From: Oscillospiraceae bacterium
GTDB lineage: Bacteria > Bacillota > Clostridia > Oscillospirales > CAG-272
Assembly: GCA_015064285.1 (NCBI GenBank)
Contig: SVSN01000016.1
Span: forward strand, 1 to 52,284
Length of the DNA: 52,284 bases
Direction: 5' to 3'
Part shown: positions 1-52,284 of the stretch, one piece after another
How positions within the stretch are numbered: position 1 is the stretch's first letter
Layout: the number at the start of each line of letters is the position of its first letter
Notes under the pieces: generated by a model
Told to the model about the DNA's origin: nothing
The model's database searches: none
Seen by the model: only the letters and a program-made list of their open reading frames with translations
Position numbers and translations under genes: made by a program

Positions 1-29
1 ATAGAAACAGATATATAGGAGGATCGCTC

Positions 30-1049
30 ATGAGAGCAGTTGTGATTGAACAACCCGGTGTGATGCAGCTGAAAAATGTGCCGGTACCGGAACCGGTAAA
101 AGGCTTTGTAAGGGTCAAAGTGGCATCCTGTGCCATCTGCGCCACGGATCTGGAAGTGATCGACGGACGGATTGCTGCCAGATATCCCCTGATCCCTGGA
201 CATGAATGGAGCGGTGTGGTGGACGCTGTCGGCGAAGGCGTGGACGAAAGCTGGATCGGCAAGCGGGTCATCGGCTCCAATGATGTGGTGTGCTGTACCT
301 GTGACGCCTGCCGCAGCGGAAACTGGCGGTACTGCAGGGAGTTCAAGGAAATCGGCTTCAAGCAGGACGGTGCTTATGCGGAATACGTACAGGTGCCGGC
401 ATATGGTCTGTATGAACTGCCGGAGAGTGTTTCTTTTGCGGAAGCTGCCCTGTGCGAACCTCTGGGGGTGGCTATCGGAACCATGAAGAAAACCGGTGTG
501 GTATTCGGACAGACGGCACTGATCATGGGTGCCGGTTCCATCGGACTGTGCATGCTGGAAATCTGCCGGGTCATGGGTCTGCGGAAAATTACAGTCTGTG
601 ACCTGCTGGAAGACCGGCTGGCCATTGCGGCAGAACGGGGTGCATACCGAACTGTGTGCAGCGGTAAGGAAGATGTGCTGACCGCCGCCGGAAGCGTGTG
701 TCCGGAAGGGTACGATGTGGTCATTGACGCAACCGGGATCGAAGAATGTATCGTGAACTGCATCCGACTGACGAAAAAGGGCGGGGTTCTGGCGCTTGCC
801 GGGTATGGCAGAGGCAAAATCATGAACATCCGCATCGACGATATTCATGTAAACAATATCCGCATGGTGGGGGCAGGGAACAACTGGAACCACCTGAAGC
901 TGGCTCTGGAACTGATGGAAGACGGAATGGTGGATATGAAACCCATGATTTCCGAACAGATTTCCCTGGAAGATTTCGAAAAAGGCATCGATCTGGTGCG
1001 CAGACGCCCCGGCAGATTTGTCAAGGCGCTGTATCGTTTTGATATATGA
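30..1049 (+). CDS. Zinc-dependent medium-chain alcohol/polyol dehydrogenase
   Basis: NAD(P)-dependent oxidation of a sugar alcohol or related hydroxyl substrate is the likely role (sorbitol/threonine-dehydrogenase branch of the MDR family). The 339-aa protein has a catalytic-zinc Cys37 in a CATD motif, GHE at 57-59 and a CEPLG glutamate further on. The structural-zinc lobe has Cys88, 91, 94 and 102 in C-x2-C-x2-C-x7-C spacing, and the Rossmann glycine motif GAGSIG follows. The start has an AGGAGG site 7 nt upstream. It overlaps the following kinase gene by 4 nt (ATGA), so the two are translationally coupled. The substrate cannot be read from sequence. The upstream promoter lies outside the window. 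Confidence 0.9.
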   Translation: MRAVVIEQPGVMQLKNVPVPEPVKGFVRVKVASCAICATDLEVIDGRIAARYPLIPGHEWSGVVDAVGEGVDESWIGKRVIGSNDVVCCTCDACRSGNWRYCREFKEIGFKQDGAYAEYVQVPAYGLYELPESVSFAEAALCEPLGVAIGTMKKTGVVFGQTALIMGAGSIGLCMLEICRVMGLRKITVCDLLEDRLAIAAERGAYRTVCSGKEDVLTAAGSVCPEGYDVVIDATGIEECIVNCIRLTKKGGVLALAGYGRGKIMNIRIDDIHVNNIRMVGAGNNWNHLKLALELMEDGMVDMKPMISEQISLEDFEKGIDLVRRRPGRFVKALYRFDI

Positions 1050-2443
1050 AAAACGCTGTAGTGGGGATTGATCTGGGGACATCGTCCGTAAAAGTGATAT
1101 GTGTTTATCCGGACGGAAGAACGGTGCGTGCCGGAAAAACCTATGCCGCCAGAAACGCTGATGGCTGGCAGAATGCACTGGCTGCCGCACTGGCAGAAAT
1201 GGATCTGTCGGATGTCTGCGCGGTGGGACTGTCCTCCCAGGTGGGAACATATATGATCGAAGGGATACCGGAACCCATCCACTGGTATGATGACGTGGGC
1301 GACCGGGAATGCAGTGCCTGCAGACAGGAGGACGAGCCGGAAACCTTCCTGCGGGAGATCGGCATGCCTCATCCGCAGATCCGTTCCTATCCGCTGCCCC
1401 GGATCCGGTATATCCTGGATACATACGGCAAGTGGCTGAACGGACAGCCCCGACGGATCTGTCAGCCAAAGGAATGGATTTGTCAGATTCTTACCGGCAA
1501 ACGGATCACCGACACCTGCTCCATGCGGGGACTGGCCCATCCGGATGGCAGATACAGTCGCTATTTCCTGGAGAAACTGGGCATCACGGAAGAATGGCTG
1601 CCGCCGCTGACGGATCCTGCAGGGTTGGTTGGTACCGTAACGGAAGAGGCAGCATTGGCAACGGGACTGCCCCGGGGAACACCGGTTTACTGCGGATGCA
1701 ACGATTTCTATACCGGCATGCTGGGGCTTGGTGTGGGCAGTACCGGAGAAGCTTTTGACGTTACCGGAACCAGCGAACATATCGGCATTCTGTGTGACAC
1801 GATGGATCTGTACACACCACTGGTGGTAAGCCCCTATCTCCATACCAATGTGCTGTACGGTGTGACTGCCTCCTCCGGCTCATCCCTTGGTTTTGCCATC
1901 CGGAATTACGGAATGGAGTGCATCGAAGCGCTGGAAGAACCTTATGCAGAGGCGCCGTTGTTCCTGCCCTATGTGAACGGAGAACGGGCGCCGATCTGGG
2001 ACGGAGATGCCAGAGGCGTGTATTTCGGCATTGAAGCAGACTGTGACCGTTCTGCACTGGCGTACAGTGTCCTGGAAGGGGTTGCGTTCAGCATCTATCA
2101 GATTTATGAAACCATGAACAGCCGGGCAGAAAAAATGCTGGTGGGCGGAGGGGCCTCGGAAGATTCGTTCTTAAATACGCTGAAAGCCTCCCTGTTCGGG
2201 ATTCCGGTGATCAGTACCGTCGAAAAAGAAGCCTCGGCGCTGGGCGGTGCAATGTGGGGGGCTGTCGGATGTGGTCTGTCCGCCGATGTGAATGATGCGA
2301 TCCGGACTTATGTCAGACCCAGTCGGGTCTTTGAGCCGCGCAAAGAGTGGACCGAAATGCTCCGACAGCGGTTTGGGATATATAAAAACCTGTATCCGGC
2401 GCTGCGGGATTCATTCCGGCAGTGGAAAAACCGGGATGCGTAA
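1046..2443 (+). CDS. FGGY-family carbohydrate kinase
   Basis: This 465-aa protein should phosphorylate a free pentose, polyol or sugar acid with ATP in the cytoplasm. The N-terminal phosphate-1 motif DLGTSS is at residues 9-14. A GTSEH phosphate-2-like segment, the PYVNGERAP motif and a C-terminal VGGGASE adenosine motif follow in the order expected for xylulokinase/gluconokinase-like FGGY enzymes. Length is a little under the usual 490-520 aa. Its ATG overlaps the dehydrogenase stop codon, and the next gene begins 21 nt downstream. Co-transcription with three dehydrogenase-type genes points to one catabolic route. The actual sugar is unknown. Confidence 0.88.
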   Translation: MKNAVVGIDLGTSSVKVICVYPDGRTVRAGKTYAARNADGWQNALAAALAEMDLSDVCAVGLSSQVGTYMIEGIPEPIHWYDDVGDRECSACRQEDEPETFLREIGMPHPQIRSYPLPRIRYILDTYGKWLNGQPRRICQPKEWICQILTGKRITDTCSMRGLAHPDGRYSRYFLEKLGITEEWLPPLTDPAGLVGTVTEEAALATGLPRGTPVYCGCNDFYTGMLGLGVGSTGEAFDVTGTSEHIGILCDTMDLYTPLVVSPYLHTNVLYGVTASSGSSLGFAIRNYGMECIEALEEPYAEAPLFLPYVNGERAPIWDGDARGVYFGIEADCDRSALAYSVLEGVAFSIYQIYETMNSRAEKMLVGGGASEDSFLNTLKASLFGIPVISTVEKEASALGGAMWGAVGCGLSADVNDAIRTYVRPSRVFEPRKEWTEMLRQRFGIYKNLYPALRDSFRQWKNRDA

Positions 2444-2464
2444 CAAAAAAAGGAAGTACTGTAT

Positions 2465-3631
2465 ATGAGCTGTGTCATTTTTGGCGCCGGGAAGATTGCC
2501 AGAGGCTTTGTGGGGCATATCCTGACATTGTCCGGCATTCCCTTTGTCTTTGTGGAAAAATATAAACCGCTGGTGGATGCCATCAATACCCGGGGATCCT
2601 ATACCGTCAACGTCATGGGCAATGCGGCGGAAACCTGTGTGATAACAGGCGTACACGCATTGTCGTTTGAGGATCGGGAAGAAATCGTATCCGCCATCGC
2701 TGCGGCAGATGTTGTGTTTACAGCGGTGGGCGGCAAGAATCTGGAAGAGATTGTGCCGTTTCTGGCGGAAGGGATTGCCAGAAAAGCATCGGCAGGCGGG
2801 AATCTGAATGTAATCACCTGCGAAAACTGGAAGAAACCGGCACAGATTCTTCACGATGGTGTGGCAGGTGTCATGCCGTCGTCGGACTATCTCGCAGATC
2901 ATGTTGGGTTTGCAGAAGCGGTCATCATGCGTTCCGGCATCGAACCGGATGAAGAGCAGCTGGCAAAAGATCCCCTGTGGGTCAATGTATCCAATTTCTG
3001 GCAGATGCCGGTGGATGGAGACAGCCTGAAGGGAAAACTGCCGGAGATCCGGTGTGTCAGTCCCATGCGGAATTTTGCCGGGTTTCTGGAGAGAAAATTC
3101 TATACATACAATGCCGCCAACGGGACGGTATCTTTCATAGGCGCACTGCTGGGATACAAGGATCTGGGGTCTGCTGCCTATGACGAACGGATCATCGACG
3201 TTCTGGAAGGCGTGTACGACGAAACGTCCCGTGCGCTGGCCAAAAAACATGGCATCCCGCTGGAAGAACAGATCGCTTTCGCCGGAACATCCCGGGCCAA
3301 ACTGCAGGACAAAGCGATCATTGACACCATTGAACGGAATGCCAGAGATCCCCTGCGGAAGCTTGGGAAGGACGACCGGCTGGTGGGGTCTGCCAATCTG
3401 GTACTGGACTGCGGCATACTTCCGGAGCATCTGTGCATCTCCATTGCCGCTGCGCTGTATTACGTGTCTCCCGGGGATCCGTCTGCGGAAGAACTGGTGC
3501 GGATGCGGCAGGAAGAAGGCATCGATGCTGTGCTGACAAAAGTATGTTCACTGGAACCGGAGGGAACCATCGGAAAACTGGTCAAGGAAAAAATCACACT
3601 GTTGAAAGAATGGGGTTGGATTCATGAATAA
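2465..3631 (+). CDS. Mannitol-1-phosphate 5-dehydrogenase-like protein (copy 1)
   Basis: 388 aa, polyol-specific long-chain dehydrogenase family (MtlD/UxaB-like). The N-terminal NAD-binding motif FGAGKIARGF and the late segment DTIERNARDP typical of MtlD are visible. The catalytic signature of this family is K-x4-N-x2-H. Here Lys211 and Asn216 are present, but the histidine position is Asn219. The family normally oxidises mannitol-1-phosphate or hexuronate derivatives; with the general-base His replaced, the substrate or the chemistry may differ. An AAGGA-type site precedes the ATG, and the gene overlaps the next one (a paralogue) by 8 nt. It probably acts downstream of the FGGY kinase on a phosphorylated polyol. 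Confidence 0.82.
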   Translation: MSCVIFGAGKIARGFVGHILTLSGIPFVFVEKYKPLVDAINTRGSYTVNVMGNAAETCVITGVHALSFEDREEIVSAIAAADVVFTAVGGKNLEEIVPFLAEGIARKASAGGNLNVITCENWKKPAQILHDGVAGVMPSSDYLADHVGFAEAVIMRSGIEPDEEQLAKDPLWVNVSNFWQMPVDGDSLKGKLPEIRCVSPMRNFAGFLERKFYTYNAANGTVSFIGALLGYKDLGSAAYDERIIDVLEGVYDETSRALAKKHGIPLEEQIAFAGTSRAKLQDKAIIDTIERNARDPLRKLGKDDRLVGSANLVLDCGILPEHLCISIAAALYYVSPGDPSAEELVRMRQEEGIDAVLTKVCSLEPEGTIGKLVKEKITLLKEWGWIHE

Positions 3632-4703
3632 TGCCAGAATTGCGGTTGTGGGAGCCGGAAAAACAGGACGCGGCTTTATCGGCAGACTTCTTGCCGAAGC
3701 AGGGGAACCGGTGCGGTATATTGACAAAAACGCCGGGCTGGTACGCGACATGCAGGAAGCCGGACAGTTTACCGTGCATTTTTTCGGTGGGAAAAGAGAA
3801 GATTTTGTGGTGGACAACTTTACAGTCACCACCTGGGAGGACGCTGATCTGACCGGGATCGAGCTGATTCTGGTAGCGGTAGGCGGAACCAATCTGCCGG
3901 ATGTGGGCAAAGCGCTGGCGGAAAGACTGCCGGAAGACTCTTCCGTGCGGATCATCACCTGTGAAAATGCGTCCCATCCTTCGGAAACCGTGAAAAAAGC
4001 CATGGGACGGCCGGATATGCCGGTCAGCGAAGCTACGGTGTTCTGTACGACCATCGAAGCGGAAGGACTGGACATCCGCTCGGAAAATTATCCGAAGCTG
4101 CAGTGCAGTGCCGAACAGCTGCAGGGGTATGTTCCGCCGGTGACAGGGATTACACCTGTGGATGGTTTCGGCAATTTCCTGACCCGGAAGCTGTTCACCT
4201 ATAATGCCGCCAGTTGTATCATTGCCTATCTGGGCTGGCGGAAGGGGTATACCTCCTATGGAGAAGCTGCCAACGATCCGGAGATTCTGGCAAAGCTGGA
4301 TGCCAATTATGCTGTGACCAACCGGGTGCTCTGCCGGGTGTTCGGCTATACGGAAGAAGATCAGGCACAGTTTGCTCTCCTGTCCCGGGAAAAGTTTACC
4401 AACCGGGAAATCGCCGATACCATTGAACGGAACGCCAGAGAACCCCACCGGAAACTGGGCCCGGAAGAACGGATCATCGGTCCCATGAAACTGATTGCCG
4501 AACAGGGCGAGGATGTCTCTGTGCTGGTGGAAACCGCCGCTGCCATGCTGCTGTACGACAGTGACAGGGAGACAAAGTGGAAAGAACTGCGCGCCGCCCA
4601 TACGGATGAGGAACTGCTGGAAAGCATCGCCGGACTGCCGGAAAACGATCCTTTGTCCCGGAGAATCGTGGAAAAGGCAGCGGAACTACGGGGGAGGGCA
4701 TAA
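3624..4703 (+). CDS. Mannitol-1-phosphate 5-dehydrogenase-like protein (copy 2)
   Basis: 359-aa paralogue of the preceding gene, evidently from tandem duplication. The motifs VGAGKTGRGF, RKLFTYNAAS and DTIERNAREP align one to one. The K-x4-N-x2-H site reads Lys189, Asn194 and Ser197, so this copy also lacks the catalytic histidine, with a different replacement from copy 1. The start overlaps copy 1 by 8 nt, with a GAAAGAATGG-like site inside the upstream gene. It is the last gene of the operon; a terminator follows 25 nt after the stop. The two copies could form a heterodimer or act on successive stereoisomers (inference). Confidence 0.82.
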   Translation: MNNARIAVVGAGKTGRGFIGRLLAEAGEPVRYIDKNAGLVRDMQEAGQFTVHFFGGKREDFVVDNFTVTTWEDADLTGIELILVAVGGTNLPDVGKALAERLPEDSSVRIITCENASHPSETVKKAMGRPDMPVSEATVFCTTIEAEGLDIRSENYPKLQCSAEQLQGYVPPVTGITPVDGFGNFLTRKLFTYNAASCIIAYLGWRKGYTSYGEAANDPEILAKLDANYAVTNRVLCRVFGYTEEDQAQFALLSREKFTNREIADTIERNAREPHRKLGPEERIIGPMKLIAEQGEDVSVLVETAAAMLLYDSDRETKWKELRAAHTDEELLESIAGLPENDPLSRRIVEKAAELRGRA

Positions 4704-4727
4704 CCTGCTGAACAGGCTAAACTGCAT

Positions 4728-4775
4728 AAAAAAGGAAGATCACTGTGCATATGGTACAGCCATCTTCCTTTTTTT
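4728..4775. terminator. Bidirectional Rho-independent terminator
   Basis: AAAAAAGGAAGAT and ATCTTCCTTTTTTT form a long stem with A/U tracts on both sides. It sits between the convergent polyol operon and the lipoprotein gene and can end both transcripts. Confidence 0.85.
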
Positions 4776-4781
4776 ACAGGT

Positions 4782-5213
4782 TTATTCGATTTCGGCAAAG
4801 AGTGCATCCAGATAGAACAGATCCATACCGCCCCGGACAGCCAGCCAGGAGTATCCGCCCAAATAGAACTCTTCGTCGCCGCAGACGATCAGTGTGATTG
4901 CCATATCGGATTCACAGAATGCAATCTGGTACATTGGCGGGTAGGTTTCAGAGAATTTTTCCAGAGTTTCTTCCGTACGGACGCCCTGAATACCGTCCAC
5001 ATGGAGCATCATTTTGTTCAGATCTGCCGCTTCTGTCAGGATCACCACAGCGCCGTCAGACAGGCGTTTAACCTCAATGGACGTGATCCCGGGCAGCTGG
5101 GTTTCCCTGTTGATCAGATCCGGCAGATAATCGGTCAGTGTATATGCCTTGCAGCCGGTAAGCAGAACAAGTACCAGAAAAAGCGGCAGCAGGCGGGAAA
5201 AGATTTGTTTCAT
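4782..5213 (-). CDS. Small lipoprotein of unknown function
   Basis: 143-aa predicted lipoprotein. A short basic N-terminus and a hydrophobic run lead to the lipobox LLTGC with Cys21. The mature part is about 120 residues, acidic, without recognised catalytic motifs. ATG 5213 was chosen because AGGAGG lies 7 nt upstream and a promoter lies just beyond; the longer reading frame upstream has no support. It diverges from polA and is probably monocistronic, ending at the shared terminator. It is likely anchored on the outer face of the membrane. I do not recognise the family. Confidence 0.75.
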   Translation of the reverse strand: MKQIFSRLLPLFLVLVLLTGCKAYTLTDYLPDLINRETQLPGITSIEVKRLSDGAVVILTEAADLNKMMLHVDGIQGVRTEETLEKFSETYPPMYQIAFCESDMAITLIVCGDEEFYLGGYSWLAVRGGMDLFYLDALFAEIE

Positions 5214-5241
5214 GGCAAACCTCCTATTATATTCTACAAAA

Positions 5242-5270
5242 ATTATACTGTGGCACTGAAAAAAATACAA
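5242..5270 (-). promoter_or_regulatory. Promoter of the lipoprotein gene
   Basis: On the minus strand, TTGTAT (5270-5265) and TATAAT (5247-5242) are separated by 17 bp, about 30 bp upstream of the lipoprotein ATG. Confidence 0.7.
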
Positions 5271-5319
5271 GTATATTTTATGAATTTTTCCATATTGCTG
5301 TCCAAAGGCCATGCTTTTA

Positions 5320-5328
5320 TGGTATAAT
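5320..5328 (+). promoter_or_regulatory. Extended -10 promoter of polA
   Basis: TGGTATAAT is an extended -10 element 30 bp upstream of the polA start. No good -35 hexamer is seen at 17 bp. Confidence 0.6.
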
Positions 5329-5357
5329 AACCATATATATGTTTTTTGAGGTGCCAT

Positions 5358-7877
5358 ATGAAACAGAAGCTTCTTGTCCTGGACGGCAACAGCATCCTGA
5401 ACCGGGCGTTTTACGGGATACGGAATCTTTCCACCGCCGCAGGACTGCCTACCAACGCTGTCTTCGGATTTATGAATATTCTCCATAAACACATGACCGC
5501 CATAGGCCCGACCCATCTGGCCTGTGCGTTTGATACCAGAAAACCCACCTTCCGTCACGAGGCGTATGCCGGGTATAAAGCTACCAGGAAAGGAATGCCA
5601 GAGGAGCTGGCGCTGCAGCTGCCGTATGCCAAAGAAGCTGCTGCTGCCCTTGGGTTTACCGTGATGGAATGTCCCGGGTATGAAGCGGATGACATTCTGG
5701 GCACGCTTGCACGGATGGGGGAAGAAGCCGGAACAGAAGTCTATCTGCTGACCGGCGACAGAGACTCCCTACAGCTCATCTCGGACAATACCCATGTGGT
5801 ACTGATGAAAACCAAAGAAGATATCGTATACGATCCGGCGGTGTTTGGGGAAGAGTACGGGATCACGCCCACCCAGTTCATCGATGTGAAGGCACTGATG
5901 GGCGATACCTCTGATAATATTCCCGGTGTGGCAGGCATCGGTGAAAAAACGGCGCTGAAACTGATCCAGACTCTGGGCAGCCTGGACGGACTGTATGGGG
6001 ACGCGGAGAATCACTTTGGCGGCTCCACCCCTTCCGTATGCAAAAAACTGACGGAAGGGAAAGACTCTGCCTATCTGTCGAAGGAGCTTGCCACTATCTG
6101 CAGAACTGCCCCCCTGGATTTGACCATAGAACAGCTGGCGAACAAAGGGATACAGGCAGAGGCACTGATAAAGCTTTGTGATACACTGGAGTTTACCGGC
6201 ATGGCGAAAAAATTCGGCGTGGATGCTGCCCAATGCCGGGAGGACGCCCCTGCCGCCAATCTGCCGGAAACCGAAAGGATGGATCCGGATACCTTTGTAT
6301 GGCCGGACTCCCCCCTTGCCATTGTGATGGAAGAGAACGGTTTTGTCCTGTGTGACGGGGAACATCTGTGGAGAACGGAAGCCTGTGATCCGAAGTCTGT
6401 TCTGCAGCATCCCTTTATCTGTCATGATCTGAAGTCGCTGCTGCGGCGTACCGGACAGATCGGCTGCGGAGAATTCTGTGTGTATGATACCATGCTGGCG
6501 GCATATCTGCTGGATCCCGGCAAGGGGAGTTATCCCCTGGACAAAGCTGCCGGTGCGTATGGTTTCTCTTTGTCCGAATCCCCGGACGCTGCGGAAACAG
6601 TATGGGTGATCTGGCAGCTGTACAGCAGTACGAAAGAACAGCTGGCGGAAACCGGTATGGAAACCTTGTATTCCGACATTGAACTGCCGCTGGCTGCCGT
6701 ACTGGCGTCTATGGAAGAGATCGGCTTCAAACTGGATACAGAGGGTGTGTACCGGTACGCAAAACGGCTGTCGGAAGCGGAAGCGGATCTGATGGATGCG
6801 ATCTGGATGGCAGCGGGACATGATTTCAATATCAACTCTCCCAAGCAGCTGGGAGAAGTGTTGTTTGAAGAACTGAATCTGCCCTCCGGTCGGAAGACCA
6901 AGACTGGCTATTCTACCGATGCGGAGACACTGGAACGTCTTCGTCCCTATCATCCCATCATCGAAAATATACTGGCATACCGGCAAATTACCAAACTGCG
7001 TGGGACATACGGCGAGCCGCTGGTGAGACTGGCGGATGAAAACGGCCGGATCCATACCCAGTTGAACCAGACGGGAACCGCTACAGGACGGCTGTCTTCC
7101 AATGACCCCAATCTGCAGAATATTCCCGTGCGGATGGAGTTGGGCAGGGAACTGCGGAAGTATTTCATTCCGGAAAACGAAAACTATGTGCTGATCGATG
7201 CAGACTATTCTCAGATCGAGCTGCGGCTGCTGGCTCATCTGGCAGACGACCCTGTGATGCAGGAAGCCTTTATTGCCGAAACGGATATCCATACCAAGGT
7301 TGCCTCTCAGGTGTTCGGTATGCCGGAAGAACAGGTTACCCCGGAACTGCGCCGTCGTGCCAAAGCTGTCAATTTCGGTATCATTTATGGGATCGGTGAC
7401 TACTCCCTGTCCCAGGATCTGCATATTTCCCGCAAACAGGCAGCCCAGTATATTGAAAATTATCTGGCAACCTATCCCAATGTGGACAGCTATCTGCAGG
7501 GCACCATTGCCGACGCAAAAGAAAAGGGGTACACCACCACCATGTTCAGCCGCCGCCGGAAGATTCCCGAACTGGCCTCTAAAAACCGGAATCTGCAGGC
7601 TTTCGGGGAGAGGGTAGCCATGAACAGTCCTCTGCAGGGCAGCGCTGCCGATATCATAAAAATCGCCATGATCCGGGTACACCATGCCCTGCAGGAAGCC
7701 GGAATCGATGCCCGCCTGATTATGCAGGTACACGATGAACTGATTGTGGAATCTGCTGTGGCATGCGCAGAACAGGCGAAGGAGATTCTGGTGCGGGAGA
7801 TGGAAAATGCTGCCGCCCTGAAAGTACCGCTGACTGCGGAAGCCGGTGTTGGTACAAGCTGGTACGATGCTAAATAA
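5358..7877 (+). CDS. polA: DNA polymerase I
   Basis: 839-aa family A polymerase for repair and Okazaki-fragment processing. Residues 1 to about 290 form the 5' nuclease domain, with metal-binding acidic clusters such as YEADD and GDTSDN. A central degenerate 3'-5' exonuclease domain follows. The polymerase domain has motif A (DADYSQIEL near 614-622), motif B (RRRAKAVNFGIIYG near 663) and motif C (QVHDE near 789). The exonuclease region has no DxE motif and is short, so proofreading is probably absent, as in several Gram-positive and thermophilic PolA proteins. The start is ATG 5358, with GAGGTG 4 nt upstream, rather than the TTG four codons earlier. Confidence 0.96.
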   Translation: MKQKLLVLDGNSILNRAFYGIRNLSTAAGLPTNAVFGFMNILHKHMTAIGPTHLACAFDTRKPTFRHEAYAGYKATRKGMPEELALQLPYAKEAAAALGFTVMECPGYEADDILGTLARMGEEAGTEVYLLTGDRDSLQLISDNTHVVLMKTKEDIVYDPAVFGEEYGITPTQFIDVKALMGDTSDNIPGVAGIGEKTALKLIQTLGSLDGLYGDAENHFGGSTPSVCKKLTEGKDSAYLSKELATICRTAPLDLTIEQLANKGIQAEALIKLCDTLEFTGMAKKFGVDAAQCREDAPAANLPETERMDPDTFVWPDSPLAIVMEENGFVLCDGEHLWRTEACDPKSVLQHPFICHDLKSLLRRTGQIGCGEFCVYDTMLAAYLLDPGKGSYPLDKAAGAYGFSLSESPDAAETVWVIWQLYSSTKEQLAETGMETLYSDIELPLAAVLASMEEIGFKLDTEGVYRYAKRLSEAEADLMDAIWMAAGHDFNINSPKQLGEVLFEELNLPSGRKTKTGYSTDAETLERLRPYHPIIENILAYRQITKLRGTYGEPLVRLADENGRIHTQLNQTGTATGRLSSNDPNLQNIPVRMELGRELRKYFIPENENYVLIDADYSQIELRLLAHLADDPVMQEAFIAETDIHTKVASQVFGMPEEQVTPELRRRAKAVNFGIIYGIGDYSLSQDLHISRKQAAQYIENYLATYPNVDSYLQGTIADAKEKGYTTTMFSRRRKIPELASKNRNLQAFGERVAMNSPLQGSAADIIKIAMIRVHHALQEAGIDARLIMQVHDELIVESAVACAEQAKEILVREMENAAALKVPLTAEAGVGTSWYDAK

Positions 7878-7897
7878 AAATATAGTCAGATAACATG

Positions 7898-7934
7898 AAA
7901 ACCTTCCTTACCGCTTCTGGTACAGGAAGGTTTT
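7898..7934 (+). terminator. Terminator after polA
   Basis: AAAACCTTCCT and AGGAAGGTTTT form an 11-bp stem, about 20 nt after the polA stop. The T-run is short but the stem is strong. Confidence 0.7.
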
Positions 7935-7986
7935 GTGAAAATCGGAGAATATATGTATCGAACTTCCGGTTCGGTGGAGATAAGAT

Positions 7987-9432
7987 TCACTTAGTGGGAA
8001 TTTCCAGAACAAGCACACTGCCGTGTCCGCCGAAGACCTGCCAGGTGCCGGGGGAGAGCAGACCGCGAAAAGCTTCCCGTTCTGCTTTGGCCAGGGCAGG
8101 ATTCGTATCTACGGATGTCATGAGATAGGGAGCAAGGGTGTTGAACTGAGCCTGTTCCGGGGTAAAAGCATGGACATTCACGAAAATATCGCCGGTGAAT
8201 ACAAGCCGGTGGGTTTCTTCCACCAGAATGACTTCGCCCGCTACATGCCCGCCTTTTCCTTCGTACACAGAAAAACAGAATGGCCCAACCGGTACAGTAA
8301 CCGGTTTTGACAGAACACTGTCAGCAAGTGCTGGGGCAGGGAACGGCAGGAAAGTACCGGTGTTGGGCGATGTATAGCCGGATATAATTTTACTGATCCG
8401 GACATAGGGTTCGTGAAGCGGATTTTCTTCCCGGACGGCTGCCAGACCGGCATTTTCCCGTCGGAAATTTTCCAGACAGATACGGCTGCCCATAACACAG
8501 TCAAAATCGTTTGCCAGACCGCAGTGATCCACATCGCCATGGGTCAGCAGCAGAATTTTCTCCCGGCTGTCGAAATCCGGAAACAGACTGCGGAGCAGAG
8601 TCAGGGTTTCCTCGCGATAACAGGCAAATCCACTGTCCACACAAATCAGCGGATGTCCGGCATTTCCATCGTCCAAAAAACAGAGATTGCTGCCGCAGGG
8701 TGGTTCGATCAGTGTAACGACAAGACCTGCCGCACCGGTATGCCGGGTTACACGGGGAAGAAAATGCTCGCCGCGGTACCGCCGGATACAATCTGCAAAT
8801 TTTCCGATATATTCAAAAGTTTTATACGGAGGACTGTTGCGTTCTTCCAGAAGCTGCATGACTTTGTTGGAATGGACGATCAGCTCACGGGTCTGACGAT
8901 CATCAAAATCCATTTTTCGGGCAATATCGTTTGCAAAATTCAGATAGAATACAGTATTGTCCAGCATTTTTTCACTTTTGCTGTATTCCAGAATCTGAAC
9001 CGGGCAAAGCAGAGCTGCCTGACGCATGAAATCGGATATGGCTTCGCTGTCATCCACAAACAACCCCATTTTGAAATCCTGATACGGTGTGCCGTTCTCC
9101 TGAGAGCTGATATAGGAGATATTGAAATGAAATCTGCTGATCAGTTCCAATACCGGACATAAAGCCCCCGGTTCATCCCGGAGCTGGAAGGAAATAAGCA
9201 TCACACTGCCTGCGGAATGGTTGTTCTGCAGGTATCCCAGGGCAGCCAGTTCATATTCTGCCTGACGCAGCAGCTCTTCTTCGCCTTCCACTTCCAGAAA
9301 CAGCATATGTGTATCTATGGCTTTGTTGTAGCTGACGCGTGTGATGTTCAGTCCAAGTCGGGTGAGACAGCGATCCGCCAGCAGAAATGCGCCCACCTGG
9401 TCCGGCATGGTGGTAGTGAATGTTTGTTTCAT
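7987..9432 (-). CDS. Tandem ACT-domain / metallo-beta-lactamase-fold hydrolase
   Basis: 481 aa. Residues about 1-80 and 85-160 look like two ACT modules; each has a (D)xxG(A) turn, DQVGAF and DEPGAL, followed by an amphipathic helix. About 100 linker residues follow, then an MBL hydrolase domain with THGDVDH (metal site), GGHVAGE, FTGD and a final GGHGS. ACT domains usually bind amino acids, so this is probably an allosterically regulated thioesterase or glyoxalase-II-like hydrolase (inference); the substrate is unknown. ATG 9432 is preceded by GAGGTG at 6 nt. The gene is monocistronic, with its own promoter. Confidence 0.8.
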   Translation of the reverse strand: MKQTFTTTMPDQVGAFLLADRCLTRLGLNITRVSYNKAIDTHMLFLEVEGEEELLRQAEYELAALGYLQNNHSAGSVMLISFQLRDEPGALCPVLELISRFHFNISYISSQENGTPYQDFKMGLFVDDSEAISDFMRQAALLCPVQILEYSKSEKMLDNTVFYLNFANDIARKMDFDDRQTRELIVHSNKVMQLLEERNSPPYKTFEYIGKFADCIRRYRGEHFLPRVTRHTGAAGLVVTLIEPPCGSNLCFLDDGNAGHPLICVDSGFACYREETLTLLRSLFPDFDSREKILLLTHGDVDHCGLANDFDCVMGSRICLENFRRENAGLAAVREENPLHEPYVRISKIISGYTSPNTGTFLPFPAPALADSVLSKPVTVPVGPFCFSVYEGKGGHVAGEVILVEETHRLVFTGDIFVNVHAFTPEQAQFNTLAPYLMTSVDTNPALAKAEREAFRGLLSPGTWQVFGGHGSVLVLEIPTK

Positions 9433-9465
9433 GGAAACACCTCGGTAATGCATGGGAATGGTATT

Positions 9466-9493
9466 ATTATACTGAAAAATGTAAAAATAGCAA
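9466..9493 (-). promoter_or_regulatory. Promoter of the ACT-MBL gene
   Basis: Minus-strand TTGCTA (9493-9488) and TATAAT (9471-9466) with a 16-bp spacer, upstream of ATG 9432. Confidence 0.65.
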
Positions 9494-9561
9494 GAGATTT
9501 TTCAAAAAATGCGGAAAAATATACATCGCTTATCAGGAGGATGTGTGTGCATACGGCGTTA

Positions 9562-9590
9562 TTGTTTTTGTACCGGGGGTGTTGTATACT
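9562..9590 (+). promoter_or_regulatory. Promoter of the XRE-type regulator
   Basis: TTGTTT and TATACT are separated by 17 bp, ending 38 bp upstream of the regulator start codon. Confidence 0.6.
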
Positions 9591-9628
9591 GATGCCGGCC
9601 TGAAAAAAGGCAGAAAGGAGAAGAAATT

Positions 9629-10758
9629 ATGCAGATTGGAAAAAGTATCCGGAAACTTCGGATGGAGAGAGGGATTACCCAGGAAGTGCTTGCGGAAACA
9701 ATGCATGTTTCTCCGCAGTCTGTTTCCAAATGGGAAACGGGGTCGGGATGCCCCGACAGGCATACTTCGGCGCACTTTCAGCCTGTTTTCTGAAACTCCC
9801 ACGACCTTCCGCTTCGCTGATATATCTTTAGCTATGTGAAACGGGTACCACTACACCGGACATAGCTCTGCTGCCGAAGCTGGCAGTGTATTTCGGCGTC
9901 AGCATGGATACCCTGTTTTCCCTGACACAGGATGAGTATCTGGACAGAATTACTGCCATGCTCCGGGATGAGCATACCATTTCTCCGGGAGATTTTCTGT
10001 GGGCGGAGGGATATCTGACAGGGCTGCTTGCGGAAAATCCGGACTATAATGAAGCCAGAAAACGATTGGTCTGGCTGTACAGACATCGGGTGAACCGGGA
10101 TACACTGACCTGCGGCCGGATTGCGGAGGAAGGGATCCGGCGGGATCCTATGGATGTGGAACTGGTGAAAGCTCTGGTACAGATACGGGAACAACGACAG
10201 GAACGGGACAGACTGATATCTTTTCTTGCCGCTTTGGCGGAAGCCGATCCAGACAATTATGTGGTCAGAGAAGAATTGATCGAAGCCTGTATCCGAAACC
10301 GGGAATGGGAGAGGGCGGAAAAACTGATGACCGGCGTACAGCACAGACCGGCATATACGCTGTTCCGCGGCGATATTCTACTGGCAAAAGGGGACGAAGA
10401 CGGTGCTGTGAAAATCTGGACAGAGCTGGCGGACAGCCTGATCCCACAGGAGAAAACTGATGGCGGCCTGGCGGTGTGGACGTATTACCAGGCGGCAGAA
10501 CGGCTGAATGGAATCGGCAGAGCAGAGGACGCCATTCACCTGTACGAATTCTCTTACAGAGCCGCCGTGGAACCGAAGCCGCTGGATTCCCTGTATGCCC
10601 GGGCATTCCTGCTGGAAAAACTGGGGGAACTGCCGGCGGCTGCGGATATGTGGCAGAAGATCATACACTCCCTGATGACAGAATATCATATCACCGCCGG
10701 CGAAACTCTGGACTGGCCCAAAAGAGAACTGGCGCGCTTGCGGAATATCATAGGATAA
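9629..10758 (+). pseudogene. XRE-family HTH/TPR-like regulator disrupted by a 96-bp insertion
   Basis: A start with AAAGGAG upstream opens an XRE helix-turn-helix (GKSIRKLRMERGITQEVLAE, then VSPQSVSKWE). The frame stops at 9793 after only 54 aa. From 9838 a different frame resumes the same protein (ETGTTTPDIALLPKLAVYFG, then SMDTLF) and runs to 10758 with about 290 residues of helical, TPR-like repeats. GAAACGGG occurs at both 9734-9741 and 9838-9845. Removing 104 bp restores one continuous frame of about 340 codons. The gene is therefore probably inactive, unless the 54-aa fragment or a restart at GTG 9886 or ATG 9904 is used. The C-terminal part has no stop codons, so the disruption looks recent. 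Confidence 0.85.
9742..9837. mobile_element. 96-bp insertion with 8-bp target duplication
   Basis: The sequence between the two GAAACGGG copies is 96 bp. It is not coding and carries compact stems: GTCGGG/CCCGAC at its left edge, TTTCAG/CTGAAA in the middle, and an outer pairing of GGTCGGG (9741 on) with CCCACGACC near 9805. There are no obvious terminal inverted repeats, so it does not look like a classic MITE. The clean 8-bp duplication and restored reading frame support insertion by a transposition-like event. The element family is unknown to me. Confidence 0.75.
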
Positions 10759-10764
10759 CATAAG

Positions 10765-10810
10765 AGAACCGTTGCAATCTGTTTTGCACAGACAACAACG
10801 GTTCTTTTTT
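10765..10810. terminator. Bidirectional terminator between the regulator and the sulfatase
   Basis: AGAACCGTTG and CAACGGTTCT form a 10-bp stem with a T-run. It abuts the sulfatase stop codon and serves the convergent genes. Confidence 0.8.
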
Positions 10811-12288
10811 CATGATTTCTTTTTCAGATCTCTGGCGTACTGCTTTTTCAGCAGTTCCACGCCGTATTCCCGCGGCGTACCCTTGAGCCGTTCCATGTAG
10901 TTTTCCAGCTCCCCACGGCAGTGTTCCGGCCCGCCTTCCCGCATAACCGTCCACAGGGGATCGGTGTCATACCAGGATTTTTCCATCATGGCTTCTTCCC
11001 ATTCCAGAATCATTCTGGCACCCCGGGCGCACAGTTCCGGATTCTCCGCTGCCAGATCATGCAGTTCATGCGGGTCTTCCCGGATGTTGAACAGCATTTC
11101 CTTCGGGAACAGATGATATCCGCCGTGGATGGTACGAATGTACAGCCAGTCACCGAACCGGGCGGAGCGCTGGCATACATGGGCACACTGGGAGAGGATT
11201 ACATGATCCTGCCCGCAGTCGGTACCGTCCGTCAGGGTGTCAGCATAACTTACGCCGTCGTATTCATAATTCCCCCGCATCTGTGTGCCAAGCAGCTGCT
11301 GGATTGTGGGTGCCAGATCCACGTTGGTATGGAATCCGGTATCCACATGCCCTTGTACGCCGCCGGCCCATTTGATGATCATGGGAATCCGGCAGGTGGG
11401 CTCGTCTGCGGTACCGTGCTCGGCGTACAGACCCAGCTCCCCGATGTTTTCCCCATGGTCGGAGGTGATGATCACAGAAACATCATCGTAAATGCCCATG
11501 TCCCGCAGTTTCGCGAAGATCTGCCCGATGGCGTCGTCGGTATACCGGATACCGCAGTCGTAGTTGTCCATGAACGTTTTCATTTCCGCCATGGTTTTCA
11601 CGCTGCCCGGGTGTCTGGGAAGTTCCGGATTCTGCCAGTCGTTCCACATATTGATTTCGTTGGCACCGTGAGGCCCTACATGCATCAGATGGTCTGCGAA
11701 AACCTCTTCCGTGATCCAGTCATCCGGCAAGGGCTCGTTTTCCCAGGGATTGCCGAAATCCGCCGGTGTACGGTACGGCGTGTGAGGATCCCAATAGTGT
11801 ACATGGAGGAACCAGTCGTCCGCCGCGCCGTTTTTGTCCAGCCAGTCCAGTGCGATGGGGGTCACTTTGTCAGCGGTTTCATGCCCCCGGCTGCCTACGT
11901 TGTAGATTTCGTTGAAGCCGCTGTGGAACCACCAGGAGGAATGCCGTTCCCCGAATGTGGAAATGGAGGCGGTTTTCATCCCGGCCCGGCGGAACTGCAT
12001 GAACAGTCCGTTTTCGCTGTACAGATCGGTGAAATGCCGGTCATATCCCTGCAGGCGCAGATCTGCCGCTGTACCGCCGTGTCCTACAACCCCGGTGCGG
12101 ATACCGAACTGGCCGGTGATCAGGGAGGCTCTGGAGGGCAGGCAGGGGGCATTGGGGCAGTAATAATTGTCAAACCGAATCCCTTCCGCTGCTGCGGCAT
12201 CTATGTTGGGAGAGGTGTTCCGGCCATAACCATAACAACCCAGATGGTCCGCCCGGAGAGTGTCAATGTCAAAGAAAATAACGCGCAT
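10810..12288 (-). CDS. Formylglycine-dependent sulfatase
   Basis: 492-aa sulfatase of the alkaline-phosphatase superfamily, which hydrolyses sulfate esters. The nucleophile motif CxPSR is present as C-L-P-S-R at Cys49-Arg53, so Cys49 would be oxidised to formylglycine. N-terminal metal ligands lie in FFDIDTLRADH, and a later SDHGE supplies further ligands. No signal peptide is visible, so the enzyme is probably cytoplasmic and acts on imported sulfated sugars. No anaerobic sulfatase-maturating enzyme is encoded in the window. AGGAGA lies 6 nt upstream of the ATG. It neighbours sialidase-like and URO-D genes in a region with an accessory-metabolism feel. Confidence 0.92.
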   Translation of the reverse strand: MRVIFFDIDTLRADHLGCYGYGRNTSPNIDAAAAEGIRFDNYYCPNAPCLPSRASLITGQFGIRTGVVGHGGTAADLRLQGYDRHFTDLYSENGLFMQFRRAGMKTASISTFGERHSSWWFHSGFNEIYNVGSRGHETADKVTPIALDWLDKNGAADDWFLHVHYWDPHTPYRTPADFGNPWENEPLPDDWITEEVFADHLMHVGPHGANEINMWNDWQNPELPRHPGSVKTMAEMKTFMDNYDCGIRYTDDAIGQIFAKLRDMGIYDDVSVIITSDHGENIGELGLYAEHGTADEPTCRIPMIIKWAGGVQGHVDTGFHTNVDLAPTIQQLLGTQMRGNYEYDGVSYADTLTDGTDCGQDHVILSQCAHVCQRSARFGDWLYIRTIHGGYHLFPKEMLFNIREDPHELHDLAAENPELCARGARMILEWEEAMMEKSWYDTDPLWTVMREGGPEHCRGELENYMERLKGTPREYGVELLKKQYARDLKKKS

Positions 12289-12387
12289 ACGATATCTCCT
12301 GTCTGAAAGTATCTGTTATAACGATACCATGAACCGGCGGGATTGTCAAGAGGAATAGGAAAATTTACACGATCTGAACGGCAGGGA

Positions 12388-12416
12388 TTGACAAAACAGA
12401 TTCTCCTTTATATAAT
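12388..12416 (+). promoter_or_regulatory. Consensus promoter of the GNAT-MBL gene
   Basis: TTGACA and TATAAT with a 17-bp spacer, a near-perfect sigma-A promoter. The MITE-like element begins 7 bp after the -10 box, and its target duplication includes the last five bases of that box. Transcripts would therefore start inside the element and carry it as 5' leader. Confidence 0.8.
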
Positions 12417-12667
12417 GAAGAATAGCCGATTGCAAAACTCAGAAAAAACGAAATCAAGCACTCGAAAACCGGCTACGGCGGGCAGGGTAGAGGCCCCTGA
12501 CCGCTCACTCCACTATTTCTCGGGTTTTGCAATCTCTATATATAGTGGCACATGGAATTGCAGTCACTATATCCAGCTAACCCATTCCAAAAGTTTTTGC
12601 GGAGCTTTTTTCAAAAAGCGACCGTTCCCCTTTTACTGGCGTTTTGCAATCGGCTAATAATGAAGAA
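12412..12667. repeat. 11-bp target-site duplication flanking the MITE
   Basis: ATAATGAAGAA occurs at 12412-12422 and again at 12657-12667, immediately outside the perfect terminal inverted repeats of the element between them. Confidence 0.85.
12423..12656. mobile_element. MITE-like element, 234 bp, perfect 16-bp terminal inverted repeats
   Basis: The left end TAGCCGATTGCAAAAC (12423-12438) is the exact reverse complement of the right end (12641-12656). The interior has no convincing gene. It carries a second GTTTTGCAAT copy, an inverted pair TATATAGTG/CACTATAT around a 20-nt loop, and a GCTTTT/AAAAGC hairpin. Flanking 11-bp direct repeats show transposition. Non-autonomous elements with 10-12 bp duplications are known from IS4/IS231-type transposons; that link is inference. 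No matching transposase gene is in the window. Confidence 0.88.
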
Positions 12668-12689
12668 AAAAAGGAATGAGGTGCTATGG

Positions 12690-14855
12690 ATGAAATCCCT
12701 GACAATACGCTCCTATACGAGCCAGGATGCCGCTGTCATTGCGGAATGGTTTACTGACGAACGGTCTATGCACCGGTGGTGTGCCGACTGTTTTGATACA
12801 TTTCCCCTGCCGCCTGAAATGCTGAACCGGTATTATGATAGTCACACGGGCGAAATATATCCCTTTATGGCATTGGACGGGGATAAAATGGTCGGGCATT
12901 TTTTCCTGAAATGCACGGATCGGGAGAACGTGCGGATCTGTTTTGTGGTGCTGGATCCGGCGTTCCGGGGACAGGGGTACGGCAAAGCCATTATGCAGGC
13001 TGCACTGGCATATGCCTTTGATACCCTGCAGGCCCGGACTGCTGCACTGGCGGTGTTTGACAACAATCCGGACGCATATCACTGCTATATTTCCGTAGGG
13101 TTCCGGGAAGAGACACCCACGCCGCCGCCTTCCTATACGGTCATGGGAGAAAAATGGACCTGCCGCAGCATGGAAATGTCAAGGATCGATTGGAGAAATC
13201 TGACAATGGATGTATATAAGGAATTTGCCGGACAGGAGAATGTGACCGTTGTCCCCTGCTGGAAGAATGCGGAAATGCTGCTCCTGCCCGATACAGATGA
13301 GGATACCTACACCTGGTACTGGCACGAACTGGATGGACACAGGTATGAAAGAATCAGCAGCAGCAACCGCGGAAACGGAAACCATACGGCGGTTTTCCGC
13401 AAAGATGGCATAACCTACACCTTATCCTACACGGCGTTTGAGCGTACCTGCCGCCTGATCCGGGATCCGGACACCGATCTTCCGTCACGCATCATTGCCT
13501 ATCCCAAGGTGCCGGTGCTGGTGACCCAGATGCGGCTGCTGTATGCCTGTGCGGACTGCGGCATGGCTTACCTGATCCGGATGGGCGACGGGCGTTTTGC
13601 GGTGATCGACTCCGGTATGGGCGAGCATGAGGAACCGGAACACCTGCTGGAACTGATGCAGGCACAGAACGTACGGGACGGAAAACCTGTGATCGCCGTA
13701 TGGTTCTTCACCCATCCCCACATTGACCACTACAACACCTTTGTGAACCTGATGGAACGGCACCGGGATGAAATCGTGCTGGAAAGCGTTGCGTACAACT
13801 GGCCTACCCGGGAGATGGCGAAGGGCTTTTCCGACCTGACCCGGTTTGATGCCCTGATGGAAACGCTGACAGAGACAAAGAAAATCACGCCCCGTGACGG
13901 CTGGACATTCATGTTCCCCGGCGTGCATTTCCACATTCTGTATACCTGTGAGGATCTGTATCCGGCACCTTTTGCCAACATCAACGACACCTCCATGGTT
14001 ATGCAGATGACTGTGGAGAATTCCGTGGACTATACCGTTCGCCGGGTACTGTGGATGGGGGATGCTTCCGCTGCCGCATCAGAGTATCTGGTAAAGAAGT
14101 ACGACAGGGAAGTGCTGGAATGCGAAATCATGCAGGTGGGGCATCACGGCTACTGGGGCGGTTCGGACGCACTGCACCGGATCGTGGATGCCGAAGTACT
14201 TCTGTGGCCCTGTCCGGATTTCTGGTATCAGGTGATCACGAAATGGGACTGCAACCGGTATCTGGTGGAATCCGAAAAGGTACACACCATTTATGTGGCC
14301 GGACAGCAGGAAGTGGTGCTGAACCTGGACGAATCCATAGAACCGGTGGATCCCTATCCGGAAACCGGCAGTCCTGTTCTGTATCAGGAAGATTTTTCGG
14401 ATACCAGTGTGTATCATAAAGCATGGTCGTCTGTTACCGGCGGACGTACCGGATACCGGGGCATGGGGATAGATATAGAACCGGGTGTGTGCCATCTGTC
14501 TGCCGGAGAAGCCTGGTCGGTACTGGAATGGGTACAGCCCGGACGGATGACCGACAGCTATGTACTTACTTTTAGGGCAAAGCGTACCGGCGGAGAAGGG
14601 CAGACCGCTATCTTCTGGAATCATCCCACGCCAACCGAATGGTCGGACGATGCCGTTCTCCCGCTGGATCTGCCGTCGGATCCCTGTACGGTGGAACTGA
14701 CCGCTGACGCATTGGCCGGCAAAGCGATATTGACCATAGACGGACAGCCGGTGCGGGAAATGGCATATATGCCCGCAGACAAGCACGGTCTGTACCTGCT
14801 TTTACAGAATGCAGAAATAGATGTGTATGAAATTACCGTAAAAGCAATCGGCTGA
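12690..14855 (+). CDS. GNAT acetyltransferase fused to metallo-beta-lactamase-fold domain
   Basis: 721 aa, three parts. Residues 1 to about 160 form a GNAT N-acetyltransferase with the acetyl-CoA motif RGQGYGKAI. The middle region, about 290-540, is an MBL-fold domain with the THPHIDHYN metal motif near residue 340, a WMGD aspartate and a VGHHG histidine. The C-terminal 130 residues look like a beta-sandwich of the LamG/carbohydrate-binding type. ATG 12690 is chosen because GAGGTG lies 6 nt upstream; the longer frame starts inside the MITE. There is no signal peptide, so it is cytoplasmic. The substrate is unknown. Confidence 0.8.
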   Translation: MKSLTIRSYTSQDAAVIAEWFTDERSMHRWCADCFDTFPLPPEMLNRYYDSHTGEIYPFMALDGDKMVGHFFLKCTDRENVRICFVVLDPAFRGQGYGKAIMQAALAYAFDTLQARTAALAVFDNNPDAYHCYISVGFREETPTPPPSYTVMGEKWTCRSMEMSRIDWRNLTMDVYKEFAGQENVTVVPCWKNAEMLLLPDTDEDTYTWYWHELDGHRYERISSSNRGNGNHTAVFRKDGITYTLSYTAFERTCRLIRDPDTDLPSRIIAYPKVPVLVTQMRLLYACADCGMAYLIRMGDGRFAVIDSGMGEHEEPEHLLELMQAQNVRDGKPVIAVWFFTHPHIDHYNTFVNLMERHRDEIVLESVAYNWPTREMAKGFSDLTRFDALMETLTETKKITPRDGWTFMFPGVHFHILYTCEDLYPAPFANINDTSMVMQMTVENSVDYTVRRVLWMGDASAAASEYLVKKYDREVLECEIMQVGHHGYWGGSDALHRIVDAEVLLWPCPDFWYQVITKWDCNRYLVESEKVHTIYVAGQQEVVLNLDESIEPVDPYPETGSPVLYQEDFSDTSVYHKAWSSVTGGRTGYRGMGIDIEPGVCHLSAGEAWSVLEWVQPGRMTDSYVLTFRAKRTGGEGQTAIFWNHPTPTEWSDDAVLPLDLPSDPCTVELTADALAGKAILTIDGQPVREMAYMPADKHGLYLLLQNAEIDVYEITVKAIG

Positions 14856-14899
14856 CGGTTCACTGCTGCTGTCACAACGATTACTGTAATCAGCAAAAG

Positions 14900-14944
14900 A
14901 AAATCTCCCGCATGCAGAAGAAAAACTGCGTCCGGGAGATTTTG
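14900..14944. terminator. Bidirectional terminator
   Basis: AAAATCTCCCG and CGGGAGATTTT form an 11-bp stem between the convergent GNAT-MBL and sialidase-like genes. Confidence 0.8.
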
Positions 14945-14959
14945 TTGTTGTACAGAGCA

Positions 14960-16156
14960 TCAGAGGTCGTTCAGATCAATGCTGTAGAGAACCGCACCGC
15001 GGCGGATGGAAGTTTCGTAATTCAGCGTGGCGATGATATGCAGTCTGCCGTTTGCTTCACAGGCTGCGGGATAATGACTGGCTGTTGTAACCGGAAAACC
15101 GGGGGCCTGTGTGTCGAACAGAATCATGCGCCTGGTAAACCGCAGATCTGCTGTATCGGTAAAGTAGACAGCCAGCAGGGAACGGTCAAACCGATCGATA
15201 TTGGCAATCAGATAGTGTCTGCCATCGGCAAGGGTACCGGCGAAAATTTTGGAATTCACATAAGGGATATCGTGACTGTGGGCACCGCTCCAGGTTTCGC
15301 CGAAATCCTCGGATATATACACAAGGGGAACACGCCGCTGGTCGTTCCGGCAGAACATATACAGGGTCGTACCGCTGCAGATCACCGTGATTTCCGGGTG
15401 GACAAGATCTTTTCCGTCCGGCAGATGACCATCCGGCGCGATTTTTACCAGTCGCCAGGGGGCATCGATCTTACCGCTGTCCGACAACAGTACCGCCGGT
15501 GTGTTAGGGAAACCATCCAGTTCTCCCACACGCCCCGGCAGCATCAGCTTTCCGTTGGGCAGCCGTACAACATTTGTGTTCAGCTTGAAGGGCAAAGGCT
15601 GTGACCAGAGCTGTTCAAACCGGTCTGTTTCCGGGTTCAGAACATACAGATCCAGTGCGTGGATATGATCCGGCGCCACCATCCGGTTCACAAACAGATA
15701 CAGCCTGTCGTTGTCAATGCCATATACCGGCGGACAATAGAGAATCTTTTCCGTGGGATCTTCGCAGATAATACGCAGTTCACTCCAGGTTTTGCCCCCG
15801 TCATAGGAGCGTCTTTCACAGATGGGGGTATAACCGGCCAGCTCATAGGTGGGACAGTTATACCAGGAAGCATACAGAACACCATGGAATTCGATGATAG
15901 CCGCTTCATGCAGAAAACCAAATGTGTCGTCAGGACGGTGGACAGAACAGATTTCCGTGTTTCCGGCAGGCAGTTCCGTCATTTTATCAGCCAGCAGGCG
16001 TACCGACGGGTAAGCAGCAGCCAGAAGCATATCATCAGATGTATAAAAGGGATGCATACGGACACCTGAAATGGTATTGTCGGTATTTCCGGCCCCTGTC
16101 TGTTCTTGCAGCAGCGGATCTGCCGGCGCGCGGGATGCATGGATAGTTTCGGACAT
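14960..16156 (-). CDS. BNR-repeat sialidase-like protein
   Basis: 398-aa protein of the sialidase/neuraminidase six-bladed beta-propeller superfamily. Two Asp-box motifs are visible, SYDGGKTW and SEDFGETW, with a CERRSYDGGK context typical of exo-sialidase-like domains. There is no signal peptide or sortase signal, so it would act inside the cell, perhaps on imported oligosaccharides or as a hydrolase of other sugar acids. The catalytic Tyr/Glu and Arg triad cannot be confirmed by eye. The second ATG (16156) is chosen because GGAGGT lies 9 nt before it and only about 1 nt before the upstream ATG. The gene is monocistronic, divergent from the URO-D pair. Confidence 0.75.
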   Translation of the reverse strand: MSETIHASRAPADPLLQEQTGAGNTDNTISGVRMHPFYTSDDMLLAAAYPSVRLLADKMTELPAGNTEICSVHRPDDTFGFLHEAAIIEFHGVLYASWYNCPTYELAGYTPICERRSYDGGKTWSELRIICEDPTEKILYCPPVYGIDNDRLYLFVNRMVAPDHIHALDLYVLNPETDRFEQLWSQPLPFKLNTNVVRLPNGKLMLPGRVGELDGFPNTPAVLLSDSGKIDAPWRLVKIAPDGHLPDGKDLVHPEITVICSGTTLYMFCRNDQRRVPLVYISEDFGETWSGAHSHDIPYVNSKIFAGTLADGRHYLIANIDRFDRSLLAVYFTDTADLRFTRRMILFDTQAPGFPVTTASHYPAACEANGRLHIIATLNYETSIRRGAVLYSIDLNDL

Positions 16157-16182
16157 GATATACATACCTCCATTCTATCTGT

Positions 16183-16191
16183 ATTATACCA
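16183..16191 (-). promoter_or_regulatory. Extended -10 promoter of the sialidase-like gene
   Basis: The minus strand reads TGGTATAAT, 27 bp upstream of the chosen start. No strong -35 hexamer. Confidence 0.55.
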
Positions 16192-16331
16192 GATTGTTGC
16201 CGGTATTCCAATAACGAATTTGTTTTTTTATGAAATATACTGTCCTCGGATAAGGAACCGGTTCCGGGATGACAGAAAATATCGGTTCCAAAACGGATGG
16301 CAGAAAAAATGCGGGAATACTAAATTCAATA

Positions 16332-16360
16332 TTGCCAAATCCGGAAAAATGTGAGATAAT
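16332..16360 (+). promoter_or_regulatory. Promoter of the URO-D-like gene pair
   Basis: TTGCCA and GATAAT with a 17-bp spacer, ending about 45 bp upstream of ATG 16406. Confidence 0.55.
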
Positions 16361-16405
16361 GGTATCAGAATATGACTCGGAATCTGTGACAGAAAGGATT
16401 TGGAT

Positions 16406-17647
16406 ATGATCATCTCTTCAAAAGACTGCGAGACCCTGCGCTCTCTGGCAGCACGATATATGGAATATGCACTTTCTGATAAGAATACTGAAAAAAGAAA
16501 CCTGTGGTATGCCCTGAACAATATGCATATGCAGAAGCCAATGATCACCATCGACCAGATGCCCTGGCATGAGTTGGATGTAGACGGTTTTCTTGTCTGT
16601 ACCGTGGAAGAACCCTATTTCCGCGGTATCGAGTGGATGCTTCGTACGGAGATCTACAAATGGGAGCATCTGCCTGCCGACATGGTGTTGAACCCATATA
16701 TTCTGCTGCCCCGGCCTGTTTCCAATACGGGATTCGGTATGACCACCCGGCGGCTGGATCACGATGCTGGCAGCAGCATACTCTGCCACCTGTTTGAAGA
16801 TCAGTTTGAGGAAATAGAGGATGCAGCAAAGATACAGACCCCGGTGCTGACCATGCAGCCGGACAGGGAAGAGGAAATCCTTACTGCGGCACACGCTGTT
16901 TTTGACGGTATTGCACCGGTGCAATGGAGCGGTATCATGCTGCATTCCGGACTTTGGGATCAGATCACTTTCTGGAAGGGTGTGGAAAACTGCTACATAG
17001 ATCTGCTGGACCGTCCGGAACTGATCCATGCCATTCTGGATCGGTATACCAATGCGTTTATCAGCCAGATCGAACAGATCAACCGGCTGGGGATTTATGA
17101 TATCAACAGCAACCTCTGCCATTGCTCCCATACCTTCAGTGACAGACTGCCTGCCGCCGGGTGCAATCCGGATCATCCCACCACATACGACGGCTGGACC
17201 TTCAGTATGGCGCAGCTGTTCAGTTCTGTTTCCCCCGCCATCAACGAAGAGTTTGAAGTGCCGTATATGACGAAGATCTTTTCGTATTTCGGATCGGTCT
17301 ATTACGGCTGTTGTGAACGTCTGGATGACAGACTGGATATCATTGACCGGATGCCGAACATTCGCAAGATTTCCTGCAGTCCCTGGAGCGACAGAGAACA
17401 TTTTGCCGCTGTCCTGCCCAAGAAATACATCATGTCCAATAAACCCAATCCCAGTTATCTGGCGGATTTCACTTTTGATGAGGAAGTGGTCCGTAAGGAT
17501 CTGCGCAGAACTATCGCAGCCGCCAAAGCGCACGGTCTGGGATTGGAACTGCTGCTGAAAGACATCAGTACCGTCCGGAATGATCCTGCGAGACTGTGGC
17601 GCTGGTCTGCGATTGCAGAGGAAGAAACCATGAATGCCGTTCTCTGA
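16406..17647 (+). CDS. URO-D/cobalamin-independent methyltransferase-like TIM-barrel protein
   Basis: 413-aa protein resembling the uroporphyrinogen-decarboxylase-like methyltransferase superfamily. Members include heme decarboxylase and the MtaA/CmuA corrinoid methyltransferases, but many gut relatives have unknown substrates. The C-terminal segment KDISTVRNDPARLWRW and an interior HCSHTF metal-type cluster are characteristic of this uncharacterised subgroup. Being 60 residues longer than HemE, and with no other heme genes nearby, it is unlikely to make heme. AAAGGA lies 7 nt before ATG 16406. The next gene is a shorter relative 65 nt downstream. Confidence 0.7.
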   Translation: MIISSKDCETLRSLAARYMEYALSDKNTEKRNLWYALNNMHMQKPMITIDQMPWHELDVDGFLVCTVEEPYFRGIEWMLRTEIYKWEHLPADMVLNPYILLPRPVSNTGFGMTTRRLDHDAGSSILCHLFEDQFEEIEDAAKIQTPVLTMQPDREEEILTAAHAVFDGIAPVQWSGIMLHSGLWDQITFWKGVENCYIDLLDRPELIHAILDRYTNAFISQIEQINRLGIYDINSNLCHCSHTFSDRLPAAGCNPDHPTTYDGWTFSMAQLFSSVSPAINEEFEVPYMTKIFSYFGSVYYGCCERLDDRLDIIDRMPNIRKISCSPWSDREHFAAVLPKKYIMSNKPNPSYLADFTFDEEVVRKDLRRTIAAAKAHGLGLELLLKDISTVRNDPARLWRWSAIAEEETMNAVL

Positions 17648-17712
17648 GAACGTGTTCTCTGCAGTACAGGTGCAAAAGACTGCAAGTTGGATAAGACAAA
17701 TGGAGGTATATC

Positions 17713-18720
17713 ATGACACGATGTGAGCGGGTAAAAGCTGCGCTGGCCCACAAAAACGCCGATAAAGTTCCCAGCTGTATCCATCTGGCCGGAGACGGTT
17801 TGCAGGCATATTCTGACAGATTGTACCGGCGGTACACCGATGAATCACTCCGGCGGCTCCATGAAGAAGGAAAGATCTCATTCCAGCATGCGATGTATTA
17901 TGGGATGGGCAACCATGTACTGACGGTAGGGTGTCCCTGGTGGGGCTGGTATGATCTGCCGGCAGAATATTTTGCGGAAGAAACACCGGAATATCTGCCC
18001 AAAACCATAGGATACGGCAGCTACAGCGAGTTTGCGGAAACTGTGCGGAACCTGAAGGAATATACGGATGCATATGTGCTGGTGACTATCTGGGGCAGCC
18101 ATTTTGAAAAAGCCAATTTCGCCAGAGGCATCGAAAACTTTCTGGCAGATCTTGCCGGGGATCCGGAGTACGCCCGGAGAATGCTGGATTTTATCATCCA
18201 TAAGAATCTGGTCATGTTGGAAAACATTGTCCATACTCCGGGGATTGACGGGATCCTGCTTGGCAGTGACTGGGGGTCGCAGCGGGATCTGCTGATGTCT
18301 CCGGCTTGCTGGCGGGAACTGATTGCACCGGGTGAACAGAAGGAATACGATCTGATACACGAAGCCGGATTGGATGTATGGGTGCATTCCTGCGGAGATA
18401 TCCGGAAGATCTTTCCTGATCTGGCGGAAATGGGCGTTGATGCACTCAACCCCATTCAGCCGGAGTGTATGGATATCTATGAGCTGAAAGAAAAATACGG
18501 AAGCAGAATCGCTTTCTGGGGCGGGATCAGTACGCAGAAAACCCTGCCGTACGGTACGCCTGCGGATGTGGCAGAGGAAACACGCAAGGTTACTTCTGCG
18601 CTGGCCCGGAACGGCGGATATATCATTGCGCCTTCCCAGGAAATCCAGGCGGATGTGCCTTTTGAGAATCTGTGTGCCCTGATCGATACGGCCAATGCCA
18701 TCACTTACGAGGAAGTATAA
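17713..18720 (+). CDS. URO-D-family methyltransferase-like protein
   Basis: 335 aa with clear features of the uroporphyrinogen decarboxylase/MtaA fold. The N-terminus is MTRCERVKAALAHKNADKVP, residues HSCGD form a predicted zinc site, and NPIQPE and FWGGISTQ occupy the usual positions. Proteins of this subgroup transfer or remove methyl or carboxyl groups from poorly known substrates and sit in catabolic gene clusters of gut anaerobes. GGAGG precedes the ATG by 7 nt. It is probably co-transcribed with the longer relative upstream and ends at a terminator. It is not a heme-pathway HemE in this context (inference). Confidence 0.8.
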   Translation: MTRCERVKAALAHKNADKVPSCIHLAGDGLQAYSDRLYRRYTDESLRRLHEEGKISFQHAMYYGMGNHVLTVGCPWWGWYDLPAEYFAEETPEYLPKTIGYGSYSEFAETVRNLKEYTDAYVLVTIWGSHFEKANFARGIENFLADLAGDPEYARRMLDFIIHKNLVMLENIVHTPGIDGILLGSDWGSQRDLLMSPACWRELIAPGEQKEYDLIHEAGLDVWVHSCGDIRKIFPDLAEMGVDALNPIQPECMDIYELKEKYGSRIAFWGGISTQKTLPYGTPADVAEETRKVTSALARNGGYIIAPSQEIQADVPFENLCALIDTANAITYEEV

Positions 18721-18761
18721 ACCGGCCTGAGCAGTGTATCTAAAACAGAATATACCATAAC

Positions 18762-18793
18762 AAAAAGCGGCTGCGGAAAACAGTCGCTTTTCT
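18762..18793. terminator. Terminator between the URO-D pair and the transglutaminase gene
   Basis: AAAAGCGGCTG and CAGTCGCTTTT form a stem with one G-U pair and T-runs on both strands. Confidence 0.7.
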
Positions 18794-18835
18794 ATACTTA
18801 TATACTTTCTTTGAGATACCGGCAGGCAGGGTATA

Positions 18836-19654
18836 TCAGTACCGGTATCCGCTGTCAGTGGTAATTTCAATCGTGCATTCGGAGAGTTTCTTAGCCTTGA
18901 TAATTTTATGGGAGCTGGCCATTGTCAGGTCTACATTGTGCCATTCCCCGTCAATATATACCTTGTTCCAGGCGTGATATGCGTTCTGATAATATCCTTT
19001 TTCAATCGCGCAGGGGATTTCCTGGCTTCTGCACATAGCTGCGAACAGGGATGCGAAGTCGTAGCAGATCCCCTTCTTGGCGGAAAGAACATCAGACGTG
19101 TTGGGGACATACGTTTTGATAGTGCCGCTGGTGATGTTGGCAGCCAGATCGTAATCGTAAGACAGATTGGCAGCAACAAAATTATGTATGGCAAGTACCT
19201 TGGCGGTGGTATCTGTCAATCCTTTGCAGAGTTCTGCAGCCTTCTTGCCGACAGCATCATCCTTGGAGAAGGTGATCTCCTTGGTGCTGGCGAGATAGGG
19301 AGCAAGGCTGCTTTCCAGTGTAACGTTTACCGCCTTGGTGGCAATCTGCTTGTAGGAAGTGCCGCGGACATTCCGGAACAGGGTGATGGTATAGGATCCA
19401 TTGCCCTGTGTGAAGGTATAGGTAGACGTATCCCCCGGGGTATAGTCATAGTAGGTAACTTTTTTATTGAAGGTTACCCCCACTTTCATTCTGGCAGTAT
19501 CGCTGGTACCGCAGTATACGGAAAAATATCCTTCGGAAGCATGGTCAGTATTGATAACAATGGTATCTGCTGCGGAAACAGAAACAGGAAAAATGCAGGC
19601 GCATACAAAAATAAAACACAAAAAAACGCCCAAAAAACGGGTACACCGCTTCAT
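18836..19654 (-). CDS. Secreted transglutaminase-like protease, c-di-GMP riboswitch controlled
   Basis: 272 aa. A signal peptide covers residues 1 to about 29 (hydrophobic core FLGVFLCFIFVCACIF, cleavage near VSA-AD). The mature C-terminal half is a transglutaminase-like domain with the Cys in KGICYDF, His in AYHAWN and Asp in HNVDLT, the usual Cys-His-Asp triad. The function is probably proteolysis or remodelling of extracellular or wall proteins. ATG 19654 has AAAGGAG 7 nt upstream, directly after the riboswitch. Clostridial transglutaminases of this type are known to lie behind c-di-GMP-I riboswitches, so expression should follow c-di-GMP levels. Confidence 0.9.
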   Translation of the reverse strand: MKRCTRFLGVFLCFIFVCACIFPVSVSAADTIVINTDHASEGYFSVYCGTSDTARMKVGVTFNKKVTYYDYTPGDTSTYTFTQGNGSYTITLFRNVRGTSYKQIATKAVNVTLESSLAPYLASTKEITFSKDDAVGKKAAELCKGLTDTTAKVLAIHNFVAANLSYDYDLAANITSGTIKTYVPNTSDVLSAKKGICYDFASLFAAMCRSQEIPCAIEKGYYQNAYHAWNKVYIDGEWHNVDLTMASSHKIIKAKKLSECTIEITTDSGYRY

Positions 19655-19656
19655 AA

Positions 19657-19752
19657 GTGACTCCTTTCGGTAACTGGCTGCCATGCTCCCTGAAGGAGGT
19701 TAGGCCCTGTAGCTTTGCGTCACAGCCTTTCGACTGCTTTGCCATTGTCGTT
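19657..19752 (-). promoter_or_regulatory. c-di-GMP-I (GEMM) riboswitch
   Basis: On the minus strand the leader reads GGCAAAGC, then CAGTC-GAAA-GGCTG (a GNRA tetraloop hairpin), then GTGACGCAAAGCTAC, GGGCCTAACC (the tetraloop-receptor side), and the late helix with TGGCAGCCAGTTACCG. These are the conserved blocks of the c-di-GMP class I aptamer. The ribosome binding site of the transglutaminase gene (AAAGGAG) follows within 2-3 nt of the last block. No intrinsic terminator stem with a U-run lies between aptamer and start, so control is probably at translation initiation (inference). Confidence 0.9.
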
Positions 19753-19900
19753 TGAGTGCTGGGCGGCAATACGCTGGTCCGGCGCTCTTGATCAATGTAT
19801 AATATTAAATTGTCTTTGTCCCTGCGGACGGGGAAACAGATTTCAACCTGCTGCGGCCAAAACTGTCATGTGCCTCCACAATATCTATGGAAGCATATAT
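19753..19900 (-). promoter_or_regulatory. Upstream half of the long transglutaminase leader
   Basis: About 140 nt of transcribed leader precede the aptamer. It has a G/C-rich stretch near 19813-19860 with local inverted repeats (CCCTGCGGACGGGG on the plus strand), and AT-rich TAATATTATAC near 19800 that could hold a second promoter. No gene is seen. Its role is unknown. Confidence 0.4.
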
Positions 19901-19929
19901 ATTATAATACATTATCTTGCAGTTGTCAA
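19901..19929 (-). promoter_or_regulatory. Promoter of the riboswitch-transglutaminase transcript
   Basis: Minus-strand TTGACA (19929-19924) and TATAAT (19906-19901), spacer 17 bp. It predicts a leader of about 240 nt before ATG 19654. Confidence 0.8.
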
Positions 19930-19953
19930 CACCATATTCCGCATTTGTTGCAT

Positions 19954-19984
19954 AAAAAAGAAATGTTTAAAAACATTTCTTTTT
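19954..19984. terminator. A/T-rich terminator hairpin
   Basis: AAAAAGAAATGT and ACATTTCTTTTT form a 12-bp stem with a short loop. It lies downstream of the GGDEF/HD-GYP operon and just upstream of the transglutaminase promoter, so it insulates the two. Confidence 0.7.
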
Positions 19985-20056
19985 AGAATGTCGATAGGGA
20001 GAAATGTACTGTTTTGCATGGAATCGGACTGCTGGATTGGTTAATATATACAACAA

Positions 20057-20097
20057 AACCTTCCGCAGAAATGATTGTCAATTTGCTGCAGAAGGTT
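20057..20097 (-). terminator. Terminator of the c-di-GMP/GH3 operon
   Basis: On the minus strand, AACCTTCTGCAG pairs with CTGCGGAAGGTT and is followed by TTGTTGT. It lies about 75 nt after the stop of the last operon gene. With 19954-19984 it gives two hairpins in a row. Confidence 0.65.
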
Positions 20098-20170
20098 ATT
20101 TGTTGTCATTTTTACGCAGAACCCCGGAGCACAAACGCTCGTCAGTTTCTTCCGGAGATACCGGGGATCA

Positions 20171-22747
20171 TCACACGGAGGTTTCCGCAGGCTGTACCGG
20201 GAAAGAAGCCGGATCGGGTTCCGCTTTGGTCTGGGCGGCAGTGGAAGCACCACGGATCTCCACGCTGTTGTTCTTTACCATTTCCAGGAAGATCAGCACA
20301 AGTTTGGGGTCAAACTGCTTGCCGGCTTCGGACTGCATCAGCGCAATGGCTTCCTCCTTCCCCAGAGGCTTGTGATAGCTTCTTTCGGAAGTGATGGCAT
20401 CAAATGCATCCGCAATACACAGGATCCGTCCCATGATCGGGATATCTTCTCCCTTCAGATGATTGGGATAACCGGAACCGTCGTAATGCTCGTGGTGGGA
20501 AGCCACCGTGGGGATCACGTATTCCAGAGAGGGGAGATGGTGGATGATGTTGACCGCACTTTCCACATGGCCCTTCATGATTTCGAATTCAGCCGGGGTG
20601 AGTTTGCTGGGTTTGTTGAGAATATCTTCCCGGATGCAGATTTTACCGATATCATGAAGAAGGGATGCTTCTTTTACGATTTCAACAAGATCATTTTCCA
20701 TGCCGGTGCTTTTGGCAAGTTCAACGGCATAGTACGCAACATTTTCCGAATGCTGGTACGTGTAGGGATCTTTTGTAGCGATAGCGGCGGTGAGTGCCTG
20801 GATCGTGCTGGCATTCTCGCTGTATCCGCTGGCATACTTGAACTGCTGGGCTTCCTGAGGATAAATCTCGGAAGAATAGATCTGTACAGCATTTTTCCCG
20901 GAACGCTTGACGGTATAGACAGCCGTTTCCGCATTCTGGAATAGCTCCTTGGCACTGGAAGCCATATAGGGAGCCGCACAGATACCGGCACTGACCGTCA
21001 GCGGCTTGGGAATCTGTTCTCTGTGATGATCGCTGATTTTTCCGATTTCAGACGCCAGATTTTCCGCCAGCATTTTTGCCGAATGGATATCATAGCCGGG
21101 GAGAATAACCGCGAATTCCTTACCGCCGATACGTGCTGCGGTGCTGGATTCGTTCAGGTTGGAGATCAGGATACCGGCAACACGCTGCAGCGCCAGATCG
21201 CCCTCCTGTGCGCCGTACAGCTGGTTGTACCGCTTGAAATCATCAATATTGATGATACACAGAGCCAGAGCGGATTCCTGATACTTTTTGAACTCGCTTT
21301 CCAGAAACTCGAAGAAATATTTTCTGTTGGCAAGTCCCGTAAGCTTGTCTTTTCTGGCGTCATCAATCGCACGTTCATAGGCGGTCGCTTCATAAATGGG
21401 CGTGGCGGACAGAGAACATACGGTATGAATCTGCTGGATGGAACTCAGCGGATAGGGGATGTTGTCTTTGTTGCAGGGAAGCACGAGAATCCCCACCAGA
21501 CCCTTTTCGCAAATCAGCGGGATAAAATAGTCCGCATTGAGTACATGCAGATCCTTCTTTTCCTTTTCCCACATACTGCGGTACACAGTGGTACGGCTGA
21601 ATTCATGATGACTCACAGGATTGTTGTGGGATGCGAAATAGGTGACCAGAGGATGATCTGATTTCAGATAGAAATTCTTTTCTTCCAGGGGATTGGTGGT
21701 GTGTTCCACACGGAAATCACCGTCAATCAGCTGCGTGAAAATCAGGATCCGTTCGATGTGGGTGAGATCCTGAATAATATCGGTCAGATTCTGCAGAATA
21801 TCCTGCACATTCAGCATATGGGAGTTCACTTCCGCAAACTGATCGATTTTTGCCTGTTGGATTTTTTCATTCCGGATAAAGAAATAATTGAACAGCAGCG
21901 TGATACCGGTATACAGCAGCAGAATATAGAGAATCAGGATGACCGCTACCGCCAGCAGGGAAATGGCCTGATTCATGGAAAAAGCATCCGTCAGGAAATG
22001 CTGAAGCGGAATGACAAATCTGTTGCCGGTAATAAAACCGATCACCATGGCAAACAGGAAATAATTTGCTTTGGTGAACAGAACCGTCATCTTGAAGAGC
22101 CGTTTGTTGTACAGCGCATAGAACATGAACAGTACATTGATCGGCCCGGACATGATATCCAGCGGCACCCCGGAGAAGAACGGCAGTGTGGCGGCAACGT
22201 GACCGATCACCAGAATGAGCAGTCCGTTGATGATGGGACGAAGCTGCTGGAAGGCGATGTGATTCCCTTTGCAGTGTCTGTAAATGACATGGATCATCCG
22301 GAACAGACAGGGAAGGATGCATGCCAGCAGTATGTAGATGTGCCAGGTGTAGTTGTAAATGAACTGTACGCTTCCGTTGGATTCCACCACAAGGGGATCC
22401 GGGATAAAGAGCCCTGTGAAGTAGTTGAAGACAAACAGAAGGAAATGGAAGATTGCCCAGAAATACCGGCTGCGGGCATTTTTTTCTTCCAGAAATGCCA
22501 GGGTAAAGTTATAGTAGCCGGCTACCAGCATGGTCATGCCCAGTACGGAAACATGGTGCCAGAGGATGACCGATGGCCATAGCTGTATACGCATGGCGAA
22601 GGAACCGCCGGCCCACAGGATCATGATCACCAGCAGACTCATGAATGCGTGGATAACCTTGCTGGACTTTTTCATGGAAAGAAAAGTCACGAACAGGAAA
22701 ACATAGCAGAAAAGCGCTACGATAGAAAACCAACTATATCCAGTCAT
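20171..22747 (-). CDS. Membrane sensor with degenerate GGDEF and HD-GYP domains
   Basis: 858 aa. The first about 280 residues hold seven to eight hydrophobic segments, like a 7TM sensor module. A GAF-like region follows (about 300-440). The diguanylate-cyclase fold has its signature as GGKEF near residue 540 rather than GGDEF, so synthesis is probably lost. The HD-GYP domain is intact: HDIGK near 698 and HHEHYDGSGYP near 750. The expected activity is c-di-GMP hydrolysis at the inner face of the membrane. AGGAGG lies 8 nt before the ATG. The gene overlaps the end of the GH3 gene by 14 nt and is last in the operon. Confidence 0.9.
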   Translation of the reverse strand: MTGYSWFSIVALFCYVFLFVTFLSMKKSSKVIHAFMSLLVIMILWAGGSFAMRIQLWPSVILWHHVSVLGMTMLVAGYYNFTLAFLEEKNARSRYFWAIFHFLLFVFNYFTGLFIPDPLVVESNGSVQFIYNYTWHIYILLACILPCLFRMIHVIYRHCKGNHIAFQQLRPIINGLLILVIGHVAATLPFFSGVPLDIMSGPINVLFMFYALYNKRLFKMTVLFTKANYFLFAMVIGFITGNRFVIPLQHFLTDAFSMNQAISLLAVAVILILYILLLYTGITLLFNYFFIRNEKIQQAKIDQFAEVNSHMLNVQDILQNLTDIIQDLTHIERILIFTQLIDGDFRVEHTTNPLEEKNFYLKSDHPLVTYFASHNNPVSHHEFSRTTVYRSMWEKEKKDLHVLNADYFIPLICEKGLVGILVLPCNKDNIPYPLSSIQQIHTVCSLSATPIYEATAYERAIDDARKDKLTGLANRKYFFEFLESEFKKYQESALALCIINIDDFKRYNQLYGAQEGDLALQRVAGILISNLNESSTAARIGGKEFAVILPGYDIHSAKMLAENLASEIGKISDHHREQIPKPLTVSAGICAAPYMASSAKELFQNAETAVYTVKRSGKNAVQIYSSEIYPQEAQQFKYASGYSENASTIQALTAAIATKDPYTYQHSENVAYYAVELAKSTGMENDLVEIVKEASLLHDIGKICIREDILNKPSKLTPAEFEIMKGHVESAVNIIHHLPSLEYVIPTVASHHEHYDGSGYPNHLKGEDIPIMGRILCIADAFDAITSERSYHKPLGKEEAIALMQSEAGKQFDPKLVLIFLEMVKNNSVEIRGASTAAQTKAEPDPASFPVQPAETSV

Positions 22748-24383
22748 TGAGTCCGCCTCCTATCTCCAGGGTATTGGATTGGTGACATACGAGCAGATCG
22801 TTGATTTCGCAGGCATCGGGATTGATTTTCCGGATGGATGTACCGAACTTCTTTTCAAACGCTGCAAATGTACCGCACTTCATCATTGTGATTTTCAGCG
22901 GATCGATCCCCAGGATTTTTTTCAGATCCTCATAATCCTGATCCAGATAGCGGAAATAAATACCCAGCTGATCCTGCAGGATACGGATACTGACGGCACT
23001 GTTGATGAGATGGTCGTGCTGCAATTCTACATAAAGGTGGAGATAGGGCCGGTTGTTTTCGGAGTATTCCTTCTTGGCGGTCCACATCTCAATAGGCAGA
23101 CGGGAAAGCTCGATGGCCTGGTTGATCGATTTTTCTGTAATCCGTGTAAAGCCTGCGATATCGATGATTCGGGGATCCCGGTCGATATACTGGAAGCGGG
23201 GAATGGCGTTGTTTTCAAGCTTGCTGCCGATCCCGGTACACTGGAAAATATCACCGGCGCGGTACCGGGCAAATGCACCGCCTTTGAAAACTGTCAGAAC
23301 CAGCTCGTAAATCCCGCCGGGAACCACTTCATTCCAGAGAACCGTACGGGGCTGATAATCCGGATTGTCAATGTTTTTATTCATTTCATCCTCAGGAATG
23401 AATTCATAGAAACAGGCATCCGGGAAGAAATATACCCCCTCGCGGCTCCAGGTTTCACAGCCGATGCAGGTGGGTTCTGTGCCGGCAAAGATTTCCATAG
23501 GCGCGATCCCCCACATATGTTCCAGATCTTCTTTGTAGCATCTGTTGTCTGTACCGGCACACATAAAGCCTTTGAGCTGGAACAGATCCTTTGGGAGAAG
23601 TTCTCTGTTTTCCATATGGCAGCGGCGCTTGGCCATCATGTAGCGGAACATCATGGTGGGAGAAATGCCGCTGATTTTATCTTTCAGACTGCTGCTGCGC
23701 TTGGAGGAACTGCGCATGGATGTGATGCTCTGGCTGACATAATACAGAACACTGCCGAGCCCGAAAAAGTATTCGATGCCTTTTTTCATACCGAGCTTGA
23801 AGCCCTGAATGTTGCGTTCGGCGAAAGTCATATTCACGGCATCCTTGACGGAGGGCAGGAATTCCACATCAATCTCATCTTTGAAAAGAAGGGGAAGAAG
23901 CCCCGTCATATACGGAAGCGGTGCCAGCGCATACAGCATATGGTCGGTAACGCTGATGTCAAATTCGAATTTTTTCCGGCTGGTGGACAGGATCATACAA
24001 CTGATCAGATTGTGTTTGAAGGTATCCAGCATCCCCTTGGTGTAGGGTGCTGTCTTGATGGGATGCACACCGCCTTCCCAGGTGGTTTTTATCCATAAAA
24101 CAGGTTCGCCGGGAAGCGCCTTGGTTTGTTTGGAAAGCAGTGTGGGAGCGTAATCTTCATAGGTGGTCAGCGGCACCATGGCACGGAATTCATCCATAGT
24201 GGTGGGCTTTTTCCCTTTCAGGATGCTCTGCCCGAGACTGCTGGACGCCCAGATCTCCATCTGTTCCAGAAGAAGCCGCTTCTGAATGTCCATGAATTCG
24301 TCCATGGTCAGCGTCAGAAAACCACAGTATTCTTCCCAGATTTCTTCTTTGGAATATTCGTGAAGTTTTTCCTGGAATCTCAT
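22734..24383 (-). CDS. GH3-family acyl-adenylate/amido-synthetase-like enzyme
   Basis: 549 aa, resembling plant GH3 enzymes, which adenylate a carboxylic acid with ATP and join it to an amino acid. Visible marks are TWEGGVHPIKTAPYT at the usual phosphate-loop place (not the standard SSGTT), FAGTEPTCIG in the position of the Y-x-S-E motif, FYEFIPEDE, and RYRAGDIF, which matches the YRxGD adenylate motif. Bacterial GH3 homologues have no well-established role. The degenerate first motif leaves room for a changed reaction. AGGAGG precedes the ATG. The start overlaps the methyltransferase stop by 4 nt, and the end overlaps the HD-GYP gene. Confidence 0.82.
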   Translation of the reverse strand: MRFQEKLHEYSKEEIWEEYCGFLTLTMDEFMDIQKRLLLEQMEIWASSSLGQSILKGKKPTTMDEFRAMVPLTTYEDYAPTLLSKQTKALPGEPVLWIKTTWEGGVHPIKTAPYTKGMLDTFKHNLISCMILSTSRKKFEFDISVTDHMLYALAPLPYMTGLLPLLFKDEIDVEFLPSVKDAVNMTFAERNIQGFKLGMKKGIEYFFGLGSVLYYVSQSITSMRSSSKRSSSLKDKISGISPTMMFRYMMAKRRCHMENRELLPKDLFQLKGFMCAGTDNRCYKEDLEHMWGIAPMEIFAGTEPTCIGCETWSREGVYFFPDACFYEFIPEDEMNKNIDNPDYQPRTVLWNEVVPGGIYELVLTVFKGGAFARYRAGDIFQCTGIGSKLENNAIPRFQYIDRDPRIIDIAGFTRITEKSINQAIELSRLPIEMWTAKKEYSENNRPYLHLYVELQHDHLINSAVSIRILQDQLGIYFRYLDQDYEDLKKILGIDPLKITMMKCGTFAAFEKKFGTSIRKINPDACEINDLLVCHQSNTLEIGGGLNDWI

Positions 24384-24976
24384 TTGCTCCCCTCCTTTCT
24401 GTTGGATCGTGAGAATGTTTTGCACCCTGCTCGTATACTGGCGGGTGTGGGTATGATAAAGGGAACGTGTTTTTTGTATTCGTGATAGTCAACGAATGTT
24501 CTGGGAAAGGTGACTGCATCCTGAAAGCAGACATAGGCAAAATTCAGGAGAGAAAAGATCATGCCGCAGAACAGCAGAGAGGACGACGGCATGGCAGCCA
24601 GACCGAGAAACAGGTACATGGCAAAAAAGCAGAGAACACCTGGATGTCTGCAGAACGCATAGACCCCTTTGTCATATACACACCGTTTTTCCTCCGGTAC
24701 TATATATGTTTCATCAAAGGGAAGGGCAAAGAACAGGCAGTACAGCAATGCCGCGAAGGAGAGAATGCTGAGACAGATGTAAACTGTGTCGGCGATCCCA
24801 CCGAAAGCAGCCAGGCGCAGGGCATCCAGAAGCGTGAGAACGGTGGAGATGCAGATCAGCACCAGCCCTGCAAAAAAGAATTTCTCCAGCCATCTGTTCT
24901 TTACGGTAATGCTGTTGATATCGTACAGGAGAAACAGGACAAACCCTGTACATCCGAGCAGGAGCGGCAGCATCAT
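24380..24976 (-). CDS. Small integral-membrane methyltransferase-like protein (ICMT/PEMT family)
   Basis: 198 aa with four to five transmembrane segments. The motif CRHPGVLCFF and the end FVDYHEYKKHVPFIIPTP are the S-adenosylmethionine-binding signature shared by isoprenylcysteine carboxyl methyltransferases and phospholipid methyltransferases (RHPxY...EE/YxxYxxxVP). It may methylate a carboxyl or amine group on a membrane-bound or lipidic substrate. The stop overlaps the GH3 start by 4 nt, which implies coupled translation with an enzyme that activates carboxylic acids. The upstream gene ends 37 nt away. The exact substrate is unknown. Confidence 0.72.
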   Translation of the reverse strand: MMLPLLLGCTGFVLFLLYDINSITVKNRWLEKFFFAGLVLICISTVLTLLDALRLAAFGGIADTVYICLSILSFAALLYCLFFALPFDETYIVPEEKRCVYDKGVYAFCRHPGVLCFFAMYLFLGLAAMPSSSLLFCGMIFSLLNFAYVCFQDAVTFPRTFVDYHEYKKHVPFIIPTPASIRAGCKTFSRSNRKEGSK

Positions 24977-25013
24977 ATGGTAGCCTCGCTAAAAACCGCT
25001 GTATGAGAGAGAG

Positions 25014-27335
25014 TCATGATTTGGAGGCCTCTCCTTTCATAAAAGGTTCGTAAATAGCGTATTGATTGCGTCCCCGTTCCTTGGCTTCGTAGAGAGCACA
25101 GTCCGCATGGCCGAGAAGACTGTCGTAGTCACTGCCGTCCTGCGGGAACATGGCGGCGCCGATGGTTACGGTGACTTTCATTTCCAGACTGCCGTTTCTG
25201 TAAGGATACTGGAATGTCTTGATCAGCTTGTCCAGTCTTTCCACAAGAACGGTCTTTTCGATGGAAGGGGCAAAGACAACGAATTCGTCGCCTCCGTAAC
25301 GGGCGATCACATCACTGTGGCGGAAAACGCCCATAATCTGTTTGGCAACATAACAGAGAACGTCATCCCCCAGCATGTGCCCGTATGTATCGTTGAAGGA
25401 CTTGAAGTAATCTATGTCCACGAACAGAAGGGCAGCGGTGTCCAGCTTTTTCTGTTCCAGAATACTGTTGGCGTGCTGTTCGAAATGTTCACGGTTGAAC
25501 ACACCGGTAAGAGGATCGCGGGTGGCTTTTTCTTTCCAGCGGTTGACTTCGTTTTTCCAGCCGGACATATCCACCAGTGCACCGCTGATAATGCTGTCCG
25601 TAATCGGTTCGTCACGATGCATTCGTACCTGAAGCCATTCATATCTGCCGCCGAGCATATAGAATCGCAGGGTGTTTTCGGCCCAACCGGTTTCCCGCTG
25701 ACAGCGTTCCAGAAGACGGAAGAAATCCTTGCGGTCGTTTTCATGTACAAGGTCCGTGGTGCGGAACAGGGCAAGGGCATTCTCGAAGGTTGTCTTGCCG
25801 GCAAGAACAGGTGAAAAAATATCCGAGAATTCGATGGTGTCTTCTTTGGGATTGTAGGAGAAAAGAATCGTGTTCTTGGGCTGCGGCGGCGGGGTGGAGC
25901 CAATGGAAGTTGTCTTCCGGGCAGCATCCTGCGTGTTTTTCGCATCGGATTCCATGTATTTCAGCACACGGTCATCGTAAATCTCAGATTCCAGTTTTTC
26001 AAGAGGCATAGGTTTGAAGAAATAGAACCCCTGCACGAAATCACAGGCGGCCTGATGAAGATACTGCAGCTGTCCGCTGTTGTCAACCCCCACAGCGGTA
26101 GTACGGATCTGCAGCTGTGCGGCAAGCTTCAGGACATTTTCCAGCAGATATCGTCCGTGCCGGTTGTTGTTGTCGCCGGAGAAAAAGCTGCGGTCAAGGT
26201 TGATGGTGTCTATATCAAGCGTTCCCAGCATCTGCAGAGAGCAGGCTCCGACACCGAATTTGTCCACAGCACAACGGAAACCGAAATAATGCAGCTTGTC
26301 GATCAGCACTTTGGCATGCGCCAGATCTTCCAGCAGCAGATCTTCCCGCAGGTCAAATTCGATCAGCGCAGGAGAAAGATTGTACTGGGAACAGATGCTG
26401 AAGCAGGTGTCTGCAAAGTTTTCAAGCTTTATGGATGTGCGGGAGAGATTGACAGAGATGGGACAGAGCTCGCGTTTGTGCTGCTGCCAGCGGGAGAGGG
26501 TACGGCACACTTCGTTGAACACAAACATGTCAATCTGTGAGGCGATATGGTACCGGTCTGCCTGTTCCAGGAACATATCGGGAGAATGGATGCCGTCACG
26601 GGAAGTGCGCCAGCGGATCAGTGCTTCAGCCCCCACAACACGATGGTCTGCAATACGGATTTTCGGCTGGAAATAAACAATAAAATCCCCTGTCCGCAGC
26701 GCTTTGTTCACAGACGATACGGTTTTCAGATGATTGGCTGTTTTTTCCAGATGTTCGGAATCGTAGAAATAATAACGCCGGTCGGAAGGCACATTTGAAA
26801 CGGCGAATATGGCTTTTTCAAGCATCTGCTCCGGGGTTTCGCTGTTGGTATCCGGAAGGTAAATCCCGAATACGGCATTCAGAGGAAACACAGGCGTTTC
26901 TTCATTAAAGGCATTGATGGAAGCAGAGATGGTGACAAGCTTGGCGAGAATTTCTTCCTGCTTGCGGTTTCGGAGCAGAAAGCAGAAGGTGTCTTTGTCA
27001 ATCCGGGCAGGCAGTTCATCCCCGCCCAGTTTGGAAGCAAGTACGGACTGGATGTACCGGAGCAGCCGGTGGTAATCTTCCGGATTGTACAGCGCAATAA
27101 TGTCCCGGATATCGGATATATGCATGCAGATGACTGCGTATGATCTGTACTTTTGGGTGAGAAGAGTATGGCTGCGCTTCAGAAACCCGAGTTTTGTTGC
27201 TCCTCCGGAAACAGGATCGGTATACACTGTGACATTCAGCCTGTACAGCCGGCTGTTGGCGATCACCGCAGCAATAAGACAGACGCCTATGACAATGGCG
27301 GCGATTATCAATAAAGACACATAAGCGGATTCCAT
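25014..27335 (-). CDS. GGDEF(degenerate)-EAL(degenerate)-PAS-like-GGDEF protein
   Basis: 773 aa. One transmembrane helix (residues about 5-27) is followed by a degenerate GGDEF domain (IDKDTF at 112-117). Next comes an EAL domain with EAL near 236 but DKFG for DDFG, INLDRS for the usual K-x-D context and AVGVD for AEGVE, so it is likely a binding domain rather than a phosphodiesterase. A PAS-like region follows, and then an intact GGDEF (YGGDEF near 681-685). Net activity is probably c-di-GMP synthesis. ATG 27335 has AAAGGAGG 10 nt upstream. It is the first gene of the operon with the methyltransferase, GH3 and HD-GYP genes. Confidence 0.9.
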   Translation of the reverse strand: MESAYVSLLIIAAIVIGVCLIAAVIANSRLYRLNVTVYTDPVSGGATKLGFLKRSHTLLTQKYRSYAVICMHISDIRDIIALYNPEDYHRLLRYIQSVLASKLGGDELPARIDKDTFCFLLRNRKQEEILAKLVTISASINAFNEETPVFPLNAVFGIYLPDTNSETPEQMLEKAIFAVSNVPSDRRYYFYDSEHLEKTANHLKTVSSVNKALRTGDFIVYFQPKIRIADHRVVGAEALIRWRTSRDGIHSPDMFLEQADRYHIASQIDMFVFNEVCRTLSRWQQHKRELCPISVNLSRTSIKLENFADTCFSICSQYNLSPALIEFDLREDLLLEDLAHAKVLIDKLHYFGFRCAVDKFGVGACSLQMLGTLDIDTINLDRSFFSGDNNNRHGRYLLENVLKLAAQLQIRTTAVGVDNSGQLQYLHQAACDFVQGFYFFKPMPLEKLESEIYDDRVLKYMESDAKNTQDAARKTTSIGSTPPPQPKNTILFSYNPKEDTIEFSDIFSPVLAGKTTFENALALFRTTDLVHENDRKDFFRLLERCQRETGWAENTLRFYMLGGRYEWLQVRMHRDEPITDSIISGALVDMSGWKNEVNRWKEKATRDPLTGVFNREHFEQHANSILEQKKLDTAALLFVDIDYFKSFNDTYGHMLGDDVLCYVAKQIMGVFRHSDVIARYGGDEFVVFAPSIEKTVLVERLDKLIKTFQYPYRNGSLEMKVTVTIGAAMFPQDGSDYDSLLGHADCALYEAKERGRNQYAIYEPFMKGEASKS

Positions 27336-27423
27336 ATTCTGATTCCCTCCTTTCGGCGTAGCAGGAAAACTCAGTGAGATGAGGGGGGATAACAAAAGCT
27401 CCCTGTATAGTTATATACATTAT

Positions 27424-27452
27424 ATTTTATCACAAAAGGTCTTTTAATGCAA
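27424..27452 (-). promoter_or_regulatory. Promoter of the c-di-GMP/GH3 operon
   Basis: Minus-strand TTGCAT (27452-27447) and TAAAAT (27429-27424) with a 17-bp spacer, about 90 bp before the first start codon. No c-di-GMP aptamer blocks are seen in this leader. Confidence 0.55.
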
Positions 27453-27455
27453 GAT

Positions 27456-27651
27456 GATAAGCATAGAAATTGAAGGACAAGTTAGTTTTTTTACAAAAAT
27501 ATTTTCCCGGCAGATGTTTTCTGTACACTTCAGAGGGAATTTTGTTCCCACTGGTAAAGAGTGGGCATTAGCAGCGGACGGGGAAAAGGTTTGCGGAAAG
27601 CCGCAGGGCTGTACAGCTGTATTTGCGGAAGTGTGTATACATAAATACAAT
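27456..27651. other. Noncoding stretch with a series of hairpins
   Basis: No supported gene. Short opposing open frames cross it without ribosome binding sites. Structure is visible: CCCACT/AGTGGG at 27547-27565, TGCGG/CCGCA at 27592-27605, the palindrome GCTGTACAGC at 27608-27617, then a large hairpin from 27652. It could be a small RNA or a decayed leader. Confidence 0.4.
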
Positions 27652-27698
27652 AACGCACAGACACCGGTAAAACTCTCTGTTTCAGGTATCTGTGCGTT
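27652..27698 (-). terminator. Long hairpin downstream of the 5'-nucleotidase gene
   Basis: AACGCACAGACACC and GGTATCTGTGCGTT form a stem of about 14 bp with one mismatch. On the minus strand it is followed by ATTGTATTTATG, a weak U-tract. It is about 50 nt beyond the nucleotidase stop and is probably its terminator. Confidence 0.5.
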
Positions 27699-27749
27699 CA
27701 TAGATTTTGACAGGTATAATATGGCCCGCGCACGGACTATAAGATGACC

Positions 27750-28655
27750 TTACATATCGCTCCGGCGGTAAGGCACTCTGGCGGAAGGCACCATTCTGGA
27801 GGCGGATTCTGTATGTACCTTCTGATCATCGAAGAAAATATGGGCATCGAAGGCTTTGAGAACCTCGCTTTTTTCGATTCCGCCGAGAAAAAAGACTTCA
27901 TCAATGCGGATGTTCCAGGCGCGAAGAGTACGGATGACTCTTTCGTGGGCAGGCGCATTTCTGGCCGTGACCAGAGCAGTCCGGATCGGCACTTCATCTT
28001 TCGGAAACTGCTGCTGCAGCAGGGAAATGGTTTTCAACAGCTTGGCGAAAGGGCCTTCCGGCAGCGGTTTCTGGGCGTTTTCCTGTTCGTGTTCCGCAAA
28101 AGCCTGCAGTCCTTTCTCCTGATAAATACGTTCCGCTTCATCGGAGAAAATCACGGCATCCCCGTCAAAAGCGATACGGATCTGACCGATGTCGCCGTCG
28201 GTGGAAATCGGCAGATGTTCGTGGCTGCAAATAATGCCTGCAGCTACATTGGCATTGATTGCTTCCTGTACATCATCTTCGTTGGCGGAAAGGAACAGAT
28301 CGGTGTGGAAAGGCCCCAGATAGGGAGAAATGGGGGCACCGGCCACCAGCGCCGCACGGCTGATATCCAGACCGTAATGCTCGATGGAGTTGAAAATCCG
28401 CAGGCTTGTGTCAGCACTGTTTTTGGACATGATGATGATTTCCGTCAGGTACCGGTCGTTGGCGTTCAGCTGCAGAAAAGCCTTGATCAGCGGAAATGCG
28501 GTGCCCGGCTTGAGGATGTCTTTTTCGTGCTCGATCTGGTATTGGGAGTATGCTTCCAACCCCTTTTCCATAAAAATCCGGTTTTCGGCTTCCAGATCAA
28601 ATAAGGCACGGGAGGACACGCCGATCACCAGTTTGTCATCCAGTTTCAGCGGCAT
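27750..28655 (-). CDS. Cytosolic 5'-nucleotidase (NT5C1/cN-I family)
   Basis: 301 aa, matching the family of cytosolic 5'-nucleotidase I, which dephosphorylates nucleoside monophosphates such as AMP. The N-terminal block LVIGVSSRALFDLEAENRIF, then ILKPGTAFPL and IIIMSKNSADTSLRIFNSI, are typical. The central IRIAFDGDAVIFSDEAE supplies the aspartate nucleophile region of a HAD-like fold, and the later VFFLGGIEK and HIFFDDQ complete it. AAAGGAG lies 8 nt before the ATG. It is monocistronic, with its own promoter, and likely serves nucleotide-pool turnover. Confidence 0.88.
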   Translation of the reverse strand: MPLKLDDKLVIGVSSRALFDLEAENRIFMEKGLEAYSQYQIEHEKDILKPGTAFPLIKAFLQLNANDRYLTEIIIMSKNSADTSLRIFNSIEHYGLDISRAALVAGAPISPYLGPFHTDLFLSANEDDVQEAINANVAAGIICSHEHLPISTDGDIGQIRIAFDGDAVIFSDEAERIYQEKGLQAFAEHEQENAQKPLPEGPFAKLLKTISLLQQQFPKDEVPIRTALVTARNAPAHERVIRTLRAWNIRIDEVFFLGGIEKSEVLKAFDAHIFFDDQKVHTESASRMVPSARVPYRRSDM

Positions 28656-28704
28656 ACAGGACTCCTTTCCGGAATAGATCCATTGGTGTTTGTTTCTGAT
28701 TTCA

Positions 28705-28733
28705 TATTACCACAATACAGAGGAAATTGCAAG
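28705..28733 (-). promoter_or_regulatory. Promoter of the 5'-nucleotidase gene
   Basis: The minus strand reads TTGCAA, 17 bp, TAATAT, about 50 bp upstream of the start codon. Confidence 0.55.
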
Positions 28734-28806
28734 ATATTTCGGAGGGTTGCGTGCAGAAATGACAGAGAAGAACAGGACGGCAATACAATCCTATGCGGCG
28801 GACAGA

Positions 28807-28998
28807 TCAAAAAAGCACGGTACTGGAATCATCACTCCATTTCCGTGCCTTTTTCTTTTCCGCAGAACGGTTGTATACGCCGGGTTTGTCGCTTTTCCGT
28901 GTTACAGGATTGAGCGCACCCCAGTCGCTGCGTTGTCTTGCATTCCATTCCTTCTGCTTCTTCTTGGACAGTTTTTCATACGGGATATATTTTTCCAT
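28807..28998 (-). CDS. Conserved 63-aa basic protein of unknown function
   Basis: A small protein starting MEKYIPYEKLSKKKQKEWNA, with WGALNPVTRKSDKP in the middle. It is very basic, has no signal or membrane segment, and resembles small conserved Firmicutes proteins with WGxxNPVTR, whose function is unknown to me. The start at 28998 has AGGAGG 7 nt upstream and a good promoter beyond. The last codons (STVLF) and stop lie inside a terminator hairpin at 28808-28855. A nucleic-acid or ribosome role is possible from the charge, but this is inference. Confidence 0.75.
   Translation of the reverse strand: MEKYIPYEKLSKKKQKEWNARQRSDWGALNPVTRKSDKPGVYNRSAEKKKARKWSDDSSTVLF
28808..28855 (-). terminator. 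Terminator overlapping the 3' end of the 63-aa gene
   Basis: AAAAAG-CACGG and CCGTGCCTTTTT form the stem, with a bulged base and T-runs on both strands. One arm codes for the last residues of the small protein. Confidence 0.7.
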
Positions 28999-29020
28999 AT
29001 CCAATCCTCCTGTTTCTGAT

Positions 29021-29060
29021 GTCATATATAGTATACCATAAAAACCTAACTTTTTCAAGG
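29021..29060 (-). promoter_or_regulatory. Promoter of the 63-aa protein gene
   Basis: The minus strand reads TTGAAA, 17 bp, TATACT, about 30 bp upstream of the start. Confidence 0.65.
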
Positions 29061-29093
29061 GGTATTTTTGAATGCCGGAAGAGGGCAGAATGA

Positions 29094-29122
29094 TTGACAA
29101 ACCCTTGCGGAACAGGTATAAT
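29094..29122 (+). promoter_or_regulatory. Promoter of the beta-helix wall protein
   Basis: TTGACA and TATAAT with a 17-bp spacer, 37 bp upstream of the ATG. Confidence 0.8.
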
Positions 29123-29159
29123 ACCAACAGAGAGATGCTAACAGAAAAGGAGAAAACGT

Positions 29160-32100
29160 ATGCTGAAACGGTTACTGCTGACCGGTGCGGCTGTACTGCT
29201 GACCGCCGGGACAATCGCTGCCGCCGGGACGGACGGAACTTTCCGCTATTCCGCTTCCGATGTACAAGGGGAGGAAGGATGGTATGCGCTGTGTGCTCCG
29301 GAAGACTCCGATCTGTGGGAGTATATGCCCGTGTATGCAGGCGGAAGCTGGTGGGCCGGGGAGAACAATTTTCAGCTTGGCATGCTGAATGCCCATACCA
29401 TACACCCGGGGCTGTATTATGACGCGGTTCTGGCATGGGAAGCGCCGGAAAGCGGAGAGATCACCATATCTGTCCCCGGCGGTGTTTCGCTGAATGATTC
29501 CTCTGCTGCGAACAGACCCGGTGACGGTGTGGAATTCGGGATTTTTTACCAGGACGACAGCGGTGTTGCTCCCGTTTATCCGCAGGACGGAATGGGGTAT
29601 ATTGCCAACGGAGAAACCATGACAATTCCCGACCAGACCATAACGGTGCAGGCGGGCGGTCTTGTCCTGTTCCGGATCGGCTGCGGCCCGGAAAACTACA
29701 TGGACTACGACGGTACTGCCATGATTCCTTTGATCACATACGGTTCTGTGACAGATTCTCCGGCGGTAACCGGTACGTTTCTGCCACTGCCGCCGGGAGA
29801 AAAATACCCTGTGACTACCGGCTCCACAGCAGATTTTATTACGGACGGCGTTGAAACCATGTCCGCTGCCGAATTTCTGGTGCTGATGGCAGAACAGAAT
29901 GGGGTTTACACCGTTCCGGACGGAACATATACCCTGACAGACAGACTGGTGATTGACAAATCCTACACCGGAGCTATTCTGGATATGTCCGGCGTGAAAC
30001 TGCTGAATACCACCATGACGGTGGAGGCGTCCGATATTGCCATCGACAGCTTGTGTTTGGTTGAAAACGATGATGCTGCCAGAGATACGGTTCTGGATAT
30101 TTCCGGTACCTGTGTGACCCTGTACAACTGCCACATTGCCGGCGGTATCCTGTCCTATGGCAGCGGACTGACGCTGGATCACTGTACTGTCACCGGCACC
30201 GGTACGGAATTTGGCGGTACCGATGTGCTGCTGACCCGCTGCAGCTTGTCGGATACCATTACATGGTATGTGCAGAACGGAACTTTGTACGGGAATGTTT
30301 TTACGGACGGGTCTGTCCTGCAGGTGAAAGACAGCAGCGATATTTCCATCGTAAACAACATTTTCCCCTATGATGGAACCGTTATCATACAGAATACGCC
30401 CTATGCCTGTATCACCGGCAATACATACCCAAACGGTGAGGTCGATGTCATTGCCGCAGACTTCTGGCAGTGTGACACGCTGGAAGGAAAATGGGGTGTG
30501 AATCTGTATGGGCACAGGGAATACCGGGAAGATGTGACCGGTGCGGAAATGGAGCGGATCCCGGACAACCATACAGAACGGTTTGCGGAAAGCGTGGTGC
30601 GGGATAAGATATACTGTCAGAAATCCTGGCTTGCGCCGGCTGTGTTTATAGCCTCCCGGACAGACAGCCACAGCGAAGCGGTGATCCCCTGCGGTGTGTA
30701 CGAAAATGTACCCGGTATTTCTTTTGTGGAGGACGAACAGTTTACGCTGGCAGCATACGGTGCGCTGTTCCGGTTTGAAAACTATACTTCTTCCGCTATT
30801 ACCATGGAAGGGGGAGAAGGTCTGTTTGTTCTGGGGCTGACCATCGACCATATGGAAGTCCAGAATGCCCAGGGTACCGTGCAGTCCGTATCGGGAAATA
30901 CCGTACTCTGGAAGCCGGACGACGGATACCGTTTTGACATAACCGATCCCACCCGCTTTGCCCCGAACGGTATGTCCGAGGGATTCCGGGCCGGCGAAAA
31001 CCTGCCGTATGCGGATTACACCATCACAAACCGTACCAAAAATAACGACGGCACCTTTACGCTGGAATTTGCCAACGATCTGCAGCCCGGCGACAAGCTG
31101 ACCTTCCGGGGACTGGCAGCCCATGTTGTCAACATCAGCCATAATGGGTTTACAGCATTTGAAGATATTACCGTGTGGGGCGGCAGTGGTTTTGCTTTTT
31201 CCGGCTGGGAAGGGAATGATGTGATTGTCCTGAGCCGCTGCCTGGTAAGACCCGGGCCGAAACCGGACGGCGCTTCGGCAGAACGGATGCTGACTACCTG
31301 CGATGCCACCCACTTTTCCAATATGCGTACCGGCCCCATTCTGGAAGACTGCCATTTTTCCGATATGACGGACGACGGTACCAATATCAACGGTCACTAT
31401 ACCCTGACATCCGGCTATAACAGGGAAACGCGTACCTTTACCTGCCGGGATACCTTTACCGTGACCACAGGAACCTACAGTTCCCAGCTGTCCAATATTC
31501 TGCCCGGGGATACACTGCGGATCCTGACAACAGAGGGACAGCTTGTGGGCGATACCACCGCGGTGTCCGACGGCTCAGGCAACCGGGTGACGATTGCAGA
31601 TGATCTGGATATACCTGCAGATACGGTGATTCTGCAGAATCTGTCCGCCTGCGGCAATGGATTCCGGATCGACAACTGTGTGGTGGAACGGATCCGCAGC
31701 CGTGGACTTCTGATCAAAACAGGCGGTTCCATCACCAACTGTACCATACAGGATGTACGTATGGCTGGGATCCTTGTCAAACCGGAATCTCTGGACTGGC
31801 CGGAATTCGGTTTCAGCAGCGATCTGGTGATCCGCAACAATCTGATCGTCGGTACCGGTTATGCTTCCTCTACGGATAATCTGTATGCTTCCATCTGTAT
31901 CGAAGGGGATACCCGGAACGGTGATGACACATCCTTCCAGCTTCACCGTGACATTCAGATTCTGCATAACACAATTGAGGAACGCAAGAATAATGTGGCT
32001 CTGAAGATCAGTCATGCGCAGGATGTCACTGTGGCAGGCAATACTTTCCTGAACCGGCACAGCTCCGTGTATGCAAAACCGGAAGAAGATCCCGGTGCGC

Positions 32101-32417
32101 CCATTCTGGTTCTGAACAGCACCAATGTGGAACTGCAGGACAACACATGGCCTCAGAACGCCAAGCCCGCGAAAATACAGGGTTCCGCCGTGAACGTGTG
32201 GGGGATAGATCTCGGCGTGGAAAATAGTCCCCCCGAAACGGCTGCTCCGGAGACAAACCCGCCTGAAACGGTACCAACAGAAACCGCATCGGAACCCGGA
32301 ACCGAACCGGAACCTGCGGCAGAAAACGGTTTTCCCATCGTCCCGGCGGTGATGGCAGCGGTTGTACTGGCAGGCGGAATGGCAGCGGTCATGATACTGC
32401 GGAAGCGGAAAAAGTAA
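29160..32417 (+). CDS. Large secreted parallel beta-helix protein with C-terminal membrane anchor
   Basis: 1085 aa. A signal peptide (residues 1 to about 22, hydrophobic core LLLTGAAVLLTAGTIAAAG) is followed by an N-terminal domain of about 200 residues. Then come long runs of short strands rich in Asn, Thr and Gly that suggest a right-handed beta-helix of the pectate-lyase type (NCHIAGGIL, ISIVNNIF and VIRNNLIVG are typical rungs). A Pro-Glu-Thr-rich spacer (about 1020-1055) precedes a C-terminal hydrophobic helix and RKRKK tail. It is thus displayed on the cell surface. It may bind or cleave polysaccharide; no catalytic residues could be assigned. AAAGGAGA precedes the ATG. It stands alone with its own promoter. 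Confidence 0.85.
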   Translation: MLKRLLLTGAAVLLTAGTIAAAGTDGTFRYSASDVQGEEGWYALCAPEDSDLWEYMPVYAGGSWWAGENNFQLGMLNAHTIHPGLYYDAVLAWEAPESGEITISVPGGVSLNDSSAANRPGDGVEFGIFYQDDSGVAPVYPQDGMGYIANGETMTIPDQTITVQAGGLVLFRIGCGPENYMDYDGTAMIPLITYGSVTDSPAVTGTFLPLPPGEKYPVTTGSTADFITDGVETMSAAEFLVLMAEQNGVYTVPDGTYTLTDRLVIDKSYTGAILDMSGVKLLNTTMTVEASDIAIDSLCLVENDDAARDTVLDISGTCVTLYNCHIAGGILSYGSGLTLDHCTVTGTGTEFGGTDVLLTRCSLSDTITWYVQNGTLYGNVFTDGSVLQVKDSSDISIVNNIFPYDGTVIIQNTPYACITGNTYPNGEVDVIAADFWQCDTLEGKWGVNLYGHREYREDVTGAEMERIPDNHTERFAESVVRDKIYCQKSWLAPAVFIASRTDSHSEAVIPCGVYENVPGISFVEDEQFTLAAYGALFRFENYTSSAITMEGGEGLFVLGLTIDHMEVQNAQGTVQSVSGNTVLWKPDDGYRFDITDPTRFAPNGMSEGFRAGENLPYADYTITNRTKNNDGTFTLEFANDLQPGDKLTFRGLAAHVVNISHNGFTAFEDITVWGGSGFAFSGWEGNDVIVLSRCLVRPGPKPDGASAERMLTTCDATHFSNMRTGPILEDCHFSDMTDDGTNINGHYTLTSGYNRETRTFTCRDTFTVTTGTYSSQLSNILPGDTLRILTTEGQLVGDTTAVSDGSGNRVTIADDLDIPADTVILQNLSACGNGFRIDNCVVERIRSRGLLIKTGGSITNCTIQDVRMAGILVKPESLDWPEFGFSSDLVIRNNLIVGTGYASSTDNLYASICIEGDTRNGDDTSFQLHRDIQILHNTIEERKNNVALKISHAQDVTVAGNTFLNRHSSVYAKPEEDPGAPILVLNSTNVELQDNTWPQNAKPAKIQGSAVNVWGIDLGVENSPPETAAPETNPPETVPTETASEPGTEPEPAAENGFPIVPAVMAAVVLAGGMAAVMILRKRKK

Positions 32418-32450
32418 GAAAAACAATTCCGGCAAATTTATCATTTCCTG

Positions 32451-32479
32451 TTGACAAACCATTGGGAATCATGTACAAT
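32451..32479 (+). promoter_or_regulatory. Promoter of the TIM-barrel isomerase gene
   Basis: TTGACA, 17 bp, TACAAT. Immediately downstream ATTCC-TATC-GGAAT forms a small inverted repeat that could be an operator. Confidence 0.7.
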
Positions 32480-32570
32480 AATACCAGATTCCTATCGGAA
32501 TGGGAATCCTGACAAACGAACATTTTCCAATCTTCACGCATACAGAGTATGCAGAAAGGACAGGGTATAT

Positions 32571-33374
32571 ATGAAATTTTCAGCAGCAGGCGGATGGTTC
32601 GGCGGCGACTGGTATCAGAACGTAAGAGCAGGCGCCAAATATGGTTTTCAGGCTGTAGAACAGCTTGGCTGGTCCCACCTGGATCTGGCGAAAGCAAAGG
32701 CAACGCTGGATGAAACCGGCGTGACCTCCACCTGTATCATCATCCAGTCCAGAGAAAACCCGGATTACAACAAGCAGATGGCATGGACCCATGGTATGGT
32801 ATGGGAAGATACCCGTCAGATCTTTATCGAATCCTTCAAGGAATCCCTGGCCGCAGCCAAGATTATGGGTGTTCCCAATATTTGCGCCACGGTGGGCAAC
32901 CTGCGTGACGATGTTTCCAGCGAAGAACAGTTTGATATCTGCGTAGGTACGCTGAAAGAACTGGCAAAGATCGCCGAAGCCGAAGGCATCATGATCGTTC
33001 TGGAACCCCTGAACATTCTGGTAAACCACATGGGATATTATCTGGTAACCACCGAACAGGCTGTTGCCATGATCAAAGCTGTTGACAGTCCTAACTGCAA
33101 GATCCTGTTTGATATTTATCATCAGCAGATCTCCGAAGGCAATGTGATCCGCAACATCCAGAACAATATTGACCTGATTGGTCATTTCCACATCGGCGAC
33201 AACCCGGGCAGAAACGAACCCGGCACCGGTGAAATCAATTATGCCAATGTATTCAAGGCCATCCGTGACAAGGGTTACGACCGTTATCTGGCCTTTGAAT
33301 GCGGCCGCACCGTTCCCGTTCCGGAACTGATGGTGAATATGCATAACCTGATCGATCCTTTTGACGTAAAGTAA
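32571..33374 (+). CDS. Hydroxypyruvate-isomerase-like TIM-barrel sugar isomerase/epimerase
   Basis: 267 aa of the xylose-isomerase-like TIM-barrel family (Hyi, tagatose/allulose epimerases). The metal ligands expected for the family are visible: Glu in VLEPLN, Asp in LFDIYHQQ, His in GHFHIGD and Glu in AFECGR. A cytoplasmic isomerase or epimerase of hydroxypyruvate or a ketose is likely; the substrate cannot be decided. ATG 32571 has AAAGGA 10 nt upstream and follows its own promoter. The gene ends in a weak terminator. Base composition and codon use do not obviously differ from the neighbours. Confidence 0.85.
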   Translation: MKFSAAGGWFGGDWYQNVRAGAKYGFQAVEQLGWSHLDLAKAKATLDETGVTSTCIIIQSRENPDYNKQMAWTHGMVWEDTRQIFIESFKESLAAAKIMGVPNICATVGNLRDDVSSEEQFDICVGTLKELAKIAEAEGIMIVLEPLNILVNHMGYYLVTTEQAVAMIKAVDSPNCKILFDIYHQQISEGNVIRNIQNNIDLIGHFHIGDNPGRNEPGTGEINYANVFKAIRDKGYDRYLAFECGRTVPVPELMVNMHNLIDPFDVK

Positions 33375-33400
33375 TCCGTATTCCGATTCCAGAAACAGCA

Positions 33401-33451
33401 AAGCCGGGCCTGTCTCTCCATAGGAGGCGGGTTCCGGCTTGTGGTGTTTTT
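33401..33451 (+). terminator. Terminator after the isomerase gene
   Basis: AAGCCGG and CCGGCTT enclose a second short stem; TGTGGTGTTTTT follows. The U-tract is weak. Confidence 0.55.
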
Positions 33452-33552
33452 AGGACAAATGTGTAAAAACTATAAATAAATCATGTATACAATGTTGACG
33501 TATGTAAACCTTTCAGGTCTGTCATACGGACATATGAACAAAGGAGAGTATT

Positions 33553-34071
33553 ATGAACCGAGAAGCGATTGCAAATCTGCTGAACCGGAAGAGCTGCCGT
33601 CAGTTTACCGAAGAACAGATCGATGCCGAAAAGCTGGATATCATTCTGCAGTGCGGAATCCATGCCCCCACCGGCCGGAATGCTCAGTCTGCCCTGATTG
33701 TGGCAGTGCAGGATAAAGCCACCAGAGATACGCTTTCCCGTCTGAATGCACTGGGCGGTGATCATGATCCTTTCTACGGCGCACCCACGGTGGTGATCGT
33801 GCTGGGACTGAAAAACGGCTGCACGCCCTTTGAGGACGGCTGTCTGATCATGGGAAATATGCTCAACGCCGCATATGCCTGCGGACTGGGCGGCTGCTTT
33901 ATTCACAGAGCCAGACAGATGTTTGAAACCGAGGAAGGAAAAGCGCTGCTGCAGGATTGGGGCATCACAGAAGAAGTGTTTGGGATCGGCTGTCTGATTC
34001 TGGGCAATATCCGTGGGGAGCTCCATCCGGATCTGGAAAGAAAAGCCGACTATATCCGTATCATCAGATGA
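33553..34071 (+). CDS. Nitroreductase-family FMN oxidoreductase
   Basis: 172 aa, nitroreductase family, which binds FMN and uses NAD(P)H to reduce quinones, nitro compounds or flavins. The N-terminal RKSCRQFTEEQI and CGIHAPTGRNAQS are the FMN-phosphate contacts, and the later LGGCFI and IGCLILGNIRG segments are also typical. The protein is shorter than most (about 170 against 180-220). AAAGGAG precedes the ATG. Its stop overlaps the next start by 4 nt (ATGA), so it is the first gene of a small operon with a secreted transglutaminase and an MBL lipoprotein, which is an unusual partnership. Confidence 0.88.
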   Translation: MNREAIANLLNRKSCRQFTEEQIDAEKLDIILQCGIHAPTGRNAQSALIVAVQDKATRDTLSRLNALGGDHDPFYGAPTVVIVLGLKNGCTPFEDGCLIMGNMLNAAYACGLGGCFIHRARQMFETEEGKALLQDWGITEEVFGIGCLILGNIRGELHPDLERKADYIRIIR

Positions 34072-35936
34072 CATATGTTTCGGCGATGCTTCATCGTATT
34101 GTTTCCCATCGGATGAAGCGGTTCCTGTTATTTCTGGCAGCGGTGCTTCTCTTTATAGGATTGGCTCTGCCTGCCGCCGCTGTATATACCATATCCCCGG
34201 CATCGGAAACCATCAGCAGTTATCAACAGATTTACGAGGCCATTTACCAGGCGCTGGAAGCACAGCAGACCTATCTGGATGTGTCCAGGTTCAGGATTCA
34301 GGACTATGATATCATGAAGATTTTCACGGATGTCATGCAGAACAGTCCGGAATTTTTCTACGCGGATCAGAAATTGTCCTACCGCTATAACCAGAACGGC
34401 ATCGTTACCTCCCTGTCCTTTACCTATCATATGTCCCGGACCAAACGGGCGGAATGTGTTGCGTTTTATGAACAGGAGATTTCGTATATCGTAAATGAAG
34501 TGGAGCAGATGCAGATGACAGAACCGGAAACGGCGCTGTATGTCCATGATTATCTGATTTCTTCCTACGCATACGATGAAACGGAAACAATATTTGATGT
34601 CTATTCTTTTCTGAAGGAGCGGAAAGGGGTATGTCAGGCGTATGCCCTGTGCTATATGGCAGTCATGCGGGAGCTGGATATCCCCTGTTTTATGGTAGTC
34701 AGCGAAGAAATGAATCATTCCTGGAATCTGGTGCAGATTGACGGAGAATGGTATCATGTGGATCTGGTGTATGATGATCCCCGGCCGGACAGACCCGGGC
34801 AGGTGCTGCATACCCATTTTCTGCTGTCGGACGATGCCATTATGGCAGACTACGGGCAGGGAAGTCACTGGGGATGGAGCAGCCGTATTCCCTGCGGCAG
34901 CCATGCTTATGAGGGGAAATACTGGCAGAACAGCGATACCAGAATGCTGTATATGAACGATACCTGGTACTATATTGACGATACTACAAAGATGCTGTAC
35001 CGATCCTATTTCAACGGTCATGGAAAACGGGTACTGTATTCATTTGTGGATTCCTGGTATGTAAACCCGGAGGATGCCTACGGAGAAGACAGGGACAACG
35101 CGGCCCGCTGGAAAGGGATGTTCACGGGGCTGGCCACATATAACGGTTATCTGTTTTTCAACAGTCCGGAAACCATATGGCGTTTGAATCCGGCTACCCG
35201 TGAGAAAGAAGAACTGCTGCAGCTGGATGAACGGAAGCTGAATATTTACGGCATAGATATCTACAGAAACCGGATGGAATATCTGGTGGGCGATACGCCG
35301 GACCGGGCCACAACCTCATATATGGAGACCCTTCCCATGTCATACACGGAAGTGGAAACAGAGATTGAAAACGTGTTTCTGCCCTTTGAGGACGTGAGCC
35401 GTGTGTCGCCGTATTACGAAGCTGTTGAATTTCTGTATGAAAAAGGCTGGATGCAGGGCATGTCTGCCACTGTGTTTTCTCTGAACAGCAATATGACCCG
35501 TGCCCAGTTTGCGGCACTGCTGAGCCGTATTTACAGATATAATCCTGCAGAATACGCGGGAGAAGTTCTCTATACCGATGTCGCAGCGGACAGCTGGTAT
35601 GCTCCATATGTGACCTGGGTAACGGAAAGCGGATACATGAACGGTATGGGCGGCGGTATTTTTGCTCCGGAAGACCCGATGACCAGGGAACAGATGATGA
35701 CGATTATGGCATCTGTGGGCAAGAGTAAAAAACTCGGCTCTGCGGAACTGGAAACCATGCGGACCATTGACCGGGACAGCATATCGGAGTGGGCAGTCAG
35801 CAGTGTGGATTACTGCTATACCAACGGTCTGGTGGCCGACAGATATCTGTATGTATTCGGTCCGGCCTCTTTTGTGAAGCGGAGTGAGATTGCCGATGTA
35901 CTGTACCGGTTCTGTCAGCTGGCAGAGGATATCTGA
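34068..35936 (+). CDS. Secreted transglutaminase-like protein with three SLH domains
   Basis: About 622 aa from the overlapping ATG; ATG 34113 (607 aa) is also possible and gives a shorter signal n-region. A signal peptide core is followed by a transglutaminase-like domain with Cys in RKGVCQAY, His in NHSWN and Asp in YHVDLVYD. A central beta-rich region is next, then three S-layer-homology repeats (FEDVSRVSPYYEAVEFLYEKG, YTDVAADSWYAPYVTWV, SISEWAVSSVDYCYTNG), which bind pyruvylated wall polymers. It therefore acts at the cell surface. The lipoprotein gene starts 22 nt after the stop. The transglutaminase domain resembles that of the riboswitch-controlled gene at 18836-19654. Confidence 0.88.
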   Translation: MTYVSAMLHRIVSHRMKRFLLFLAAVLLFIGLALPAAAVYTISPASETISSYQQIYEAIYQALEAQQTYLDVSRFRIQDYDIMKIFTDVMQNSPEFFYADQKLSYRYNQNGIVTSLSFTYHMSRTKRAECVAFYEQEISYIVNEVEQMQMTEPETALYVHDYLISSYAYDETETIFDVYSFLKERKGVCQAYALCYMAVMRELDIPCFMVVSEEMNHSWNLVQIDGEWYHVDLVYDDPRPDRPGQVLHTHFLLSDDAIMADYGQGSHWGWSSRIPCGSHAYEGKYWQNSDTRMLYMNDTWYYIDDTTKMLYRSYFNGHGKRVLYSFVDSWYVNPEDAYGEDRDNAARWKGMFTGLATYNGYLFFNSPETIWRLNPATREKEELLQLDERKLNIYGIDIYRNRMEYLVGDTPDRATTSYMETLPMSYTEVETEIENVFLPFEDVSRVSPYYEAVEFLYEKGWMQGMSATVFSLNSNMTRAQFAALLSRIYRYNPAEYAGEVLYTDVAADSWYAPYVTWVTESGYMNGMGGGIFAPEDPMTREQMMTIMASVGKSKKLGSAELETMRTIDRDSISEWAVSSVDYCYTNGLVADRYLYVFGPASFVKRSEIADVLYRFCQLAEDI

Positions 35937-35958
35937 AAAGAAGCGGAGAAATAAGGGA

Positions 35959-37185
35959 ATGAAAAAATGGTGCATGATCATACCGGTGCTGCTTGGCATG
36001 ATTCTTGTTTCCTGCGGTACGGCGGAACAGACAATTCCGTCGGACAGTGTTACAGAAACCCAGGGGATCGTTTTTTTCCGTGAACCCTATGCGACAGAAG
36101 AAACTTTTTTACCCGATGCCGGTGAACATACGGTACAGATGCTGTTTGTCCGGGCCGGAAAAGCGGACTGTACCGTTCTGGAAGCGGACGGACGAACCTA
36201 TCTTATTGACACGGGAGAAGATTCTTCTGTGCCGCAGATCCTGGCAGCGCTTGCCTATATGGAAACCGAGTCCATTGAAGGGATATTTCTGACCCATACG
36301 GACAAGGATCACATCGGCGGCTGGGATGCCGTTCTGCAGGCATATCCGGTGGGGACTTTGTATACCGCTGCGGTTATGGAAGCCCCGGAAGTGTATGACC
36401 GGCTGGCAGAGGATATACCTCATGTGACTCTGGCTCCGGGACAGTCTGTTCCCATCGGTGAGGAAGGACTGTATCTGGATGTGCTGTGTCCCTTCCGCCT
36501 GTATCCGGAGGAAGAAAACAACAATTCACTGGTTCTGCGGCTGGACTGCGGGGAAGAAACGGTACTTTTTACGGGGGATATGAAAGAAGAGGAAGAAGCC
36601 GATTTGCTGTCAACCGGATACCGCCTGGACTGTACGATCCTGAAAGCACCGTATCATGGACGCAAAAACAGTGCCGGAACCGCTTTTCTGGAATCATGCA
36701 CTCCAGAGGTATCCATTGTCTGCAGCGATACGGAAACAGATCCGGATACAGCCCATAAAAAAGCCATGGAACGGCTACGGCAGTACGGCGATGTGTACCG
36801 TACAGAGGACGCGGATCTGGGATGGTATGTGACACTGGATTCTCAGGGGCATACGGTTTCCAATGTGCGGATCCGGAATTCTCCGGCGGCAGATCTGACC
36901 ATTACGGAAGTTTCTATAGAAAAGCAGACCATCGTGATCCGGAATGACGGCGATCCTGCCGACCTGGACGGCTGTTATCTGTATTCCGACAGGGGACATG
37001 AGGTTTTTGTGTTCCCGGAAAACACAGTGCTGGCAGCGGGGGAGAGTATGACTGTAGGGGTTGCAGGCAGTGATGCCGATCTGCTCTGGGAAGGCGAAAC
37101 CAGTGTCTGGCACAAATCCAAGGAAGACAATGCTGTTCTGTACGACCGATGGGGCAATATGATGGACAGGGAGATCGCCCGATAA
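35959..37185 (+). CDS. MBL-fold lipoprotein with C-terminal lamin-tail domain
   Basis: 408 aa. Lipobox LVSC with Cys19 marks a lipoprotein. Residues about 55-300 form a ComEC/Rec2-like metallo-beta-lactamase domain: THTDKDH is the metal motif, LFTGDMKEE supplies the aspartate and KAPYHGRKNS the late histidine. The last 100 residues (ITEVSIEKQTIVIRNDG to the end) are a lamin-tail-type beta-sandwich, as seen attached to bacterial secreted nucleases. Extracellular nuclease or phosphodiesterase activity is likely (inference). ATG 35959 has GGAG about 10 nt upstream. It is the last gene of the operon, followed by a bidirectional terminator. Confidence 0.85.
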   Translation: MKKWCMIIPVLLGMILVSCGTAEQTIPSDSVTETQGIVFFREPYATEETFLPDAGEHTVQMLFVRAGKADCTVLEADGRTYLIDTGEDSSVPQILAALAYMETESIEGIFLTHTDKDHIGGWDAVLQAYPVGTLYTAAVMEAPEVYDRLAEDIPHVTLAPGQSVPIGEEGLYLDVLCPFRLYPEEENNNSLVLRLDCGEETVLFTGDMKEEEEADLLSTGYRLDCTILKAPYHGRKNSAGTAFLESCTPEVSIVCSDTETDPDTAHKKAMERLRQYGDVYRTEDADLGWYVTLDSQGHTVSNVRIRNSPAADLTITEVSIEKQTIVIRNDGDPADLDGCYLYSDRGHEVFVFPENTVLAAGESMTVGVAGSDADLLWEGETSVWHKSKEDNAVLYDRWGNMMDREIAR

Positions 37186-37200
37186 AGAAACAATTAAAAC

Positions 37201-37247
37201 AAAAAAACCGATGTATTCTGTGAAAAATGTACATCGGTTTTCGTTTT
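37201..37247. terminator. Bidirectional terminator
   Basis: AAAACCGATGTA and TACATCGGTTTT, with A/T-runs on both sides, lie between the convergent MBL lipoprotein and SGNH lipoprotein genes. Confidence 0.85.
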
Positions 37248-37261
37248 GGAAAGAAGGGCAA

Positions 37262-38167
37262 TTATTCGATCGTGTAAGATTCGCTGACCAGCTGACCGAT
37301 CAGACGATGACCGCGTGCGTTGGGGTGGGGATCCATATACTGCATATCCATCTCGGACGGATCCAGTTCCGGTGGGGTTACGGCATACAGCAGCTCCGAT
37401 GTGCGCCCGGTAAAAGCGGAATATACATCTACCAGGGTCAGATTTTCTGCGTTTTTGGTACTTTCACGGATGCAGTTGTTGATCTTGACAGCATAAGAAT
37501 CCGAGAGAGCCGAGAGGAGAATGGGCATCCCGTTGATATGCAGTTCCGTATTCACTGCCGCATAGGGATTATATAGAGTCAGAAACAGAATCTGACAGTC
37601 CGGATTCACTGCACGGATGGTCTCCAGAAGTACAGGCAGATCCTCAGCCAGGGTTTCACAGCCGCGGTCAGCGTTTTCAATAAAGTCACGGAACAATGCC
37701 GCAATGTCCTGGTCTGTATACTGCGCCGGCTCTGCATACAGATACAGATAATAATCATACAGAAACTGAAAGGCATATTTCAGTACATTGTTGGCACCGA
37801 TGCTGATGGAGATCACGTCAGCCTGCGCCAGGGAAGAAGGCATATTCTGCTGCAGCATGGTGATCAGTTCACCGGAGGTCTGACCATCCACACCGTAGTT
37901 GTACACAGCATCCGCCGGAATGTCCCAGTTCTGCCCGGCAATGGTGGAAAACCGTTCTTCCGGAATGTTGGACAGACCATATCCTCTGGCAATGGAATCT
38001 CCCAGAGAAACATACAGAGCAGACGATTCTTCCTCTGTCTGTACCGCAGCCGCGGCTGTGGTTTCTTCCATGGATATATCCGGAGAGGTTGTCGCCTCAG
38101 AAAGTGCTTTGCCGGAACAGCCGGTCAGAAGCAGCAAAGTAAATACGCATAGCAATACTTTTTTCAT
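37262..38167 (-). CDS. SGNH/GDSL-hydrolase lipoprotein
   Basis: 301 aa. The lipobox LLTGC with Cys17 predicts membrane anchoring, and an acidic and threonine-rich linker follows. The hydrolase domain has VSLGDSIARGYG (nucleophile Ser in block I), GQTSGE, IGANNV (block III variant of GxND) and DPHPNARGH (catalytic Asp-x-x-His). It is an esterase or lipase on the outer membrane face, perhaps acting on acyl groups of wall glycans. ATG 38167 is used because AGGA lies 6 nt upstream. It has its own promoter and shares the terminator with its convergent neighbour. Confidence 0.85.
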   Translation of the reverse strand: MKKVLLCVFTLLLLTGCSGKALSEATTSPDISMEETTAAAAVQTEEESSALYVSLGDSIARGYGLSNIPEERFSTIAGQNWDIPADAVYNYGVDGQTSGELITMLQQNMPSSLAQADVISISIGANNVLKYAFQFLYDYYLYLYAEPAQYTDQDIAALFRDFIENADRGCETLAEDLPVLLETIRAVNPDCQILFLTLYNPYAAVNTELHINGMPILLSALSDSYAVKINNCIRESTKNAENLTLVDVYSAFTGRTSELLYAVTPPELDPSEMDMQYMDPHPNARGHRLIGQLVSESYTIE

Positions 38168-38196
38168 ATTCATTCCTGTTTGTGAAAAGTAATCAC

Positions 38197-38225
38197 AGTA
38201 TACCCCGGACGACAGAAGAATACAA
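38197..38225 (-). promoter_or_regulatory. Promoter of the SGNH lipoprotein gene
   Basis: Minus-strand TTGTAT and TATACT with a 17-bp spacer, 30 bp before the start codon. Confidence 0.65.
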
Positions 38226-38265
38226 CGGCGGTGCTGTAAATCTCTCATGAAAAGTTTGTAAACAA

Positions 38266-38297
38266 AAACGGCATTTTCCGCAGGGAAAACACCGTTA
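38266..38297 (-). terminator. Terminator of the pheS-pheT-trkH operon
   Basis: Minus-strand AACGGTGTTTTCC pairs with GGAAAATGCCGTT, followed by TTTGTTT, within 10 nt of the trkH stop. Confidence 0.75.
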
Positions 38298-38305
38298 CAG
38301 GACAG

Positions 38306-39778
38306 TTATTTACGCCAGGCAGCCGGATGAAACAATGCCAGCATGGGGAAAAGTTCAAGACGGCCCAGCAGCATATCCGCAGACAGCAGCCATTTGGAAA
38401 AATCGGAAAAGTGACTGAAGTTGCTCATGGGACCGACCCCATCCAGACCGGGACCGATATTGTTCAGGCAGGCGGCCACGGCGGAAAAACAGGTTTCCAG
38501 GGAATGGTCGGGATCCAGAGAAAGCAGAAATGTGGAAGCAGCAAAAACCAGCATATACACCACAAAATAAGAGGACACATTGGTAACCACCGCGTTTTCC
38601 ACATGATTGCCGTCACAGCGGATCGTACGTACTTCCCGGGGATTCAGATGATACCGGATTTCTTTTATGGCCGTTTTCACCAGAATGATACAGCGCGATA
38701 CCTTAAGCCCACCGCCGGTGGAAGATGCACATGCGCCGATAAACATCAGAAGCAGCAGAATGCCCTTGGAAAAGGTAGGCCAGAGATTAAAGTCTACCGT
38801 TGAAAAACCGGTGGTGGTGATGATAGAGGTAACCTGGAAGAAAGCATACCGGATACTGGTGCTGACGGAACCATATGTGGAAAAAATGTTGCAGGCAATC
38901 AGACCGGTGGAAGCGCCGATGATAATCAGATACCAGCGAAGTTCTTCACTTTTCAGAATGTTCAGAAAATTCTTTGTCAGCAGGAAATAGTAAATATTGA
39001 AGTTGATTCCGAACAGCATGATGGCAATGCTCAGAACCCAGTCGAAATAGGCATGATTGTAGGCTCCGATGCTGGCATTTCTGACCGAGAAACCGCCGGT
39101 ACCTGCTGCAGCAAAGGCATGGCAGATGGAATCAAACAGATCCATCCCGCCCAGAAGCAGGAAAATAATAGTTACCAGCGTCATACAGGCATAAATGATG
39201 TACAGAATCTGTACATTGAACCGGAGTTTGGCAACCAGTTTCCCGAACATGGGCCCGGGGCTTTCCGCACGGATGATGTATACATCGGAACCTACGGATC
39301 GATCCTGTTTTTTGTGTTGATCCTTATCCAGCGGAGCCAGCGCCAGTGCCAGGGCCAGAACACCCATCCCGCCGATCCAGTTCATGAACTGCCGCCAGAA
39401 CAGAATACTCTTGGGGAGTCCTTCCACAGCCGGCAGAATAGAGGCGCCTGTGGTGGTAAAACCGGACACTGTTTCAAAAAAAGCATCGGTAAAAGAAGGG
39501 ATGGCACCACTGATCAGAAAGGGCAGTGCCCCCAGCACCGAAAACAGAACCCAGATCAGCGTTACCACAGCAAAGCCTTCCCGGGCAAAGAGCGTACCCC
39601 GGGGCGGTTTTTTGATCCCGAACAGCAGTCCCAGCGTCATCATAATCCCGATGGGTATCAGAAACGCTGGTATGCAGCCATCCCTGTAGTACACGGATAC
39701 CGCCAGAGGCAGGAGCAGCAGCAGTGCCAGAATCAACAGCACCCGGCTGCACAGATACAAAATATAACGAATGTTCAT
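38306..39778 (-). CDS. trkH: Potassium uptake channel subunit TrkH/KtrB
   Basis: 490-aa membrane protein of the TrkH/KtrB superfamily, the pore for K+ uptake. Four P-loop selectivity-filter segments are visible: SGFTTTGAS, AAGTGGFSV, TSIITTTGFST and ACLNNIGPG, each with the conserved glycine. The length and multiple hydrophobic segments agree with a complete protein. ATG 39778 is chosen over the in-frame TTG four codons upstream. It lies 17 nt after trkA and is the last gene of the long T-box-led operon. Its activity would be controlled by the TrkA regulator. Confidence 0.94.
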   Translation of the reverse strand: MNIRYILYLCSRVLLILALLLLLPLAVSVYYRDGCIPAFLIPIGIMMTLGLLFGIKKPPRGTLFAREGFAVVTLIWVLFSVLGALPFLISGAIPSFTDAFFETVSGFTTTGASILPAVEGLPKSILFWRQFMNWIGGMGVLALALALAPLDKDQHKKQDRSVGSDVYIIRAESPGPMFGKLVAKLRFNVQILYIIYACMTLVTIIFLLLGGMDLFDSICHAFAAAGTGGFSVRNASIGAYNHAYFDWVLSIAIMLFGINFNIYYFLLTKNFLNILKSEELRWYLIIIGASTGLIACNIFSTYGSVSTSIRYAFFQVTSIITTTGFSTVDFNLWPTFSKGILLLLMFIGACASSTGGGLKVSRCIILVKTAIKEIRYHLNPREVRTIRCDGNHVENAVVTNVSSYFVVYMLVFAASTFLLSLDPDHSLETCFSAVAACLNNIGPGLDGVGPMSNFSHFSDFSKWLLSADMLLGRLELFPMLALFHPAAWRK

Positions 39779-39795
39779 ATGATCCAACAAAAGGC

Positions 39796-41163
39796 CTATT
39801 CAGCCAGAATTTCGCTGAGTGCGGAGAGATGCAGGGCAGATGTAACCACGATGACAATGTCTCCCGCATGGAACTGGTCGTTGGCGCCGGGATAGATCAC
39901 CCTGGAGCCGCGGACAATACCGGCGATCAGCAGATTCTTTTTCAGTTTCATCTGGGACAGGGGAATCCCGATCACAGATGCGCTTTCTTCCTGTACCATA
40001 AATTCCATGGCTTCGATCTGGCCGTCCAGCAGCTTGTACAGCGTGCGGATGGCAGAGTCACCGGACTGTCCCATGGCACGGACATAGGAAACGATCATGT
40101 CTGCCGTCAGCTGTTCCGGAGAAATGGCGGAATCCAGACCTACATGGGAGGACATGGTGAGCAGCGCCGTTTTGTTGATTTTGGGAATCACCTTGCCGAC
40201 ACCTTCGCTCATGGCATACAGGGAGAGAATCATGTTCCCCTCATCCATACCGGTCAGTGCGATACAGGCATCCATATCCCGGATCCCTTCTTCAATAAGC
40301 AGTTCATGGTCTGTGCCGTCGCCGCAGATGATTCTGGCTTTGGGAAGCTCCCGGGACAGTTCCACACAGCGGTTCTGGTTTTGTTCAATGATCTTTACAT
40401 GCATACCGCTTTCCAGCAGGGTTTCGGAAAGATAGTAGGCAATGCGGCTTCCTCCAACCAGAAGCACATCCCGGATGGGTTCGGAAAGCGCACCGATTTC
40501 CCGGAAAAAGCGATGGATATCCGCGTGTGTGGCGGTGAGACTGAGGATGTCCCCGGCCTGAATTACATAACCGGCGGAAGGCACGATAGCGTCTGCCACA
40601 CCGGCACACTGCACCGCACAGACAAGCACACGGGTTTTGCATTTTGCCGGAAGCTGGAACAGAGCCGTTCCTACCAACGGACAGTCAGCGGCTACTTTCA
40701 GCTGAACCATGTCCAGACGGCCGCCGGCAAAGGAATCCACTTTGGTGGCGCTGGGGATCCGCAGAATCCGGGAGATGGCGTGTGCCGCGTAGTAATCCGG
40801 GTTCATCATGGTGTCGATACCCAGTTCCCGGCGCATAAAATGGGTCTGGGCGTTCAGTTCCGGATTTCTTACCCGTGCAATGCAGCTTCTTGCCCCCAGC
40901 CGTTTGGCTATGACACAGGACAGCACATTGATCTCATCCTGCGGCGTACAGGCGATTACCAGATCCGCATCCGGGGCACCGGCTTCTCCCAGGGTCTCCG
41001 TGACAACACCGCTGCCGCAGATACCCATCACGTCATAGGTTTCCAGAATATTCTCGATCACGGAATACAGCGGATCGATTACGGCAATGTCATGTCCTTC
41101 CGATAAAAGGGAGGAAATCAGTTCTTCCCCTGTTTTCCCGGCGCCGATGATAATGATGTTCAT
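39796..41163 (-). CDS. trkA: Potassium uptake regulator TrkA, two RCK units
   Basis: 455 aa, peripheral NAD(H)/ATP-binding regulator of the TrkH channel. It is a tandem of two RCK modules. The N-terminal Rossmann motif IIIGAGKTGEE and the second-half motif VLLVGGSRIAYYL both bind nucleotide, and each is followed by a TrkA-C domain. The length is usual for the two-module type. GGAGA lies 4 nt before the ATG. The gene sits between the phosphoribosyltransferase (31 nt upstream) and trkH (17 nt downstream). Confidence 0.94.
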   Translation of the reverse strand: MNIIIIGAGKTGEELISSLLSEGHDIAVIDPLYSVIENILETYDVMGICGSGVVTETLGEAGAPDADLVIACTPQDEINVLSCVIAKRLGARSCIARVRNPELNAQTHFMRRELGIDTMMNPDYYAAHAISRILRIPSATKVDSFAGGRLDMVQLKVAADCPLVGTALFQLPAKCKTRVLVCAVQCAGVADAIVPSAGYVIQAGDILSLTATHADIHRFFREIGALSEPIRDVLLVGGSRIAYYLSETLLESGMHVKIIEQNQNRCVELSRELPKARIICGDGTDHELLIEEGIRDMDACIALTGMDEGNMILSLYAMSEGVGKVIPKINKTALLTMSSHVGLDSAISPEQLTADMIVSYVRAMGQSGDSAIRTLYKLLDGQIEAMEFMVQEESASVIGIPLSQMKLKKNLLIAGIVRGSRVIYPGANDQFHAGDIVIVVTSALHLSALSEILAE

Positions 41164-41194
41164 AAATTCTCCGTTCAGGAATGGGTTTCGTGGT

Positions 41195-41764
41195 TCAGTG
41201 GAGCGTACCTTCCAGAATGGTGCCGTCCGGGTTAAACAGAGGCAGCTTTTCCAGATACTGAATATCTTCCCGTACCTGGGCGTCTCCTTCCGCCAGAACA
41301 GCCATCTTGCCGCAGATGATTCCTCCGGCCGCTTTCACCAGTTCTTCAACAGCACGCAGGCTTTCTCCGGTGGAGATCACATCATCCACGATCAGGATCC
41401 GCTTGCCCTGCATCAGCTCAGCGTCTGCCTTATCCAGGAAGAGATGCTGTTCACCGGCAGTGGTAATGGACTGTACAGTAACTTCAAACACGCCGCTCAT
41501 ATAGGCTTTGGCTTTTTTACGGGCGACAAAATACTTCTGGTTTCCGGCAAGCCGTGCCATTTCGTGTGCCAGCGGGATACCTTTGGCTTCCGCCGTAATG
41601 ATGTAATCATATTCCGGTGCGATTTTCAGCAGTGCATCGGCAGCAGCGGTGGTCAGTTCCGGGTCACCGAAAATAACGAAAGCACCGATTGCCAGTGTAT
41701 CGTTCAGCGGACAGATGGGCAGCGCCCGTTTCAGTCCGGCGATAGTCATGGGATAGGTAAGCAT
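41195..41764 (-). CDS. Purine-type phosphoribosyltransferase
   Basis: 189-aa type I phosphoribosyltransferase. The PRPP-binding motif ILIVDDVISTGES and the EAKGIPLAHEMARL block match adenine/xanthine phosphoribosyltransferase-like proteins, which join a base to PRPP in purine salvage. Apt and Xpt cannot be separated by eye. Of two close ATGs, the second (41764) has GGAGG at a normal 8-9 nt spacing. It lies 94 nt after pheT; the gap contains the hairpin CCGGGGGAGGC/GCCTTATCCCGG with little U-tract, which may reduce rather than stop read-through. Confidence 0.85.
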   Translation of the reverse strand: MLTYPMTIAGLKRALPICPLNDTLAIGAFVIFGDPELTTAAADALLKIAPEYDYIITAEAKGIPLAHEMARLAGNQKYFVARKKAKAYMSGVFEVTVQSITTAGEQHLFLDKADAELMQGKRILIVDDVISTGESLRAVEELVKAAGGIICGKMAVLAEGDAQVREDIQYLEKLPLFNPDGTILEGTLH

Positions 41765-41858
41765 TATCATAGTCCTCCCAATATGTATGGATAAAAATTC
41801 CTACAAACAGGCAAACCGGGATAAGGCGCAAGCCTCCCCCGGAATCCTGTGTATAGAT

Positions 41859-44282
41859 TTACTGTCTCAGTGTGATCCCGTGCTTGTCGGCAAGACCTGC
41901 CAGAATCTTCTTTACGGTAGCGTCAGCTTCTTCATCGGTCATGGTGTGGTCGTCAGCCCGCAGCTGTACTGCATAGGAAACACTCTTCTTGTCTTCACCG
42001 ATCTGAGGACCTCTGTAAATGTCGAACAGTTCAGCGGATTCCACTACCTTACCGCCGATCTCTTTGATTTCACGGGAGATCAGGCCGGCAGGTGTATCTT
42101 CACCGCATACGAAGGAGAAGTCTCTTTCCAGAGCAGGGTACTTGGGCAGAGGCTTGTAATCCATCATCAGACGGCGTGCGGCATACAGAGCTTCCATATC
42201 CAGTTCACATACATAAACCGGTACGTTGAAGTTGTAGTTGTCTGCCACAGCAGGATGGATCTGTCCGAATACTGCCAGCTGGGTGTCATTTTTGGACATC
42301 ACAGCGCAGCGGCCGGGATGGAAGGTGAGTGCATCGGTGCAGGGAGCAAAGTCAGCGTTTTCAATGCCGGCGATATACAGAATCGCTTCCAGAATACCCT
42401 TCATTCTGTAGAAACCTTCGCCCTTCTTGTCGTCACCGGCATAGAAACCGATGGCAAGACGGCCGGGTTCTTCGGGCAGTTCCCCTTCTACAGGCAGATA
42501 TACCTTGCCCATTTCATAGAGGGCCACTTCCTTATTCTTTACAGAAGCATTGTCGGCCAGAACCTTCAGCAGAGAAGGCAGAACGGTGGTGCGCATTACG
42601 GAAGTGTCTTCCCCCAGGGGGTTGGAGATCACTACGGAAGTACGGCGTGCATCGTCATCAGCCAGGCGGATTTTGGAGTACCAGGAGGGGCTGATGAAGG
42701 AGAAGGTTTCAATTTCGTCCAGACCCATGCCGCAGAGCAGATCGTGCAGCTTCATGTCAAAGTTCTGTCTTTCGGTGCGTGCGCCGTTGGTGGGGGTAGC
42801 CTTGGAGGACAGAGTGGAGGTGATCTTGTCATATCCGTAGATCCGCAGCACTTCTTCCGCCAGGTCGTTCATGCAGCGAACGTCGTCACGGTAGGTGGGC
42901 ACAGTCAGGGTCATGTTGTCGTCGGAAACACCGAAGTCCAGAGCACGGAAAATGTCGGCCATATATTCTCTGGTCAGATCCACACCCAGGAACTGGTTGA
43001 TCTTTTCTGCTTCCAGCGGCATTACGAAGGGAACCTTCTTGGTGGGGTATACGTCGATGGTACCGTCCACCACTTCACCGGCACCCAGCAGAGCGATCAG
43101 TTCGCAGGCACGATCCAGTGCGGGCATGGTGTTTTCGGAATCCAGACCCTTTTCAAAGCGAGCGGAAGATTCGGTACGCATCCCCTGCTTCTTGGCGGTC
43201 ACACGTACATTGCCGGGATGGAACATGGCGGATTCAAACACAACGGTTACAGTGTCATCGGTGATTTCACTGTTCAGACCGCCCATAACACCGGCCAGAG
43301 CAACCGCTTTTTTTTCGTCTGCGATCACCAGGGAAGAGGCGTTCAGGGTGTGCTGTTCGTTGTCCAGAGAAGTGAAGGTTTCCCCTTCTTCGGCGTTCCG
43401 GACGATGATGTGGGAACCGTCCAGGCATTTGTAGTCAAAAGCGTGCATGGGCTGGCCGTATTCCAGCATAACATAGTTGGTGATGTCCACAATGTTGTTG
43501 ATGGGACGAACGCCGGAAGCCCGGAGACGCATCCGCAGCCACAGCGGAGAGGGAGCGATCTTTACATTCTTTACAACCCGCGCGGAGTACCGGGTGCACA
43601 GTTCGGCATTCAGTACGTCCACGGACAGATACTTTTCGATGGTTTCGCCGTCGTTCCGGGCAGCAGGCTTGGCAGGGGGTGCCAGCTTCAGTTCCTTGCC
43701 GAAAGAAACAGCGGTTTCTCTGGCCAGACCGATCACGGACAGACAGTCGGGACGGTTGGAGGTGATTTCGAATTCCACAGCGGTGTCGGACAGTTCCAGC
43801 ACTTCACGGATGTCGCGGCCCAGGGGAGCGTCAGCCAGACCAACATCGTTCAGGATCAGAATCCCGTCTTCAATGGCACCGGGCATATCGTGGGTGGTCA
43901 GACCCAGTTCGCCGATGGAGCAGAGCATGCCGCAGGAAACTTCGCCTCTGAGCTTGCCCTTCTTGATCTTCACGCCGCCGGGCAGAGTGGAGCCGTCGGT
44001 AGCCACAGGTACTACCGCACCGGCAAATACATTGTTCGCTCCGGTCACGATCTGTACGGGTTCTTCCGCACCGATGTCCACCTGACAAATTACCAGATGG
44101 TCGGAGTTGGAGTGGGGAACAACAGACAGAATCTTGCCGACTACCACTTTGGTGATGTCTTCCGCCAGCACTTCAAAGGTTTCCACCTTGGAACCGGTCA
44201 TGGTCATTCTGTCACAATATTCTTTTATGCTGATATCGCTGACGTCCGTATAGTCGGCCAGCCATTTCATGGAAAGCTGCAT
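41859..44282 (-). CDS. pheT: Phenylalanyl-tRNA synthetase beta subunit
   Basis: 807 aa, the usual length. The subunit binds tRNA-Phe and edits misactivated tyrosine. The N-terminal MQLSMKWLADYTDVS, the tRNA-binding OB-fold (VVGKILSVVPHSNSDHLVI), the B3/4 editing region and the C-terminal anticodon-binding domain (SFVCGEDTPAGLISREIKE) are in order. ATG 44282 has GAAAGG 9 nt upstream. It is separated from pheS by the uridine-kinase-like gene, an unusual arrangement, since pheS and pheT are normally adjacent. Confidence 0.97.
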   Translation of the reverse strand: MQLSMKWLADYTDVSDISIKEYCDRMTMTGSKVETFEVLAEDITKVVVGKILSVVPHSNSDHLVICQVDIGAEEPVQIVTGANNVFAGAVVPVATDGSTLPGGVKIKKGKLRGEVSCGMLCSIGELGLTTHDMPGAIEDGILILNDVGLADAPLGRDIREVLELSDTAVEFEITSNRPDCLSVIGLARETAVSFGKELKLAPPAKPAARNDGETIEKYLSVDVLNAELCTRYSARVVKNVKIAPSPLWLRMRLRASGVRPINNIVDITNYVMLEYGQPMHAFDYKCLDGSHIIVRNAEEGETFTSLDNEQHTLNASSLVIADEKKAVALAGVMGGLNSEITDDTVTVVFESAMFHPGNVRVTAKKQGMRTESSARFEKGLDSENTMPALDRACELIALLGAGEVVDGTIDVYPTKKVPFVMPLEAEKINQFLGVDLTREYMADIFRALDFGVSDDNMTLTVPTYRDDVRCMNDLAEEVLRIYGYDKITSTLSSKATPTNGARTERQNFDMKLHDLLCGMGLDEIETFSFISPSWYSKIRLADDDARRTSVVISNPLGEDTSVMRTTVLPSLLKVLADNASVKNKEVALYEMGKVYLPVEGELPEEPGRLAIGFYAGDDKKGEGFYRMKGILEAILYIAGIENADFAPCTDALTFHPGRCAVMSKNDTQLAVFGQIHPAVADNYNFNVPVYVCELDMEALYAARRLMMDYKPLPKYPALERDFSFVCGEDTPAGLISREIKEIGGKVVESAELFDIYRGPQIGEDKKSVSYAVQLRADDHTMTDEEADATVKKILAGLADKHGITLRQ

Positions 44283-44302
44283 AGCTGTAAACCTTTCTCT
44301 CG

Positions 44303-44854
44303 TTAATTTGATGTACCCAGACGGGTATCGATATAGGCAGTGAGGATATCCACAGAAGTCTGTCCGGCGGTTCCGTTGATCACCATGTCGGCATGCCACC
44401 GGGTGGGCTCTACCAGTTCATCATGGCGGAAACGCACCGTGTCGATATATCGGTCTGTCACTTCATCCATGGTCTGTCCGAAAGACATGAACCGCTTGAT
44501 CCGGCGTACCAACCGTTCGTCACTGGCAAGATCCACAAAGATCTTCAGATCCAGTCTTTCCCGGATCCAGGGCAGATGCAGGGCGAAAAGTCCTTCGATC
44601 ACACAGATCTGTGCCGTTTCATCTGCCAGTGCTTCTTCAAAAGCGGTGCGCATTTCATCCAGCCGCATAGCATCGGGGTGGTTGTGTTCCACATATTCTT
44701 TCCCGGATATGGGTGCTATGGTGATGGGGGAGGGATGGATATAATAGTTATCCATATGGATGCAGATACAACGATTGCCGTAATGTTCTTTCAGTTTGGT
44801 CGCAAGGGTCGATTTGCCGCTGCAGGTTCCGCCTGCAATACCGATGACAAACAT
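44303..44854 (-). CDS. Uridine kinase-like P-loop kinase
   Basis: 183 aa, uridine/cytidine kinase (Udk) or phosphoribulokinase-like family. The Walker A motif is GIAGGTCSGKST at residues 5-16. The HMDNYYIHPSP segment with its acidic residue and the later FVDLASDERLVRRIKRF lid are present, but the protein is shorter than most Udk (about 210). It phosphorylates uridine/cytidine or a related nucleoside with ATP/GTP. It lies between pheS (37 nt) and pheT (20 nt) and is coupled to both, which makes the operon mixed translation/salvage. Confidence 0.82.
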   Translation of the reverse strand: MFVIGIAGGTCSGKSTLATKLKEHYGNRCICIHMDNYYIHPSPITIAPISGKEYVEHNHPDAMRLDEMRTAFEEALADETAQICVIEGLFALHLPWIRERLDLKIFVDLASDERLVRRIKRFMSFGQTMDEVTDRYIDTVRFRHDELVEPTRWHADMVINGTAGQTSVDILTAYIDTRLGTSN

Positions 44855-44891
44855 AGGTTAGCCTCCTGCTTCTTGCGATATTTATTTTGAA

Positions 44892-45905
44892 TCAGAACTG
44901 GTGCAGGAACCGTACGTCATTTTCGTACAGATGCCGCATATCGTCGATGTGGTACTTCAGCATAACAATACGTTCAATGCCGAGACCGAATGCGAAACCG
45001 GAATATACTTCAGGATCGATACCGCACATCCGCAGTACGTTGGGGTGAACCATACCGGCACCCAGAATTTCGATCCAGCCTTCGCCCTTGCACAGACGGC
45101 ATCCCTTACCGCCGCAGGCAAAGCAGGATACGTCTACTTCCGCAGAGGGTTCGGTGAAGGGGAAATGGTGGGGACGGAAACGGATCCTGGTGTCCGCACC
45201 GAACATGGTCTGGGCGAACATTTCCAGCGTACCTTTCAGGTCTCCCATGGTGATGCCCTTGTCAACCACCAGACCTTCGCACTGGTGGAACAGGGGAGAG
45301 TGGGTGGCGTCCACCGCGTCGGAACGGTAAACACGGCCGGGAGAGATGATCTTGATGGGGGGCTGCTGCTTTTCCATAACTCTTGCCTGTACGGGAGAGG
45401 TCTGGGAGCGGAGCAGGATGTTTTCGGTGATATAGAAAGTGTCCTGGGTGTCTCTGGCGGGGTGATCCGGAGGAATGTTCAGTGCCTGGAAGTTGTAGTA
45501 ATCATATTCCACTTCGGGGCCTTCAGCGATGGAGTAACCCATGCCCAGGAAGATTTCTTCCAGCTGTCTCTGTACCATAGCCAGAGGATGGGGCTTGCCT
45601 ACCGGAACCTTGGTACCGGGGATGGTAACGTCCAGCTTTTCCGCCTTCAGTCTGGCATCCAGTGCGGCAGACTTCATGGCAGCGGACTGCTTTTCGATTT
45701 CGGCTTCGATTTCCGCACGGATATCGTTGGCCAGCTGACCGATCACCGGTCTTTCTTCTGCGGAGAGCTTACCCATGCCGCGCAGCACGGCGGTCAGTTC
45801 CCCTTTTTTGCCGAGATACTTGATTCTCAGCGCCTCAATGTCCGCCCCGTCTTCTGCCAGAGCGGCAATGGCTTCCGTTTTGATTTTGAGAAGTGTGTCT
45901 TTCAT
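44892..45905 (-). CDS. pheS: Phenylalanyl-tRNA synthetase alpha subunit
   Basis: 337 aa, class II aminoacyl-tRNA synthetase catalytic subunit that makes Phe-tRNA. The N-terminal coiled coil (residues 1-90) is followed by the class II motifs: ARDTQDTFY; the motif 2 block [19 protein letters not shown]; and [13 protein letters not shown] (motif 3). ATG 45905 has AAGGA 8 nt upstream; the longer frame has no ribosome binding site. It lies 43 nt after the histidine phosphatase gene and behind the T-box, which would raise expression when tRNA-Phe is uncharged. Confidence 0.97.
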
Positions 45906-45948
45906 TGCATTCTTCCTTATATAAATAAATGATTTGCAGATATTTTTG

Positions 45949-46680
45949 TTACCGGATCTCTGAAGCGAACAGACCGCTGGCAGAAACCGGTTCTCCGCCG
46001 CCGTACAGATGGGAAGTGTCCCCCACGGAGACAACTCTGGCGTTGGCGGAATGTTCATCTGTGTGGTGTTCCATGAAAATGGTGGTGACGGAGGAGGTGG
46101 GCAGGAACAGGCTGTGCCAGATCAGCGGCAGAGAAGCCTGCAGCACATGGGAAAGCAGCGCATTGCCCAGTCCCAGATGGCAGAACAGGCAAACCGTGTC
46201 TTTCCTGTTTTCATGCCCCGGCAGTACGTCGTAGTATCCGTTTTCGTTCCGGCGATAGCCCCATTCTTCCAGCAGAGCATCAAACCCGGCGCATACCGTA
46301 TCATAATACTGAGGGATTTCGGATTCCTTGTACAGATCCGCTTCCCGCCATGCCTTGGGATCAAATACACCGGGTATCTTTGTCCAGAGTTCCGGCGCCA
46401 TGTTCCAGGGACATGTGTTGGTTCCCCCTTTGGTCGGATAGGGTGTAACCAGACCTTTGGCAAACTCACGGAGCCAGGGAAGTTCGATGGCTTCCATGCC
46501 CAGCTTGTCCAGAGTAGGCTTGGCTGTCAGCTTGGCTCTGCCCAGAGGAGAAACATAAATCTTGGTGATGTCTTCCTTGACCAACTTGTGAGAAAGCAGT
46601 TCCGCTTCTCTCTGGCCTTTTTCGGTCAGGGAATCGGTAGGATAGTAAGGATCCCCATGCCGGATGATTAAAAAACGCAT
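45949..46680 (-). CDS. Histidine phosphatase (phosphoglycerate-mutase-like)
   Basis: 243-aa histidine-phosphatase superfamily protein. The RHG motif lies at Arg7-His8-Gly9, with the phosphohistidine intermediate on His8. [15 protein letters not shown] and a later [12 protein letters not shown] support the 2H phosphatase fold. It may be a phosphoglycerate mutase or a general phosphatase; the substrate is not clear. ATG 46680 is used; the longer frame lies in the T-box leader. The Shine-Dalgarno is weak (GGACGGACAAG). It is the first gene after the T-box and so comes under phenylalanine/tRNA control. Confidence 0.82.
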
Positions 46681-46704
46681 AGTCTTGTCCGTCCGATCTG
46701 TAGT

Positions 46705-46940
46705 GAAAAATAAAAAATCCCCATCCCGTGAAGAGGGACGAGGCTGTAAAGCTCCGCGGTACCACCCATATTCCGGCAGAAAATACCGGCGCTCATACGG
46801 GATAACGGTCCGTCCGGGGGAAAACCCAGCTCCGAAGTGAAATGCCGGCAAGATCCCGTGTCAAGACAGCTTTCAGCCCATGGCTGTCTTTCTCTGAGGG
46901 CAGGAGAATGATCTGGCAGGCTGCTTCATCACAGCTTTTC
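46705..46940 (-). promoter_or_regulatory. T-box leader, probably phenylalanine-specific
   Basis: On the minus strand the T-box sequence GGGTGGTACCGCGGAGC is present (46767-46751). The competing terminator CCTCGTCCC/GGGATGGGG with a long U-tract follows at 46743-46705. Stem I starts near 46937 with GCTGTGATGAAGCAGCC. The best specifier candidate is UUC at 46841-46839, a Phe codon that fits the downstream pheS-pheT. Uncharged tRNA-Phe would stabilise the antiterminator and allow transcription. Confidence 0.9.
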
Positions 46941-46969
46941 ATCATATACAAGTATGGGAATTTAAGGTC

Positions 46970-46998
46970 ATTATATCACACTTTGCCCAAAAGTGCAA
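46970..46998 (-). promoter_or_regulatory. Promoter of the T-box operon
   Basis: Minus-strand TTGCAC (46998-46993) and TATAAT (46975-46970), spacer 17 bp, just before stem I. The plus-strand interval from here to HPr (about 47000-47142) is AT-rich, with no clear promoter. Confidence 0.8.
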
Positions 46999-47142
46999 TA
47001 GTCATTTCGGAAAAATCCCACAGAAAAAGATTTAATAACCTGTAGAATAAAAACAAATCCATATAAAAAAACAGAATCATGCATGAACTGCGGCAAAATA
47101 TCCAACAATACAGTACAGTGAAATGAACAGGAGAAGTATTGT

Positions 47143-47409
47143 ATGAAGCGAATCGTATATACCATTTCGGATGAAAACGGCATCCATGCCAGACCGGCCG
47201 GGAAAATTGTGAATACCGCCAGACTGTTTCAGTCGGAGATACGTCTGATCCTGCCGGTAAAGGATACATCGGCAGACGCCAAAAAACTGTTTGCCGTTAT
47301 GGGTCTGGGGATCCGGAAAGGGGATACCATCCACATAGAAGCGGAAGGTGCGGATGCGGAGGAAGCGGCTGCCGCTATGCAGAATACCCTGACGGAAGCG
47401 GGACTGTAA
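47143..47409 (+). CDS. ptsH: HPr-like phosphocarrier protein lacking Ser46
   Basis: 88 aa, the PTS phosphocarrier. Active His15 is in GIHARPAG. The segment that normally holds the regulatory Ser46 (K-S-I-M-G) reads K-K-L-F-A, so Ser46 is replaced by Lys48 after a 2-residue insertion. HPr kinase could not phosphorylate this protein for carbon catabolite repression. AGGAG lies about 9 nt before the ATG. The next gene (EI) begins 19 nt downstream. No PTS permease (EII) genes are in the window; the sugar transported is unknown. Confidence 0.9.
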   Translation: MKRIVYTISDENGIHARPAGKIVNTARLFQSEIRLILPVKDTSADAKKLFAVMGLGIRKGDTIHIEAEGADAEEAAAAMQNTLTEAGL

Positions 47410-47428
47410 ACCAAGGAAGGAAATCGAT

Positions 47429-49072
47429 ATGGAGATCATACAGGGAAAAGCGGTCAGCGGAGGTATGGCGTACGGAAAGATATTTCTGCTTGGCCGGCAG
47501 GATTATACAGCGGAACACCGGCAGAGTGCAGAAGATCCGCAGCAGGAGATACTGCGTTTCCGGGAAGGGTGCCGGGCGCTGGCAGCGGAACTGGATGTGC
47601 TGTACAGCAAGACGCTGGAAGCCATCGGTGAATCCGAAGCGGAAATCTTTTCGCTGCACAGGATGATGCTGGAAGAAGATACTTTTACAGAGTCTGTGGA
47701 AGAAAAGATCTGCCAAGGCATAAGCGCATCGGATGCCGTTCTGGATACCGGAGAAGCATTTGCCGCCATGTTTGCTGCCATGGACAATCCATACATGCAG
47801 GCCAGAGATGCCGATATACGCAGTATTGCCCGGAGACTGCACGAAATTCTGGAAGGCAGAACGACAGAACTGCCGGTGTTTACAGAACCTGTGATTCTGG
47901 CAGCGGAGGATCTGACACCCGCCCAGACGGTGGATCTGAAAAAGGACAAGGTGCTGGGTTTTATCACCGCCCGGGGAAGCACCAGTTCCCACACAGCCAT
48001 TCTGGCCAGAACACTGGGCATCCCTGCGGTTACGGCGGCGGGGACTCTTTCAGAATCTCTTCATGGCTTGGAAGGAATTCTGGATGGGGAACAGGGAACT
48101 TTGTATGTGGATCCCGACCGGCAGACCATAAACCGTTTTGAGCAGAACCGCCAGAACGAAGAAGAGCGGAAGGCACGCTGGGAAACCATGCGGGGACATA
48201 CCTGCCGGACACGGGAAGGAAAGGCGATCCGGATATACGCCAATGCGGGAAGTCTGGAAGATGCGGCAGCGGCAGCAGCGGGGGATGCGGAAGGGATCGG
48301 TCTGTTCCGCAGTGAATTTCTGTTTATGCAGTATGGCAGAAACCCCACAGAAGAAGAACAGTACAATACCTATCGTGAGGTGTTGGCCCATATGCCTGGG
48401 AAGGAAGTTATCATCCGGACGCTGGATGCCGGTGCGGACAAACAGATCCCCTGGCTGCCGGCCGGCACAGCGGAAGCCAATCCCGCTCTGGGTCTTCGGG
48501 CGATCCGTCTTTGCCTGCGGTATCCTGAGCTGCTGCGTACACAGCTGCGTGCCATGTACCGGGCAGCCGTACACGGAAAACTGTGCGCCATGATCCCCAT
48601 GATCACCCTGCCGTCGGAACTGGAGCAGGTTCACGCCATAGCAGAGGAAGTACGCCGCTCTCTGGAAGAGGAAAAGATTCCTTTTGCACCGGATATGCCT
48701 TTGGGGATTATGATCGAAACACCGTCAGCCGCTTTGTGTGCCGGAACCCTGGCGGAAAAATCGGCATTTTTCAGTATCGGCACCAACGATCTGACGCAGT
48801 ATACCATGGCGGCTGACCGGGAAAACGGCGCACTCACATACCTGACAGAAACCATTCCGGAAAGTGTGAAACGGCTGATTCTCATGACCACATCGGCGGC
48901 AACAGCAGCGGGAATCCCCGTCAGCGTGTGCGGTGAACTGGCCGGAGAGGAACATGCCATCCCGTTTCTGGTGGACGCCGGCGTTGACAAACTTTCTGTC
49001 AGTCCCGGTCAGGTGCTGAAAGTCCGTTCCGCCGTACAGCGGCATCTGGATACCAGGGAAAAAGCAGAATAA
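47429..49072 (+). CDS. ptsI: PTS enzyme I (phosphoenolpyruvate-protein phosphotransferase)
   Basis: 547-aa PTS enzyme I, which passes phosphate from phosphoenolpyruvate to HPr. The active His is in GSTSSHTAILAR (normally GGRTSHTAIMAR). The PEP-binding barrel shows GIGLFRSEF, SIGTNDLTQYTM and the acid/base Cys in VSVCGELAG. The length is near 570. The first residue is ATG 47429, with AAGGAAGG-like sites upstream. It forms an operon with HPr and is followed by a terminator. Without EII genes nearby, it may serve systems encoded elsewhere. Confidence 0.95.
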   Translation: MEIIQGKAVSGGMAYGKIFLLGRQDYTAEHRQSAEDPQQEILRFREGCRALAAELDVLYSKTLEAIGESEAEIFSLHRMMLEEDTFTESVEEKICQGISASDAVLDTGEAFAAMFAAMDNPYMQARDADIRSIARRLHEILEGRTTELPVFTEPVILAAEDLTPAQTVDLKKDKVLGFITARGSTSSHTAILARTLGIPAVTAAGTLSESLHGLEGILDGEQGTLYVDPDRQTINRFEQNRQNEEERKARWETMRGHTCRTREGKAIRIYANAGSLEDAAAAAAGDAEGIGLFRSEFLFMQYGRNPTEEEQYNTYREVLAHMPGKEVIIRTLDAGADKQIPWLPAGTAEANPALGLRAIRLCLRYPELLRTQLRAMYRAAVHGKLCAMIPMITLPSELEQVHAIAEEVRRSLEEEKIPFAPDMPLGIMIETPSAALCAGTLAEKSAFFSIGTNDLTQYTMAADRENGALTYLTETIPESVKRLILMTTSAATAAGIPVSVCGELAGEEHAIPFLVDAGVDKLSVSPGQVLKVRSAVQRHLDTREKAE

Positions 49073-49079
49073 AATACAG

Positions 49080-49115
49080 ACAGGGGACAGCCGAAACCAT
49101 CCCCTGTTATTTTTT
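49080..49115. terminator. Terminator after ptsI
   Basis: ACAGGGGA and TCCCCTGT form an 8-bp stem followed by TATTTTTT. Confidence 0.8.
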
Positions 49116-49142
49116 GTTCGCTGCAGCCGACAGAAACGGAAA

Positions 49143-50204
49143 TCATTCCTCCATGACAAGCTGCTCACCGTCATCCGGCTGTGCTTTGGGTTTGTATGCC
49201 AGACCCAGATGACCGTATCCCTGCCGGGTGACCATGCGTCCCCTGGGCGTGCGGCTGATGAAACCGATCTGCAGAAGATAGGGTTCGTACACATCTTCCA
49301 GTGTGACCGCTTCTTCCCCGATGGTAGCCGCCAGCGTTTCCAGACCCACCGGCCCGCCGTCGTAATACCGGATAATGGTTTCCATCATCCGACGGTCGGT
49401 GTTGTCCAGTCCCAGTTCGTCAATTTCCAGCATCCGCAGAGCTTCTCTGGCAATGTCCAGTGTGATTTTTCCGTCGCCACGCACCTGTGCAAAGTCTCTG
49501 ACACGCTTCAGCAGCCGGTTGGCGATACGGGGGGTTCCTCTGGAACGGGATGCAATTTCCAGTGCGCCGTCCGAGGTGATCGGTACATCCAGAATGCCGG
49601 CGCTCCGGGAAACGATAGCCGCCAGTTCCTCCGGGGTGTACAGTTCCAGCCGCAGCAGCACACCGAATCTGTCCCGCAGAGGGGTAGTAAGCTGTCCGGC
49701 ACGGGTAGTAGCCCCGATCAGTGTGAATCTTGGCAGCGGCAGACGGATACTTCTGGCAGAGGGGCCCTGACCGATGATGATATCCAGTGCAAAGTCTTCC
49801 ATTGCCGGGTACAGAATCTCTTCAATGGATTTGGAAAGCCGGTGGATCTCATCGATAAACAGCACATCCCCTTCTCCCAGATTGGAGAGCAGTGCTGCCA
49901 GATCGCCCTGTTTTTCAATGGCAGGGCCGGAGGTTACCCGCAGATTTACGCCCATTTCCGCAGCGATGATGGCGGAAAGTGTGGTTTTCCCCAGTCCGGG
50001 CGGGCCGTACAGCAGGACATGATCCAGATTGTCTCCCCGCAGTTTGGCGGCACCCATGTAGATCTTCAGCAGTTCCTTGGCTTTGGCCTGTCCGATGTAT
50101 TCGTCAATGGTATGGGGGCGGAGGGAATTTTCCGCTTCCGCATCTTCTCCGGTGTAACTGGACGACAGAATCCGGTTTTCCAGATCAAATTCGTTTGTGT
50201 TCAT
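49143..50204 (-). CDS. ruvB: Holliday junction branch-migration helicase RuvB
   Basis: 353 aa, AAA+ motor that moves Holliday junctions with RuvA. Walker [11 protein letters not shown], Walker B LFIDEIH, the ATTRAG sensor block, arginine-finger RDRFG and the C-terminal winged-helix [16 protein letters not shown] are all in place. The length is typical. The start is about 10 nt after a GAGGA site. It is separated from ruvA by an unknown gene of 358 codons, with only 24 nt between that gene and ruvB. Confidence 0.97.
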
Positions 50205-50228
50205 AAGTATACTATCCTCATTCCGGTT

Positions 50229-51305
50229 TCAAAATCCATATGCCGACAGATCCGGACTGTCCGCGCAGGTACCGCAGAGCAGGGCACGGAACGTTATGTC
50301 GCAAAGCTTTCTGACGGGAGATTTCCAGTCGGTTTCCAGCTGCTGTCCCCCGTAGGTGGAAATATGCTGCAGCCATTCCTCATCCACCTGGGCACGGCAG
50401 ATCCCCTCGGCATCCACAGAATCCAGAAGCGTACGTACATCTTCACGAAGAGCGGGCAGATAGGGATACAGTCCGCAGCGGCACATCCATTCCACTGTTT
50501 CCAGCTGGATCAGGGATGCTCCGTCCGTTTTCTTTCTTGTGGAAAAACCTTCCGTAAAGCAGCCCAGGGTGCCCAGCGCATGTCCGGGCCAGGAGATTGC
50601 TCCCAGTCCCATATATTCCGGGCGGTCTGTACGCATCAAGCGGGTAAACGCTTCCGCAAGCATACGGCAGTTTTCTTCCGTTTTCCAGCCTGCAGTGTGT
50701 GCCAGAATATCAAAATGATACCGGCAGGGCCATTTTTCAAAGTTGTGGAAAAGCCGGTACTTACAGCTTTTGATGGTGCGGCTCACATCCAGGATGGAAT
50801 CCACCTCCAGCACACGCCGGAAAGAATCCAGAGAGAGCTGTATCTGGGGCGTGATATCAATACGTTCGTCAAACCCGGCACGGGCGATACAGGCGCAACG
50901 GATCAGATTCTGCCCGTTGGCGGCAAACTTGAATTCGTCATAGATCTTGCCGTGGGTCCGGTAACAGAGATCGGACAGCGGTACCGACGCAAACGCTTCC
51001 ATGGCCCGGCATAAAACCGGATTTTCTTTACCGAATCCTTTTTCCGCCAGATATTTGACGCCGACCTCCTGATTTTCATAAGGCCCGGCATTTTTGTTGG
51101 GGCCGTGAAAGCCGTTGCCCAGCCAGCCGTTTTCCTTCTGACAGGCAGCGACAAGAGTATATACAGGCTCCCCGGCAATCTCCCGGAGCAGAGCCGCTTC
51201 TTCTGCCGGCGGAATATCCCGCAGTACCTCGCGTCTGACACGCAGACGGATGGACGGCCCGGCATTTGCCAGCAGAAACGCGGTCATTCTATCTTTTGTG
51301 TTCAT
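50229..51305 (-). CDS. Conserved protein of unknown function between ruvA and ruvB
   Basis: 358 aa. No signal peptide or membrane segments. It is rich in Trp and Cys, with short repeats such as CRMLAEAFTRL, LFHNFEKWPCRYHFDIL, and LETVEWMCRCGLYPYL. Repeated helical segments with aromatic clusters suggest an alpha/alpha barrel of the prenyltransferase/terpene-cyclase type, but this is only a shape guess. No clear ribosome binding site is seen, so it may depend on coupling to ruvA 19 nt upstream. A role in recombination is possible only from position. I do not recognise the family with confidence. Confidence 0.65.
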   Translation of the reverse strand: MNTKDRMTAFLLANAGPSIRLRVRREVLRDIPPAEEAALLREIAGEPVYTLVAACQKENGWLGNGFHGPNKNAGPYENQEVGVKYLAEKGFGKENPVLCRAMEAFASVPLSDLCYRTHGKIYDEFKFAANGQNLIRCACIARAGFDERIDITPQIQLSLDSFRRVLEVDSILDVSRTIKSCKYRLFHNFEKWPCRYHFDILAHTAGWKTEENCRMLAEAFTRLMRTDRPEYMGLGAISWPGHALGTLGCFTEGFSTRKKTDGASLIQLETVEWMCRCGLYPYLPALREDVRTLLDSVDAEGICRAQVDEEWLQHISTYGGQQLETDWKSPVRKLCDITFRALLCGTCADSPDLSAYGF

Positions 51306-51324
51306 ATAAAGCGGGAACCTGCCG

Positions 51325-51975
51325 TTATTTCATAAGAGCGGCCAGAGCCTTCTTGATAATCTCTTCCAGTGAGGCTTCCATGTCCACATGCTTCATGGCC
51401 GCAGCAATCTCCGAACGGGAATACCCCAGAACCAGCAGTGCTTCCTGCGCGTCCGCCAGCTTTCCTGAGGGGGCGCTTTTGGTGGAGACGGCTGTGCTGG
51501 ACGGGGTGGGGATTCCATCGGTGGAAGGATACAGTTTTCCCAGTTTTTCTTTCAGTTCCAGTACCACCCGTGCCGCTGTTTTGGCACCTACACCGGGGGC
51601 TTTGGAAATTGCTTTGGTATCTTCCGCCGCAATGGCCATGGCCAGTGTCCGGGGTGTCATCAGGGAAAGAATGGACATACCGGCTTTTGGGCCCACCCCC
51701 TGTACGGAGATCAGCATCCGGAACATATCCAGTTCTTCGGAGGAAGCAAAGCCGAACAGCTCCACTCCATCCTCACGGACTGCCATGTAGGTGAACAGCC
51801 GTACTTTTTCCGCTCCTTCCACAGGTGTGCCGTCCGGGTGATAGCCGGGGGAGGGAAGTTTCGACAGAGTCCCGGCGGAAACCTGTACTTTGTACCCCAC
51901 GCCGGCACATTCGATCACAACAGAGCAGCCTATCGGGTCTACCGTGTACAGTATACCGTATAAAGTATTGATCAT
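51325..51975 (-). CDS. ruvA: Holliday junction DNA-binding protein RuvA
   Basis: 216 aa, binds four-way junctions and loads RuvB. The N-terminal OB fold (MINTLYGILYTVDPIGCSVV) is followed by two helix-hairpin-helix motifs, ISVQGVGPKAG and ISKAPGVGAKTAARVVLE. A flexible acidic linker and the small C-terminal RuvB-binding domain (LADAQEALLVLGYSRSEI) close it. It is slightly longer than the usual about 200 because of a loop (PGYHPDGTPVEGA) in the OB domain. It lies 18 nt after the YfhO-like gene. The Shine-Dalgarno is weak. Confidence 0.95.
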   Translation of the reverse strand: MINTLYGILYTVDPIGCSVVIECAGVGYKVQVSAGTLSKLPSPGYHPDGTPVEGAEKVRLFTYMAVREDGVELFGFASSEELDMFRMLISVQGVGPKAGMSILSLMTPRTLAMAIAAEDTKAISKAPGVGAKTAARVVLELKEKLGKLYPSTDGIPTPSSTAVSTKSAPSGKLADAQEALLVLGYSRSEIAAAMKHVDMEASLEEIIKKALAALMK

Positions 51976-51993
51976 AAGTCTGTTTGTCCTTTG

Positions 51994-52284
51994 TTACAGA
52001 TAATAGCGGCGGCGGATGTCCCATACGGAAGCACCTGCATACAGCGCCACGCCGGTCAGCGTCAGGATCAGCCCGTATTTCACGCAGTCCGGACGGTATT
52101 TCAGCTGGATTTCGTGTGTCCCGGGTGTAATGCTGAAACCAAGCAGGGCATCCATGAGACAGAATACTTCCGTTTCTTCACCGTCCACATACACTTTCCA
52201 GCCCGCATCGTAGGGGATGGAGGTGAAAACGGTGGTTCTGTCTTCCGCAGCAGTGATGGTACCGGTGATCACATCGTCCCGGCG
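51994..52284 (-). CDS. YfhO-like membrane protein, C-terminal end only
   Basis: The reading frame is open to the window edge, leaving the last 96 residues. It shows the extracellular FTSIPYDAGWKVYVDGEE segment, a GTHEIQLKYRP motif and a final hydrophobic helix with an RRRYYL tail. This pattern is typical of the C-terminus of YfhO-family multi-spanning proteins, which are linked to lipoteichoic-acid glycosylation in Bacillus. The N-terminal bulk is outside the window. It runs straight into ruvA (18 nt gap) and may share transcription. Confidence 0.75.
   Translation of the reverse strand, partial: RRDDVITGTITAAEDRTTVFTSIPYDAGWKVYVDGEETEVFCLMDALLGFSITPGTHEIQLKYRPDCVKYGLILTLTGVALYAGASVWDIRRRYYL

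Follow-up and report, generated by a model that had tools for sequence, protein, structure and literature searches.

We show here that three genes, coding for a membrane methyltransferase-like protein (MT), a GH3-fold enzyme and a membrane sensor protein with c-di-GMP domains, travel together across distant members of the Bacillota. The recurrence of this three-gene order is far beyond chance. The cassette was analyzed starting from a stretch of 52,284 nucleotides, called the window below, which is an entire contig (SVSN01000016.1) of an Oscillospiraceae genome (GCA_015064285.1; 3.2 Mb, 73% complete). The cassette may represent an undescribed route by which a signal derived from fatty acids is made and sensed. 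A unit in which acyl chemistry is linked to a dedicated c-di-GMP enzyme of the membrane would be a testable candidate in Firmicutes.

In the window the cassette is part of an operon of four minus-strand genes. The operon begins with a gene for a 773-aa GGDEF-like/EAL/GGDEF protein (25014..27335), which is accessory to the cassette. After a gap of 37 nt it is followed by the gene for MT, a methyltransferase-like membrane protein of 198 aa from the ICMT/PEMT superfamily (24380..24976), by that for a GH3-fold enzyme of a distinct subfamily with 549 aa (22734..24383) and by that for an 858-aa membrane protein with 7TM, GAF-like, GGDEF (here GGKEF) and HD-GYP regions (20171..22747). The original prediction had proposed this operon from the sequence; all of its ORFs were present, the overlaps of 4 nt between MT and GH3 and of 14 nt between GH3 and the HD-GYP gene were borne out on re-reading, and the gene identities were supported, with domains confirmed by Pfam. 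A consensus scan alone placed a sigma-70-like promoter, TTAAAA-17-TATAAT, before the operon (27419..27447, minus strand). The operon is real, but the unit kept across genomes consists of three genes and not of the proposed four, the GGDEF-EAL gene preceding MT in only 15 of 85 loci. Elsewhere in the window, a single ORF with GNAT acetyltransferase and metallo-beta-lactamase-type domains is found at 12552-14855 (plus strand), and a gene at 29160-32417 (plus strand) codes for a beta-helix protein of 1085 aa, in which a stretch near the C-terminus appears hydrophobic by eye. The latter is preceded by a perfect promoter-like site at 29094-29122 in the consensus scan.

The conservation of the gene order was analyzed in GTDB genome contigs, which were scanned with an alignment of cassette GH3s. 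The best 80 of the 204 related stretches obtained were kept; adding the window and four regions fetched separately gives a set of 85 loci. Their GH3 sequences fall into 73 clusters at 90% identity and 35 at 70%, and A2 comprises 34 of the 85. The order MT, GH3, 7TM-GAF-GGDEF-HD-GYP is repeated in each of these loci where the DNA suffices: the third gene was found in 85 of 85, some copies being truncated by contig ends, and MT in all 83 testable loci. Among the best 80 of the 204 stretches, the third gene is always located 3' of GH3 on the same strand, overlapping it in 66 loci (an upper bound, as third-gene starts were set at the first possible codon), following within 60 nt in 13 and at 109 nt in one. 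MT lies 5' of GH3 in 79 of these 80 loci, the exception, L092, having just 98 nt of upstream DNA; the two genes overlap in 34 cases, are within 30 nt of each other in 41 and are 40, 40, 144 and 252 nt apart in the remaining four. Outside this core, the neighbouring genes are mostly unrelated between loci. In L055 and L060, the HD-GYP-type gene downstream of GH3 is present as two split ORFs. For 69 loci, patristic distances in the GH3 and HD-GYP trees correlate with 0.87, and those in the MT tree with 0.60 and 0.67 to the GH3 and HD-GYP trees, respectively, values that include the shared species history.

Sampling by genomes gave the same result. GH3 profile matches were obtained in 22 genomes of a phylum sample (398) and in 22 of a class sample (391), with a bimodal distribution of scores in which full-length cassette GH3s reach at least 412 bits and all others stay below 80. 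The cassette subfamily accounts for 13 genomes of the phylum sample and seven of the class sample, 18 of them distinct, and with four from the order it was found in 22 genomes. In all 22, the third gene lies beside GH3, and MT does so in the 21 testable ones, the DNA of G272 beginning inside GH3. At 40 other GH3 loci, some of which are one gene counted twice, neither MT nor the third gene was present within flanks of about 1.5 kb, which argues against a general tie of GH3 to c-di-GMP. Two genomes, G816 and G904, contain both kinds of GH3. Thus, the gene order is not peculiar to the genome in which it was first noticed, and the predicted pairing of GH3 homologues with these partners holds for the cassette subfamily, never seen alone where testable, but not for GH3 genes in general.

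The third protein of the window matches the Pfam families HD_5 (2.3e-40), GGDEF (7.7e-38) and, at its N-terminus, HisKA_7TM (2.4e-7); a GAF-like region at about 300-455 was recognized by eye and has no Pfam match. Its HD-GYP site is intact (HDIGK and HHEHYDGSGYP), and the corresponding motifs HDxGK and HHExxDGxGYP occur in 81 of 84 rows, in one of these with N for D, while the remaining three rows have gaps. The GGDEF motif, GGKEF in the window, is intact in only one of the 82 rows with letters at this place. Judged by these motifs, the window protein is probably a c-di-GMP phosphodiesterase, and most of the sampled lineages look set on c-di-GMP breakdown. Of its original description as a GGDEF/HD-GYP protein, the HD-GYP part therefore stands, whereas the GGDEF domain is mostly degenerate and the 7TM membrane region had been missed. 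Five of the six deep members listed (L128-L132) retain an intact GGDEF or GGEEF, and L132 has altered HD-GYP motifs. In L131 (8488-10467, plus strand; single-contig genome G363), the protein encoded by the third gene has 659 aa; its GGDEF is intact and an HD domain is missing, so that the cassette of this locus may serve c-di-GMP synthesis rather than breakdown. Given this variation in the deep members, what stays constant in the protein is a 7TM-GAF sensor linked to a domain for c-di-GMP.

For the protein encoded first in the window operon, the Pfam matches are EAL (4.4e-56) and, in two stretches, GGDEF (7.5e-53). Its C-terminal GGDEF is intact in the window and in 13 of 14 clustered relatives, the 14th showing a gap. 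EAL phosphodiesterases are expected to have the residues EAL, DDFG, K.D and AEG.E; in the window EAL is kept, and DKFG stands for DDFG, NLD for K.D and AVGVD for AEGVE. The domain is less eroded in L029, L030, L032 and L081, where DDFG is kept. The domains of the original prediction are thus present, but its EAL is eroded, and the protein is probably a diguanylate cyclase. Hence the window operon would combine a likely cyclase with a likely phosphodiesterase. In 15 loci this gene lies directly 5' of MT, two of the copies being incomplete at the end of a contig. The GH3s of these loci are 67-85% identical to that of the window, and the ten loci that are included in the GH3 tree sit together; L033 and L077 (67%) are without the gene. 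It is an addition confined to close relatives.

Downstream of the operon, and not part of the cassette, lies a c-di-GMP-I riboswitch (19666..19753, minus strand; Rfam RF01051, 80.6 bits, E 2.3e-14). It is followed by a gene for a transglutaminase-like protein (18836..19654, minus strand), for which the start at 19654 was chosen after a GGAG; the Pfam match to Transglut_core (3.2e-20) was obtained with the longer ORF that extends to 19684. The same layout is repeated in L021 (riboswitch at 13430-13514, plus strand), and the transglutaminase-like gene is a possible output of c-di-GMP. About 150 nt upstream of the window riboswitch, the consensus scan found a perfect TTGACA-17-TATAAT promoter-like site (19901-19929, minus strand). 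In Parasporobacterium paucivorans (L067), a c-di-GMP-I riboswitch at 8265-8349 (plus strand) is located shortly before the MT start at 8419, so that c-di-GMP probably controls the cassette in this species. By eye, a hairpin-like stretch and a T-run follow this riboswitch before the MT start. L067 is the only one of 85 sources searched with a riboswitch directly before MT, and none was found there in 13 other Rfam-scanned loci, which speaks against riboswitches as a general control of the cassette. R1, which models 8 pairs, was built from six sites and finds these again. L054 contains tandem c-di-GMP-I-like riboswitches (2325-2413 and 2558-2651, plus strand) about 6 kb upstream of its cassette. 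The proposal that c-di-GMP controls the formation of the product is therefore suggested for one species; the reverse direction, a product acting on c-di-GMP through the membrane sensor, seems to fit the invariant part of the cassette better.

Because the genes for two acyl-modifying proteins overlap tightly with that for a single membrane sensor-enzyme, we favour, tentatively and at somewhat less than an even chance, a Gram-positive module that makes and senses an acyl signal and feeds it into c-di-GMP. The GH3 protein would couple a small amine or an amino acid to an acyl chain, most likely that of a fatty acid. MT would then methylate the conjugate, for example to a carboxyl methyl ester, giving a neutral and membrane-permeable lipid. 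The 7TM-GAF protein would sense either this lipid or its accumulation in the membrane and set the HD-GYP phosphodiesterase activity. In the window, the neighbouring GGDEF protein would supply the c-di-GMP, and the riboswitch-controlled transglutaminase gene could be one readout.

The main rival to this make-and-sense reading, possible though rather unlikely, is that the cassette supplies the envelope of its own cell with a membrane lipid or a modified fatty acid, c-di-GMP being only a regulator and no signal leaving the cell. The HD-GYP protein would then adjust c-di-GMP to the state of the membrane, and c-di-GMP would time lipid synthesis. The riboswitch before MT in L067 speaks for such a pathway, and both MT and the sensor look integral to the membrane by hydropathy. 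There is also a precedent in the bacterial GH3 enzyme OlsH, which belongs to a membrane lipid pathway according to the excerpted text of PMC12493201. However, that riboswitch position was seen in one of 85 sources, conservation beside the core extends to no other gene of lipid synthesis, and an invariant dedicated sensor-enzyme would be unusual for a housekeeping lipid pathway.

The nature of the product also depends on the class to which MT belongs. In Pfam the window protein alone has no match past the cut-off (ICMT 0.012), and Foldseek gave no match at E < 0.001. Cassette MTs from G440 and G363 reach the PEMT cut-off, and those from G374 and G356 do so barely. The protein has the membrane fold and the RHP motif of the ICMT/PEMT families. 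In these families the last long helix is followed by a Glu-Glu motif; the MT variants listed include QD or ED at this place, as compared to EE in the aligned ICMT/PEMT consensus. By hhalign, MT scored 65-96% against eight ICMT/PEMT draws of three rows, which come from 19 rows representing 17 distinct proteins (22 loci given, of which 3 yielded no ORF) so that some draws repeat one protein, and 38% against DUF1295 (3 rows). In steroid 5-alpha-reductases and DUF1295 proteins, the NADPH site NYxGE follows RHP. All three DUF1295 rows accordingly contain RHPNYFGE, whereas the MT alignment shown has RHPG and then other residues, without NYxGE. MT therefore groups nearer to ICMT/PEMT than to the reductases. 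That it is a steroid 5-alpha-reductase-type enzyme and the product a reduced acyl compound, which would be compatible with the other readings, is weakened by hhalign, motif comparison and the PEMT matches, and we consider it unlikely.

The cassette is scattered and patchy in gut and environmental Firmicutes. A search with the GH3 query in 98 relatives, including 24 further genomes of the genus, matched only the genome of the window itself and, weakly, one more; the cassette GH3 was not found in the 24 same-genus genomes sampled (G001-G024). The distribution is called patchy because matches are so rare among these relatives. A family search in 295 genomes of the order detected a GH3 domain in 12, and four order genomes besides the window contain a GH3 that is 47-50% identical and has neighbours of the same types. 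The titles of the best 80 of the 204 scan stretches name Oscillospiraceae, Lachnospiraceae, Faecalicoccus, Massilimicrobiota, Acetobacterium, Peptococcaceae and Christensenellaceae, from isolates as well as assemblies. Carriage on mobile elements was not indicated, as tblastn with GH3 gave no match in plasmids or phages. Plant GH3 enzymes act on hormonal acids and conjugate auxin. By analogy, GH3 and MT could modify an acid from outside (from a host, a plant or a neighbour) and the sensor report its presence, the cassette being a detoxification or quenching circuit instead of one for self-signalling. Many of the best 80 of 204 matches are gut or rumen assemblies by their record titles, the distribution is that of an accessory trait, and exogenous fatty acids are activated by FakAB, as described in part of PMC10146087. 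As the cassette also occurs in groundwater- and sediment-labelled assemblies (L079, L087) and no conserved transporter lies beside it, this reading appears quite improbable.

The GH3 family and fold were confirmed for the cassette protein: in the window, GH3_M (1.3e-12) and the GH3 N-terminal family (3.8e-6) are past the cut-off, GH3_C (0.0028) being under it. Its nucleotide site, however, is altered. Motif I, (S/T)SGT(S/T), is missing, and the window has TTWEGG in place of the usual SSGTT; T, W, E and the last G of this sequence are each found in at least 97% of the 85 GH3 sequences. The comparison covers the 25 commonest motif I variants among these sequences, and hhalign sets the motif at a slightly different place. 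Motif II (GTE) and motif III (RYRxGD) are present in 85 of 85. The C-terminal Lys, part of NQxK in most GH3s, falls in a gap in the window and is missing from every cassette GH3 aligned except the deepest member: 11 of 14 cassette rows have a gap and one a Leu. With an altered nucleotide site, the predicted activation of carboxylic acids cannot simply be carried over. Alternatively, GH3 may have ceased to be a synthetase and regulate the phosphodiesterase as a partner that binds a nucleotide or an acyl group, with MT modifying the sensor or its lipid surroundings much as receptors are methylated in chemotaxis. This would agree with the rewritten motif I of most members, with the C-terminal Lys kept in 15 of 15 other GH3 rows versus 2 of 14 cassette rows (both one protein, G361), and with the retained motif II Glu and motif III, through which a nucleotide may still bind. 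It is quite improbable given 125 positions at least 97% conserved across the 85 sequences, more typical of a working active site, and the TSG kept in motif I (TSGK or TSGR) of the deep members L108, L109, L110 and L112.

A pointer to a fatty-acyl substrate comes from genes of the DegV family, which we take to be FakB-type fatty-acid carriers. A DegV/FakB-like gene lies directly 5' of MT in seven of 85 loci, which are spread over three separate branches in the tree of GH3: L017 (10589-11464, minus strand) and, all on the plus strand, L019 (6845-7696), L047 (91-966), L048 (7614-8468), L049 (39-950), L076 (7426-8424) and L078 (7504-8424). Their identity was confirmed by Pfam in the five loci tested. 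Six further loci hold no gene 5' of MT. From 34 DegV genes in 11 cassette genomes, about 0.09 such neighbours would be expected by chance in 69 loci, and P is about 1e-4 for three joining events, in a test picked after the genes had been seen that assumes one gene per kb and this 11-genome baseline. A FakA-like gene is present in 12 of 13 cassette genomes checked, the miss being G201 (47% complete). A more specific form of the make-and-sense reading, speculative and in our view improbable, is that GH3, without ATP-dependent adenylation, takes an already activated acyl group (for example acyl phosphate on FakB/DegV), that MT caps the product as a methyl ester and that the 7TM-HD-GYP protein receives it. 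The likelihoods given to all these readings are not mutually exclusive.

If this more specific form is true, many Clostridia would use a single unit of three genes to link c-di-GMP to cell density or the state of their fatty acids, and a new class of Gram-positive lipid signalling would be at hand. The cassette is present in cultured gut and environmental Clostridia. In addition, a GH3 fold that is highly conserved yet without the usual adenylation residues poses a clean biochemical problem.

The statement that no system of this make-up had been described is in line with the open-licence PMC literature, where no paper describes the MT, GH3 and HD-GYP gene set by title or abstract start and co-mentions of GH3 and HD-GYP are unrelated as far as titles and abstract starts tell. 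Cassette GH3s are 16-18% identical in the alignment to the plant enzymes GH3.6, GH3.11/JAR1 and GH3.12, from which they differ in the altered motif I and, in most, the missing C-terminal Lys; a two-residue insertion (GG) before motif III sets them apart from other bacterial GH3s. The FakA/FakB fatty acid kinase is related to the cassette through the DegV genes that have joined it on three branches, but these are accessory. The genes that accompany PhcB in Ralstonia are not known to us to include a GH3 or a c-di-GMP enzyme. PhcB resembles the proposed pathway in that the signal, a methyl ester of a fatty acid, is the product of a methyltransferase; it is sensed there by a histidine kinase, PhcS (excerpt of PMC8578825). 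The OlsH/OlsG/OlsI system of Singulisphaera likewise has a bacterial GH3 that uses fatty acids beside a methyltransferase gene: in the part of the paper available, OlsH makes N-acyl ornithine, and N-acyl amino acids from gut Clostridia are mentioned (PMC12493201). It differs in that OlsH keeps motif I (TSGTT, with Ser115 needed), that the methyltransferase OlsG is an N-methyltransferase, and that the operon as described in that part includes an alpha/beta-hydrolase and no c-di-GMP gene (PMC12493201). In the same part of the text, almost 90% of more than 7500 OlsH matches are from Bacteroidota, the rest mainly from Pseudomonadota and Planctomycetes, and the MT, GH3 and HD-GYP cassette is unmentioned (PMC12493201).

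A parallel in logic is the RpfF/RpfR (BDSF) system. RpfF is a crotonase-fold enzyme and RpfR a PAS-GGDEF-EAL protein, and the synthase and receptor genes are neighbours. In Burkholderia and its relatives a fatty-acid signal acts on the c-di-GMP phosphodiesterase RpfR (PMC8846402, in the portion seen). The cassette, in Bacillota, consists instead of GH3, an ICMT-like MT and a 7TM-HD-GYP protein; the crotonase-fold domain of RpfF is absent among the Pfam matches of the four operon proteins, and no common domain for making or sensing the signal was seen. On the make-and-sense reading the cassette would be an analogue, not a homologue, of the RpfF/RpfR circuit from fatty-acid signal to c-di-GMP.
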